A stretch of 64,000 nt of DNA from positions 3,658,001 through 3,722,000 of the forward strand of contig OX424562.1 of NCBI GenBank assembly GCA_949152475.1. Reading direction: 5' to 3'. The notes under the pieces are model-generated. The model was not told where the DNA came from, did no database searches, and saw only the letters and a program-made list of their open reading frames with translations. This DNA is from Terebella lapidaria (taxonomy: Eukaryota; Annelida; Polychaeta; Terebellida; Terebellidae). Made by a program: the position numbers and the translations under genes. Shown here in pieces: positions 1 to 64,000 of the stretch; within the stretch, counting starts at the first letter, position 1, and every line of letters starts with the position of its first letter.

Positions 1-1625
1 ATTTTGCTAAGTTTTTATTCCAATGTGTCATATCTCGGAAATGAAATCTTGAGCCAGTCTTGAACTAATGCTGATTGATACTTCTAATATGTTGCTTCAA
101 AGAAATATATTAGTTAGGGTGGCTCAAGGATTAGGATTTTGTCAGAAAATATGTAAAGTTGGTCAAAATCCCCAAAAAGTGAATTTTGCTAAGTTTTTAT
201 TTCAATGCGTCATATCTCGGAAACGAAATCTTGAGCCAGTCTTGAACTAATGCTGATTGATACTTCTGATATGTTGGTTTAAGGTAGTACATTAGTTAGG
301 GTGGCTCAAGGATTAGGATTTTGTCAGAAAATATGTAAAGTTGGTCAAAATCCCCAAAAAGTGAATTTTGCCAAGTTTTTATTTCAATGCGTCATATCTC
401 GGAAACGAAATCTTGAGCCAGTCTTGAACTAATGCTGATTGATACTTCTAATATGTTGCTTCAAAGAAATATATTAGTTAGGGTGGCTCAAGGATTAGGA
501 TTTTGTCAGAAAATATGTAAAGTTGGTCAAACTATCCAAAAAGTGAATTTTGCTAAGTTTTTAATTCAATGCGTCATATCTCGGAAACGAAATCTTGAGC
601 CAGTCTTGAACTAATGCTGATTGATACTTCTAATATGTTGGTTTAAGGTTGAACATTAGTTAGGGTGGCTCAAGGATCAGGATTTTGTCAGAAAATATGT
701 AAAGTTGGTCAAAATCCCCAAAAAGTGAATTTTGCTAAGTTTTTGTTTCAATGCGTCATATCTCGGAAATGAAATCTTGAGCCAGTCTTGAACTAATGCT
801 GATTGATACTTCTAATATGTTGGTTTAAGGTAGTACATTAGTTAGGGTGGCTCAAGAATTAGGATTTTGTCAGAAAATATGTAAATTTGGTCAAAATACC
901 CAAAAAGTGAATTTTGCTAAGTTTTTATTTCAATGCGTCATATCTCGGAAACGAAATCTTGAGCCAGTCTTGTACTAATGCTGATTGATACTCCTAATAT
1001 GTTGCTTCAAAGAAATATATTAGTTAGGGTGGCTCAAGGATTAGGATTTTGTCAGAAAATATGTAAAGTTGGTCAAAATCCCCAAAAAGTGAATTTTGCT
1101 AAGTTTTTATTTCAATGCGTCATATCTCGGAAACGAAATCTTGAGTCAGTCTTGAACTAATGCTGATTGATACTTCTAATATGTTGCTTCAAAGAAATAT
1201 ATTAGTTAGGGTGGCTCAAGGATTAGAATTTTGTCAGAAAATATGTAAAGTTGGTCAAAATATCCAAAAAGTGAATTTTGCTAAGTTTTTATTTCAAGGC
1301 GTCATATCTCGGAAACGAAATCTTGAGCCAGTCTTGAACTAATGCTGATTGATACTTCTAATATGTTTCTTCAAAGTAATATATTAGTTAGGGTGGCTCA
1401 AGGATTAGGATTTTGTCAGAAAATACGTAAAGTTGGTCGAATTCGAAAAAAAAAAACGAACTTCCTTAAGTTTTTATTTCAATGGGTCATACCTCGAGAA
1501 TAGAATTTTGAGCCAGTCTTGGACTAATGCTGATTCATATATTTAATATGTATCTTCGAACTAGTATAGGATTTGAGGTGGCTCAAGAATTAGAATATCA
1601 AAAAAGTTATGTTAAAATGGACAAA
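1..1625. repeat. 182-bp tandem satellite, right end of array
   Basis: Head-to-tail units begin at 68, 250, 432, 614, 796, 978, 1160 and 1342, exactly 182 bp apart. The array runs off the left edge and decays between about 1440 and 1625. Two unit types can be told apart by one segment: type A reads GCTTCAAAGAAATATATT and type B reads GGTTTAAGGTAGTACATT. The order is A B A B B A A A-like. Type A units stay open for 60 codons, and each stop overlaps the next ATG as TAATG, but type B units are closed. I read this as satellite DNA and not a gene. Confidence 0.95.
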
Positions 1626-1727
1626 TGGCCAGCTTTGAACCAGCATTGGGTGCTGATACAGTAAAGCTAACAGGCATCACCAGCCACACAACCCTCCGTG
1701 GGGCATAGCAGGGGGTGGGGTGAGGGA

Positions 1728-1743
1728 GGGGGGGGGGGGGGGG
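1728..1743 (+). repeat. Poly(G) tract, 16 G
   Basis: Uninterrupted run of G in a G-rich stretch. Similar runs occur at 8468-8479, 18911-18926, 25378-25388 and 62088-62100. Confidence 0.9.
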
Positions 1744-3095
1744 TTGGTACCACACCTACAATAAAGCAAAAAAGTATATTTCGCGTAATGATAAGCAGAT
1801 CTAGATATACCAAAAATATTTTGCAAGGTCGAATGGTGATACATTCAGCAGAGCCACTCAAGTCTTGATTCATCATGAAATTATGTCTGAATAAGTAGCC
1901 AGACTGAATAAGTAGCCAGCTCCTGGTTACTTATTCGATTTGAATAAGGAACTAGTAACAAGTAGCTAACTTCACGCCGGTACAGTTGGCGAACTTAGGG
2001 ATGCGGCGAATTTAGGACGGATGACTCGTAGTGTTGAGTTTTAGGCGCGATTTTGACCAGTTTTTGACACCGAGATTTATTATTGTTATTATTATTGTTA
2101 TTCTGGACAATATTTAGTTATTTAGTTCACGAAATTTGTATTCGTTGAAGCCCTAGTTTTGAATGTATGAGCACTGGTCCTACTCATACAGCTGTAGTAC
2201 TGTACAGCGTAGTCTTCTAGTAGTACGAACACTGACCCACATTATTTGAGTCTACTGGTTATGCAACCCATACCACATTTTGGCAAGCTGCATATGCTTA
2301 GGACCAATCAGGTTCATCAAACCCATGCTGCTTTAGTGAAGTTCACAGGAGAAAAAATGAGATCGAGCAAACGTCCTTGAAGTGTTGAACAGTTGACAAT
2401 CAGTCACTCGCAAGGTGTCGCTGGCGTCACAGTGATCGGTTATGGAAACCCAAAAGAGGTATTCAGTTCTATCTGATGCAGGATCATCTGGTCTATTTAG
2501 TGCTGTAAGAAGTGAAAATATTATATTGCTGATGTTCATATAATGCTGGAATACGAAAAGAGTGGGATGTTTGCTGCGAAAAATTGTGACATATAGGCCT
2601 ATATTTTCTGCTGACAAACATGCATATATGTATTGTAGCGAAATCTCGCTCGAGTTCGTTTGATGAAGTCATGAAGATTTACTAACGTTAGTTTTTGCCA
2701 ACTCAGTTATTGCATTTTGATCACATTAAGTCAAAGATGAAGATGTTAAATTTTAATAATTTATTAACTTCCCAAAATTCAACAAGGACGGTAGCGTGAA
2801 CTCAGTTCAACAATAAATACATGTACATAAATAAATAAATAGTATGCTTTTAAAGCTCAATAATGATATTTACACATATACAATTCCTATGAGCTCTTGT
2901 TCAGGCCGAAGCTCAACATCCACAGTTCAATAAACAATATTCATACACTCATACACTGGGGCTACCTGTTTCGTTCTGCAGTAGGTGACTAGTAAATAGA
3001 TCTAGTAGCTAGCAATAAATGCTTTGAAATATCATTGAGAAAAACAATGGGAACCGCTTGCATCAACACAGCGTAGTGCACAAATATTTCGGTAC
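1744..3095. other. No gene recognised
   Basis: AT-rich sequence with short ORFs that resemble no family I know. It holds a (TTATTA)-type microsatellite near 2077-2104 and a small hairpin around 1899-1930 (GAATAAGTAGCCAG against its complement). I see nothing else supportable. Confidence 0.5.
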
Positions 3096-3667
3096 TATAC
3101 TCTGATTTTTCTAACTCGTTTACACTGTTTTTCGCTAATATTTTTGTGATGCTAAACGCTATCGTTCTATAACTTGGCATACTTCATCTGGGAGTAAAAC
3201 GGCAATTCTCTACCGAATTTCAGACTTCTACCTCGAAAATTGAAAAAGTTGGCAATGTACCCCAATGTTAAATTTAGCCCGGTCATTTAATTTCTGGGTC
3301 CGCACACTATTTTGTGCATTTGCTCGGTTTTGTAGTGGTGCAATCTTTCAAAATCAACATTTTTGTGTAGAATACACCCCAATGTGTCTTCTGGTCTAAA
3401 ATTACAACAATACTTCGAATCCTAATAGATGTAAACAGGATCAAATCCTCGAATAAGCTCAGATTCTCGAGATCCCGTTTTTAGCTGAAATTCAACATTG
3501 GGGTAAATTGCCAACTTCTTCAATTATTGCGATAGAAGTCTGAAATTTGGTATAAAATTGCCGTTTGACCCCAAAGTGAAGCAAGCCAAGTTATACAACG
3601 ATACCATTTAGCATCGCAAAGATATCGTCAAAAAACGGTGTAAACAAGTTAGAAAAATCAGAGTATA
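3096..3667. mobile_element. Inverted-repeat MITE, family A (copy 1)
   Basis: The left end TATACTCTGATTTTTCTAAC returns inverted as the right end near 3650-3667, and the match runs inward for over 100 bp (a segment meaning 'GATGCTAAATGGTATCG' in other copies). No coding capacity. The interior holds the core AAGTTGGCAATCTACCCCAA in both orientations. Related copies lie at 13084-14050, 17180-17300 and 48945-49455. The length of about 570 bp and long terminal inverted repeats fit a non-autonomous DNA transposon. The superfamily is not assigned. Confidence 0.85.
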
Positions 3668-3840
3668 AAATTAAGGAAACAAAGTATACACAACAGGACT
3701 TTCTACTTGTCTCGACAGACCACCTGTATTAACACTAGCCTCTAGCACGTCCTCCTGATCCAGAAATCGTAAATAAATATAACCAGGTGCCGCTCCCCCT
3801 TAACACTTTGCCAAATACTCACTATTACCAGTGCCAACTG

Positions 3841-4511
3841 TAGACAAACAATATCGTCTTCTCTGAGGGCCGAAGGCCCGAAGACGAAATCACTCCCATG
3901 TTAGAATTCTGCTGAATTTCCGACAAAAAAAAAGTCGGAACTTTGAGTCTGCTCTAACTGGCTAAAAATCAGGAATGGTACTCACATTCTTGGTCAGAGA
4001 CGGATCCCAATGTCAATACTTCCTAAATCCAACGAAATATGCACTTTTTATCGTGTTTATACTCACAATTTAGTGTTCTGAAGCCGGCCTGGATACTTCT
4101 TCAAACGAATTTCCTGACATCTTTGCCTGCCAACTGACCTCACACGCGTGTGCACTCGAGGGAATCCCAATGGAAAATGACACGGGATTCCGCTCGAGTG
4201 CGTGCGCGTGTTACGTCACTTGGCAGGCGAAGATGTCAGAAAATTTGTTTGAAAAAGTATCCCAGCCGGCTTCAGAACAGTGAAATGTGAGGATAAACAC
4301 AATAACAAGTGGATATTTCGTTGGGTGTAGGAAGTATAGACATCATGAGCCACCTCTGACCAAGAATGTGAGTATCATTCCTGATTTTTAGCCAGTTAGA
4401 GCAGACTCAAAGTTCCGACTTTTTTTTGTCGGAAATTCAGCAGAATTTTTACACTGGAGGCATTTCGTTTTCGGGCCTTCGGCCCCCAGAGAAGACGATA
4501 TTGTTTGTCTA
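3841..4511. mobile_element. Foldback element with arms of about 330 bp
   Basis: TAGACAAACAATATCGTCTT at the left edge matches the complement of the right edge. The arms pair almost throughout: the GGGCCGAAGGCCCGAA block, the AAAAAGTCGGAACTTTGAGT block and the CAGGCCGGCTTCAGAAC-like block all recur inverted. The short centre near 4150-4190 is itself palindromic (ACTCGAG...CTCGAGTG). No ORF. A full-length hairpin of this kind is expected to be unstable when cloned or assembled. Confidence 0.85.
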
Positions 4512-4629
4512 AGCTAACTGTAAATGGGTTGCACGAATAGTGTTTTACACAAGATATGGTCGCTCGAGTATCGATTTCCGGTTTTAAATCAATTTACCTT
4601 CACTCCTAAGCAGTGAATTATCTGTATAG

Positions 4630-4900
4630 TCACTGTATACTGACTGTGTAGTCTGTATGCATGGTCAATACATCAGTGTGTATACTTGCATCTACCACTG
4701 TATACCGAATGTGTATACTGTAGATATCAGAAGGCTGTATACCGACCGTGCATACAGTGTACCGACCACTTGGTCACTGTATACCGACTGAAAACTATCA
4801 ATCACTGTTATCATGCCCGCCCGATTATTATCGGTGGAAATGAAGATATGTCTACCGGAGTCTACCGAATGATACCGAACGTCTTCTGCAACACCGGTAA
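4630..4900. repeat. Degenerate short repeats of CTGTATACCGACTG type
   Basis: CTGTATA, TATACCGA and ACTGTATAC words recur irregularly about every 20-35 bp. The open frame here is a by-product of this composition and resembles no known protein. Confidence 0.5.
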
Positions 4901-5004
4901 CAACAGAAAATGACCGAGTGCTAAATCGTATAGGGTATCAGGATATCTCTTGGTCCGCCGGGTGTGCATATGCGTCAGCCGCGATCTGCTGCTCATCAGC
5001 AACT

Positions 5005-5434
5005 GCTGATCATCGCGGTGGAGGAAGTGTTCTTCATCGCCGAGGAGGTGCCGTCCTGTCTGGCAGTGGAGCTGTCCTTCATCGCCGAGGAGGTGCCGTC
5101 CTGTCTGGCAGTGGGGCTGTTCTTCATCGCCGAGGAGGTGCCGTCCTGTCTGGCAGTGGAGCTGTCCTTCATCGTCGAGGAGGTGCCGTCCTGTCTGGCA
5201 GTGGAGCTGTCCTTCATCGCCTCCTGGGAGGTGCCGTCCTGTCTGGCAGTGGAGCTGTTCTTCATCGCCGAGGAGGTGCCGTCCTGTCTGGCAGTGGAGC
5301 TGTCCATCATCGAGGAGGTGCCGTCCTGTCTGGCAGCAGAGCTGTCCTTCATCGTCGAGGAGGTCCCGTTTTGTTTGGCAGCAGAGCTGTCCTCCATCAC
5401 CGAGGAGGTGCCGTCTTGTCTGGCAGTTTCCTAA
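5005..5434. repeat. 45-bp minisatellite
   Basis: About nine copies of a 45-bp unit (core GAGGAGGTGCCGTCCTGTCT GGCAGT-like; the variable part reads TTCATCGCCGAG). Because 45 is a multiple of three, several frames are open right across it. The + strand reads as a hydrophobic 15-residue repeat (EEVPSCLAVELSFIA). The - strand reads as a hydrophilic one (ARQDGTSSAMKDSST). The array ends where the zinc-finger ORF on the - strand ends (5431), so it may be a 3' part of that old element. Nothing shows which frame, if any, is translated. Confidence 0.85.
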
Positions 5435-5811
5435 GGTAAGATAGCGGCAATAACTGGCGGCCCCAACTTGAACTCCGGCTCCGGCCCAAATTCCGCGTCA
5501 GTCGATAGCTGAGGAGAGCATGAGGTGACATCATTCTTCAGTTTCTTTTTCATGTCCTTCATCGCCACGTTCAAATACTGGTCGGGATGGGTCTTCTTCA
5601 TATGGAACCTCAAGACATCATCGGCACGAGATCCCTCATAGGAGCAGAACGGACATCTGAACCGTTTTACTACTTGTGAATGTTTCGCATTCTTGTGCCT
5701 GTACAAGGCGGTACAATGCGTGAATACTGGGTCACAGTCGTAACATAGAAATAAAGATTCATACAATTTCATCTTACATTTACGACAGTATGTAACATAC
5801 ATCATTGACAT
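5431..5811 (-). pseudogene. Zinc-finger ORF following gypsy pol (fossil)
   Basis: 126 residues. Residues 9-12 (CRKC) and 23-26 (CYDC), then CPFCSYEG...FHMKKTH at about 53-73, are spaced like C2H2-type zinc-binding units. A Lys-rich stretch (MKDMKKKLKN) follows. The ORF starts a few bases before the pol ORF stops and lies where env or an accessory gene sits in related elements. No signal peptide or membrane segment is visible, so it does not look like an envelope. A nucleic-acid-binding accessory protein is my inference. Confidence 0.6.
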
Positions 5812-6155
5812 AACATGACCCAGTCCCCATATCTTTCCGGGGGTTTCCGTGTTCTGGCAGTGTTCTCTACCAATTCTACAGGAATTTCCGAATCATCATT
5901 CACTCTGTCTGAAACAGCCCCATCCGTCCCAGATTCTGTCACACCATCAGTTCCCTCAAGCACACTGAGTACACAGTCTTCAACGTCATCCAGTTCATGA
6001 CTATCCTGATCAGGCCTTTGCTGAAGTTCAACTGACTCAGAAATATCAGGAGCTAACCAACTGGCTTCCATCCCCCGATAACGATACAGCCTGTCCCTGT
6101 GAACAATCACTTTCCGACTTGACGGATTTCTCTGGATCTTATACGGTGTACACAT
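5802..6155 (-). pseudogene. Ty3/gypsy pol, C-terminal end of integrase (fossil)
   Basis: The 117-residue reading begins inside an integrase C-terminal domain. SRKVIVHRDRLYRYRG corresponds to the 'VVHVDRLKPY' motif that ends the GPY/F-type domain in gypsy pol proteins, and RKPPERYGDWV near the end is the usual basic, proline-rich tail. Everything upstream is missing. It is part of the fossil at 5431-6190 and overlaps the next ORF by a few bases, a tight arrangement that suggests both belonged to one element. Confidence 0.75.
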
Positions 6156-6182
6156 TTTCCAGCCACCTGTCTTAAAAACGAA

Positions 6183-6221
6183 TATACCGCGCAGCCGGTC
6201 GCACTTCGGCTGTGCGGTATA
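6183..6221. other. Hairpin, 15-bp arms
   Basis: TATACCGCGCAGCCG pairs with CGGCTGTGCGGTATA with one mismatch, around a GTCGCACTT loop. Role unknown. Confidence 0.7.
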
Positions 6222-7102
6222 TCACACAATGTAGTCCTGTGTTCGTGTGTTTGTAAAGACTCTAATTGCTTTCAGACTGGCCCCGGTTGACAGTGTTGTC
6301 GGACTGGGGATATAGATTTGCTTGGCGCCCAACAGTCTGGTTGACATTGGCCAAGGACTAATGTTGATGTCCTTGGCCTCCTCCATATTGATTTCTGGCA
6401 GATATTCATGTACTGTTTTGCTGATGTTTATATGCTCGTGTTTGGTGTTAAGTTTGATTTAATTTCATTTGCAGATGCACAGATCTGGCGGAGGCGAAAG
6501 TGAACCGGAACAAACGATGGCGATCGCGATTCTTGACACATTGACTAGAGTGCATACCTGATAACTAGTTAACTAAAGATTGTCATTCATGTGAATTAAA
6601 CATAACAAACAGAATGTGTACCAAATTGTTGTCGTTTGTCATCTATAATAAAATAGGTAAAAAAAAATAAAAAGACGTAATATATCAGATATGACTATAG
6701 AGTATCTACAAGTAACCGAACAATGTGCAATAAATAAGATTTGAAACACCCAGTATTAACTGTCAAGAACGAAGCCACGTAATATCATTTATCATTAGGG
6801 CACAATAAATGGTCAAGCAATTGTCAGTAGATTATCAAAGAACGCAATCACATTCTATAGAATAACCGTGAAGTGGGAAGCCACTATCACCTGCACGGTT
6901 CGGTTGGTAAGCCACTGATCAGCAGATTATCACATAAAGAAAATCCCTTGTATGTGGTAAATCGTGAAGAAGCCACTAGTAACTGATCAGTATTATCATT
7001 CCCACTATACTATATTACATAAAGAATGAAAACTATGATGAAGCAACTGTATATAAAGCAGGAGCGCAAGGGTAAAAAATCATAAAGCCAAACTGCACAT
7101 AC
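6222..7102. other. No gene recognised
   Basis: Non-coding. The part from about 6770 to 7050 has loosely repeated GAAGCCACT/ATCAG/TTATCA words, suggesting an old degenerate tandem repeat. Nothing else is supportable. Confidence 0.4.
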
Positions 7103-7893
7103 ATGCAAGATAGATCTATTCTCAGTACACCAATATCCATGGCTTTTGAATGTATCATCTGTCAGCGGCCAGTCCGGCCACGTCAAGAAGGACTCCTATA
7201 TGTCACAGTGATGGATGTCAGAGATGGCATCATCGAACTTGTGGGACTGGTGTATCACGCGATGAGTACCGGTCAGCCATGCGCGAAGGCCGCGACCTAG
7301 ACTGGTCCTGTAATGACTGTCAGGCACCAGTTGGAGAGCCATCACACCCGGATCCAGTAGACGATGCGCCAGAGCTGGACCCACCTCTGCCGGTTCGTAT
7401 ATGCTATATTTATTTATTGTTTTATTGTGTTCACATTATGACATAATATTATATTATTTCATGTTAGCATGTTTTTAGTAGCTTTTACAATGTGTTTCAC
7501 CATTCAACGGCTGCCGACCTCGGCCCATTTGCAGAACCTGTTATCCATGAAGAAAGTCAAATGGAAGACCTGACTCCCCCACCAACCCCAGTGGTCGAGG
7601 AGCAAGGACCAGTCACGTACCGCGTGGTACGAGATGCCTCCAAGCTCGGTAAGGTTGGTATATTGAACAATATACAACATCAATTTCATTCAATAAATAT
7701 CCTTCTTATATATTATTCTATATATAATCCTGTTGCATGTAATTTTACGAAATATTCATTTCAGGACATACTGGTGGACTCCATTGGATACCAGTACGCT
7801 CTGAAGGTTGATAAACGAAGGGCTGCAGTAACATGGCGCTGCTCTGTCCGGAGCAAGGCACTTACCTGCAAGGCCACCGTTCTGGAGTGGAAT

Positions 7894-10800
7894 CAGAATC
7901 AGAATCAGAAGAGTTTATTCCTATATGTACAAGTTTAACAAATTTTTGATAGATATTGTGTTACAATATGTACAATAGGAAATGGACCACTTGTAGCGTA
8001 AGCTGTATTATTAAGTGGCCCAAAACAAAAACAAAAAACAAAAAGAAAACGAGAGATAACAGAAACAGAGAACAAGGTAACATCAAAATAAATGAGGAAT
8101 GAAAAATATATAACTTGAGTACAAATCAAACAAAATACTGTACAAAGCGGAACAAAGCAAAGAAGGCCTAATGCAGTATGTACACTTAGGAATGGACCAC
8201 TGTTTCAGTGGGTGGTCCATAACAGAAGCAAAAAGTAACAGTACAAACACTAATTAACATGAAATAAAAAGAGGGAAAGAAAAGACTGTACATGTATCTA
8301 TAACTGGAGTATAAACTGAAAAGCTTACTGTATAAGAATATAAATGAAAAAGACAGAAATAGAAGAGGATTGAATAGAAATTGATGTGAAGAGAGAATAT
8401 TGTAATACAGATAAGGAATAAATAAATTAGTATGTTTTTTTAAGTAGTGTTTGGTGTTGGTTGGTGAGGGGGGGGGGGGAGATGGCTGGGAGGCCGGGGG
8501 CTGTACCAGGGATAGAGACCCAGGCATGGAGAACAAGTATTGCCATATTTAATATTCATTGATAGATTTGGTGACCAGATCAGATCTACTAATTGCATTG
8601 CTTGCATAGAGGATTGGTGCATAACACCGAGTCAAGATAATTTGAAAGGAATTTTCTTTTTGTTGTCTTTTTTGCAATAGCAAGTGATTCATATGTTTGT
8701 GAATTTGAATTAAATTTATTCCAAATAGATGGAAATGAATACAATGGGAATTTCCTCAAATGATTGGAGTCACAGCGATCAATTGCAAATAGGGAAGACT
8801 GTCTTGTTACATAGTTTGCCTGGATATCATGATTGAGTTTAAATACACCACTAAAAGAGGAAGGCAATATATTGTGTAAATATTTGTACATAAAGACAAG
8901 TACTTCATAATTATATTGATCTTCAAGTTTCAGTATTTTCATTTGTTTGAACAAAGGCTCTGTGTGACTATTGTATTTGGCTTTATTAATTGTTCTGATT
9001 GCTCTTTTCTGTAGGATGTAGGTTTTCTTAATTAGAGACTGACTTGCATTGCCCCATGCTAGTATTCCATATGTTAGGTGAGGGTGTATCATGGTGAAAT
9101 ATAGGGTTCTGAGAGACTCAGTGGGAAGTATATTTCTAACCTGCTTTATTATGTATAGTGATCTTGATATTTTCTTACTTATAAATGCTAGGTGGTGTTT
9201 CCATGTAAGATTTTCATCTATATTGACACCAAGAAATTTTATACTATGTTCATTAGATGTGTTGCTGATTTGATCGAGCACAAGCCCATTTAACTGTATT
9301 GATAGATTACTTGTATTGCACACCTGGTTGAGGCCCCTGAATACAATATATTTGGTTTTTTTTATATTTAGTGATAACTGATTGGCACAGAACCAGGTGT
9401 ACAAATTACTGAGTTCCTCGTTCGAGTTATGATAAAGGTTTATGATGTTTGAATAGGACAGATACAGAGAAGTATCATCTGCAAATGAAAGTATGTTGGC
9501 TTCGGTGGATATAGCAATATCATTTACGTAAATCAAGTACAATAGAGGTCCCAGAATGGAACCTTGAGGGACACCATATTCAGTAGACAGAGTTTCAGAT
9601 TTTGTATTATCCATCTCAACATATTGATATCGGTCTGATAGATAGCTAGCAAGCCAGTCCCTAATTAATCCCCGCAGGCCATAATGTTGCAATTTATCAA
9701 GGAGTATCTGTCTGTTTAGTACATCAAAAGCCTTGCTCAAGTCGCATAGTATTGCTAAAGTATATTGTTTAGGAACATTATTATTAGAGTTGGTAAAGTC
9801 ATTAAGAAGGTGAATTATAGGATGGATGGTTGAGTGTTTTGGCCTAAATCCGTATTGGTGTTTATAAAATATTGAATTACTATCCAGGAAATTTAGTATT
9901 TTGTTGAAGACTATTTTTTCATAGATTTTAGAGAAGGCCGGGAGCAGACTGATAGGTCTGTAATCAGGCAAAAGATTTTTCTCGCCATTTTTAAAGATTG
10001 GTATGACTTTTGCTATTTTTAAGTCTTTAGGAACTGTGCCTGTCATTAGTGATCTATTAATAATATGTGTCAGTGGGTCGATAATGTTATTTAGTGAGAG
10101 CTTGATTAATTTCATTGGGATATTGTCATGCCCTGTGCTAGTTTTGGGTTTCATTTTATCAACAATTTCTACAATCTGATGTGGTTCTACAGGTTCCATG
10201 AACATACTGTTATTTATTGGATTGTTCAGGTAGTCAGAATATTTCCTTTTGGATTTTGGTATGTTGTTATTTGTTATTTTTCCTATGTTTGCAAAATATT
10301 TATTAAATGAGTTGACAATTTCATTTTTATCTGTTGTTTTGGTATTGTTAATTGTGAATTCACTGGGAAAACCACTCTTATCATTATTTTTGTTTATAGC
10401 TTGTTTGAGAATTTTCCATGTTTCTTTGATATTGTTTTTGTTTTCCTCTATGAGGTTTTGGAAGCATGATTTTTTCATGTTTTTTTTCAGTTTGTTGTAT
10501 AAATTATTATATTTTTTGTATTTGCTGTTGTTTCCAGTTGAGGGAGATTTAAGTTTTTTTTTAAGTAGTTTGGATTTTGTTCTCATTGAGGTAAGTAACC
10601 CACTTGTCATCCATGGATTTTGCTTGATATATCGCTTATTTGATTTGATAGTTTTCATTGGGAAGGCAGTTTCAAAGGCTTCTTTGTATTTAGATATAAA
10701 TAATTCATATGATTTTTCTGGACAGTTAGTATTGATAACATGACTGAAGTCCTGAGATGCGAGTATGTTATTGAATATGTTCATATTTGTTTGGGAGAAA

Positions 10801-11167
10801 GATCTTTTTTGAGGGTCTGATTCCCTGAGTTGCTTGTGCCCATCGTTGAATTCAATGTGAAATGTGCCAAAGTGGTCACTAACATCTGTTAAGATAATCG
10901 CACTTCTGCTGGGAGTATTCTGATTATTTGTATAAATGTGATCTATGAGGGTTGCTGATGTGTGTGTTACTCTGGTTGGTTTTAAGATGGTAGGGAGAAA
11001 GCAATTGCTTATGACATTATCAATAAAATTACGGGTCTTATCATGACAGTTGTACTTTAATAGGTCAATGTTAAAATCACCTAGTATTACACCTTTCTTT
11101 TTTTCCCCATTTATTATGTCAAGAATTTCATGAAATGTAGAAGAGAAAATATCAACATCTGCCCGAG
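7894..11167 (-). mobile_element. 5'-truncated LINE (CR1/Jockey-like) with intact RT
   Basis: The element lies on the - strand and is flanked by a 7-bp target duplication GTGGAAT at 7887-7893 and 11168-11174. If it is removed, the FLYWCH exon of the host transposase gene continues in frame (TVLEWNGTYIRGSQ). The 3' end on the - strand is GGAATAAACTC followed by TTCTGATTCTGATTCTG, a short tandem tail typical of CR1/L2-like LINEs. The 5' end is cut inside the endonuclease. The 3' UTR (about 7900-8588) holds a partial internal duplication (TAGGAATGGACCACT near 8190 and a variant near 7978) and a 12-G run. It is young enough to keep a long open frame. Confidence 0.9.
8589..11167 (-). CDS. LINE endonuclease (partial)/reverse transcriptase
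   Basis: The frame is open for 882 codons counted from an ATG at 11237, but the first ~23 of these lie in flanking transposase DNA, so the true protein is N-terminally truncated. Residues about 28-135 are the C-terminal half of an AP-type endonuclease (ILGDFNIDLL, SDHFGTFHIEF). Residues about 360-640 are the reverse transcriptase: GHDNIP, DYRPISLLP, LCDLSKAFD, GVPQGSILGPLL and the catalytic FADD at about 585. The C-terminus ends CTNPLCKQCN. The 5' half of the protein, including any ORF1, is absent, so this copy could not move by itself. Family placement (CR1/L2/Jockey group) is from motif style only. Confidence 0.9.
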
Positions 11168-13083
11168 GTGGAATGGAACCTACATCCGTGGAAGTCAACA
11201 GCACATCTGTGCTGCTGAGCCAGGTAATCATACACAAATGAAATATGCGTCATCTTGTCTATAAATTCACATAAAGATCATCTCCTTTTAGTAAAATTGG
11301 ATCCTTTTAGTCGATGGAAATATGTTTTAAACTCCAGGTCGTGAGACTGTAGCTGTTAATCGCCGCGAGGTCAAGCAACGGGCGCAGAAGCGAGTGTTTG
11401 ACTCTGCCGCAGAGATTGTTGCCGAAGTGAGCGCTCCACATTAGCTTCAACACTTTAACACTTGAATGTTGCTTAAATTTGTCAATTCAGAATGTTAGCT
11501 CAATTGTATGTTTACCACATCAAATACCTATTACAGGTCATACAGGAGCATCGAGCCGACAGGGAGCACTTGCCCATGATGCCAAAGCTACATCGCCTGG
11601 CAGAGCAAGCTAATAGTGGCAAACGGCGGTTGAGGCCCCGTCATCCCAAAGATTACGTCCCCGAAGGCTTCCTGAGGAAGGACATCCGTGTTGGGACACA
11701 CCGCCACCTGTTGTACGCTATGCAGAGTATGCTGTCTCACCTGTCATGTGCCCACACGTGGTAAGTATCAATCGGTCATAATTTTTTAGATAAATTTTTC
11801 ACTCTTTTTTCCCATAACTAATTAGTATTACATCTACATTTATTAATATGGCTGGTTTCTATCTTGTTAGGTACATGGATTGGACTTTCAAAGTCACCAG
11901 ACGGCCGTTCCAGCAGCTGTTTTCTATTCATGCATTCATGAAGTCTGGCCGGGCCCTAAAACGAGTACCACTTTGTTTCGTGGTGATGAGCAACCGAGAG
12001 GCCCGTCACTACAAAGCTGTGTTCGAGGCAGTGCTTGAACAGCTCGAGGGTCGGTACGCCCTTCGCTGGGTGGTCCTCGACTTTGAGGCAGCTGCTTGGC
12101 AGGCAGTACGTGCCACTTTCCCAGGCGTGGAGGCCAGTGGCTGCTTGTTTCACTTTACCCAGGTATTTATCAATCAACAACTTCTTTCATAACTTCATTC
12201 ACACACACAATGCAGGTTGTTTTGTTTTCCCAAATTAATCAAAATGTTCTAAATGTTCATAAAAATTCTTTTCTAGGCTGTTTTTCGTCACCTCCAGGAA
12301 GTCGGTCTGCAAGCGGCTTACAGACAGGATAGCGGAACACATTCGGTAAGCAATTGCCATTCAAAGTTCTTCAGATACATTATTATCTGTCCAAATAATA
12401 TGTTTGATATGTTTCGATTTTCCACATTAATTAATGGTGTCTGTTGTATCTTTGCAGTTCTGTCGCAACCTGATGTCTCTCCCCTTATTGCCGAGCAAGC
12501 ACATACTCCCATGTTTTAGCTCCTGGCTGCCGAGGTCCCAGCTGACACCCCCGCCCTGACACGCCTTGTGGAATACATCCATGAAACATGGATTCGGGGG
12601 CGAGTCTTCACCCGTCCCGATTGGTGCGTGTTTCGCCAGCCGATCTGCACCAATAACGACGTGGAGGGGTGGCATTACCGGCTCAATCATCGCGGGAAGA
12701 AAGGTATGTAGCTTATCCAGGTCTGCATAGCTTTTACATTGTTATGCAAATTTTCCGTCTATGTATATAAATGTATATAAATGTAACCTTGTTTCTGTGA
12801 TGATAATTAACTTGTCTTTTTTTCCTACTTCCAGCGAAGCTACACTTGTACTTGTGGATGACGCATACCCTGTTTTCAGGCCAAAAAGGAGCCCGACATT
12901 TCGTGACAACCGCTGATATTTCAAGAGAAAATACCCGTAAACCCATCCCTTCCCCAGTTGAGACCAACCTTGCCCATAAATCCATTTTACTGAGTAGCCA
13001 GGACTATTTGTTTACAAACACGCCCTCGACCATGTTGAATAACCCCCTATTCCTCGGGATTTCTCTATTTCTTATATGACAAT

Positions 13084-14050
13084 TGCAGTCTACCCCAATG
13101 TTAATTTTCAGTCGAAAACGTGATCTCAAGAATATCAGCATATTCGAGGATTTGGTCCTGATTAAAGTCAAGTTCATCTGTCAGTGAAATACGCTTTTTG
13201 GCCATAATTTTTTTTTGGATTATCGAATCAACTTGGAATGTGTCTTAATTGGTTATCATGCTGTAATTTTTCACCGATTTTGAGAATCTTATCTCAAGTA
13301 ATGAAAAAGTTGGCAATCTACCTCAATGTTAAATTTCAGTCCAGAATGGGATCAAATAAATTCCAACAAATTCTGGGATTTCTTGATGTTTATGCCAGTA
13401 CAGAATGAATTTAATGCGTTGATTTGAAGTCGGATGGCATAGTCGCCGTGTATATTAAATAAACATGTTTATTTTGAATCATTATATAACTCAAACATCA
13501 AATAAAAGTCGTTTTTGTGTGCAGACCCTGAAATTCCATGTTGGGGCTGAATTTTCCCGTTGGGGTAGATTACCAACTTTTTCATTTTTTGAGATAGAAC
13601 TCATAAATTCGGTGAAAAATTACGGCATGATACCCAATTAAGACCCACCAAATTTCAAGTTGATTCGATAATCCAAAACAAAACTACGGTCAAAAAGCGT
13701 GTTTCACTGACAGATGAACTTGACTTTACCAAAGAGTGTATAGTGTGATTTTGGACGCAAAGACACATTGGGAGTTATTCTACACAAACATGTTGATTTC
13801 GAAATTTTGCACCGCTGGAAAACCGAGCAAATGTACAATATTATGTGCGGACCAAGAAACTAAATGACAGGGCTAAATTTAACATTGGGGTAGATTGCCA
13901 ACTTTTGCAATTTTCGCGATAGAAGTCTGAAATTTGGTGCACAATTGCCGTTTGAATCTGAGGTGAAACCAAGTTATAGAAAGATACCATTTAGCATCGC
14001 AATTTAAATATCTGCCTAAAACAGTGTAAACAAGCTATAAAAATCAGAGT
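13084..14050. mobile_element. MITE family A interrupted by MITE family B
   Basis: The outer sequence matches the interior and right arm of the family A copy at 3096-3667, ending in AAAAATCAGAGTA. Its left terminal arm is missing. Family B lies inside it at 13163-13731 and starts AAAGTCAAGTTCATCTGTCA, returning inverted at its end as TGACAGATGAACTTGACTTT. Both families share the core GTTGGCAATCTACCCCAATG. No coding sequence. The block lies between the dead transposase gene and DCTN3 exon 1. Confidence 0.8.
13163..13731. mobile_element. MITE family B (nested in family A)
   Basis: Terminal inverted repeats begin AAGTCAAGTTCATCTGTCAG and run through GCTTTTTGGCC and GATTATCGAATCAACTTG on both arms. 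It sits at a TTTA/TAAA position of family A. Other copies are at about 49784-50110 (partial) and 50124-50688. Confidence 0.8.
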
Positions 14051-14266
14051 AGTTCGGACGTACGTGCAAAGAGTGTAAAATACTCTTTGGTACGTGTCTC
14101 TCTCTAAATGAATGCCGCATTGGACTCTCCGCCACCTGGCGAATAAAGTACGAACTCATAACATCTGTCATCTTGGGTTCTCTGTACAGTAAACTGGAGT
14201 ACTGGACCTAGTGCAAATAGATTACTGTGAATCTACCTTACTGTTTATATTCACCTGTTCACCGCG

Positions 14267-17200
14267 ATGTCAGAACAAAATCATGTCGATCTGCTGGAAC
14301 AGAAAATAGAGAACCTGGAAAAACTTGTCTTCGGTGAAGCCAACAAGGATGTGTCCTACCCCAAGGTATACAGGGGGTACACCGTACAGGTGATAAGGCC
14401 GCCAAAGTGATCAGGCCGCCATTGAAAACTATCAAACTACAGGTGAAGTGATGGATGACGAGTTTTATGACACTCGTGCTTACGGGTAAGATAATATGCG
14501 GCCCGATCGCTTTGGCGGCCTTATCGCTTGGTAACCGTATAGTATACAGTACAGTTGACGTGCGGGGACTTAAACCCGAGCACTCCCCAAAATCATCTAT
14601 AGATCTACAACGTTCCAGTGTTTGTTGGTTCTGTTGCGATTTCATTGGGAATTTTGCCGTCCATTATGGCATCATAAATAGAGAAGAAATACGTGATGAC
14701 GTCACTTGTGAAGCACATGATGTATTGACCCAGAGTGTAGAGTATGCCTTGCTCGATTCCCGCTTACAACTTGGTACTGATCCATGCAAAAAACGGCTAT
14801 CGAAGGGCCTGAAAACCCGGGATTTTCGTGTTGGACCAATATCTCCTGAAATACACTTTATGCAGTGTGTGTGTGCCAACAGATGTGTTAGAGGCTCAGA
14901 ACCATGGAATACCTTCATGTCTATTCAATGGAATCATTTTGATGGTCTACAGGTGTATATATTAAATTATATTTGGTATATTTTGAGTTTACATAGTCAA
15001 ACCTGGGAGATATCTGGCAACTTCATAAATCGGTGATATAGCCATTGTCAGTGAATTCATTCAAATTGTTTCAGGTAATATTACTTACCTGAGATAGCTG
15101 GCCAAATCAACTGTCAGAGGCATATTTACCATCAAGGATGAAATTTTCCACAAAAAAAAAAAAAATTTTAAAAAAATCATGCTTGAGAGCAGTTTGCGGA
15201 CGCAGGTAAAGGTTGCCAGAAATCTCTCACATTTCGAATTTAAACTAGAAAATATATCAACTGTATCCAACTTAGACTACTCAAAATGTTTCCATACAAT
15301 GGCTATGAGGATCCCTCGTGGCTCTGACACAGTTATTGGCACATACACACTGATTTTTATGAGATATTGGCCCAACACGAAAATCCCGGGTTTTCAGGCC
15401 GTTCGGTGACCATTTTTTTGCATGGACTAGTACCAAGCTGTAGGCGGGCACCAGGCAAGAGTATGCCTATCAGCTACGGTATCCGTCTTAATCTGCTAAT
15501 TTTGTATCTAGATCTATATACATTTTGTAATACGCACGCTAGTGAACGTACGATCTCATGCATGCATGAGTGTGGAAAATTGCGCACCTGCAAGTGGATA
15601 TAGATCGAGATCTATAACCTGTACCTGATAACTTTCATAACTAACGGGATATGAGAGTTACCTTATGCTATGGTCACATGTCATACCCAGAGGATTCCCG
15701 ACGTATCTACGACAAAAAATTGAAAACTCCGGAAACTGACGGGAATCTCCATGGATGTTCCACCCTGACTCCCGCTTGTGTCATGCACCATAACAAGCTT
15801 TCTGTTCTCTTTGTACAAAAATGTTGTAGGCTGCATTCAATAGCAGGTGTGAATCTGTATTCGGAATTTCAATGGCCTACAATTATGACTTCAAGTCATG
15901 ATAGTTGACGCTGATCATGTGTATGTGTATACATGAATTGTTTTTGTCATTGCAATTCAATGAGCAAATGTCTTTGACTCCTCCATGTTTATGGCGAGAA
16001 AGCTGAGCCAAAAAATTAATCAGATTCATCACATTTGGGTACAAAAGAAGTACTCATTCCATGGTGAACGTGTTTCATGGTTAACGTATGTTGAGAGGAC
16101 AGCACAGACATTACATGTACCACTGATTGGTAATGTCTGAATTATCCATCTTCACCTGTTTACATGTATTGCTCAATCGTATGGTTGACGTTTTGGCAAT
16201 AAACCAATATACATTGTAGATAATTGTATGACTTGAGTGATCTCCAGCAACTGGGCTGCTCAGATATTATCATTGAATAGCTTGAAAAGCTGATTTAAAT
16301 TTCAAAATGTCATGCATTCATGTGTTTTTTGTTTTACATGTGCAGGATACACCCGAGGTTTGTATACATTCTTGTTCTAGACCACTGTATATACACCAGC
16401 ACTTGGTCAGGTTTAATAGATACTAGTAATTAAAACTCTATTAGGTTCCATGTAACATAGAGTAATACAGTTTAATGGTGAACGGGTGAAGTTGCTAGCA
16501 TTGAGTTGGTTGTGGTGAGGACATCTAGCTCGGACACTGGACTCAGTAGGGGTGACATCATCGTAATGCCCGCTATATGCTTAAGTCACATGAAAAAAAG
16601 TTGACATGTGACGTTGTCTCCTAAAACATTTTAGACTGTACATATAGAAGATATTCAAAGCATAAGTCAAAGAACACTGAGATGATGTCACCCGCTGCCT
16701 CTTCACACTCCGAACCGTATAACCCTACAGACGTCTGTAGGGTTATACCAAGATGGCGGAAGGTTTGTAGCTTCGATTTGTTTCAGGCTATTTCGAGGGA
16801 ATTTAATTACCTTTGATACGAAATGAGTTATTCCTTCCAAGGAGCACATCTTAGTTTGTCTGAGGCCGTGTCTGTTTGTTGAGAAGTGTTTTATTTCGGC
16901 GGATTTCTCGATCTCCAGATTCTAGCATGTATAACCCTTTCGTTTGTTGTCTATAACCCTACAGATACTACGGCCGTGAACAGATATAACCCTACCTGCC
17001 GAAACATGTGACAGTTGGGAATCAGTTTAATCCTAGATTTTATCCGCAAAAAACGAACACTTCAGTAGTACAGTAATTGTGATACCATTTATTTTGACCA
17101 TCTGACAATTTGGCAGATATTATGAATTATCCAATCTGATGGTGCAAACAAGAGTTTCAAGTTTGAAAGTATATAATGTACATATACTCAGATTTTTCTA

Positions 17201-20200
17201 ACTCGTTTACAATGTTGTTGCTGATATTTTTGTGATCCTAAATGGTATCGTATCATGACTTGGTATACTTCACCTGTGAGTCAAATGCCAATTTTCATTT
17301 TTAGGTTACCGGACCTATGGTCCGATAACCTATTGGCATGGCGTTGCGTCCGTCGTCCGTCGTCGTCCGTCGTCGTCATCGTCCACATTTTTATCTTTTT
17401 TGTTTACGGGCGAATTCTTCTGAAATTTTGCACAAAAATACTTAAAAATAATTCAGGAAGGAGGTATTTTTTAGTTTTTTGATTTTCGCATTTTTTTCAA
17501 AATGGCGGCCGTTTTCGACGAAAAATGCCTGATTTTGGACTTTGGTGGCCATTTTCTCAAAATCTGTTCAGTAACTTTTTTTCTTTTTGATACATAACAC
17601 TCCTCATATGTACCCCTATGATGTCTATAAATTTCGTTGCACTTGAATCGCTCGAAGTGGGCCATTTTGGCCCAAACTCGGCCAAATGGGACTTTCCCAT
17701 GTTAAATTCTCCTATGCTTTATAATGGGACACATTATGCCTAATATCTCACTTGATATTGAGATTAGAGACTAGGAATCAATTGTGGACATATAGGAAAT
17801 GATATATGCTGAATATCCTCGTGACCTTGAATTTGACCTCTGACCTCAATTCAAGGTCAGAGCTGAAAATGGCTGATATCTCGCTTATTATCGACTCTAC
17901 AGCTTAGCAATCAATTGTGGACATATAGGAAATGATATATGCTGAATATTCTGATGACCTTGAATTTGACCTTTGACCCCATTTTCAAGGTCATAGGACA
18001 AAATGGCTAATATCTCGCTTGTTATCGACTTACAGCTTAGGAATCAGTTATGAACATATAGGAAATGATATATGCAGATTATTGTCATGACCTTGAAGTT
18101 GACCTTTGACCTCATTTTCAAGGTCACAGGACAAAATGGCTAATGTCTTACTTATTATCGACTCTACAGCTTAGGAATCAATTGTGGACATATAGGAAAT
18201 GATATATGCTGAATATTCTGATGACCTTGAATTTGACCTTTGACCGCATTTTCAAGGTCATAGGACAAAATGGCTAATATCTCGCTTGTTATCGACTTTA
18301 CAGCTTAGGAATCAGTTATGAACATATAGGAAATGATATATGCAGATTATTGTCATGACCTTGAATTTGACCTTTGACCTCATTTTCAAGGTCACAGGAC
18401 AAAATGTCTAATATCTCACTTATTATCGATTTTACAGCTTAGGAATCAATTGTGGACATGTAGGAAATGATATATGCTGAATATTCTCGGACCTTGAATT
18501 TGACCTCTGACCTCATTTTCAAGGTCCAAGGACAAACTGGCTCATATCTTGTTCCTCTATTGACTGTATGGCTTGGGAATCAATTGTGGACATGATATAG
18601 AAAATGATATACACTGAATATTTTGATGACCTTGAATTTGACCTTTGCCCCTTCATTTTCAAGGCCACAGCACAAAATTGCTAATATCTCGCTGATTATT
18701 GAATTTACAGCTTAGCAATCAATTGTGGACATGATATATGCTTAATGTTATATATGCTGAATATTCTCTTGACCTTGAATTCAACCAGTGACCTGGCTAA
18801 CATCTAATATATTAAACATTGTCCGGTAACCTATCTTCGGCCCTTGGCCTAATTTTTTTACTCTCATGTTTTCGTTGATAAATATAGCAGCCTATTTCAA
18901 AATTTAGGGAGGGGGGGGGGGGGGGGACACCGAAGTAAATCGGAAAAATTGATGTCCTCCAGATACCTCTGAGTTGTACCATGATATACTTTTATATAAA
19001 CTATAATGTATTTAGGAGCTACCTTCATGGGACAACTTTGTCAATTCATCCCATGATTTACACCAAAGCAGGAAAATATAAGTATATTAGAATGATAATT
19101 TATGAAAATATCGTCACAGAAAAGTTATACTATTCAAATTGCAAGATGAGCATGGCTGGTATGAGGGTTTGGGGGAAAGAAAATGTGCAAAATTGTTGAC
19201 TCTCATATCTCTTCTGAAGTGTACAATCCTGGCGCGTCTCAGTTAAGTACAGACATCGCAATATTAGACGCATACCGTATTGGTCCAAATAGTGGTACTC
19301 GCCCTAATAGCAGAGCGTCCCCTCTTTTGCCCAAAAATGTTCGGTTTTTGTAACCTTATAATTCACTTCATATCTTTCTTATAAGATATTGGAGTGTTCC
19401 AATCCACACATTCATGTTATTTGAATCATAATATAGGGGATTGAAGGATAAATTATTCAGTGTTATTTTTACATTTCACTTCAAGTTTGACCTCACTTTT
19501 GCGCGTGCTGCTGCAGGGGGTCTTGCTTTGGCTCGCCGCGCTACTATTATAGGACAAACACGATATATTTGTTGCTTCTGTTGCTATACCTACATATAGA
19601 TGTTGTTATATTATTATTGTTTTGGAATATTATTGTTTGTGAATAGAACAACATATATGACATTTATGTGTGTTTGAAAAAACATGGCGTCAGACCGCCT
19701 AATAGAATTGCAAAATGAATACTAGTAAATGAAAATGAGAGTATTACCACATCTACAGCCGACTTGTTGGGGATGAAACATAACCACAAATATTATAAAG
19801 TAGATCTAAAAACATACATGGCATCCTTATGTTTCACCATGTTATTATTTTGGTTGGAATCACACTTATACATGCTATAAAATGAGAAAATTTAACACGC
19901 AAAAAATATAATTGTGTCTATTCTTCTTTCGAAATTCTCCATCGGTAGGGTTATACGCGCTGATTGTTAGGGTTATAACTCTGCCGGAGAGCTGTGTCGT
20001 TAGGGTTATACACACGCGTATTTTCTTCTCCCTCTTACCCGCCTCTGACAGATTCAAGACATAACCCGGCCACGCATTATCCATCAGTTAACATCACTGA
20101 ACTTCGACACAACACTGGTTATGTGAATACCGTGACAAAAGCGCTGCAATACACACACATTTCGTGGAAGCGACGTACCTTCCGCCATCTTGCTATAAAC

Positions 20201-23200
20201 CTACAAATATCTGTAGGGTTATACGGTTCGGAGTGTGCTCTTGGCTTCTGATAAATTAACATTCTCACTGCGTAATAAAAATATCTGTAACTGTCCGTTC
20301 ACCTCTCCAATCTCATGCCGGAGTGTTTATATTACTATTTTAGACATACGATACAACAGGAAAAATGTATTGCATCAAACTATGATGTAAACAATGATGG
20401 AAAATAGGATTCCAAGTACCACATACTTTTTATATATTACCTGCCATTCTCATCATGCTTAGTTTATTTGCTTACTAACAATCAATTTGTTTGTTATTGC
20501 CATACTCTGTGCCACACTACAACATTTTGTCTGGGTTGGTGTCCCCCACAAATGAAATGTTTGAATATTAGATTTTGTTGTATACCTTTGATCACAGCAT
20601 GACTAAAATCAGTAAAATTGGTTCCTTCAACGTGTTCAAATGAGAGGAATTTAGTGAGATGTAATACTGGTAATTGGGTTTAATATTACAAAAGTAAACG
20701 GAATTTGCAATTCATTTGACATGTTCGACACCTGAAAAATATTTACAAGCATGTCCAAACCAGGTAGTTGTTCTTGAATTTTCTTGCAGTCATGTGTGTA
20801 GTATGCAGAGCCCTTGGGGAAACATGGAAGATTTCTCTTACACATTGCTATTTCTTACAATATAATTGCGTCCTCTTGTAGTCTAGCTTACATTCCTCAT
20901 GATCCTACTTACTTACACCTCAGATTGCATTCCTCCGCAATCTTATTACGGAATGTAAAACATGCATAACATTCTCAGAAATTGTGGGTATAGAGACTAG
21001 AAGCAAGGATCGTCAATAATAGGATATCCAACTCTGCCCAAAAAGGCGTGATTACGTAATATGACGTGAATCTGATTTGAGCGTGTTGAAACGGTGCCGG
21101 GGCGTTAATAATCAGTATGTGCACATCGATTTGTGATAAACTTGAGCAGAGTTGTGAACGATATATTGAAATGAATGATAGGTGATTGCACCGTAATTGG
21201 ACATCTTCTGCTAGAAGTAGGAAATGCAACTAGGCAAATTACTTGGAGCAATGTGATCAAAACTGATAGTTGAAACTTTGAAAGGGAATCATCGAACCAC
21301 GAAACTTGTTGTGATCATTCTCGTTTTCTATATAAATCTACCATTTTATTTACGAAAAGCTTAACCGGTTAACCGGTCACTGCATCTGTGACCGGTCACA
21401 AGCATTTCTGTGACCTGACCGGTTACCCGTGTACCTGTATTAGCCCTAGTTGTTACCCCTTGTGATTCACTAGGTAAACACATCGGAAGTAATTGCAAAT
21501 ACGTGAAATAAAACATAGAAGTTGTTCATGCCACACACACCTGCAAGGATATTCGGAAACAGATATCTGATTTGAACTACAGCAAAGAAGGTATTTGATC
21601 AAAACTGGAGTTGATGGGAGCCTGAGTGATATGAATTGTCTAACCAGAACAATTACTTTGTAGACATGCTTCATGCTGAGAATGATTTTATCCATCATCG
21701 ATGTAAAATACCATGTGTTCTTTAGGGAACAAACTTGGTGTGAAATTGAGCTATCATAGAGTTGTTATTACAAAACTTGCTGAAATTTACCACAAACATG
21801 TCATTGTAAAAACAAAAAATAGTAACCCGAGCCACATAAGTACATGTATACACCTGACAGATTGTCGACACCTTGGCGCACCTCAAAAAGCAGATGCAGA
21901 CGTCGCTTGCTGAACGACAGAAAGCTCAACCAACACTAAAAAAATGTAAGTGTAGCAAGTCGTAACAGGGTTTCTGTTCAGTGTAGTCTTTTCTGAGTAC
22001 AGAATACAATTTTCTGCTTGATTTCTTACTGACAAGCACTATCGTTTGTTGGATGCCTTGCTACGTGTTAGTCATGTTTTGTTTATGGCAGTGGGAGAGT
22101 TGAACGACTTCCTAGACCCGTCCTTCACCGAGAATTTGACCATCGACCGGGACGCCAAACTCGACATCATACTCGCTGGTCAGTGCTGTGAGCAGACTTC
22201 TGTCCCACATGGACATGGGTATATCGAGTATGGATAAGGATGAATAATTTGTGTGTATTTGACAGAGGAGGACTACATACGAGCTACAGCCACACAGCTG
22301 GAAAAAGTCAAAGACGCAGCAGACGTCCTTGGTAGTGAACACATCAAAGGTCAGTGAACACATCAAAGGGCAATGAACACATCAAGATCAGTGAACACAT
22401 CAAAGGTCAGTAAACACATCAAAGCGCAGTGAACACATCAGAGGTCAGTCAACACATCAAGGTCAGTGAACACATCAGAGGTTAGTAAACATCAAAGGGC
22501 AATGAACACATAAAAAATCAGTGAACACATCAAAGGGCAATGAACACATTAAAGGTCAGTGAACACATCAAAGGGCAATGAACACATCAAGGTCAGTCAA
22601 CACATCAAAGGTCAGTCAACACATCAAAAGTCAGTCAACACATCAAGGTCAGTGAACACATCAGAGGTCAGTGAACATATCAAAGGGCAGTGAACACATC
22701 AAGATCAGTGAACATATCAAAGGTCAATCAACGCATCAAAGGTCAGTGAACACATTAAAGGACAGTCAACACATCAAGGTCAGTGAACACATCAGAGGTC
22801 AGTGAACACATCAAAGGTCAGTGAACACACCAAAGGGCAATGAACACATCAAGATCAGTGAACATATCAAAGGTCAGTCAATGCATCAAAGGTCAGTGAA
22901 CACATTAAAGGACAGTGAACACATCAAAGGTCAGTCAACACATCAAGGTCAGTCAACACATCAGAGGTCAGTGAACACATCAAAGGTCAGTGAACACATC
23001 AAAGGGCAATGAACACATCAAGATCAGTGAACATACCAAAGGGCAATGAACACATAAAAGATCAGTGAACATATCAAAGGGCAGTGAACACATCAAAGGT
23101 CAGTGAACACATCAAAGGGCAATGAACACATCAAACGTCAGTGAACATTGAAGGGCAGTGAATACATCAGTGAACACATCGAAGGGCAGTGAACAAACCA

Positions 23201-24567
23201 AAGGGTGAACACACCAAAGGTCAACGAATACATCAATGAGCAGTGAACACACCAAAGGACAGTGAACACATCAAAGATCAGTGAACACTTCAAGGTCAGT
23301 AAAAACATCGAAGGGCAGTCAACACATCAAGGGTCAGTGAACACATCAAAGGTCAGTTAATACATCAAAGTTCAGTAAATATATATCAAAGGTCAGTGAG
23401 CATCGAAGGTCAGTGAACACATCGAAGTTCAGTGAACGCATGAAAGGTCATTGAACACATCAGAGGTCATGGAATTCATCAAAGGTCAGTAAGCATATAT
23501 CAAAGGTCAGTGAACACATCAAGGGGCAGTGAACACATCAAAGGTTGGTGAACAGTTCAGAGGTCAGTGACAACAGATCAAAGGTAAATGAACACATCAA
23601 AGGTCAGTGAACACATCAAATATAATTGAGCACATCAAATGTCAGTAAACACATCAAAGGTCAGTGAACAGTTCAGAAGTCAGTGATCAAAGGTAAATGA
23701 ACACATCAAAGATCAGTGAACACATCAAAGATCATTGAGCACATCAAAGATCATTGAGCACATCAAAGGTCAGTAAACACATCAAAGGTCAGTGAACACA
23801 TCAAAGATCATTGAGCACATCAAAGGTCAGTAAACACATCAAAGGTCAGTGAACACCTCAAAGGGCAATGAACACATCAAAGGTCAGTGAACACATCAAA
23901 GATCATTGAGCACATCAAAGGTCAGTAAACACATCAAAGGTCAGTGAACACATCAAAGATCATTGAGCACATATCAAATGTCAGTGGGCACATCAAAGGT
24001 CAGTGAACAGTTCACAGGTCAGTGATCAGAAGTTAATGAACACATCACGGTCAGTGAACACATCAAAGGTCGGTGAACACACCAACGGTCAGTGAACAAT
24101 TCAGAGGTCAGTTAGTAGATCAGTGTTTGTGGATACAGAGTTTGTTGAGGAGATCACTCGATGCTATATTGCAAGTGTGTTTTGTCTGTTTCAGTCATTC
24201 CTGGTTTAGAGAAGCAGCTACAGGAGTTGACCAAACTACACCTGAATCAGCAGGTCGGTGAAGTTTCCACAGTTTGATAACAGTCCAGTAAGTACTGAGT
24301 GATGCGGCTTCAATAACCTGTTGTATTCTGCTCACAGGACAGAGCATGTGAACTTACAGAAGAGGTCAAGAAGCTGTTTGCTCAGTACAACAACGTTGTA
24401 TCCTTGCTCTAAAGCTGTACTCTGGTAAGGATGAGTTCTCTCCAATATCACGCAGGCCTCTCTGCTCATAGCTAGTTCCTTGACAACTGTACCAGATCAG
24501 TGTGTTGTCGCGTCAGTTCGTACACTGGGACGAGACGATCACCCGACTAGAGTCACGACCAACGTGA
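14267..24567 (+). CDS. DCTN3: Dynactin subunit 3 (p24), seven coding exons
   Basis: Dynactin p24 is a small coiled-coil subunit in the shoulder of dynactin, the dynein cofactor that works on microtubules and at centrosomes and kinetochores. Coding exons: 14267-14365, 21861-21945, 22092-22178, 22266-22349, 24195-24253, 24338-24397, 24496-24567. All introns are GT-AG, phases close, and the sum is 546 nt (181 aa plus stop), against about 186 aa in human DCTN3. Family-like segments: LLEQKIENLEKLVFG at the N-terminus, LNDFLDPSFTENLTI in the middle, VIPGLEKQLQELTKLHLNQQ, and SRQFVHWDETITRLE matching the conserved SKQFVQWDELL end. The start context is CACCGCGATGT. Intron 1 is 7.5 kb and packed with repeats. 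Intron 4 is a 1.8-kb tandem array seeded by the exon-4 donor. A TAA at 24410 would be read only if exon 6 ran past its GTATCC donor. The gene looks intact. Confidence 0.95.
14392..14525. repeat. Short inverted repeat in DCTN3 intron 1
   Basis: GATAAGGCCGCCAAAGTGAT and its complement ATCGCTTTGGCGGCCTTATC bound the segment, with arms of about 27 bp starting just after exon 1. It is probably a tiny foldback insertion. Confidence 0.7.
14751..15468. mobile_element. Inverted-repeat element in DCTN3 intron 1
   Basis: The left arm (14751-14855) contains CCTGAAAACCCGGGATTTTC GTGTTGG-type sequence, and the right arm (15365-15468) contains its complement, CGAAAATCCCGGGTTTTCAG. The arms are about 105 bp at roughly 85 percent match. 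The interior has a poly(A) run near 15153. No ORF of a known family. Confidence 0.75.
15469..16698. other. DCTN3 intron 1, no feature recognised
   Basis: AT-rich intronic sequence. The phrase 'ATGGTGAACG/ATGGTTAACG' recurs a few times, but I see no gene or clear repeat family. Confidence 0.4.
17180..17300 (+). mobile_element. MITE family A, single arm
   Basis: TACTCAGATTTTTCTAACTC through TATACTTCACCTGTGAG matches the left arm of the copy at 3096. It breaks off where the GGTTACCGGAC element begins at 17301, and the other arm is not found. Confidence 0.7.
17301..18852 (+). mobile_element. GGTTACCGGAC repeat element with 133-bp internal repeats
   Basis: The left end TTAGGTTACCGGACCTATGG and the right end GTCCGGTAACC...GGCCTAA are imperfect inverted repeats. 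A CGTCCGTCGTC stretch follows the left end. From about 17720 to 18790 there are about eight units of 133 bp, each with 'CTAATATCTCGCTTATTATC', 'GGACATATAGGAAATGATAT' and a block rich in TGACC. No ORF. The family has a second, damaged copy at 46441-47150. Elements with these ends are abundant in some marine invertebrate genomes, as far as I recall. Confidence 0.8.
17822..18513 (-). promoter_or_regulatory. Array of DR1 and extended half-sites for nuclear receptors
   Basis: TGACCTNTGACC (complement of a DR1, AGGTCA-N-AGGTCA) occurs at 17834, 17967, 18100, 18234, 18368 and 18501, spaced 133-134 bp. A TCAAGGTCA extended half-site (ERR/NR5A type) lies a few bases downstream at 17851, 17985, 18118, 18252 and 18386. 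A TGACCTTGA stands just upstream in most units. The words match known receptor consensus sites. Whether any receptor binds them here is inference. Confidence 0.55.
18911..18926 (+). repeat. Poly(G) tract, 16 G
   Basis: Uninterrupted G run following TTTAGGGA, inside the TIR element of DCTN3 intron 1. Confidence 0.9.
20243..21860. other. DCTN3 intron 1, right part
   Basis: No gene or repeat family recognised apart from the ACCGGT cluster at 21363-21423, listed separately. Confidence 0.4.
21363..21423. promoter_or_regulatory. Cluster of four ACCGGT sites
   Basis: AACCGGTT at 21363, ACCGGT at 21372, 21391 and 21418, within 61 bp and about 440 bp upstream of DCTN3 exon 2. AACCGGTT is the known Grainyhead/CP2 core site. 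Function here is inferred only. Confidence 0.35.
22334..24130 (+). repeat. 19-bp minisatellite seeded by the DCTN3 exon-4 splice donor
   Basis: The unit is GTCAGTGAACACATCAAAG, repeated roughly 85-95 times with drift (GGCAATGAACACATCAAAG, ATCATTGAGCACATCAAAG and others). The first unit is the end of exon 4 itself (AGTGAACACATCAAAG, 22334-22349) followed by the donor GTCAGT, so the array fills almost all of intron 4. By eye, about 25 units keep AAAGGTCAGT exactly and others keep AAGGTCAGT or GAGGTCAGT. There are no distinct spacers. Confidence 0.95.
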
Positions 24568-24806
24568 ACACATCAAACCTTAATATTGGCTTCATTAGTG
24601 AACAATTCGTGTCTTTGAATCAGATCTTGTGTTCAGACAATGATGCACCTCATGCTTTCATTTCTTGTTGATAGTAGGTCTATGTCTGTATTATTTGTAT
24701 ATATTTAACTTATATTCTGCTGCGCATATTGGTTAAATGTTTTGATTTGGGAGCTGTCATCATTTGTCGCCATTTATTCTCATGACAAATACAGTCAACA
24801 TGTAAA

Positions 24807-24812
24807 AATAAA
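24807..24812 (+). terminator. Possible DCTN3 polyadenylation signal
   Basis: AATAAA about 240 bp after the stop codon, in an A-rich context. It is the first canonical hexamer I found downstream. Confidence 0.5.
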
Positions 24813-25093
24813 ATAACAATGGAATCTATCATGGTTAGTAGTTTACTTTTTGTATGGAGATATCCTATGGTAAAACCACAATACCTATTCATTTTATCTA
24901 GCAACCAAAGTGGCCAATTGTTGACAGTTGGGGATGTTGAAATTATGATATTAGGGAGGTTGAGATTTTACGCAGGAACTGGAATTCCTGGAGACTTGAA
25001 TTTATCATACAAACATTATTTCGTATTTGAATTCAAGTGGTCAGATGATCATCACAATTTTTTTTCGTCCTTGTTTGTAGCAAAATTTTATTG

Positions 25094-27280
25094 AAAAGTC
25101 GTCTTTCAGTTGCTATTGCTTTCCGTTTCACTTACGTCTGAATTGACAAATTGGTTGGTCGAATTGACAAATACCACCGTCTGGGCCTACTGGTTTGCTT
25201 CCAGTCACTGTGGTGAGATAAACCAGAAAGAGTAGAATGAAGAGAGGGAAACGCAGTACGGCTGTTTTGGCCATAAGCCCAATGGTTAAAAAGTGCATAA
25301 ATCCAAGTCATTTCAATTACACGTTTGACACAGGGTGCATACATGGAGTGCATAATGTACATTTGCTCTCTGGGGGTGGGGGGGGGGGTGGTGGCAGACT
25401 GCATAAGTGCATAATGGAAATACATGGTCAATGCGCATTTGACACAGGGTGTGTAGTATACATGGAGTGCATAAATGCACATTTGCTCTCTGGGGGAGGG
25501 GGGGGGGGGCTGGTGGCAGACTGCATAATGCACAAATGCATACATGGTCAATGCACGTTTGACACAGGGTGCACACATTGAGTGCATAAATGCACATTTG
25601 CTCTCTCGGGGAGGGTTGGGCCCTGTGACAGGGTGTATGAATGCATAAGTGCATAAATGCATACGTGGTCAATGAAAGTTTGACACAGGGTGCACACATG
25701 AAGTGCATAAATGCACATTTGCTCTCTGGGGGGAGGAGGCCTGGTGGCAGAGTGCATAAATGCACAAGTGCATACATGGTCAATGCACGTTTGACACAGG
25801 ATGCATACATACCATGGAGTGCATAAATGCACATTTGCTCTCTGGGGAAGGGGTGGGCCCTGTGACAGGGTGCATGAATACATATGCACTCTTGACACAG
25901 GGTGCATACATGGAGTGCATAAATGCACATTTGCACTGTTTAGGAGGGGTGGGCCCTGTGACTGCGTGCGTAAGTTTTCAACAATCATAACAACAATTAC
26001 TCTGAAACTTTGGGGTGGAAAGGGGCATGGTTCGGAGCGCCCGTACGACATTACATGGGCGTGGAAGGGAGGTGTTTGTTGTCATTGTGACAGTATTTTT
26101 TTTCAACAATTATAACAACAATTACTCTAAAAAGTCGTCTTTCAGTTGCTATTGCTTTCCGTTTCACTTACGTCTGAATTGACAAATTGGTTGGTCGAAT
26201 TGACAAATACCACCGTCTGGGCCTACTGGTTTGCTTCCAGTCACTGTGGTGAGATAAACCAGAAAGAGTAGAATGAAGAGAGGGAAACGCAGTACGGCTG
26301 TTTTGGCCATAAGCCCAATGGTTAAAAAGTGCATAAATCCAAGTCATTTCAAATACACGTTTGACACAGGGTGCATACATGGAGTGCATAAATGCACATT
26401 TGCTCTTGGGGGTGGGGTGGGCCATGTGACATCGTGCATAAATGCATGAGTGCATAAATGCATACATGGTCAATGCATGTTTGACACAGGGTGCATACAT
26501 GGAGTGCATAATGTACATTTGCTCTCTGGGGAGGGGGGGTGGTGGCAGACTGCATAAGTGCATAATGGAAATACATGGTCAATGCGCATTTGACACAGGG
26601 TGTGTAGTATACATGGAGTGCATAAATGCACATTTGCTCTCTGGGGGAGGGGGGGGGGGCTGGTGGCAGACTGCATAAATGCACAAATGCATACATGGTC
26701 AATGCACGTTTGACACAGGGTGCACACATTGAGTGCATAAATGCACATTTGCTCTCTCGGGGAGGGTTGGGCCCTGTGACAGGGTGTATGAATGCATAAG
26801 TGCATAAATGCATACGTGGTCAATGAAAGTTTGACACAGGGTGCACACATGAAGTGCATAAATGCACATTTGCTCTCTGGGGGGAAGGAGGCCTGGTGGC
26901 AGAGTGCATAAATGCACAAGTGCATACATGGTCAATGCACGTTTGACACAGGATGCATACATACCATGGAGTGCATAAATGCACATTTGCTCTCTGGGGA
27001 AGGGATGGGCCCTGTGACAGGGTGCATGAATACATATGCACTCTTGACACAGGGTGCATACATGGAGTGCATAAATGCACATTTGCACTGTTTAGGAGGG
27101 GTGGGCCCTGTGACTGCGTGCGTAAGTTTTCAACAATCATAACAACAATTACTCTGAAACTTTGGGGTGGAAAGGGGCATGGTTCGGAGCGCCCGTACGA
27201 CATAACATGGGCGTGGAAGGGAGGTGTTTGTTGTCATTGTGACAGTATTTGTTTCAACAATTATAACAACAATTACTCTC
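25094..27280. repeat. Direct duplication of a ~1.04-kb block built of 116-bp minisatellites
   Basis: AAAAGTCGTCTTTCAGTTGC begins both copies, at 25094 and 26130. The offset between copies is 1036 bp at the left and 1152 bp at the right, so the second copy holds one more 116-bp unit. Units read ...ATGGTCAATGCACGTTTGAC ACAGGGTGCATACATGGAGTGCATAAATGCAC... and end in a G-rich stretch. Copies are nearly identical. The long open frames here on both strands are low-complexity shadows. Confidence 0.9.
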
Positions 27281-27560
27281 AAACTTCGAGGCGGAGGGGG
27301 GTCGGGCATGTCACGCAGGGCCCGTATGACATTACCAGGCCGTGGTTGGGAGGTATATGTTGCCTTTGTGACAGTATTTTTCTCAACAGTTATAACAACA
27401 ATGATCCTATAACTGGGGCGGAGGGAGATATGTCCCAGAGAGCCCGTATCACATTACAAGGGCGAAGTTGGGAGGTGCTTGTTGCTGTTGTGACAATATT
27501 TTTTCAACAGTTATAACAACAATAACTCTAACATTTTGTGGTGGAGAGGAGCATGGTGCG
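25975..27560. repeat. ~105-bp tandem repeats with CAACAATTATAACAACAAT
   Basis: Units contain CAACAnTTATAACAACAATnA, a GGGCATG...GCCCGTA(C/T)GACATTAC segment and GGGAGGT(G/A)TTTGTTG. One or two follow the first block and about four follow the second, running to about 27560. Confidence 0.75.
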
Positions 27561-27929
27561 GAGCGCCCAGATGACATTACAAGGGCGTGGTACACAACCG
27601 AAGCATAGCAAAATATATGCCAGGTGTACATGTCTCAATGGGGTCTTTTCAGGAATCTCCTTCTGGGACTTGTCTGATCGCTCCTTGGTGGTCGACTTGA
27701 CCGGCTTGACAGTAGCAGCTGAGACCATCATCTGTACATATAAGACAAAACATTTACAACAAAATATAATATGCTGAGTTACATACGAGGTAGTCTACTC
27801 CTTCCAGTCGCTCCAACACAAGAAAGGGCCCCTCGTATGGTTTCCTGAGCTTGGGGGCCAGGTTCAACTGGCCTATCTCAGTTTGCAACCACACATAATC
27901 CCCTGGTTTGTGAGGTTGTTGGTGGACCG

Positions 27930-28412
27930 TCACGTTAACTGTTCCTTCTGGCGGACAGCCGCAGTCTTGAGATGCCTGCGGACCACCTCATGTGCGCACT
28001 GCAGTCGCTCCCGAAACCGGTCCATATATGCCCCATAGGATTCGACCGCCTTCCCAGTATCATGGATGCCAAGCAGGATCTCTGCAGGCAACCTGACTTC
28101 CCATCTCAGCATAACCAGGTTTGGCGTCAACCCTGAGCTTTCCTGGGGAGTAGCACGATACGCTGCAGCGAGGCAACCAAGATGGCGATCCCATTCTCTC
28201 TGCGCACCCTTCAGCGTACGATGAAAACGTTCAGTGAGGCCATTGCAACGGGGGTTGCGGGCGGATGAGCGAGTACGCCTGATCTCGCCTCGCCCCATGT
28301 ATTTGCACCTCGCCCCATGTATTGCAGACAAATGTTGAATAAATATTTTTGAATTGAATTGAATTGAAAATCTCCGGAAGTTGCCACAGTCATTTGAAAA
28401 TCTCACTCTCAT
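27930..28412 (-). pseudogene. Integrase core end of Ty3/gypsy fossil
   Basis: RNPRCNGLTERFHRTLKGAQ resembles the end of the integrase core with its catalytic Glu. LGCLAAAYRATPQESSGLTP and EVRLPAEILLG are the usual following motifs. Fossil. Confidence 0.7.
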
Positions 28413-28439
28413 AATTCCTGCCTTGATCGCTGTGGATGT

Positions 28440-28919
28440 TCAGTGGGCAACCAAAACGTGAGATGACCTCATCAAGAATGACAGTGGCTGTTGTTTGTGC
28501 AGTCTGATCTGGCACCGCGAAAACTTAGACCCACTTGGAAATATAATTAGTGACCACCAGTACATACTTGTTCCGGTCTTAGGCAATGGGCCAAGTACGT
28601 CCGTGGTTAAACGGTCCATTGGAGCGCCCACACGTCCTGGGGGCTTGATCGCCTCATAAACGTCACACTTAGCAACAAAGACATTAATGTCGGTGCGCAT
28701 ACCAAACCAATAGACGTGCTGAAGCGCCTCCTCACGAGTTTTCTTCTGACCAAGATGGCCAGACAGAAGAGCGTTGTGCATTTGCATACAAATTTCTTTA
28801 CGCAGTGAGACTGGAACGACCAGTTGCATGTGCTCTCCGGTCCCATTCCTACGAAAGAACCGCCTGACCAGAACCCGATCACACATCTCAGGTTGCTCCA
28901 TTGGCACCAATAGTGGCAC
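28440..28919 (-). pseudogene. Integrase zinc-binding region of Ty3/gypsy fossil
   Basis: HNALLSGHLGQKKTREEALQ and HVYWFGMRTDINVFVAKCDV resemble the H-H-C-C zinc-binding region that precedes the integrase core, and DRLTTDVLGPLPKT resembles the start of the core. It is a broken fossil and is not continuous with the next ORF. Confidence 0.7.
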
Positions 28920-28980
28920 AGAGTGGGATTCTTGTCCTCCATCGATTTACTGGACGGTCTTTCCCGTTGCTCCACCCCAT

Positions 28981-29565
28981 TCAACACTTCATAGACTGCC
29001 TCGTCAGTATGCTTTTCGGTTCCTTAATGTATTCAACCTGTTGCCAGGCCCTCTCTTCCTGGAGGCCATCCAGGAACCTCCGCAGGAACCTCAACTCGGC
29101 AGCGTACTCTTCCATGGACTCAGAGGCCTTCTGGCACTGGTTGCTGAACCTCGCCCCATAAGATTTGGCTGTCTCAACGACCGTATACCTGTAGTCCTGG
29201 GGTGTGCTTTTGGACAGTAGCCCATAGACAAATTCACCAGCTACATCTTGGAGTTTGGACATGAGTTCCACCAGTCGCTCCCCCTCGTCCCATCCCAGTC
29301 TATCGGCCACATCCTCGAACCGGTTGAACCACACGGTCCACTGCTCCTTGCCAATAAAACTGGTAAAACGAGGCCCTCGCCCCATGTATTGGCGGACAGA
29401 TCCCACACTCCTGCACTGCTGTGCAGTATCATCACTGCTAATGTCCCCGCTGGACTGACCAGTGCATGGAGAGGAACTGGACGACCATGTCCAGAGTTCT
29501 ACCTTCTTTCTGGAAGTAAGACTGGGATCTTTCTTCCCCTTGCGGACCTCTGCCTGCACGATCAT
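28981..29565 (-). pseudogene. Gag-like ORF of Ty3/gypsy fossil
   Basis: Residues about 65-190 look like a retrotransposon gag core: FIGKEQWTVWFNRFEDVAD, LVELMSKLQDVAGEFVYGLL, and SESMEEYAAELRFL with the usual spacing. The N-terminus is Ser/Thr-rich. No zinc knuckle is present in what remains. Part of the fossil at 27790-29600. Confidence 0.65.
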
Positions 29566-29600
29566 CTTTCCAGCAATCTAGAGCAAAGGGTCATGTCAGT

Positions 29601-30479
29601 CGCTCGCTCACTCCACCAAAGAGCCTAAAATACCAAGAGCGGGCATTGGCCGTATTTCCAAACTGACCACTCCTCCACTGGCGATTCAACTTGTAACTCA
29701 AAAGATATTGCCCAGCAGTGCCGTCATGAGCAATTGCTGAGCAGGTCACTCCTTCTTTGGCGATGTTTCACTGTAGCTCCTATCTAAATTCAAGTGTAGC
29801 TCCTTAAATGCTGTATGACTCCCAAGTGTTGCTCCTTAGGCTTCCAGTGTAGCTCCCAGTTGGATGTTGCTCTGCAGACTGCCAATTTCCCCTGGGAGCC
29901 CTGCTTAAATACACTGGCTCCAGAACCAGGTCACGGTGACCCAGATCGAGATCAAGGGTCAAATATGCAGGATTCTGGCTCAGATTGAGGCCAGAATTTC
30001 CAGAGTGCCAGGCGTTTATAGCCTCTCCATTTTCGGTTCAGCCCACGCTGGTATTGCTCCCAGTAAAATCTAAATAGATGAAGAAATATGCCCTGACATC
30101 CTCTAAATTATGTTTCCACAATGAATTCCCACACCCTGCCTCATAAATAAATGTATATGCCTCCTAGGCATTAAAATCACTCTCGAAGCAGTCGGCCAAA
30201 ATGTAAACATATCGAGCGTCACGCCCCCTAGCGCATGCAATAAAACCACATGAGCTACGGCTGGCAGTCGGAAAAATATAAACAAACTATACCACGGGGA
30301 AAACTAGATAAACTGCATCAAGGATGCTCAATTTAATGAGCCATCAAAATAAACTTCGTTCCGATTTTTATCGACAACCAACCCCGAGTGTGGATAACTG
30401 CCCTCCCACGAAAATTGGCCAAATGCCAAGCAAATTGCCTACTCTACACCCAGGGACCTAATCTTTACACTTGTTCCCT
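29601..30479. other. No gene recognised
   Basis: The word TGTAGCTCC recurs between about 29770 and 29860. This may be leader or LTR sequence of the neighbouring gypsy fossil, but I found no partner copy. Confidence 0.35.
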
Positions 30480-32680
30480 GGAGGACCACCTAGCAGTCTG
30501 TGGAGTCTGTGGCTTCTGTTCCAGAGTCTGCCCCCGAGGAGCCTCCTTCCAAGAAACATATTTGCCTAGTCCAGACAGGTTTGCCGACACTGCTGCATCC
30601 AAGGTCGTCTCCAATTTTTACGATTATACCTTTGCCCAGGTCTAGGAAGCCTCCCCAGATCTCACCAACAAGCTCGAGGTCAAAGAGTTGCACTACTCGT
30701 CGCTTGGGCACCACGTCCTTTTAACACGGAACGTGTTTCAAACTGGACGTCTGCTTTCCCTGGTTCAGCAGCATTGCCTAAGTCTGCTCCCTGGTCGAGA
30801 AGATCTCGCCACCCAGTGCAGTCGATACTCCATACTGGCAAGTTCATCTCACACTTTCAAGGGCAGCTCAAGCATTATCAGACCTCTGAGTGGTCGAACA
30901 GCATGGAGGTAGGTAATAGAGAAAGCACGAGTAACTGTCCATTCGTAGATCTGAAAGGCCGAGGCCCGAAGGGCCATGGCTTTTCAGATTTACGAATGGA
31001 CAGTTTACGAGTGCTTTCTCAGACTTAAAATACACCACCCAGACTGTCCATTCTTAGACTCAATAAGAATGGACTACATTCTTCTTTTTTCTGTCCATTC
31101 TTGAAAAATAATGGAGCGCACAAACAATAGTGTGACGTCACAGGTGTATTTTAACGGCAGTGAATGAGGACCTTCCCTTCATCCCCTCTGGGTTCAAGGT
31201 CTCGAGTGTTTTGATAAACTCCTAGCGATGAGTCATACCTGCATCGGGTGCAGCTTGTGGTCAACGCCATAGACTGGCTCTCCGGCCTACTCAGGCATCA
31301 GGTAGACCAATTCGTCCCTTACTCCACCATCGGCGATGTGGAGGCTCACCCGGTTGGGACAGATCACTAAGGAATCACAAGTCGAATGAGCTAACGTCGT
31401 CTTGCGCCATAGGGACAGGTTTTTGAAAAGCTCTCATCTTCAAAGCTCTCGGACGCCTCCCATACCAAACTCCAGTCCACGCTCGTTTTAAGCAGTAAAC
31501 TGTTCGACCAGGAGATTCTCACCAAGGTCGGGCAGGCGGTTGCCCAGGAGGCTGATCTCCTCAGGAAGTTCAAGCTGGTGGAGTGAGAGGACAAGAAGCC
31601 CACTGCCCGCCCACTTCCTGATCCATCCATCCTCGAGGCACTTCCTATGTTTCCAGTGGAGCAAACTCCATCTACCGGTTCCGGGCGCTCTGCATTGGCC
31701 TGTCCACAGTGCTGTACCTCTTTACCAGGGTGTTCCAGCCAGTGTCTGCCTGTACACACCGCGGAGGGATTCAGCACTCCAGGTACCTGCACGATCAACA
31801 GATGGTTGCAACCCACACTGATTGATTGTTTAGCAGTGTCAGCGGAATCACCTCATCAACTTTAAGTAGTCTGATCTGCTTCCAACCCAGAGGATAACAT
31901 GCAGCGGAACTCGACCTGAGTTCATCTCTTGCCAAACCGACGGTGGACTTGTGTTCCTATGACTCATAGGTCACATGGTCTCCCTGGAGAGGATTTTTCT
32001 CCTGTTCCACCATGGGTACCGTTGGGACGCCTCTCAAGATTTCACGACCTTGGTGCCGGTGCTCCCATTCTTCAGTCCGATATCCAGTAGTGGATAGACG
32101 ACAGCAAGGCTGTGTGGTTGGGCCTTCATCATTTCCAATGGACAGTCGACGGTTTTACAATCTTCGCGATGACCGAGAATACGACTGTAGTCGGTACATA
32201 AAGAACAAGGGGAGGGGGAGGCACGGTCAAGGGAACTATTACCTTGATTTGCAGCATATTGGAATGGACCGAGACTCGGGACGTAAGCCTTCTTCCTTGT
32301 CACATTCATTCATGGAGCTATGAACACGTTAGCGGAAGCTCTCTCCCGGAGTAGTATAATTGCAACAAACTGCATGGCATCTCAACCCCCAGGTCTGCAG
32401 TCATCTGTGGCCTCTTTGGGTCATCCTCGTCTGAATCTTGTCACGACCTTCCAGAACCATCGGCTCCCGTTCCATGTGTCGCCATTCCCAGACCCTCATG
32501 TCTGGTCATTGCTCTGGACTGGACCGGTTTCTGCACGCTTTTCCGATGTTCTTCCATCTTCTGGTCGTCTTGCAGACAGTTGTCACACTTGCTTACCAGC
32601 TTGATCGGCGCAACCTGCCTCAGCTTCATGGCCGTACAGCTCATGAGGTATGCGGGATCGCCTTATCATAGACTAAGACC
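30480..32680 (+). mobile_element. DIRS-like retroelement fossil (RNase H end best preserved)
   Basis: From about 32310 the + strand reads NTLAEALSRSSIIAT, then HPRLNLVTTFQNHRLPFHVS PFPDPH-like sequence. This resembles the RNase H end of DIRS-type elements ('NVLADALSR...DLFATRFN..LPVYVSPVPDP'). RT/RNase H-like scraps lie at about 31850-32310 and gag-like scraps at 30540-31600 (RFADTAASKVVSNFYDYTFA). The element is badly broken, with many breaks, and old. No recombinase was recognised. The class assignment is moderate. Confidence 0.5.
30909..31022. repeat. Small foldback inside the DIRS-like fossil
   Basis: AGAAAGCACGAGTAACTGTC and its near-complement GACAGTTTACGAGTGCTTTC form arms of about 45 bp around a GGCCCGAAGGGCC centre. 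CTGTCCATTC repeats follow to about 31105. Confidence 0.75.
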
Positions 32681-33034
32681 TTCTTTCACAACAGAGTTGA
32701 CATGATGTCCTGTACACATATTAATCGGTCTGAGTCGATAGAGTTCGTCCGAGAGTCGAGACATGTCCTGTATGTAAAACTAGGAAAAGGTTGAATAAGA
32801 CTTCCACACGGCTGCTCTAATGACAACAAAACTGAACTAGGACAAAATGGGTCGTCATGATCATGTACTAGTAATCACACAGAGGGTGAACCGCTCAGGT
32901 AACTACCATTACCAGCACAGGGTCCTAACCCCGGGGTCCTAACGCACCGGCTAACTTAGCTTTGGTTCACCCACATTTTATGTGTGGTTGGCGAATGAGG
33001 GCTCGCCTAACAAATCGACGCCATTATCGGAAGG
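32681..33034. other. No gene recognised
   Basis: Non-coding flank between the DIRS-like fossil and the young LTR element. Nothing supportable. Confidence 0.4.
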
Positions 33035-33038
33035 TAAG

Positions 33039-33792
33039 TGTGAAGAATACGGTTCACTGGCCCGTATCAGGCCGAATGTCTGTGATGTTGTGCTACTACA
33101 GACCAACAAGCCGGCAGTTCAATTCAAACTGTTTATTGTGGTGATAATGTCGATGTTAACACTCACACCACAATCGGGGCCGCTCACACCTACGTCGGTG
33201 ATTTCCCAGTCGAAGTATCCTAATAGTATAGTCCTTTATATATATATGACAGTTTATATATCCACGTTATATCAGCTTTTATATTCCTTTATGTGATCAC
33301 GGCCGTTCTTCTTGGTACAATATACAATGCGACCGTCTACATTGATCACTTCTACTCAACTGCGCAAATAACTGGGGCCGAGGGATCATGTGTCTGTGTA
33401 ATTTCCCGCCAAGTGTAAGCGGTGTTGTGATAGGTCAAATGTATGGTGCAATGCGCTGATGTCACCGGGAAAGTGGGTTTCCCCGGCTCGTGTCAATACT
33501 TGTAATGCCTGTATCTGTGCACGTGATGTGTGGAGTATGTGTGTCAAGTTCTATGTTTAGAAGTCAGTGCATGTGAAGGTCAAGGTCGAGTAAACGGGGC
33601 CGAGTGTACTGAACTAGCGGGGCCGCAGGTGCGTGGTTTGACCTGTGTATGTAACCATGACTACATGGAGTTTATGCTTGTGATCGTATAGTATGTACCT
33701 GTCCTGTATGTAAGTCATGTAGAATGAATGTTTGTTGTGGAAAAGTGTAGTGCGCGGGAGGGACGGGAGTTACAGTCGCTAAAATTACTACA
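33039..33792 (-). repeat. 3' LTR of the young Ty3/gypsy element
   Basis: 754 bp, same length as the other LTR and almost identical to it. It contains four GGGGCCG words and a TATATATA stretch. The adjoining purine-rich tract on the coding strand (GAATTAATGAAGGGGTGTTA, 33793-33812) is the likely polypurine primer. Confidence 0.95.
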
Positions 33793-34301
33793 TAACACCC
33801 CTTCATTAATTCTACGCCCTCGGAATTACCCTCCCCGGACCCTACCGTCGCCAAAAACTAAACAATAAAAAAAACTAAGAAGTCCTAAAGGTCAAACCCA
33901 AAAACACTCACACACACACGCCGCGCGAAATGAGAAAACACTTCATACAATAAAAATTCCTAACCGTCAAAATAAACGTCAGCAGTCAGTCCGTCAACAG
34001 TCTCTACGATGATACATATACAAATACATGCACAACAATGACCGATGAAGAATGGAATGTATAATATGGAATGATAAACAAAACTCCTCGACGTTTCAAA
34101 GCGAAACGGAACATAACTTTAAGAGTCTATTAAACTGAAATAAAATGAAGATTAAACCTAACTAAATTACATGTATAAAAACGAAATGCCGTGACTAGGA
34201 TAATATCTATGTACAACTATTTACAATGTATATATGCCGTGACCAGAATTGTTTGGTCACACGGGGCCGTATCAAAGGGGCCGAACAGTTCGGGGTCGTA
34301 T

Positions 34302-34556
34302 TTAATTTCCCACCCGTTCACGCCTGCTGGCGGGAGGAGGCAGGGCCGCTGGCGATGCCTGCCGCATGAGCTGCAACTGCTCATCCGGGGGTAACCTCGG
34401 CAAGATGGACACTATTGTGGCCAAGAGTTCTCCCGGAATGGTCGGTGTGGTCGGGGCCGGCGGAGCTGTTGCTTCCGGAGTAGTTGGGGTCGATGCTGCT
34501 TGGAGCCGAGCGTTTTCCTGTTGGAGGTTAGCAACCCGATCCTCCAACTGAGTCAT
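34302..34556 (-). CDS. Short coiled-coil ORF near the 3' LTR
   Basis: 84 residues starting MTQLEDRVANLQQENARLQA, a clear leucine-heptad pattern, followed by a Thr/Pro/Ala-rich linker and LPPDEQLQLMRQASPAALPP. It lies between accessory ORF 2 and the 3' LTR. A start here is uncertain, and it may be an exon or part of the ORF 2 region. Confidence 0.4.
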   Translation of the reverse strand: MTQLEDRVANLQQENARLQAASTPTTPEATAPPAPTTPTIPGELLATIVSILPRLPPDEQLQLMRQASPAALPPPASRRERVGN

Positions 34557-34607
34557 GCGAACTCGAAGCCGAAGATTCTCCTCGGACAGGGCGTCCGGGA
34601 ACGTGGG

Positions 34608-36104
34608 CTAGTGGCGCTCGTGTAGGGCGCCCATCCCAAAGCCGACAGACAGGCCGTTGTATTCTGCCTGTCTGATGTGATGGTCCAGGGCCGACAAGTA
34701 CTCCCGACGTATCAGCCGTAAGTACTGGTGCGCCAAGTCGTCAGCGCGAGCGAGAGCCAGGGTCGGTAGATGCTCTTCCGGTTCTGAGGGCAGAAGCAGG
34801 GGGTCGGCATTATGGGCGGCCTGTTCGAGGCGGGCCGTCCAAAAGTCCTCATGGAACCCGAGGTAGTTCGGGAGCCGCTGGGCGTCCTCATCCCGTAGGA
34901 AGTCCGTGAGGTCGGGGTTCTGGCCGGGTAGCGCCTGCAGGCCGGGAAGCGAACGGGTCGCCAGACGTCTGCCGTGTTGCCGCAAAAATTGAAAGTCGGC
35001 CGCAAACTCGCCAGACCCATGAAACGGGAGACGTTCGTCGAGGTCCCTGTGGAGCGACTCAAGCTGTTCCGGGTCGTCTACCTGGAGTCGGGGCCGATCT
35101 CTATCAGTGCCGCGTGTCGGGACGGAGCGCAGAGGCTCCACTTCCTCCGTGAGGTACGGCGGGAGCGGGACGGGTTCCACCATCCGTCGCGAAGGCTCTG
35201 GTGAAGATTCCGGGGTCGAAAACGGTGTCGGGGACGTACGTGCAGGAGACCCGGGTGTGATCTCCCTGAGTGGAGGCGGCCGATCCTCAGCCGGACTCTT
35301 TGGTTCAGGAGTCTCCTTGCCGGGTGATGAAGATACCGGTGTGGTATTCAGGGGTCGACTTGGGAGTGGCGGATACTCCTCAGGTGGAGGGACCAATCCC
35401 TCACGGACTCGATAGTCCGTGACGTTAGAAGCCGTGGGCCGCTCCACAACCATCCGCCTGGGTATAATGTCCGAAGGCCGAGCTCTAGACGGGGTCGAAG
35501 ATGTCACTGTGGTGACCGGTCGGGTTGTCGCTGGCGATGCCACTGTCGCGAACGAAGCCGTCGTGACGACTGCCGAGGCCGAAACACCGGTGGTCGTTGT
35601 CGGGACCTCCTCCGCCGTGCTCACCGATGTCGTCTGGTAATTGATGGGCCGGACGAAGAAAATCGTGCTGGGTCGTCGAACTCGAACCCGCGTGTTCATG
35701 GTCTCAATGTCACTGACCATGCGGGTAAGCCGAATCTCGTCTGCCGGGGTCGAAGCACGATTGTACTCCAGTCGACGGAGTACCTGTTGCACTTCCGGGG
35801 CCGAGTTGGGCGGATATTGCTCAAAGAGCTCTGGCGCCATGTGCCAGATGCCGAACGTCAGGACGGTGTTAACATCCCTCCTGAAGATCGGGATGTTGGC
35901 CGGAACTCTTGGGGGTGATAATTCGGGTTCGGCTGCATGTCGACTCTGCAGCGTAGCGCGAACCTGACGAGCATGGGGCCGGATGCCGATAGTCGTCCCT
36001 CCTGGTAGAATGGGAACGACGTCACGTGTTGCGGGGTCGCTTGGGACAGGTGCCGGAACATCTCCTCCTGGGCCAATGTCCGGAAGTTGTCGCGGGCCGG
36101 GCAC
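34608..36104 (-). CDS. Accessory ORF 2 after pol, unknown
   Basis: 498 residues with no family I recognise. Residues about 70-160 look folded (VNTVLTFGIWHMAPELFEQY, VQQVLRRLEYNRASTPADEI). The middle is Pro/Ser/Thr-rich. The C-terminal third is more folded and acidic (FLRQHGRRLATRSLPGLQAL, LGFHEDFWTARLEQAAHNAD, HQYLRLIRREYLSALDHH). A reading at 34302-34556 in the same direction (MTQLEDRVANLQQENARLQA) is a coiled-coil-like stretch just downstream. Confidence 0.55.
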   Translation of the reverse strand: MPGPRQLPDIGPGGDVPAPVPSDPATRDVVPILPGGTTIGIRPHARQVRATLQSRHAAEPELSPPRVPANIPIFRRDVNTVLTFGIWHMAPELFEQYPPNSAPEVQQVLRRLEYNRASTPADEIRLTRMVSDIETMNTRVRVRRPSTIFFVRPINYQTTSVSTAEEVPTTTTGVSASAVVTTASFATVASPATTRPVTTVTSSTPSRARPSDIIPRRMVVERPTASNVTDYRVREGLVPPPEEYPPLPSRPLNTTPVSSSPGKETPEPKSPAEDRPPPLREITPGSPARTSPTPFSTPESSPEPSRRMVEPVPLPPYLTEEVEPLRSVPTRGTDRDRPRLQVDDPEQLESLHRDLDERLPFHGSGEFAADFQFLRQHGRRLATRSLPGLQALPGQNPDLTDFLRDEDAQRLPNYLGFHEDFWTARLEQAAHNADPLLLPSEPEEHLPTLALARADDLAHQYLRLIRREYLSALDHHIRQAEYNGLSVGFGMGALHERH

Positions 36105-37099
36105 ACGAAGTAGCGCAGAAACGGAAAGTGATACGCCAACACGTGTGCGTCAAGGTTCTGGGCCGTCCGGAAAGGTCCGCGTCGTGGTACGGAGGACCAC
36201 TGTCGCTCTCCTGCTCCTTCCTCTTCGCCGATGCAGAAGGGGCACTCGTAGCGACCGTCTCCACGCTGTAGCGGAGCCAACGTGAGGAGGTTTCCCTCCG
36301 ACAGGGTCGACTGTTCATCGAAGTTGTGGATATGGCCGTATCCAGCGCTCCGATTCCGTTTGCTGAGTGGAACCTTGTTCCAGTCTATGGGCCGAGTTCC
36401 GTAAGGCGTCACGGGAGGTGGCACCAATTCCATCAATTCCGCCACTTGCCGACGGAAAGTCGAGGTCGGGGCCGTAATAGCAGATCCGCCACTAGAGCGC
36501 GACGAACTGCTAGATGTCGATCGGGCTCCCGCTCCATGTTTCTTCTTAAAAGAAGTATAAGTTCTCTTGTTTGGAGAACGGGAGGCCGCAGGTCGTGCTA
36601 CCGCTGAACTGGAAGCGGGTGAAGTCGGGGCCGGAGCGATCGGGGCGATCACCTGATTTGCTGGGTCGGGTTGGCGGCTCGCTGTGGCGACTCGTTGAGC
36701 CTCTTGGGCCGCTTGTCGTGCCTCGATCGCACGCTGGACGATACTTCCGCCCTCCTCGAGTCGGCGGAAGCGTTCGGGGTCGATGTTGAAAATGTCGTCC
36801 GGAGTCGGGCTCGGTGTATGGCGCTCTCCTCGTTGCGCCAGCTTGTTCCGGGCCGTTTTGGGTCGCGCTCCCTTCTCCGATCCACTCGCCGTGTCACTGA
36901 GCGTGACTGGATCGCGCTGCTCAGGCTGCGAGTCGGGGCCGGACGAAGCTTCGTTGTCGGGGACGATTATAGGATGATCCGATTCATCCCCGGTGTCGAC
37001 TACTTGGACGGTGATGTTATCGCCGTCCAACTTGACTGTGCGGGGCCGATTATCACCTGGGTCGCCATTTTCCCGGTCGTCTCCGGGTTTGTCAGCCAT
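35858..37099 (-). CDS. Accessory ORF 1 after pol, zinc-finger-like
   Basis: 413 residues, not recognised as a known family. The N-terminal half is acidic, then low in complexity (Ser/Ala/Pro-rich, with NKRTYTSFKKKHG basic and SSSSSRSSGG). At about 280-350 it has YECPFCIGEEEG...LDAHVLAYHFPFLRYFVCP: a Cys pair followed by a His-x4-His, resembling a long-looped C2H2 finger. No signal peptide or membrane segment, so not an envelope protein. It overlaps the next ORF in another frame by about 250 bp. Confidence 0.6.
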   Translation of the reverse strand: MADKPGDDRENGDPGDNRPRTVKLDGDNITVQVVDTGDESDHPIIVPDNEASSGPDSQPEQRDPVTLSDTASGSEKGARPKTARNKLAQRGERHTPSPTPDDIFNIDPERFRRLEEGGSIVQRAIEARQAAQEAQRVATASRQPDPANQVIAPIAPAPTSPASSSAVARPAASRSPNKRTYTSFKKKHGAGARSTSSSSSRSSGGSAITAPTSTFRRQVAELMELVPPPVTPYGTRPIDWNKVPLSKRNRSAGYGHIHNFDEQSTLSEGNLLTLAPLQRGDGRYECPFCIGEEEGAGERQWSSVPRRGPFRTAQNLDAHVLAYHFPFLRYFVCPARDNFRTLAQEEMFRHLSQATPQHVTSFPFYQEGRLSASGPMLVRFALRCRVDMQPNPNYHPQEFRPTSRSSGGMLTPS

Positions 37100-38525
37100 G
37101 CTGACGGGCCGAAATTAAGTCGAAGTACTCCCCAAGTACTGACTAGGCTGGTTGTAACAGAGTCCGGATTTCTTTAGAACCAGCCTAGTTCAAATGCCGA
37201 TAACCAAAGCCGAATTATTTCTTAAGTCTTGCGACCAGGATTAAACCAATGTTAAAGTTTATAAGCCGTCAATTAACTACGATTAGCACAGTTCTTGTAT
37301 CAATAGTCTGTATTTCAATAGCCGAAACTTCAAGACCGTCCTTCTCCTTCAAAGTCTCAGGCACAAGTGACCTGATTGCCGCTAATCTTCACTGCTGTAC
37401 ACAAAGATGCTGACAGCATCTCGATTCTTAGAACTGGGCCGGGGGGCGCTCTCTATCTGTATAGAAAACGTCTTTACGCTATGTATCATTGTTCCAAGCG
37501 TACACACAGCAAGGCGGGGCTGTCGTCAAGGAAACGCAGAGCGATCCTTCTCTGACCTCTTGGGTCAGTCCATTACGACAGTAGGGGTGTCCTCACACTG
37601 TCCAGATTTCCGTATGTCCATCTGCCGTCCCCTGGATAACTCGTTCCGAATCATTGTCTATTTATACTAGTCGACTGTTCGAATTACTGGGCTCTTTTTG
37701 CCCGACGACTCACTATTGTCTTTATCAGGGGAGACTTCATGTAGGTGCTGTAAACAGCTAAAATGTTTATTAGCGCTCGTGCGTGCCTTGTGAACTTATC
37801 AGTTTATCGTTCCTTCTCCCACAAATTAGCGCACAATAAACTACGGGGTCGAGTTGCTGTTTCACAGACGACACACAGTTATTAAAGGCTGAGATATGAA
37901 TATCAATCACTCACAGGGGCGGACATCGTTCCATTCATTTTCAGCCAGTTCACAGGACGACGGGGCCGCAAATATTGTAGGGGTCGAAATTGCAATGATC
38001 TGGGTCGGTCACACCGCGGCGCTTTGAATATTTTGGGTGATGAATTTGGTGACAGGCCGCATCTTGGTATGATAGCTATGTAGTGACTGGTTCCCGTACC
38101 ACTGGGCCGTTCCTCCGAATATTACATGGAGTGAGTAGAGGCTCTGTCGACGCATACTCCAGAACGAATCACACTATCACCTCTTCGACAACTAAGTGGC
38201 CTTACTCACGGTGTGACTGGTTATTATCCTCTTCGGCTGGCACATGGATTGAAGCTTTACATGATAATCTTAGTCATTGCGTAACATACGCCTTGATCAA
38301 TGGTACATGTTATACGGGGTCGAAACACATATCATAATGCAACCAATTTTTCACCAGCATCATAATTATAATATCATATCTAGTGTGTATATATCGAATT
38401 TGCCTCACTGACATCTTGTACATATTAAATGCATATATTGTTATTGTAATATAATATATTATTATTGGGAAAGACATGATATCATAGTCCATTAGACAGG
38501 CATAATTCATCATCAATGACATCAA
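37100..38525 (-). other. Non-coding spacer between pol and the accessory ORFs
   Basis: 1.4 kb with no long open frame, so the accessory ORFs probably need a spliced or separate transcript. GGGTCG or GGGCCG words continue here (near 37434, 37842, 37958, 37980, 38001, 38101, 38316). Confidence 0.7.
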
Positions 38526-41500
38526 TCAGATAACCAAATTGCGTCTGGGTCGATTCGGTCGTGCAGGCGGGGGCGTAGCCTCGCTTGTCTCAGGGTCGGA
38601 AGATACCACAGGCTTTTGCCTGCGCGTCTTGCGTGCCGGTTTTGGAGTGTCGGAACTTGATCTGTGTGATCTTTTCCGTTGCCGATGTCGACTTGAGCCG
38701 GATGAAGTCGGAGATCGCGGTTGGCGATTCTGGGTCGTTTGCGAATCAGACTCTGCTGTTTGGTCCGAATCAGTATGCCGATCTTGGACTGTTACCTCCC
38801 AAGGGTAGTAGAACTCCTTGAGAAGTCCCATGGGGTCGGGTGACTGTTCTGGGTCGGAGTGACTTGACGACGTTGTGGGTCGTACAGGGTCGGAGTAGAT
38901 GTGGGCCGCTTGGTTGTCACCTTCGTATGGCTTGAGCACATCCAGATGAACAACACGAGTGTTCCGAGGGTTGGAAACCAGGGCGATTCGGTAATCCACC
39001 TCGGTTACACGGTCGATGATCCTCCAGGGACCAGTCCAGGGCCGAGCGAACTTATTATTCTGCGTGAGTGGCAGATAATAATACCGGACCAGTTCGCCTG
39101 GTTGAAACTGGGGTCGTGGTTTTGCGTGGGCGTCATAACCCATCTTTTGCCGAATTGCCGCTTTTGCGAGATGGTCTTGGGCGAAACCGTGGGCCGTCCT
39201 GATGGCTTGCCGCAAATACTCCACATACTCCGGACCACACGGAGGTAGAGGCTCAGGGTCGTAGGTCGGAAACATGAGGTCGGCTGGCAAGTTACACTCG
39301 TGTCCATACACCATCAGATGCGGGGTGCATCCCGTGGACGAGTGTACTGAGGTTCGATAGGCCATTAACACATATGGCAGGTGCAAGTCCCAATCGTTTG
39401 CACGATCGCTGACGAACGCACTCAGCATGTTGAGCAATGTCCTGTTGAATCGCTCAACTTGGCCATCGCTCTGGGGTCGGTATGGGGTCGTACGAATCTT
39501 CTTAGCGCCCAATAGACGCACAACATGCCGGAACAGGGACGACTCAAACTCAGTACCTTGATCGCTATGGACCGCTTTGGGGACACCGTGGTAGACTATC
39601 CACCGATTCACCAGGGTGTCGGCAACATTTTTGACTGTATGTCGCCGTAGCGGAAAAGCGTCAGTGTACTTCGTAAAGTAGTCCGACACGACTAGTACAT
39701 ACCGATAGCCTCTTCCCGTGACCTTGTGGGTGTCGAGGATGTCCATCGCTATTCTGTCGAACGGCGCTCCTGTCGGTAGCTGTGTCAGGGGCGATCTTTT
39801 TGGGGCCGGTTTACCCTTGCGGGTTACACATTGCGGGCAGCGGGCACACCAGCGGGCGACGTCCAGCGCCAAGCCGGGCCAGTAGAATCGGCGCCTGACT
39901 CTCTCGATGGTACGCTGTATGCCGAGATGTCCGACAATCTTGAGGTCGTGTAGTTGGTGCAGAACTTGTGTCCTGAGTGCTACGGGGAGCACGGTTTGCA
40001 CCACAGGCCGTCCAGCAGGGTCGGGTTTTATATGTCGAACCAGCACTCCGTCTTGTAGCGCCAGGAGGTTCCAGCGGGAAACAAGTGTCTTTACCTCCTC
40101 TCCTTGGCGGGCGACTTCTCTAGAGTCGGGCTTGGTACCGGTTAACATCCATTGCCGCACTTTTCCGACGCTGGGGTCGGCTTGCTGTGCCGCGACAATG
40201 TCCTGGGTCGAATAGTCCGAAAGCCACTTTTGTCCATCAAGTGTGGCGTCCAAAGCACGGACTCGAACAACTTGGCGTGCCGATACTAGCTGGGGCAAGA
40301 CCGGTGATGTTATCGAATCACTGTCCAGGAGGTCTGCCCTTGTCTGGGTCGGAACAACAGTTATCCGACGAACTGGAAGTTCTCCGGAACTTGTTTCTGG
40401 GTCGGTCGGAGGTGTGACGAGTCGTCCGGGACAGTCTTGGTGTTTGCAACTGTGGCACCGTGACAAGCCGTCGGCGTTACCGTGTAGTTTTCCGGGTCGA
40501 TGCTCTATCCGAAAGTCATACTGCTGTAGCTTGGCGAGCCACCTAGCGAGCATGCCGTCGGCGTCGCTGTAGTTTTTCAGCCACCTCAGCGAGCTATGGT
40601 CGGTCCGGAGGAGGAATTTCCTACCCCAGAGGTAGTGCCGATAGTGTTGCACCATCTCAACTACTGCCAGCAGTTCCCGATAGGTGGTGCAATAGTTCCG
40701 CTGGGTCCGGGAAAGGGTTTTGCTGGCGAACCCGATGGGGATCTCCTTCCCGTTAACCCTTTGCGAGAGGGCACCTCCCACAGCAAAGCCGCTTGCATCC
40801 GTGTCGAGGATGAAGTAGTCCTCCGGATTCTGGGTCGGATGAGCGAGCTTGGGCGCCTTGATGAGGGCGTCGCGGAGTCGCTGGAAAGCTCGTCGCTGGG
40901 CCGGTCCCCAAGTGAAGTGGCATTCACCTCGGGTAAGCGCTACGAGAGGTTCAGCGATCTCAGCGTAGTCCTTGATGAATCGCCTGTGGTAATTGGCGAA
41001 ACCAAGGAAAGCCCTGACGTCGGTGATCTCGCACGGGGTCGGCCATTCTCTGATGGCTTTAACTTTGTTGGGGTCGACTCGGATTCCTTGGCCGCTCACT
41101 ATGAACCCTAAGTACAAGATTTCTCGTTGGAACAACTCACACTTCTTGGGCTGTAGTTTCAGGCCTGCCGATCTGATCCGATCCAGGACCGCTTCCAGGT
41201 TTGCGAGTGCCTGATCGAATGTTCTGCCGTAAGCTATCACGTCGTCGAGATAGCACATACACCGGGTCCACAAGTAACCACGGAGTATGGTCTCCATAAG
41301 CCGTTCGAAGGTTGCCGGGGCGTTGCTAAGGCCGAATGGCATGACCTTAAACTGATAGAGTCCCTTCCTTGTGGCGAAGGCAGTCTTGGGTCTATCGCTG
41401 GGGTCGACTTCGACCTGCCAGTAGCCGGAGGCCAGGTCTAGGGCCGAGAAGTAGTTGGCGCCCGCCAGGGCGTCATGAGTGTCCTGAATGTTGGGCAAGG

Positions 41501-42896
41501 GATACGAGTCCTTGCGGGTGACATCATTCAGGAGCCGATAGTCGACACAGAAGCGTACTTGTCCGTTCTTCTTCCGCACGAGCACTACCTGTGCGCTCCA
41601 GGGCGAATCTGACGGCTCAATACATCCCAAGCGGAGCATCTTGTCGATCTCCTCGTCGATGATGCTTTGCTGCGCCTGAGGGACGCGTCGCTGTCGTTGT
41701 CGAATTGGGGCCGAGTTGCCGGTGTCGATCCTATGCTGGACGACTTGGGTCCGTCCCAGTTGGCCGTCTGGGTGCATAAATGTGTCCTGGTATTGGTGAA
41801 CCAGGTTGGCGCAACGCCGATGCTGTTCCGGCGCTAGTCCGGCGCGATCCACCATTTCTTGTAGATGTGGCGGTAGGTCGCGGTAATGACTGGCGTCTAC
41901 CGTGGCCGGGTCGGGCTCCTCTCCGGGTCGTGGCAGAGCTCCGACGACATTTTCGACAGGGCTTGCTATGGCGACAGGGTCGGAACGGGTGAGCGTAATG
42001 CCGGTATCTGCTGGATTGACTACCGACACCTTTACGCACTGCCGATTCAGGGTCGTAAGTGTTCTCCCCATGATGAGGTCGGTTTCCTCGGGAAAGGTCG
42101 TAAGTGGCTGGACTATCCTCGGGTGTTGTCGAACTCGGACTCGGGAAGTCGGGACCAGCTCCACTATTGCTTCGCTGCGTGCGGGGACGGTGACAGCTCG
42201 TCGCACGGCCATTCTGACAACATTGGCCTCAATGTCTTTATGTGCGAACAGGATCTCTTTGTGTACCTGTATCGTCCCTTCACCGTAATTCACTACAGCG
42301 TGAGCTTGCCGGAAAAAGTTCATGCCGAGAATCATGTCGTCATGTATGTCAGCCACACAAAAGGTTACGACCATATGGTTGGTTCCGACCTGTATTGAAA
42401 GGTCGATCAGTCCATCGATCGGGCTTGACTGTCCGGTGACGTCACGAATAATAGCCGAAGTAGACCGCAAATGTCGCTGGTCAGCGGGGACGTGACGTAG
42501 CTGATCGCGTCGGAGCAGGGAGATCTGCGCTCCGGAGTCGAGTACAGCCTTTATCGTCTTGTTTCCGACGTGTACCGGCAACTTCCAGCATTTGTGATTG
42601 GTGGCGCTGGAGTTGTTGATGACAGCCGGAATTTCGGGGTCGTCTAGCGGTGGCCTGAAGAGTGTGTGAAGAGGCGGCAGTTTGGATTCCGGTCCACTCG
42701 GAAAGGCGTAGAATCCTCCGTCGTCGGAGATCCACTCAATCTCGGACATGCTGTCCGTTCCGGTGCCGTTGGCGGTCGGGGGTGACACCCCTTCAGGACG
42801 ACGGTTTCCACGTGGTGGCCGTTGTGGCCGCGGTGCGGACACCCCTTCATGAAAAGAGGCCGGTTTCGGGGTCGGAGCTTGACATTTTGTACACAC
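38526..42896 (-). CDS. pol: Pol of the young Ty3/gypsy element
   Basis: 1456 residues from the first ATG. Order: aspartic protease (AVLDSGAQISLL, about 118-129), reverse transcriptase (RFCVDYRLLNDVT, SALDLASGYWQVEV, CYLDDVIAYG), RNase H (LDTDASGFAVGGAL, LRTDHSSLRWL), integrase zinc-binding region (HLGIQRTIERVRRRFYWPGL, CARCPQC), integrase core (DRIAMDIL, VHSDQGTEFESS, SDGQVERFNRTLL) and a GPY/F-like C-terminal domain (GPWRIIDRVTEVDYRI, VVHLDVLKPYEG), then a basic Ser-rich tail. The protease-RT-RH-IN order is that of Ty3/gypsy. Confidence 0.95.
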   Translation of the reverse strand: MCTKCQAPTPKPASFHEGVSAPRPQRPPRGNRRPEGVSPPTANGTGTDSMSEIEWISDDGGFYAFPSGPESKLPPLHTLFRPPLDDPEIPAVINNSSATNHKCWKLPVHVGNKTIKAVLDSGAQISLLRRDQLRHVPADQRHLRSTSAIIRDVTGQSSPIDGLIDLSIQVGTNHMVVTFCVADIHDDMILGMNFFRQAHAVVNYGEGTIQVHKEILFAHKDIEANVVRMAVRRAVTVPARSEAIVELVPTSRVRVRQHPRIVQPLTTFPEETDLIMGRTLTTLNRQCVKVSVVNPADTGITLTRSDPVAIASPVENVVGALPRPGEEPDPATVDASHYRDLPPHLQEMVDRAGLAPEQHRRCANLVHQYQDTFMHPDGQLGRTQVVQHRIDTGNSAPIRQRQRRVPQAQQSIIDEEIDKMLRLGCIEPSDSPWSAQVVLVRKKNGQVRFCVDYRLLNDVTRKDSYPLPNIQDTHDALAGANYFSALDLASGYWQVEVDPSDRPKTAFATRKGLYQFKVMPFGLSNAPATFERLMETILRGYLWTRCMCYLDDVIAYGRTFDQALANLEAVLDRIRSAGLKLQPKKCELFQREILYLGFIVSGQGIRVDPNKVKAIREWPTPCEITDVRAFLGFANYHRRFIKDYAEIAEPLVALTRGECHFTWGPAQRRAFQRLRDALIKAPKLAHPTQNPEDYFILDTDASGFAVGGALSQRVNGKEIPIGFASKTLSRTQRNYCTTYRELLAVVEMVQHYRHYLWGRKFLLRTDHSSLRWLKNYSDADGMLARWLAKLQQYDFRIEHRPGKLHGNADGLSRCHSCKHQDCPGRLVTPPTDPETSSGELPVRRITVVPTQTRADLLDSDSITSPVLPQLVSARQVVRVRALDATLDGQKWLSDYSTQDIVAAQQADPSVGKVRQWMLTGTKPDSREVARQGEEVKTLVSRWNLLALQDGVLVRHIKPDPAGRPVVQTVLPVALRTQVLHQLHDLKIVGHLGIQRTIERVRRRFYWPGLALDVARWCARCPQCVTRKGKPAPKRSPLTQLPTGAPFDRIAMDILDTHKVTGRGYRYVLVVSDYFTKYTDAFPLRRHTVKNVADTLVNRWIVYHGVPKAVHSDQGTEFESSLFRHVVRLLGAKKIRTTPYRPQSDGQVERFNRTLLNMLSAFVSDRANDWDLHLPYVLMAYRTSVHSSTGCTPHLMVYGHECNLPADLMFPTYDPEPLPPCGPEYVEYLRQAIRTAHGFAQDHLAKAAIRQKMGYDAHAKPRPQFQPGELVRYYYLPLTQNNKFARPWTGPWRIIDRVTEVDYRIALVSNPRNTRVVHLDVLKPYEGDNQAAHIYSDPVRPTTSSSHSDPEQSPDPMGLLKEFYYPWEVTVQDRHTDSDQTAESDSQTTQNRQPRSPTSSGSSRHRQRKRSHRSSSDTPKPARKTRRQKPVVSSDPETSEATPPPARPNRPRRNLVI

Positions 42897-43042
42897 CCCT
42901 TCAAGGAGCTGAGGTGTGGGCTGGGCCGGCTGCGGGGTCGTTATTGGTGTCGTTACCGGTACAGTAGTCGTGACAACCGCAGATGTGGAGCGGGGAACGT
43001 TGTCCTGTTGTCTGGAAGGCCCTTGCTCCTCAGCACCTTCCC

Positions 43043-45508
43043 CTACTGGTTTGACGACGGGGTCGGAGGTGTTGGTGGGGCCGGTTTAGTTTGGTTACCG
43101 GTTTGGTTAGGTACTGACAACACTTGAGCTGTCCTTCTGTCAGTACCGGGACCATTAGGCCGAAATGCTAGCGGTTTCATGCCGTTGCGTACTAGCACAT
43201 CCTTAAGCCGAAAGCACCGCATCCAGCGATGGCCGGGCTTCTTGCAAAAGAAGCAAACCATGGGTCGTCCGGGTTGCGGGGGTCGATCACCTTTCATCGG
43301 GGCCGTTGTTCGCAGGACAGAAAAGATAGCCGTTTCCTCACATAGTCCATTCTCGTCACTGAGGACGCACTGGAAAGCTTCAGCCACCCACTCGCGTGAG
43401 CTGGCCGGCACTGAATGTTCGTCGCAACCTTGTAGGCCGGTAGTGTCACTGTCCGCGGGGTCGTAGTAGGCCGCAATTTGCTCTGGGGTTAGTGTTTCCC
43501 CCTGAGTGACTTGTCCCATGGCACAAGACAGTTCTTCATTGACAGGGTCGTCTTCCGCGTATCCGCTTGCGGAAATGTCGGCACGTCGTGTGCCTCGATG
43601 TCGATCTCTGGCTGTCCTCTGCTGACGACTCTCTACCTTGAGAACGGCCGTAAGTGCCTCACTGTAACTGTTAAAAGTGAGGGCACACAGTTTATCGGCA
43701 ATGGGGTCGGGTTGGCCGTTCACGAATTGTGCAATTACAGTTCGTTGCCGCGACGTTGGCGTAACGTCATCGAACACTTGCTCCGCCAGGGCTTGGAGTC
43801 GCTCCATGTAGTGTTCCGCGTCCTCTTTTCGTTCCCGCTTGAGGAACGGGAAATCGTCCCGTTTGGACTGTCGACGGGGCTCGGGTTCCCAGCCCTCTAG
43901 AAGTTGGCGACGGAACTCTCCCCAGGGAGTCGCAACCGGGATATTTAGAGCTAGCGCTTCAGCGCGGCCGCGCAGCGTGCTCCGGAAGGTCGTCGTCTTG
44001 TTGAGGTCGGAGTAAGTGAAAGCCGCAGTAAACTGTTCGAAACTCCGAATGTATTGAGTGAGATTGCCCTCCTTGAAGGTCGCACGCCATTGAGCCATTT
44101 TAGCCGTAGCCAACGTTTGGGGCTCAGACGTGAGTCTCTGTGGCATGGGCGTGTCAACACTCACCGCAACTGGTGTAGTCGCTGCAGTGGCCGTCGGAGT
44201 CGGAACAGCCGAAGTCGCCGGAGCCGTCGTATCTGGGCCGATCGGGGTCGCGTTAGCGGGGGCGGTCGGTGCTGTCGTCGCGGAGACGGCGAGCGATGCG
44301 GCGGGTGGTGCCGTCGTGTGACTGGGGTCGTGTGGTACTTGTGCAGCGGGGGCCGGTTGACTATATGGAGGCGTCACCCATGGTATCCCGACTGAGGGTG
44401 GGAATACAGCCGGTGGTGGATATCGGTATACCGATCCATCTGGGCATACACCATGGTACACTAATCCGGGTTGTGCACCATGATAGCCGGTGTCAGCTAT
44501 CACGCTGGGAACGCCACCATATCCGGGCGGTGGGTTCGCGTAGCCGACATGCGGTGAGTAGTATCCAACAGCTACTCCATTTGGAACACCGCTTGTTGCG
44601 CCAGGGTATCCGACTGGCGGTACACCATATCCGTTGGTGTTTCCGACTGATTGTGAGATCGGAGGTCCGATCATTGGCACAACACTCTCTGCCGGAGCAG
44701 ACACAACTTGATCTTGAGACGGATCGAAGCGCGGTTGTTCTCCGGTAGTCGGCGATGGTCGGTGCGTGGTCGGCGCGGGAGCGCGTGTGTCGGAAGTCGG
44801 CGTGACGGGGTCGCAGGGTCGGCGACTTGATGTCGAGGGTGCTTGTCGGGGTCGCGCTTGTCGCATGGTGGTGCGAGATTCCGTCATCATGTCGCTGGGT
44901 CGTTGTTGTCGTAGAGGCGTCGCGATCCGGGTAGCGGTCGTCGCTAGGATGTCTTCGGATGTCGCTCCCGTCTGGCTGGGTCGTGTGTACTCTACCACCG
45001 TAGGCTCGGTCGGTATGCGTGAGTACATTTCTGGCGCGGGGTCGTGTTGTCTCGGCGTCATGGACGGCGCCAGGGGTCGATTGGCCGAATAAGCGTTCGG
45101 CGGGGTCGGTTCCGGAACATTGTCAGACTGACAAACCCACTGTCGTATCCGAGAGTTACTTGGTGGGTGCGTAACCATTGACGTGTCTATGGTTACCGGC
45201 CGAACGTTCACTGCTAATTGTTCTGGGTCGATATCACGATCTACGCTCGCTCTTTGACGTGAGCGCGTATAGTTTCTGTCGGCAAAGTTACTTTTCTGGG
45301 TCGCTCTAGCCGGCGTGGCCGAGTACGCTCTAGCGTGTGCACGCAGAATGTCACTTACTGTATGTGACGGCGCGAGCGGGTCTTCGTCTAGGAACTCCTG
45401 CACCAGGTCGGTAGGCGGCGAAAACGATCTCAGGGTCGAATGGTCGCCGATGGAGTCGAAAAGGCCGGACGGTTGTTGCTCCTGCGACAGTGGAACTGTA
45501 TCGCTCAT
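43043..45508 (-). CDS. gag: Gag of the young Ty3/gypsy element
   Basis: 821 residues, long for a gag. Residues 1-460 are low-complexity and rich in Pro, Thr and Ala, with a Gly/Tyr/Pro-rich part (GYGVPPVGYPG) around 300-350. The gag core (MAQWRATFKEGNLTQYIRSF, FRRQLLEGWEPEPRRQS, AEHYMERLQALAEQVF) lies at about 470-600. One CCHC zinc knuckle, CFFCKKPGHRWMRC, is near 752-765. pol lies downstream in another frame, as in families that use frameshifting. Confidence 0.9.
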   Translation of the reverse strand: MSDTVPLSQEQQPSGLFDSIGDHSTLRSFSPPTDLVQEFLDEDPLAPSHTVSDILRAHARAYSATPARATQKSNFADRNYTRSRQRASVDRDIDPEQLAVNVRPVTIDTSMVTHPPSNSRIRQWVCQSDNVPEPTPPNAYSANRPLAPSMTPRQHDPAPEMYSRIPTEPTVVEYTRPSQTGATSEDILATTATRIATPLRQQRPSDMMTESRTTMRQARPRQAPSTSSRRPCDPVTPTSDTRAPAPTTHRPSPTTGEQPRFDPSQDQVVSAPAESVVPMIGPPISQSVGNTNGYGVPPVGYPGATSGVPNGVAVGYYSPHVGYANPPPGYGGVPSVIADTGYHGAQPGLVYHGVCPDGSVYRYPPPAVFPPSVGIPWVTPPYSQPAPAAQVPHDPSHTTAPPAASLAVSATTAPTAPANATPIGPDTTAPATSAVPTPTATAATTPVAVSVDTPMPQRLTSEPQTLATAKMAQWRATFKEGNLTQYIRSFEQFTAAFTYSDLNKTTTFRSTLRGRAEALALNIPVATPWGEFRRQLLEGWEPEPRRQSKRDDFPFLKRERKEDAEHYMERLQALAEQVFDDVTPTSRQRTVIAQFVNGQPDPIADKLCALTFNSYSEALTAVLKVESRQQRTARDRHRGTRRADISASGYAEDDPVNEELSCAMGQVTQGETLTPEQIAAYYDPADSDTTGLQGCDEHSVPASSREWVAEAFQCVLSDENGLCEETAIFSVLRTTAPMKGDRPPQPGRPMVCFFCKKPGHRWMRCFRLKDVLVRNGMKPLAFRPNGPGTDRRTAQVLSVPNQTGNQTKPAPPTPPTPSSNQ

Positions 45509-45667
45509 GGCAACTGAGCGAGGGCCGGAAGGTCAGAAGGCCGGATTCGGATTGATCGTCACTTCGTCATCCGTGGGGTCGAGTGGCTCACCGCGGGAGG
45601 CTCCCGAGGCCAATGCCATCAATGCCGGTCAGGTCTGGGTCGAAGATCCGAGACTAGCTCAGATCCT

Positions 45668-45681
45668 GGTCTACGGCGCCA
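45668..45681 (-). other. Primer-binding site of the LTR element
   Basis: The coding strand reads TGGCGCCGTAGACC one base inside the 5' LTR. The TGG start fits the CCA end of a tRNA. I cannot say which tRNA. Confidence 0.7.
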
Positions 45682-45682
45682 A

Positions 45683-46436
45683 TGTGAAGAATACGGTTCA
45701 CTGGCCCGTATCAGGCCGAATGTCTGTGATGTTGTGCTACTACAGACCAACAAGCCGGCAGTTCAATTCAAACTGTTTATTGTGGTGATAATGTCGATGT
45801 TAACACTCACACCACAATCGGGGCCGCTCACACCTACGTCGGTGATTTCCCAGTCGAAGTATCCTAATAGTATAGTCCTTTATATATATATGACAGTTTA
45901 TATATCCACGTTATATCAGCTTTTATATTCCTTTATGTGATCACGGCCGTTCTTCTTGGTACAATATACAATGCGACCGTCTACATTGATCACTTCTACT
46001 CAACTGCGCAAATAACTGGGGCCGAGGGATCATGTGTCTGTGTAATTTCCCGCCAAGTGTAAGCGGTGTTGTGATAGGTCAAATGTATGGTGCAATGCGC
46101 TGATGTCACCGGGAAAGTGGGTTTCCCCGGCTCGTGTCAATACTTGTAATGCCTGTATCTGTGCACGTGATGTGTGGAGTATGTGTGTCAAGTTCTATGT
46201 TTAGAAGTCAGTGCATGTGAAGGTCAAGGTCGAGTAAACGGGGCCGAGTGTACTGAACTAGCGGGGCCGCAGGTGCGTGGTTTGACCTGTGTATGTAACC
46301 ATGACTACATGGAGTTTATGCTTGTGATCGTATAGTATGTACCTGTCCTGTATGTAAGTCATGTAGAATGAATGTTTGTTGTGGAAAAGTGTAGTGCGCG
46401 GGAGGGACGGGAGTTACAGTCGCTAAACTTACTACA
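45683..46436 (-). repeat. 5' LTR of the young Ty3/gypsy element
   Basis: 754 bp, matching 33039-33792. It is followed on the coding strand by one T and then the primer-binding site. Confidence 0.95.
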
Positions 46437-46440
46437 TAAG

Positions 46441-47150
46441 TATGCCTAGATCAAGTATAAAAATCAAAAGTTAATTGAAAACTTTCGGTATTGGAGTCTG
46501 CAGACAAAATCTGTTGGGTTTTTTCTTTTGATGGGCTGGTAAAACAATTTGTGTTGCCCCAAATCGCATTACTATTCACCCTTTGAAAAAAAAATTGTTT
46601 TCGAAAACTGGCAATTTTTTTCTCCATATTGGAAGCTGCCACCACTGTTCTCCTGGAACACAAATTGCCATAGTCATATATGGCGATTTGTGTGGTGACT
46701 TTAAACTTGACTTCCGAGGTGCTTGTAGATAGAGCTAATGTTTTCATTATGAGCATATATAGGAAGTCGTATAGGGAATAACTAATGATGACCTTGACCT
46801 CGGATGACCTTGACGTAAATGTCTGACGTGAGATGTGTGAATTGGCCGCTGAGGCTTAAACGCTTGGACCTGCTGGTTAAAATTCATTATAAGGTTATAA
46901 GAAGTCATGTATACATGACACATCTTTTGTATCTTGAATTTGACCATAGACGACCTTGAAGGCTAAATCTCAATGTCTCGTCTGACCTGAAATGTGTAAA
47001 TTGGACTCTACAGTCCACAAATATGTGTTAATAGAGCTTATTCACATAGTTCACAAAGGGGACCTCGATTGGTGAATCTCGAGGTCATATGTCATATGCA
47101 ATGTTAAAATTAAAATTGTCCGGTAAAATATCTTAGACCTTGGGCTAATT
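46441..47150 (+). mobile_element. GGTTACCGGAC family element, damaged copy
   Basis: The right end (GTCCGGTAAAATATCTTAGA...GGGCTAA) matches the right end at 18826-18852. Inside are ATGACCTTGACC and GACCTTGAAGG words as in the other copy. The left end is not recognised; the young LTR element sits immediately left of it. Confidence 0.6.
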
Positions 47151-48484
47151 TTGTCGAAAGTTACAAAAATTCGCCAAACCAAATTTCAAAATTCTGAAAA
47201 GATCAGTTTGTGGGGACAATCCCATAGTATCAACATCAACGAAATTCTGTCCAAGATCAAGTCCAAAACCGACGTCTTTTGTCGATATTGACTGCTACTT
47301 TGAAGTTAATGCGAAAATCCCAAAAATAACAAATACCTCGTTCTTGTATTATTTTTTGTGCAAAATTACACTATTTCAAGGGTTTTTTCAAAGATTTTTT
47401 TTTTATTTTCGCAATTTTTTCATACCAAGTCAAGTCACTATTCGGTTTGAGTGATTTCCAGCAAAAAAAAATACCCCTTCGAAAGAAAATGTGTATGGGT
47501 AAACTCACTTCAAGATTTCACATGACTTCCTTAATCAGCATAACTATGTGCCTCACAAAATGTAATAGATACCAAACATTTTCTGACTCTGACATATATA
47601 TCTTCATAATGGTTGTATTACGGGCATACAAGGAGTGTTATCACATGTAAGTTAGTGACTCGAGTTGGTGACGATATAAGTGACCGGCGTCTCGTTGGTT
47701 TCTGCCTTCAGGGAGGTCACGTCAGTGACGTCACACCTGTGACAGGGCTGGTCCTATTGGTTTCTGGAGAGCATAGAACCACTTTGATCAACTGGTTTAC
47801 ATGACCACCAGAAACTGTGAATTTTTTTTTTGAGACTAAACTATTGAGGATAGATTTGTGTACAAGCTTATGAGATGTCCTATATGTGGGGAACCATTTG
47901 ATGACCTAGAACTTAACCCGAGACGACCTCATAGTGTACAATATTGTATCATGACACGAACAAATCTGAGTATTGAGTATTGGACAAAGTTTACTGTTTC
48001 CCATTAATCTGTAGTATATGCACAAGATATGAATAGTTAAAGTCCATATTAGGTCCACTTTAGACTATATAAAGTCCATAAATGTGTTCCACTCACTGGA
48101 TCGACAGCCCACAAAAATTACGCTTCACGTAGCGTTTACGGGCATAGAGCAGTGTAAAGTGATGTATTGATATGAGCAAGGAGTCAGACAACGTTGATCG
48201 TGGATAATATCTGACACATGGCAACATTTGTCCGTTATTCGATTTTTAAACCAATCAATATTTATTGGAAATTCGATTGGGGTTATCCGCGGTATTGCCT
48301 GGTGAATCAGTAAACATGTGAACGAATATACGTGCGTCATCCACACAACATTCGGAACATTTACGCAGTTACTCTATGCATAGCTCACATCACACAGAAC
48401 ATCTCAGGATAAGCACAGCTCGCGAATACCGATATACCGGATTAATCCTGCTCCACGGCTCATAACAACCGGTGTGTCAGAGCC
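47151..48484. other. No gene recognised
   Basis: AT-rich. Contains AAAATTCGCC/AAATTTCAAA segments that may be more of the GGTTACCGGAC family. The last 100 bases are the probable promoter and 5' UTR of the secreted-protein gene. Confidence 0.4.
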
Positions 48485-51400
48485 ATGATGACTCTGTTGG
48501 TAATGCTACTGCTGACACTGACTGCGGCGGCTGTCGAGTCCCGGAGTCTGCATGCGGACCTCCGTCACCGCGGCCACCCAGCTGACATGTACCGACACGG
48601 TCACACTCCGCCGCATGAGATGCCGCTCCGCCGCGTCAAGCGACACGCATTAGAACGCGGTGCCGCGGCGGGGCAGGAATCCGAGCAGGAGTTGGAGCAG
48701 GGGATAGCGGAGGAGCTGGCGGCGGAGGAAGAGAAGGAGGAGGAGGAACTGTTTGAGGCACTGTTCGACGAGGAAGGTGCGGATTCGAGTGACAATGGTG
48801 GGGACGTGGTCGAGGAGGACTGGACAGGCAAAGCTGCCGATGTCCAGGCAGATGACGGCTACAACAACTTCTGGGGCCAAGTACTCGACATGCTGGGTCT
48901 TGGCAACACAGGTATGCCTTATATTAAACTCGTACACAGCTCAGCTCAGTACTATTTTCTAACTTGTTTACACGGATTTTTTACGATATCTTTGCGATGC
49001 TAAATGGTATCGTTCTATAACTTGGCATACTTCACCTCGGAGACAAACGGCAATTTTTTACCAAATTTCAGACTTCTATAGCAATAATTGAAGAAGTTGG
49101 CAGTCTACCCCAATGTGCTTACATCCACCAGGATTCGAAGTAGTGTTGTAATTTTAGACCAGATGACACATTGGGGTTGTATTCTACACAAACATATTGA
49201 TTTCGAAAGATTGCACTACTACAAAACCGAGCAAATGCACGAAATTGTGTGCGGACCCAGAAATTAAATGACAGGGCTAAATTTAACATAGGGGTAGATT
49301 GTTCTTCAATTTTCGTGATAATAGTCTGAATTTCGGTAAATAATTGCCGACTGACTCTCAGGTGAAGTATACCAATTTATAGAACGATAGCATTTAGCAT
49401 CGCAAAAATATCAGCGAAAAACTGTGTGAACCAGTTAGAAAAATCAGAGTATAGTATACAAGCGGCTCAAATATCCTTGGAATGACTGAATAATTTAAGG
49501 TCTACAGTGCATACTATAGTTGTTCTATGGCCAGTGGAAAAATACTGCAAACGTTTGATTGTAACATTGTGTGTATGTTTCGTGCACAATGATCATGACA
49601 TGGTGTGATGGGCTACTATTAGGGAATTTAGGCAGATTTTCTCATACCTACTACCAAGTTTTCTATCATGGCGCGAAGTAGGCTTTCATGATCAAAACCC
49701 GTTTACATTGTTGTGGGTTTTTTTAGCTCACCGCCTGTAAGCCGTATAGAGCTATTGGGATGGAGTGACACATGTCTGTAGTTTTTCGGCCGTAGTTTTG
49801 TTTTGGATAATCGAATCAACTTGAAATATTTGTGTGTCTTAATTGGGTATCATGCCGTAATTTTTCACCGAATTCCAGAATTATATCTCAAAATTCGAAA
49901 AAGTTGGTAATCTACCCCCAATGTTAATATTCAGGCGCAACATGGAATTTCAGGGTCTGCACAAAAAACGACTTTTATTTGATGTTTAAGTTATATATTG
50001 CTCCAAAATAAACATGTTTACTTAATATACAAATCAACGCAATAAATGCATTCTGTACTGGCATAAACATCAAAAATCAATATGGTCCAAAATCACACTA
50101 ATACTTCGAATCCTGATGGAAGTAAAGTCAAGTTCATCTGTCAGTGAAGCACGCTTTTTGGCCGTAGTTTTGTTTTGGATAATCGAATCAACTTGAAATT
50201 TTGTGTGTCTTAATTTGGTATCATGTCGTAATTTTTCACCGAATTTCAGAGTTCTATCTCAAAAAATGAAAAAGTTGGTAATCTACCCAATGTTAAAATT
50301 CAGCCCCAACAGGGAATTTCAGGGTCTACACACAAAAACGACTTTCATTTGATGTTTGAGTTATATACTGATTCAAAATAAACATGTTTATTTAATATAC
50401 ACTGCGACTATGCCTTCCGACTTCAAATCAACGCATTAAATTCATTCTGTACTGGCATAAACATCATAAAAGCTCAGAATTTGTTGGAATTTATTTGATC
50501 CCATTTTGGACTGAAATTTAACATTGAGGTAGATTGCCAACTGTTTCATTTCTTGAGATAAAATTATGAAATTGAGTGAAAAATTACGACATGATACACG
50601 ATTAAGACACACAGAATTTCATGTTGATTAGATTATCCAAAACTACGGCCAAAAAGTGTGTTTCATTGACAGATGAACTTAACTTGACCCAAATAATAAA
50701 TTTCAGGCCAAACGGAATCTGAGCATATTCTGATAGTTGTTCGTGTTAACACCCACCAGAATTAATTATTTACACTTGTAGTTGTATTTAAAGCAAGCAA
50801 ATACGTGTAAACAAAATCGTTTGCGGACCCAGTAATTCTCTGATTGGGTATTGGGGGAGATCTTTTTTTTTAGGTTTCTCACGGGCGTAGAACTGTCGCT
50901 ATGAATGCTCTACGCGATGTTCAATGATTCACCCTACGCCGAGTGTGTGTCCAACTGGCACTGGAAATGTTCACCTGAGCACGTGTTATGATAGTGTGTT
51001 AATCGGTAAAGGGAATCACCTTGGCGTACGTAGAGTGTATCATTGAACATCGCATTGGGCATTCATCGCTAAACAGTTCTACGCCCGTGTATGAAATAGC
51101 CATTCGGCTCCACGGATTCCCACATGTCTATATAGTTACATCTGTCTCAGTATCGTTGAACTGGATACGTATAGTTTATGTAATCGGAATAATCCTATAA
51201 CTGTGATAAACAAACCTGTAAAGCCATGCATATGTAGGTGTCACTACAGATTAATCGGGAAAATTGAAATTTTGTGTTTAGGCATCCATGTCATACGTGT
51301 CTAGTAAAAGTGTGTTATCGGCACGATGATGCAGAAAAGTCAGAAACTTATAATGCAATTCAAAAGCCATTAAATTTAAGGTATGTAAGGTATGTTTGTG

Positions 51401-51857
51401 ATGAAGGTATAGGCCTACGTTTGACGAGTATACTGTATGTCACGCCGTGTGTGTCGTTACAGATGGGGGACAGAACGACCCTTGGTTGCCATGGGGCGGA
51501 GAGAGCGGGGCTGCCGATGACTTCTCCGACTTCGACATCGACGTAAAATTATTTTACCATTATTGATATTACAATTAACCTAAATGGTTTTATATGCATC
51601 GTGTATACCTCAGCCGTATCCTAATTATGGTTGGTTAGATAGATATCTAGTCTACGATACATGATGACAGACCAGTCGCTAAGTAGTGTGTTGCTGACTT
51701 TCTGTCCTCCCCTCTCCACCCCGCCGACATGCAGGGCAAGGGGTATGAGCACGTGGACGCCGACGCAGAGGACCGATCAAGCGAGATCTCTGTGTCAGTC
51801 ATCGACGCCGCCCAGGACAATAAACTCCGGCGGCGCAGGCGCAGTGGGACCACGTGA
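48485..51857 (+). CDS. Acidic secreted protein with convertase-type sites, three exons
   Basis: Exons 48485-48911, 51463-51542 and 51735-51857 join by GT-AG introns with closing phases to give 209 aa. Residues 1-20 are a signal peptide (MTLLVMLLLTLTAAAVESRS). A His-rich stretch (25-45) leads to RRVKR at 49-53, a furin-type site. Residues 64-120 are very acidic (EEEKEEEELFEALFDEEGAD). NNFWGQVLDMLGLGN at about 127-141 may be an amphipathic helix. The C-terminus has a second basic run, RRRRR at 201-205, then SGTT. I do not recognise the family. The layout resembles a processed secretory precursor (granin- or neuropeptide-like), which is inference. Intron 1 holds three repeat insertions. Confidence 0.8.
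48945..49455. mobile_element. MITE family A (copy in intron of the secreted-protein gene)
   Basis: TATTTTCTAACTTGTTTACA and the complementary AACCAGTTAGAAAAATCAGA bound about 510 bp that match the family A copy at 3096-3667, core GTCTACCCCAATG included. Confidence 0.8.
49784..50110. mobile_element. MITE family B, partial
   Basis: Starts near TTTTCGGCCGTAGTTTTGTT and runs through GATAATCGAATCAACTTGAA to the middle of the family B sequence. The opposite arm is missing. Confidence 0.65.
50124..50688. mobile_element. MITE family B, complete, flanked by family A sequence
   Basis: AAAGTCAAGTTCATCTGTCA to TGACAGATGAACTTAACTT. The sequence just left (CTAATACTTCGAATCCTGAT) is family A interior, so this copy too sits inside family A at the TAAA position used at 13163. 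Confidence 0.75.
50880..51089. mobile_element. 210-bp MITE with ~60-bp inverted repeats
   Basis: CACGGGCGTAGAACTGTCGC matches the complement of the right end, and the arms continue through GAATGC and GATGTTCAATGAT. It lies in intron 1 of the secreted-protein gene. Confidence 0.8.
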
Positions 51858-52069
51858 TTTGGGCACAGTGAATGCGCACCTGCCATGGATATTAATTACT
51901 ACCATGTAGGCCCCCATACAGTGCAGATGTAATTTTCCACATAGGCAATATTTTACATATTCGCAAGGATATGTACGTAATTTGCGTATGTAAGTGCACC
52001 CACATAACAGGTATATAAATGAATATAGGCGTGCATATGCACGGCCTACATGTAGTATAATTAAGTTTT

Positions 52070-52075
52070 ATTAAA
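52070..52075 (+). terminator. Possible polyadenylation signal of the secreted-protein gene
   Basis: ATTAAA about 210 bp past the stop codon. Weak evidence. Confidence 0.3.
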
Positions 52076-52079
52076 AATT

Positions 52080-53129
52080 ACTAATTGTTGCCAAATAATA
52101 CACGTGTGTTTATCGCACGTTGACGAATTGAAATGTTGTCTCGTAAACTCCCATGAATTTTTGTGACACGTAAACTCCCATCAATTTTTGTGACAACATG
52201 TGACACGTGGGATTTGATATTGTATAAAAAAACAAATATGAGGTCTAGATTATGTAAAATATAATTTGCTTGGATCACTACAATATCATAACTTCGGCTC
52301 TGCCCTATTGGGGCAGGGGAGGGGGAGCTACGGCCCTGGTAGGATCAGAACATGGATGGTTGCATTTAAGGTGGGGAATCGACTAGGAATTTTCATTGTC
52401 ACGCAAACAATGTATGTTTGTTTAATATATTATACTATGTTGAAACGAGGATTTACTATGATAGTCTATGAATATATATATATATATAACTGAATGTACG
52501 CAACAGATAACAAGGTAGAACTTTCTCATGACGGTGTTAATTGCGATGATACTTGTACAACAATAAGTTCATATGTTCGTGATCACGAACCGAGAATTAG
52601 TTTTCTGAAATTCACTGCACATAATGTGAGAAATGGTGTATAATATGTAAGCAAGTTCATACAGATGTTTCTTTTTCCAGTATATATGCACGTCGACGAA
52701 AGTCTGGCGTATTTCAAAACTGTAAGTCCCATTTGTTATTGCATTAACATGAAAAGAACGAGCCGACAAACAATGACTTGCTTGCTAAACTTTCTGAGTT
52801 GAGTGTATGGCTTCACTTCCATTGAGTTCAACACTTGAGGAAAGTCGCGGTCACTGTAATGCATACAGCGTAATCCGTTCATGTGCACCGTTCATTATCA
52901 TTATGAATGTCGCATGCTTTTACCGACAAATCCGCTACATCTGCTGAATTTGCTAGTAAAAATCCGATAAATACTACATGTCCATGGACATCATCAAAAT
53001 CATAAGTCTCGGTTAGTGATCTATATTATGTTGCCCCACTATCCTTAATTTTTCCCCACGAGGCATGTAAATGAATTGAAAATATATACCTTGTTATCTA
53101 TCAGTGATGTTGAACTGTCTGTATTCATT
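52080..53129. other. No gene recognised
   Basis: AT-rich intergenic DNA with a small repeat of CGTAAACTCCCATSAATTTT near 52145-52185 and a TATATATATATA run near 52475. Confidence 0.4.
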
Positions 53130-53425
53130 GCGTGATCGAACAAATTATGAATTTCTTGCCAAATTATTCATTGACCAGATTAAGAGTAGCTATGGTCAAC
53201 TTAGGAACAATTTGGTGTTTATATGTCGAAGCTAAAACGACTAACATGAATCAATACAAAATTAAAGATATCGAACAAATCGAACAAATTTTAAATTTCT
53301 TGCCAAATTATTCATTGACCAGATTGAGAATAGCTATGGTCAACTTTTGGGACAATTTGGTGTTCATATGGCGAAGCTAAAAAGACTAATGTATCAATAG
53401 ACAATTAAAGATATTCCCAAAATTT
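53130..53425. repeat. Two tandem copies of a ~148-bp unit
   Basis: TTCTTGCCAAATTATTCATT and TAGCTATGGTCAACTT occur in both halves with the same spacing. Non-coding. Confidence 0.8.
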
Positions 53426-53659
53426 AATGCTAGGCGATTCTCATCCTTAAACTTGGATTAGATATGTGTCAGACGACATGTTCGATCATCGATAGAAAGT
53501 AATGTCATGGATTGCTCAGTGAAAATCTCAATTTATAGAATCTCAATCTCATTCTCCAGACAAAAATGTCGTTGAATCTGGATACCCTTTTGATGTCCTT
53601 GAAATGTCCAGAATCAACCAGAGAACAGCTAAACCCCTTCGGCTTCTGGGGCCCGCCCG

Positions 53660-53920
53660 GGGCCGCAGACTATGGTGTACGATGGCGGCTATATTACATT
53701 CTCGCTGTCTCGACTGAATTTTTCACTCGACGTTACGAGAGGTCGATGCAAGAAGGGCGAGGTTACGATGCGAGGGGTCGATGCGAGGTTGCGAGAGGTC
53801 GATGCGAGGCCACGAGACTGCGATGCGAGAATACGAGGTTTACACCTCGCAACCTCGAATCGACCTCTCGCAGCCTCGCATCGACCTCTCGCAACCTCGC
53901 GTGAAACACTTTTCCATGAC
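53660..53920 (+). repeat. Hairpin-rich repeat built of GAGGTCGATGCGAG units (copy 1)
   Basis: It begins GGTGTACGATGGCGGC, then TTTTTCACTCGACGTTACGA, then forward GAGGTCGATGCGAGG units, GGTTTACACCTCGCAACCTC, and the same units inverted. A nearly complete second copy lies inverted at 55010-55285. Arg-rich frames here follow from the repeat and are not taken as genes. Confidence 0.8.
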
Positions 53921-55009
53921 GCTCAAAAATAGTTTTGTTTCAACTGGCCGCGGTCACAACTTCACGCATATAATGTATACACGTGGTAGGCCTATTTCTA
54001 CGTAGGTCTTTAAATGACTGCAACCCCATGACCGCGTCCTTAATCATCCACTGTTTTACAAGAATTTCCATATTTTCATAATTTTTAGCCACGTTATGGT
54101 GTTATATTGTTGTACATGTAGGCCTATATCACTTGCTTGGCTCTCGTTGTCAATTGATAAAACGCGAGAGAGCTTACCATTGGTAGATGAGACACGTGGC
54201 ACGTGACCACGATTTGACCAATGAGACAACTTGTGCAGGATGAAGAAGGAATCATTGGCGGAACGTTCAGAAGGAAGGGGGTGGAAAGCGGAGAAACAAT
54301 CTGTCGAAAGATGAACGGGATCCAGCAGCTCATGGATATACCATTCACGTTTGTAATTCACGTTTGTCATCGGTGCAGGCTACAATACAAAAGTTTTACC
54401 ACAATACAAAGTTTTACCACTCATTTATATTGTGTGGAACTATTTATATGATCGCTAATGTGAGTTTTTCATGTTAAATTTCTTTCAAACGTGCCCTGCT
54501 GTGAAAATCCCATGCATGCGTAAAAATTCAACAACAGCGAGGTTTTACTCGTGCATATTCCTTTTCGTTTGAATAGAGGACACCCATTTATACTGACCAC
54601 AAAATTGCTACTGACAGCAAGTTCGCCAAAGTTGATTTCATCTGAAAAAATTATTTGTATCCTTTGTTTCTTTTTCAAATCAGTCATTAAAACATGAATT
54701 TTATTTATATTATTACCAGTAAACTCAACATCAAATTGTTTTCTCATTTCATTCTTACATTTATTTGTTTTGGTTTTACAATATTTGTTTTGGTTTTACA
54801 ACAGACATTTTCAGTTTATTATTTTATTGCCACCGATTTGCAAAGTACATTTTCAAATAGATATCATTTTACACCGTATGTCAGACACGTAGTCGAAGGA
54901 AAACAGTTCATTACGTAAAGCACGTTGGCTGAAATCATGATCAAGTCAACTTTAAATTCCGAATATGGATGAGTTTGGTGTTGTCACCCATCTTATAACA
55001 CTCATAATG
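53921..55009. other. DNA between the two inverted hairpin repeats, no gene recognised
   Basis: AT-rich with several short open frames that match nothing I know. Two near-identical lines (TTACAATATTTGTTTTGGTTT and neighbours) form a 20-bp tandem near 54765-54800. Confidence 0.4.
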
Positions 55010-55285
55010 GATCTGCGCAAGCGTTTCCATGCGAGGTTGCGAGAGGTCGATGCGATCGAGGTCGCGAGGGGTCGATGCGAGGTTGTGAGGTGTAAACCTC
55101 GTGTTCTCGCATCGCAGTTTCGTTGCCTCGCATCGATATCTCGCATCCTCGCATCGACCCCTCGCAACCTCGCATCCTCCCCTCGCATCGTAACCTCGCC
55201 ATGTCGCATCGACATCTCGTAACCTCGAGTGAAAAATTCAAGTCGAGACAGTGAGAAAGAAATATGGCCGTCATCGTACACCATA
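55010..55285 (-). repeat. Hairpin-rich repeat (copy 2, inverted)
   Basis: The - strand reads GGTGTACGATGACGGCCATA, TTTTTCACTCGAGGTTACGA and the GAGGTCGATGCGAG series in the same order as copy 1. The two copies face each other across 1.1 kb. Confidence 0.8.
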
Positions 55286-56366
55286 CCAGACCCCACGCTG
55301 ATGGGCTAGGACTCTCTCCCGTAATCAGTAGTAATACATCAGCCTGCATGATCACCGCTCTCTCTAATAGAATTCCTAGATCCGCCACTGGTGAGGGTAG
55401 TGGGTACACTTTCCGGAGTACCATAAAAAGTAATATTGCACTCAACCCAGCCCCCATATTTGTAAAATACACTGAACCAAGCCCCATATTTGTATACCAC
55501 GTGCCTATTACAAATACTGTATCTACTCGTATGTGAATGAGGCAAAATATTTATCGATTCCTGATGTTTTCGTGGATAGTTTAATAATTAGTGAATGAAT
55601 TTCAGGAATATGTCGCAGAAAGTAAATAAAGTTCATCAAATATTTGTGGCGTCTTTTTGATGATTTCAACGGACCACGTAGCTTAGTACTGCTCCAGCCT
55701 CCTTGATTAATTGATCTACTACCATACGTCCCAGCGTAGGTCCACTTTGAACATGTCATTTAATCCGTTTTGTGCCTATTTGTTTCTTGTTAGATGTACA
55801 TTGTAGATTATTGAAGAACAATAGGAAACAGAATTAGCCATACATGGGCCACGGCCGCCGACACGTTCAGCACCCAACCCCATGGTATAATTCGGGTCAA
55901 TCGATACCCCTTCCACCCCCTATGGCCCCACCAGCGTGACCGAGCTTGTCACTTGGTTACACGCGAGTCAACACGCGCATACACGGCCGTGTGCTAAACC
56001 ATGGCCAGTGACCCTGAACCGTTCAGACTTGTAGAGCCGTCTCACCCGTCATATATACCGGTATACAAATATTGCGTGGTATACCAATGTACATAGATCT
56101 ACACCGCGACTTGTAGACGTGGAGCCCTCGAGTGAGTGGACAAGGATGCCCCATAACACGTACACGGGTTATAACGACGATAACGCGGTGTGATCGATAG
56201 TGTATACCGAGAAAGTGAGTATTGCTTTCGTGACTGAAAGGATCACGTCTAAGGATCAGACCCGTCTGCGAGGTCACGCCGCCGGGTATCGATACATTCA
56301 CACGGACAGGTTGTAGGCGGATCAGACCCGGGTTGGTTCTTACCTGGCCTAACCGAGTATCAGGTC
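55286..56366. other. Intergenic, including probable promoter and 5' UTR of the FkbM gene
   Basis: No ORF of a known family. GC content rises from about 55840 toward the start codon at 56367. Confidence 0.4.
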
Positions 56367-57368
56367 ATGGCTATGGCTCGGGCTCGCACCAACATCCTTC
56401 TCGGAATCATCTGTTTGCTGCTAATTATCCTCACCCTGAAAACCTTCAGCAACGACAAAGACCAGACAGTTGTCACACTACAGCAGGCCGACACCCCCAC
56501 CCCGGGCGATACAAGAGACGCCCGAGCCAGGGGCGATAATGCGGGTGTGTCGAGGCGAGTGACGGCAGGAGAGGACGTGCGCAAGGCGTGGGAGGCGGCG
56601 GACTTCACGCCTCCTTCACTCCCGGACGAGCTGTCCGGATTACAGCAAGGAGACGATAGACTGGCAGACCACATCCGCTCGCACTGGCTGCTGCCGCCGT
56701 TCTCAGGTCCGCGCAACCTGCTACAGCCTCACACTGAGCACTACTCCCAGCGTGGACAGTCCAAGTACATCGACAATCTCCTCAAACAGAAAACAGGCGG
56801 CTTCTTTATCGAGTGTGGCGCCGCCACGGGCGAGGAGCTCTCTAACAGCCTCTTCTTCGAGAAGTCCCGCAACTGGACTGGGCTCCTGATTGAGGCCAAC
56901 CCGGATCTCTTCAGGACAGTGTTGGGCAAGAGACGACATGCTTACATGATGAACACGTGCTTGAGTCCGACCACTGAACCCAGTGTGTTGAACTTCCGCC
57001 TGGCCGGGCTGATCGGCGGCCTGACGGACTTCATGGAGGACGGCCACAAGAAGCGAGTCAAGAAAGAGCTTGGGGAGGCAGAACCAATCAAGATCCAGTG
57101 CTTTCCTCTAGCGTCCATTCTCCGCGCCATGGGCGTTAGTCAGGTCGATTACTTCTCTCTCGATATAGAGGGCGCGGAATACGACATCCTAGAACACTTC
57201 CCCTTCGACGAGATCCGAGTAGATGTCCTCACTATCGAATACGTAGTCAGCAATGGAGGCGGTGCCACTGCCGAGAAGCTGAAAAAGATCACTGATCTGA
57301 TGATCGGCCGTTACGGCTACAAGAAGGCGTCCTACAAAGGCTCAGAGGATATCATGTTGATCAGGTAG
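56367..57368 (+). CDS. Star-like FkbM-family methyltransferase-fold protein, membrane-anchored
   Basis: 333 residues in one exon. Residues 9-24 (NILLGIICLLLIILTL) are a single N-terminal membrane anchor, suggesting a type II ER/Golgi protein. Residues 145-165 (GFFIECGAATGEELSNSLFF) match the SAM-binding motif I of the FkbM (Methyltransf_21) fold. LLIEANPDLF (173-182), CLSP (198-201) and YFSLDIEGAEYDIL (262-275) are the other family blocks, and IEYV follows. Drosophila Star belongs to this group and helps move EGF-type ligands from the ER. Invertebrates often have many paralogues, for which enzyme activity is not settled. The lack of introns fits a retrocopy or a lineage expansion. The start ATG GCT ATG is the first in frame. 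Confidence 0.88.
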   Translation: MAMARARTNILLGIICLLLIILTLKTFSNDKDQTVVTLQQADTPTPGDTRDARARGDNAGVSRRVTAGEDVRKAWEAADFTPPSLPDELSGLQQGDDRLADHIRSHWLLPPFSGPRNLLQPHTEHYSQRGQSKYIDNLLKQKTGGFFIECGAATGEELSNSLFFEKSRNWTGLLIEANPDLFRTVLGKRRHAYMMNTCLSPTTEPSVLNFRLAGLIGGLTDFMEDGHKKRVKKELGEAEPIKIQCFPLASILRAMGVSQVDYFSLDIEGAEYDILEHFPFDEIRVDVLTIEYVVSNGGGATAEKLKKITDLMIGRYGYKKASYKGSEDIMLIR

Positions 57369-58425
57369 AACTGCAGGAGCTGCTGTGGACGCTCAGCCAG
57401 CACTGTCACTCGAAGTCTCCTGGATACCTCCAGCTGGGTCGCAGCACCACAGGTCTTGATATTGTCAGCTAAATACTCATACCAGTGGATGGTTAAACAA
57501 TGCTAATAGTGGAGCTTGTGCCTCGGTAGTTTCCATGACAAATGTATCGGAGACTGCCTTCACATCACGATTCTCACGTCAGTTTTGTTATGCCGAGCTC
57601 AAGGAGTATTGGGACTTACTGCATGAGGTATAACTTGATCCGCTTGGTGGGAATAATATATATGTTTATACTCCTTGGTCCCTCGGTGTGCCCTGCAGAA
57701 CTTTGATGTATTTGTGGAGACCAGGTCTAGATCTTGTCGTGATCTAGCGGAGTCTGTTTAATTTGTTTACCTATCATAAATGTACTATAATGTCCAATTT
57801 GTAAAAAAAAAAAAAACCAAATTAAAGAAGTATTTTGTAATTTTATGTTTGGATATATATTCATTCACAGCTCATCTTATGTAACTTCATGTGATTAATT
57901 ACTTCAAGATGTGTGTACAAAACACACAATTTCAAATCATGAAATTAATACAATCAGTTGTAATTAATACAAAATATGTGTATACTCAGCCCAGTAACAC
58001 GTGCTGCTCTTTCCTCTATAATCAAATTTGATAGCGTGCCGGATGGATTATTGAGTAAAACTGATGTTTCCAGAGGACGAGTAGCATTACGGACCAGTAC
58101 AAGGTACTTGGAACACATATCATTTATTCATCACGTAGAAACTTGAGATGATGAACACAAGCGAATAACCGATCACAATTTGCAAACAGTGTCGATCATC
58201 CATCAACTTCATTTGGTGTTAGAATATCAGAGTCTATATTAATAACAACAAACTCATAGTAATTGCTATTAGGCAAGCTTTATAGAACCTTGTTCCTTAA
58301 CTTAGACAGTGTATGCATGAAATGCAATAACATCTAATTTTAATGTAAAATATAACAACATGTAAAATATAAGCGATAACAAACTCAGGTTACTAGCAAC
58401 AGGTGTATTCGAATTTTTACATAAT
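57369..58425 (+). other. 3' UTR of the FkbM gene, then unassigned DNA
   Basis: ATTAAA at 57820-57825 follows a genomic run of 13 A, a possible 3' end of the transcript. The rest to 58425 is AT-rich without recognised features. Confidence 0.4.
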
Positions 58426-58820
58426 TTAGCACACAGAGTAACACACATTATCACTCATCATGGATTTGTAGTAGGCAGACAATTGTCTGCACAACATTGT
58501 TGTGTTTGACATAAATAACCTCCCATGTGCGGTTGGAGATAACTCCCAGATTATACATTTACGCCAACTTGTATAAAACTGTTCAATGTATCTTGGATTG
58601 AGACTCCAAAGAATACACCCATAGAAACGTGTGCAGTAGATTTGAACAAAAAACTTTGACCTGACCGTGTGATCACAGAAACCGTATTTGGCCATTAAAG
58701 AGTTGGTTCGAAATAACAAATCCCTAATACCTTTATGTATTAATGAATCATTGCAATTAGTGCCTATGATATGACCTGGGTGCATGCACACCATGTGTAG
58801 ATATTGGAATAATATCGTAC
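58426..58820 (-). pseudogene. LINE scrap, C-terminal part of RT protein
   Basis: 122-residue reading: HPGHIIGTNCNDSL, NSLMAKYGFCDHTV, FFVQIYCTRFYGCILWSL, FYTSWRKCIIWELSPTAHGR LF-like. This order resembles the region after the reverse transcriptase in RTE/CR1-type LINEs ('..SYC.SLYGSQLWDL...WRKAVRRIW.LP..THS'). RT core is absent on both sides, so it is a short dead fragment. Confidence 0.65.
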
Positions 58821-59879
58821 TGGATATACACAGCTCGCTTAACTTTTTTGTTTTCTATTTACTCTAGAGACCTCAGACACCTCAAGTGTCCAATAGAAAT
58901 GAAAGTACAAACAGTATAAAGTACTTTTTATTGTCTTAAATAGACCTTGAATAATTATATTATTCAAATTTATGGTAGAATGATACCCGCAAACTCTGAA
59001 TAATTCTGAAGAATTATCGTGCTGTCACACAAAATTAGCTTGCAAAACTTTGACAAACTGAATAGGGATATTTTTCAACAACAAAAGTGATAGTAGGCCT
59101 ATCACCAACATTTTTACCTTCACACAATTGACATGTGCTTTCCTTCCTATTTTTCCATACATTGTGGAAGCATACATTGGTCACGCACAAACCTGTTGTT
59201 TCATCACGACTTGTCGTGTCAAATTTCACAACAATACGTGTACAAGAATTGTTCGAACTTCGGTAACTTTTCCTCCATTGTGGGAGTTGTGTGTATTGAC
59301 TATATCAGTAATGACCTTGAATGTAATATTCAGTGATCTTCAAAGGTCAAAACGGCTCGTCTCTTGGGTGTTAATGGCTATGTGTGTGTTTTATGGCCAA
59401 ATTTCGGCGTCATAATTTAAGGCGTCAGAAATAGCAAAAAAAAAATTAGAAAGGAAGAAAGGTTTTTTCAAGCCACGAATGCGAGAAATGGTTATTAACA
59501 AAGTTACATGGAACGAGCCGTTTTGGCCTTTCAGGATCACTGAATATATTAAATTCAAGGTCCATGAATGGTAATATAATATATACATTACCATATTATA
59601 CATTACCTTGTATGTTTGATACATTACCGCGCTACGGAAGCTCATAGATGGCTTCCGTACTGAATATCATATCGGGCTACATGTATTCAGGAAGTTAATT
59701 TTGGGCGCCCTGTATATTTGTGTTTGATAATGATGATCCCATCCAAAATTTAGGTGCTTTAGGATATTACACTTTATTTATGATGTGATATTTTGATGCC
59801 TTGAAAATTATGTATAATCTCGTAGGCCTATTATGGATGATAACCTGACTATACCTTAAATTTCTAGGAATATCCATGC
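58821..59879. other. No gene recognised
   Basis: Around 59100-59560 two segments about 180-350 bp apart are partly complementary (AATATTCAGTGATC...GGTCAAAACGGCTCG and CGAGCCGTTTTGGCC...GGATCACTGAATAT), so a foldback of about 59310-59560 is likely. Confidence 0.5.
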
Positions 59880-59914
59880 TATTATTAGCACAGTAAGAGC
59901 CAAGGTCACCTGAG

Positions 59915-60448
59915 TTGGAAGGAGCCTTCCAAGCATCCAAAGAGGCTATCATTGAAGCCATCCGTGAAGGTGTGGAGATCTTCGACATACAGAAACGTAC
60001 ATGTCTACGTCCTGACTGGTCTAAACGTGGCATTGGGTACTTCCTCCTCCAACAACACTGCAACTGTTCACCAGGAATTCCAGACTGCTGCCCCGGAGGA
60101 TGGAGGATCACTCTGGCTGGCTCACGGTTCCTGTCATCAGCAGAGCGGCGATATGCTGCCATCGAAGGAGAAGCCCTTGCTGTTGCCTGGGGCTTAGAAC
60201 AGACCAAATACTTTACACAAGGCTGTGACAACCTAGTCCTCATCACTGATCACAAACCACTCATGAAAATTTTCGGCGATCGCACCTTGGATCAGATAAC
60301 CAACTCACGGTTATTTCGCCTCAAACAATGCCTGAAAAGAGTAACCATGCTGCCGACGCTGCCTCTAGATATCCCTCCCCATCATATTCAGACATTGATT
60401 TCCGGCCTGGATTGCCAAGTATCTCTGATATTGCAGAATCGGCACTGA
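59915..60448 (+). pseudogene. RNase H region of Ty3/gypsy fossil
   Basis: Motifs: FLLQQHC, LSSAERRYAAIEGEALAVAW and NLVLITDHKPLMKIFGDRTL, the usual end of a gypsy-type RNase H domain. Fossil. Confidence 0.75.
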
Positions 60449-61588
60449 TGGCTGCAATCCGCAATGACACCAAACAGCTAGGCATGATCTCCTGGTCCCT
60501 CCTCGCACGAGAAACAGCTGCTGATGCATCCCTGGGCCACTTGCTAAAGCTACTTGAGGAGGGTACCGAGTCCGTCGATGGTAGTGATCCTGCACTCTCA
60601 AGCCTCTGGCCTACTTGCCAGTCTATCTATGCTGAAGATGGTGTTCTCTTGTATCAGGATCGTGTTGTGGTCCCCATGTCTCTCCGCGGCCAAGTCTTAC
60701 AACACCTGCATGCGGCTCACCAAGGAACCTCCACAATGGGACAGCACGCCCGTGCTATCGTCTATTGGCCGGGAATGTCAAAGGACATCCGGACAACCAG
60801 GGATAGATGCGCTGACTGCAACAGAAATGCACCCTCACAGGCCGCCACGCCCCCTCTCGCATCGTCACCACCATCAACTCCATTTGAGGCAGTATTCGCT
60901 GACTACTTTGACTATCGAGGGCATCATTACCTGGTCGTGGGTGATCGCCTATCAGGCTGGGTAAGTGCTTAGTTCTCCGGCGGGCACTATATATACCCTT
61001 GTAGGATCCGCCGGCCTTGTCCGTCATCTGCGCTCACTCTTTGCCACGTTTGGAGTTCCAGAGGAGATCGCAAGTGATGGCGGCCCAGAATTTGTAGCCA
61101 AAAACACAGAGGAATTCCTTCGACTCTGGGGCATCAGGCACCGTGTTTCGTCTGTCAGTTTCCCTCAGTCTAACGGCAGAGCAGGAGTTGCTGTAAAAAC
61201 CGCTAAACGCCTTCTCATGTCGAACACGGGTACAACAGGCAGTCTGGACCATGATGGCTTCCTACGTGCCATGTTACAACTGCGGAACACACCAGACCCG
61301 GATTGCAACTTGTCTCCGGCACAGATCATATTCGGCCACCCCCTACGGGACACATTCACCCTCGTGAACCGCCTTGAGAAGTTTTCAAACCCTCACGTCC
61401 GGCCACTTTGGCGTGAGGCATGGGCTGCAAAGGAAGGTGCCCTCAGAGCACGTATCATTCGCAGCACCGAAGCACTGAAGGCTCACTCTCGCCCACTGCG
61501 CCCCCTGACGATTGGCAAGCGGGTCTTCCTTCAGAACCAACAAGGACCCCACCCCCAACAAGTGGGACAGATCGGGGATTGTTGTTGA
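60328..61588 (+). pseudogene. Integrase region of Ty3/gypsy fossil
   Basis: HAADAASRYPS marks the end of RNase H. VLQHLHAAHQGTSTMGQHAR and YWPGMSKDIRTTRDRCADCN are the zinc-binding region. FEAVFADYFDYRGHHYLVVG, EEIASDGGPEFVAKN and SFPQSNGRAGVAVKTAKRLL are the core. It is spread over more than one frame and broken. Confidence 0.75.
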
Positions 61589-62012
61589 ATCGCCCGGTCA
61601 TGATCAGTATCGTGTCAAGATAGATGGCTCTGGGCAGATCACACTGCGCAATCGCCGGTTCCTCCGTGCATATGTACCAGCCACACCCTCGATCCAACTG
61701 CAGCAACCAGACGCTTTGCTTCCCTCCACAAGCCGTGGTGACCAACAGCACCTGGTTACACAATCTCCTGTTGTGAAACGCCCCCCTCAGGAAGACGCTC
61801 ACCAACCCCACTTCACCAAGGACGCTCAGGAGCACCCTATTGCAGCCTGCCCAACATCAGATATGGACACCACCTTTGAGCCAGAGTCCGAGGAGCCCCA
61901 TTCGTCGACAGGCATGTTCCCAGACGTACCCACTCCTGTTGAACCACCCGAGCTGCCGACAGCCCCTCCTTTGCGACCCCGCCGTGTGATCCGGCCACCC
62001 AAACAATATTAG
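61512..62012 (+). pseudogene. Pol C-terminal tail of Ty3/gypsy fossil
   Basis: GIVVESPGHDQYRVKIDGSG followed by LRNRRFLRAY is the GPY/F-like C-terminal domain of integrase, then a Pro-rich tail ending RPRRVIRPPKQY. This is the usual end of pol in elements of this kind. Confidence 0.7.
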
Positions 62013-62262
62013 CCAGAATCAATGAAATGGATAATTTAAGTCCGCCTCCCTATACCAGGGACTTGCTCAGGCCTAGGTCCTCGGACTGGGGGGGGGGGGG
62101 TGAAGAGATTACCGCTGTCAAGAGACTTTGTTATACACTGACTAGTTATTGATTATGTTTGTAGTGTTTATGATTAGTTTCCAATACCATCATGATTGTG
62201 CGTTTATCTTCCTATGTCTTTACAGGACTCTTTCATCGTTGTCCAAATAAAGAAACTGAGCA

Positions 62263-63578
62263 CAATCGAGGAGTCTTCTTCATGTATGTTTAGGGGAAAG
62301 TTCGAGTGAGGGACTTGACACTCATGGGGGACCACAATGTGAAATTCCTTCGATTTGTTTTTTAAGACTTCTGAACAATCGTCAATATGACATTGTGCAT
62401 GTAAACAGAAATTGACTGAATATTCAGTGTGGAAGAAGTTGTACACGTAGGCCTATTTTACATAGATATGCAACAGATATGTCGCAGCCTCCTCGCCCTC
62501 TGTCTTTGGGCTCCAGTGCTCCTATTCACAAAAACAAATATTTCTTGGTTCTTACGAAAACAATATTTTGCGAACATATTAGTTTTTACCCTGTGATAAA
62601 CCTGTTATCGGCACGGAAACCTATTAGGGCCACGCTGCTTTTCTTTGAAGGAAAGAGGATGAAATTTGAATTTGTAAGATAAAACTCGAGTTTGAAGCGA
62701 GAATTTTGAAGATAAAATTTGAAAATTCAAGACAAAACCTTATTTTTCAGAAAAAAGGAGAAAAACTTGAATCTCCAAGTTCACTGGGGCGCACCTGGCC
62801 CTGCAAAAATCGATTTTTCACGACTTTTCGCCCATGGTTTTCTACTACTGTCCATGGTTTTCGACGACGCCCATAGTTTCTACAAGCGGTACACAGACAT
62901 GGTGAGCAATTGGTGCCATTCTAAAGCAATATCAGTGAAATTGAAAGTCAAACTGCTGAAAATTCGTGTTATGTTTCAGTTAGAGTGTATACCAGATGGT
63001 TGTTGTCAGTTTAGAAGTATCTGTGCTGAGATATAACTCAAAACGAAGGGTAACCCTTGTGAAAACTTCACCAGCTTTGTTAGGCCACAGTTCGATCTTC
63101 TCAGTTCGTATAGCTGACCGGTTGTGTATACAACTATGTCATGTCACTTGCTGAACATAAATTGTGTAGTATTTTCTTTGAAATAACCAGCAATAGTGCA
63201 AATTACAATCAAGAAAGCCCATGGTTGTTGACGGCGGCAAAGCATGGATCCATGGTTAGTGTACGACCAATCCATGTTTTTTTACGACTCGAAGAAAAAT
63301 ATAAACCCATAAATTAAAAGCATTAGCTGGTTTTGAGTGATCCTGTAGCATGAAAAAAATATATACATAACTGCTTTATATAGTGTTACCACTTATTACA
63401 AGACTTATTGGATAAAGTTATTTGTGATAATAATACTATTTGCAATGAATATTGTAAACTTTCACATTACACTAGTGAGATGTCAGTGGTTGATTATTAA
63501 TACTTATTCGTCCTTGGACAATATATTTATTCATGTGAAAGTTTAAGGCAGTTACCTAAAATGAGTGTGATAACTGTA
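62263..63578. other. No gene recognised
   Basis: AT-rich. CCCATGGTTTTC/TCCATGGTTTTC words recur near 62832-62870 and 63215-63260. No family identified. Confidence 0.4.
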
Positions 63579-64000
63579 TCAAATATTGTCATCAGAGGAT
63601 GTCCTGGGATGGGCGTCGTCGGCACAGGGAAGCATGTTCCTACGACACTGATAAAGCTTCTCTGCAGGCAAAGACCCCCACAGACCACTAAAGGCATCAT
63701 CACATGAGGCAGTCAGGGCAAAACCAATGCAGTGAGCTTTCGCTATATTTCTTTCGTGTTCAAGCACAATTTGGCCCTTGGTGAACCTTTGAAGAACTGC
63801 GATGAACTTCGCTGTCTCCGTCCCATACACCACAAATATCTTATTTACACATTGCCTTGATGGACTTTACTAGGGCCTCATTAGTCCAAGGATCTACAAG
63901 TGAAACAGGTCGATCATATGCAACCCTAGGGATTTGTTGGGACCCAAGGGTCGATTTCCTGTATGTTGTAGTGACATTCCTGATCACATGGGACAAGTTG
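63579..64000 (-). pseudogene. Unidentified coding-like fragment at the right edge
   Basis: On the - strand a frame enters from beyond the window and stays open to a stop near 63848 (ends ...VDPWTNEALVKSIKAMCK). A second frame, one base off, runs on from about 63855 through NKIFVVYGTETAKFIAVLQR and stops at 63579. The adjacency suggests one coding region with a frame change or an unseen splice. I do not recognise the protein. Confidence 0.35.

What the first reader, a model, noticed from the sequence alone, without database searches (positions are those of the whole stretch)
22334..24130. A minisatellite made from DCTN3's own exon-4 splice donor
The last 16 bases of exon 4 plus the donor (AGTGAACACATCAAAG then GTCAGT) are the 19-bp unit that fills intron 4 roughly 85-95 times. 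By eye about 25 units keep AAAGGTCAGT exactly, so the intron is a field of decoy donors with the same flanking exon bases. Using a later donor would read AAA GGT CAG TGA and stop after two extra codons, since the first added unit carries TGA in frame. The gene must either choose the first donor strictly or lose transcripts to decay. That makes array length a possible tuner of DCTN3 output.
Basis: partly seen in the sequence, partly recalled or inferred. Interest (0 to 1): 0.9.

Follow-up and report, generated by a model that had tools for sequence, protein, structure and literature searches.

The report
Splice-site repeat array in DCTN3 intron
In an unnamed invertebrate-like genome, the end of one DCTN3 exon and its splice signal have been copied about 95 times into the next intron, and a dozen or so other apparent genes there show the same kind of array, a known but rarely described type of repeat that offers a natural test of how cells choose between identical splice sites.

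Summary
Intron 4 of a DCTN3 gene holds a 19-bp minisatellite, 95.2 copies (22334-24112), running unbroken out of exon 4. Its unit is the exon's last bases plus the donor. Exactly 25 AAAGGTCAGT occur; 56 of 94 later units keep GT. A later donor adds Gly-Gln-stop.

The exon came first: SEHIK is identical in Paralvinella DCTN3, and PDB dynactin subunit 3 has SAHIK. The unit is not dispersed: in 762 Mb every hit found with up to 2 mismatches lies in this array.

It belongs to a described kind: amphioxus "mirage" minisatellites, the human ABCA7 intron 18 VNTR, the IFI6 minisatellite. Unexpected is how often it recurs here. Of 16 donor-like arrays fetched elsewhere in the genome, 13 abut an apparent exon end at its donor, as does an RGS22 array. 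Homology supports the exons of RGS22, MCM3AP, MORC2, an Ig and a laminin-EGF exon; the rest are judged by eye.

The tuning idea is untested. Most likely the first donor wins by cross-exon proximity, with low leakage to decay. The excess of donor-killing substitutions seen in DCTN3 does not recur across 12 arrays.

The parts
14267..14365 (+). DCTN3 exon 1 (MSEQNHVDLLEQK...), donor GTATAC
   Evidence: tblastn of Paralvinella P0002, E 2.9e-8; spliced frame
21861..21945 (+). DCTN3 exon 2
22092..22178 (+). DCTN3 exon 3, donor also GTCAGT
22266..22349 (+). DCTN3 exon 4; its last 16 bases AGTGAACACATCAAAG are the first copy of the unit
   Evidence: SEHIK conserved
22331..22336 (+). Exonic GGTAGT, left arm of the proposed slippage microhomology with the donor GGTCAGT
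   Evidence: sequence; alignment row 1 lacks only the C
22350..22355 (+). Inferred authentic donor GTCAGT (the only one that keeps the frame)
22350..24112 (+). Donor-seeded minisatellite: 19-bp units GGTCAGTGAACACATCAAA; 94 units after the one at the authentic donor, 56 with GT, 41 with GGTCAGT
22355..22357 (+). TGA in frame that ends translation if a later donor is used
24106..24112 (+). Last GGTCAGT, probable ancestral donor; 88 nt from the acceptor
24113..24194 (+). Rest of intron 4, mostly unique, with pyrimidine-rich end and TTTCAG acceptor
   Evidence: sequence
24195..24253 (+). DCTN3 exon 5 (59 nt; skipping it also gives an early stop)
24338..24397 (+). DCTN3 exon 6, weak donor GTATCC
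24496..24567 (+). DCTN3 exon 7 with stop codon TGA

Best explanation
Intron 4 of this DCTN3 gene carries a donor-seeded ('mirage'-type) minisatellite. SHOWN: the array is continuous with the exon end, its unit is exon end plus donor, the exon bases are conserved coding sequence, the unit was not found elsewhere at up to 2 mismatches, and other apparent genes in the same genome have the same arrangement. INFERRED: it began by slippage between GGTAGT in the exon and GGTCAGT at the donor of an intron of about 88 nt, then grew by duplication of units. Every copy past the first lies on the intron side, so the coding sequence is unharmed as long as the first donor is used. Growth to 1845 nt would have moved exon 4 from intron definition to exon definition, in which the donor nearest the exon's own acceptor wins. 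Later donors are used rarely, and such transcripts stop after two codons and probably decay. The array is thus mainly tolerated intron growth with a small splicing cost, not a dedicated regulator.
For: Array and exon continuity: (0 of 4000 nulls). Conservation: LGSEHIKV is identical in P0001 and Paralvinella P0002, and SAHIK of PDB dynactin subunit 3 aligns without a gap. Not dispersed: 7 exact 22-mers in 762 Mb, all here; with 1 or 2 mismatches 43 more, all here; with 3 mismatches 9 outside (one of them in the RGS22 array), against 6 hits in all for the reversed control. Single gene copy: the 7 protein hits are this gene's exons. Edges: GGTAGT left, GGTCAGT right. Neighbouring short introns are 146, 87, 84 and 98 nt, against 88 nt from the last donor. 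Other genes: RGS22 and 13 of 16 pattern-found arrays. Proximity rule: in exon-defined minigenes with two identical strong donors the upstream one was used exclusively (PMC9225289, Results part 1). ABCA7: retention of one unit in about 2% (PMC5954066 passages).
Against: No transcript data, so the donor used is inferred. U1 pairing does not single out the first donor: 33 of 56 GT-bearing decoys pair as well or better, 12 better (U1 sequence recalled). In PMC9225289 weakened identical donors led to exon skipping in the larger constructs, and without a strength filter the downstream donor was preferred in most events. The right edge is fuzzy, so 88 nt is approximate. No relative's intron 4 could be read, so the order of events rests on protein conservation. 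The genome search scores only its best candidates.
Confidence: 0.85

Rival explanations
1. Regulatory array: copy number tunes DCTN3 output because longer arrays divert more transcripts to later donors (decay) or make exon 5 skip.
For: ABCA7 VNTR length correlates with lower expression and with exon 19 skipping (PMC5954066 passages). All three later-donor products tested and exon 5 skipping end early.
Against: In ABCA7 one-unit retention did not change with length. Amphioxus mirages are said not to disturb splicing. No length or expression data here.
Confidence: 0.15
2. Selection has been disabling the decoy donors in DCTN3, so the array shows purifying pressure against wrong donors.
For: Columns +5, +2 and +1 are the most substituted of 19 (+7 ties with +1): 2 of 969 column triples reach their sum; 7 of 969 on distinct haplotypes; 42 of 969 on minimum-spanning-tree events. 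The first two decoys lack GT. One other array, L031, ranks 3 of 31.
Against: It does not recur as a rule: over 12 arrays the donor columns sit at mean percentile 0.586, 0 being most substituted, and in L029, L030, L033, L038 and L040 GT is among the least substituted places. A base-matched test in DCTN3 gives 2 of 18. No clear trend with distance from the exon: Fisher 0.14, Spearman p 0.09. Much of the raw signal comes from two amplified variants.
Confidence: 0.12
3. The unit is an older dispersed satellite that landed in intron 4 and was then recruited into the exon end.
For: Other arrays share AGGTCAGT; a DNA search finds 67-71% matches on C3 and C7.
Against: No copy found with up to 2 mismatches elsewhere; the C7 match proved to be an RGS22 array with its own exon end; the C3 match has a different 22-bp unit; S-x-H-I-K is conserved to PDB dynactin subunit 3.
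Confidence: 0.02
4. The array acts as a homotypic cluster of nuclear-receptor half sites (AAAGGTCA), a transcriptional element.
For: 27 AAAGGTCA and 6 TCAAGGTCA in the array, on one strand. The motif names are recalled.
Against: The motif is forced by exon end plus donor. Units of other donor-seeded arrays such as L033, L037 and L040 lack both words, though L029, L030 and RGS22 units hold one of them.
Confidence: 0.03

Closest known systems
Amphioxus 'mirage' minisatellites (Adh3, globins BflGb6/BflGb9, troponin C, PGBD5)
   Same: Tandem duplications that span an exon-intron boundary, many but not all units with AG/GT signals, unstable in length, reported not to disturb splicing, suspected to be general in cephalochordates (passages of PMC3087553, and PMC3902484).
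   Different: Cephalochordate; globin and PGBD5 repeats are few and long (60-160 bp; Adh3 10-72 bp); here 95 units of 19 bp in an animal whose nearest named hits are an annelid, with many apparent genes affected in one genome.
Human ABCA7 intron 18 VNTR
   Same: Array adjoins an exon and includes its donor; each unit starts with GT; 12-427 copies; one-unit retention gives a frameshift and stop (PMC5954066 passages).
   Different: 25-bp unit described as starting at the GT; here the unit includes 12-13 exon bases. In ABCA7 length goes with skipping of the next exon; unknown here.
Human IFI6 (6-16) minisatellite
   Same: Downstream repeat units serve as splice donors (one Introduction passage of PMC4526556; the original Turri 1995 paper is not held).
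   Different: There two downstream units are used and give isoforms; here later units give a stop.
Variable tandem repeats at exon-intron boundaries in human segmental duplications
   Same: A genome-scale survey: minisatellite-type repeats at exon-intron boundaries change splicing; 27 intron modifications after inspection (PMC2812944 passages).
   Different: Average 30-bp units repeated 4 times in recent paralogs; reported as forming new introns, not as large donor arrays in single-copy genes.
Intron gain by tandem duplication of AGGT segments (Rogers model; potato RdRp; fission yeast 24-bp repeats)
   Same: Tandem duplication of sequence with AG|GT at exon-intron borders (PMC4974935 passages).
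   Different: There a new intron forms; here a pre-existing intron appears to have grown.

Membership tests
Mirage minisatellite (boundary-spanning tandem duplication) | Repeat unit spans an exon-intron boundary of the host gene | tested here: met
   Exon's last 16 bases and the donor are in the array
Mirage minisatellite (boundary-spanning tandem duplication) | Units carry copies of the splice signal | tested here: met
   56 of 94 units keep GT, 41 GGTCAGT
Mirage minisatellite (boundary-spanning tandem duplication) | Length instability between haplotypes | not testable with these tools
   One assembly only
Mirage minisatellite (boundary-spanning tandem duplication) | Does not interfere with normal splicing | not testable with these tools
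   No RNA data
ABCA7/IFI6-type donor VNTR | Later units used as donors in some transcripts | not testable with these tools
   33 of 56 GT-bearing decoys pair with U1 as well as the authentic donor or better; no transcripts
Dispersed satellite or mobile element | Unit present at unrelated loci | tested here: not met
   No copy found outside the array with up to 2 mismatches in 762 Mb
Intron gain by AGGT duplication | A new intron created from exonic sequence | tested here: inconclusive
   Mostly unique intron remainder with its own acceptor suggests an older intron; relatives' intron positions not available

The most novel reading that the evidence does not exclude
In this animal, donor-seeded minisatellites are a genome-wide, continuing class, probably dozens to hundreds of introns (10 AGGTCAGT arrays listed on the 101-Mb contig C1 alone, of a 762-Mb genome): splice donors are a favoured seed of tandem expansion because duplicates across a donor are automatically spliced out. 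This would be a recurrent route of intron growth outside chordates, and a panel of natural genes in which tens of identical donors compete.
Probability: 0.6. Interest if true: 0.78.

Novelty: new member of a known kind. Interest (0 to 1): 0.62.

Why it matters
Cases of this repeat type are known in amphioxus and humans. A genome with many of them, with TRF matches between units from 68% to 98%, lets one ask how the spliceosome picks one of dozens of identical donors, whether cross-exon proximity suffices, and how introns grow. In DCTN3 every wrong choice is a stop, so junction reads would be a clean readout. The ABCA7 case shows such arrays can matter for disease.

Tried and rejected
Dispersed-satellite origin: rejected. 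Selection against decoys as a general rule: tested on 12 arrays, not supported. A 14-base unit copy at the DCTN3 stop codon (24564-24577): 12 of 2000 shuffles of the nearby 700 bp reach its score, but 9 of 60 shuffles of the whole window do too, so left open. Viral contigs: no exact hit for the 19-mer. Rfam: no family in 14000-25500. Species: no close self-hit for DCTN3 or an FkbM-type protein; the best named relative is Paralvinella palmiformis, so an annelid-like animal is likely, not shown.

Control for the pattern search: of 7 fetched arrays found with the reversed motif, L046 is itself donor-seeded and L043 starts 27 nt after a donor; L042 and L048 show no exon at either edge by eye; L047 none at the one edge fetched; L044 and L045 unresolved. 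13 of 16 against 2 of 7: Fisher 0.026; against 2 of 5 resolved: 0.11. So the searched motif is not the only way to find donor-adjacent arrays. The AGGTCAAT control search did not complete.

Labels not confirmed: TPR for L040 (no PDB hit), MOV10 for L036 (only one hit, of another molecule, at 0.0094); Pfam gave nothing for the exons of L028, L029, L030, L032, L034; the exons of L038 and L039 were not searched. Exon 7 start in the scripts was 2 bases off; one search is right.
Full report
WHAT IS THERE. The window lies at G000:C8:3658001-3722000 of a 762-Mb genome in 438 contigs. Region 14267-24567 holds a seven-exon DCTN3 gene: exon 1 was found by tblastn of the Paralvinella protein, the rest by reading and the same search, and the spliced frame is open for 181 residues. 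Pfam Dynactin_p22 matches at 2.1e-39 and PDB dynactin subunit 3 at 3.9e-27; both queries lacked exon 1 and had an earlier reading of the exon 6/7 junction. Introns are 7495, 146, 87, 1845, 84 and 98 nt. Intron 4 is unlike its short neighbours: 22350-24112 is a 19-bp minisatellite. TRF places its start at 22334, sixteen bases inside exon 4.

The unit is best written GGTCAGTGAACACATCAAA: the donor with the last exon base, then twelve exon bases. Alignment gives the exonic copy, the unit at the authentic donor, and 94 further units, the last one partial. Of these 94, 56 keep GT and 41 keep GGTCAGT. AAAGGTCAGT occurs 25 times, the authentic junction included. Of 93 decoys scored for pairing with U1 (one with a gap at the junction dropped; U1 sequence recalled), 56 have GT, 33 of these pair at least as well as the authentic donor and 12 better. 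So local sequence cannot tell the right donor from many wrong ones. Extending exon 4 to end at 22405, 22461 or 24106 gives ...SEHIKGQ and a stop; skipping exon 5 gives ...SEHIKGQSM and a stop.

WHICH CAME FIRST. The exon bases encode SEHIK. P0001 (unnamed source) and Paralvinella P0002 have LGSEHIKV unchanged, and four fish proteins have S-x-Y-I-R; PDB dynactin subunit 3 has S-A-H-I-K in the same place without a gap (mammalian by recall). The unit was not found elsewhere: 7 exact 22-mers in the genome, all in the array; with 1 or 2 mismatches 43 more, again all in the array; with 3 mismatches 12 in the array and 9 outside, one of those in the RGS22 array below, against 6 hits in all for the reversed pattern (the tool scores only its best candidates). 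One DCTN3 gene is found, no retrocopy (7 hits, all this gene's exons). The exon-first reading is therefore well supported, though no relative's intron was available.

HOW IT BEGAN. The left edge is GGTAGT in the exon (Gly-Ser codons) and the right edge is GGTCAGT at 24106-24112. The first row differs from the consensus only by the missing C. This fits slipped pairing between GGTAGT and GGTCAGT, 18-19 bp apart, in an ancestral intron of about 88 nt, a size like those of the neighbours. It is an inference; faint unit traces beyond 24112 make the right edge approximate. Runs of variants recur by eye, but similarity between units shows no strong lag.

NOT ALONE. A DNA search with the array found 67-71% matches on C3 and C7. 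The C7 array lies after an exon ending ...LFFYCEVHKFK|GTCAGT; units of the array contain the same exon end and donor, CCACAAGTTCAAGGTCAGT. The gene is an RGS22 relative (PDB 9fqr, E 4.7e-9, this exon end aligned; Pfam RGS 1.1e-4, just under its cut-off). The C3 array has a different 22-bp unit in a repeat-rich stretch with no evident exon. I then searched for three AGGTCAGT within array spacing: 2097 hits against 281 for the reversed word; for AGGTRAGT 447 against 254. Counts are hits, not arrays, and the lists are cut to the first rows. From the listed rows I took all 10 distinct C1 arrays and 6 of the 8 distinct places (left out were a C2 stretch with hits over 19 kb and a place beside L027).

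Of these 16, 13 abut what looks like an exon end at its donor: L026, L028, L029, L030, L031, L032, L033, L034, L036, L037, L038, L039, L040. L027 lies in a kinase intron whose 3' end resembles the unit (acceptor side). L025 (2.8 copies) and L035 (3.8 copies) show nothing of the kind. Exon calls were by eye (acceptor, open frame, donor). Homology backs MCM3AP (E 3.6e-20; the GTD of PGTD is coded inside the unit), MORC2 (E 1.4e-17), an Ig exon pair and a laminin EGF exon; with DCTN3 and RGS22 that is 6 of 15 junctions. Over the 15, the array by TRF starts inside the exon (-28 to -3) in 11. The exon's last 24 bases reach scores that 12 or fewer of 4000 nulls reach in 8 (DCTN3, RGS22, L026, L029, L032, L033, L036, L038), 49-93 of 4000 in 5 (L028, L031, L034, L037, L040), and are not significant in 2 (L030, L039); in L031, L034, L037 and L039 the best-matching exon stretch does not reach the exon's last base. 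TRF match between units runs from 68% (L029) to 98% (L033). Reading on past the donor in the longest open frame meets a stop within one unit in 8 of 15.

CONTROL. Of 7 arrays found with the reversed word, one (L046) is donor-seeded with a different donor, GTGTGA, and one (L043) starts 27 nt after a donor; L042 and L048 show none, L047 none at the one edge read, L044 and L045 are unresolved. So donor-adjacency is not peculiar to the searched motif, and the difference to the test set is modest (Fisher 0.026 against 2 of 7, 0.11 against 2 of 5).

HOW IT WORKS. With near-equal donors, human exons between long introns favour the donor nearest their own acceptor, and minigenes with two identical strong donors used the upstream one exclusively; short introns favour the opposite (PMC9225289, abstract and Results part 1). 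Against this, donors weakened together caused skipping in the larger minigenes, and without a strength filter the downstream donor was preferred overall. An 84-nt exon before a 1845-nt intron should then use its first donor, whereas a short intron pairs with the last one. In ABCA7 a donor VNTR leaks one unit in about 2% of transcripts, not changing with length, while length goes with next-exon skipping and lower expression (PMC5954066 passages). Amphioxus mirages are reported not to disturb splicing (PMC3087553 and PMC3902484 passages). I therefore expect tolerated growth with small leakage. Decay of the stop-bearing transcripts is from general knowledge, not tested.

SELECTION. In DCTN3 the donor positions +1, +2, +5 are the most substituted columns, +7 tying with +1 (2 of 969 triples; 7 of 969 by haplotype; 42 of 969 by tree events; 2 of 18 base-matched). 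Across 12 arrays the effect is not general (mean percentile 0.586; only DCTN3, rank 1 of 19, and L031, 3 of 31, are near the top). I do not claim it.

KNOWN KIND. This is a mirage-type minisatellite. The term and cases come from the passages cited; Turri 1995 on IFI6 is known to me only through citing papers. A human survey already reports tandem repeats at exon-intron boundaries in segmental duplications (PMC2812944 passages). In the listings of searches (titles and starts of abstracts) I saw no report of donor arrays across a non-chordate genome; the library holds open-licence papers only. An earthworm metallothionein paper describes intronic minisatellites and a GTYAGK donor consensus, but the passages seen do not give this origin (PMC12783039). 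The DCTN3 array is a new member; the apparent abundance is the new part.

Noticed in passing
24564-24577: GTGAACACATCAAA, 14 bases of the unit, sits at the DCTN3 stop codon (TGA inside it); two close relatives have a longer C-terminus. 12 of 2000 local shuffles reach it, 9 of 60 whole-window shuffles do.
   Followed up: partly
L027 (G000:C1:1042501-1052400): A 39-41 bp array in a kinase intron whose 3' end resembles the unit: possible acceptor-side counterpart.
   Followed up: partly
G000 C1: The 10 listed AGGTCAGT arrays on C1 all lie within about 16 Mb of a contig end (rows, a cut list), as subtelomeric minisatellites would.
   Followed up: no
L026, L033, L037, L040: Donor-seeded arrays in MCM3AP, an Ig-domain gene (98% matched units, so young), MORC2 and a coiled-coil-like gene (95 copies).
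   Followed up: partly
L046 (G000:C2:61645701-61647900): A control array that proved donor-seeded with a GTGTGA donor.
   Followed up: partly
17736-18781: 134-bp tandem array in DCTN3 intron 1 rich in TGACCT/AGGTCA.
   Followed up: no
1-1593; 25320-27591: Further tandem arrays: 182-bp repeat, and 121-bp and 129-bp repeats downstream of DCTN3.
   Followed up: no
4862-5892 (-): 45-bp array inside an open frame next to a zinc-finger-like reading frame, by eye.
   Followed up: no
56253-57368 (+): Intronless FkbM-type methyltransferase frame, 54% to a Paralvinella protein.
   Followed up: partly
24398-24403: Exon 6 donor GTATCC pairs weakly with U1 (-1.3 kcal/mol), though the frame requires it.
   Followed up: no
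8589-11249 (-); 38526-45532 (-): Long reading frames that look like reverse transcriptase and LTR-element proteins by eye.
   Followed up: no
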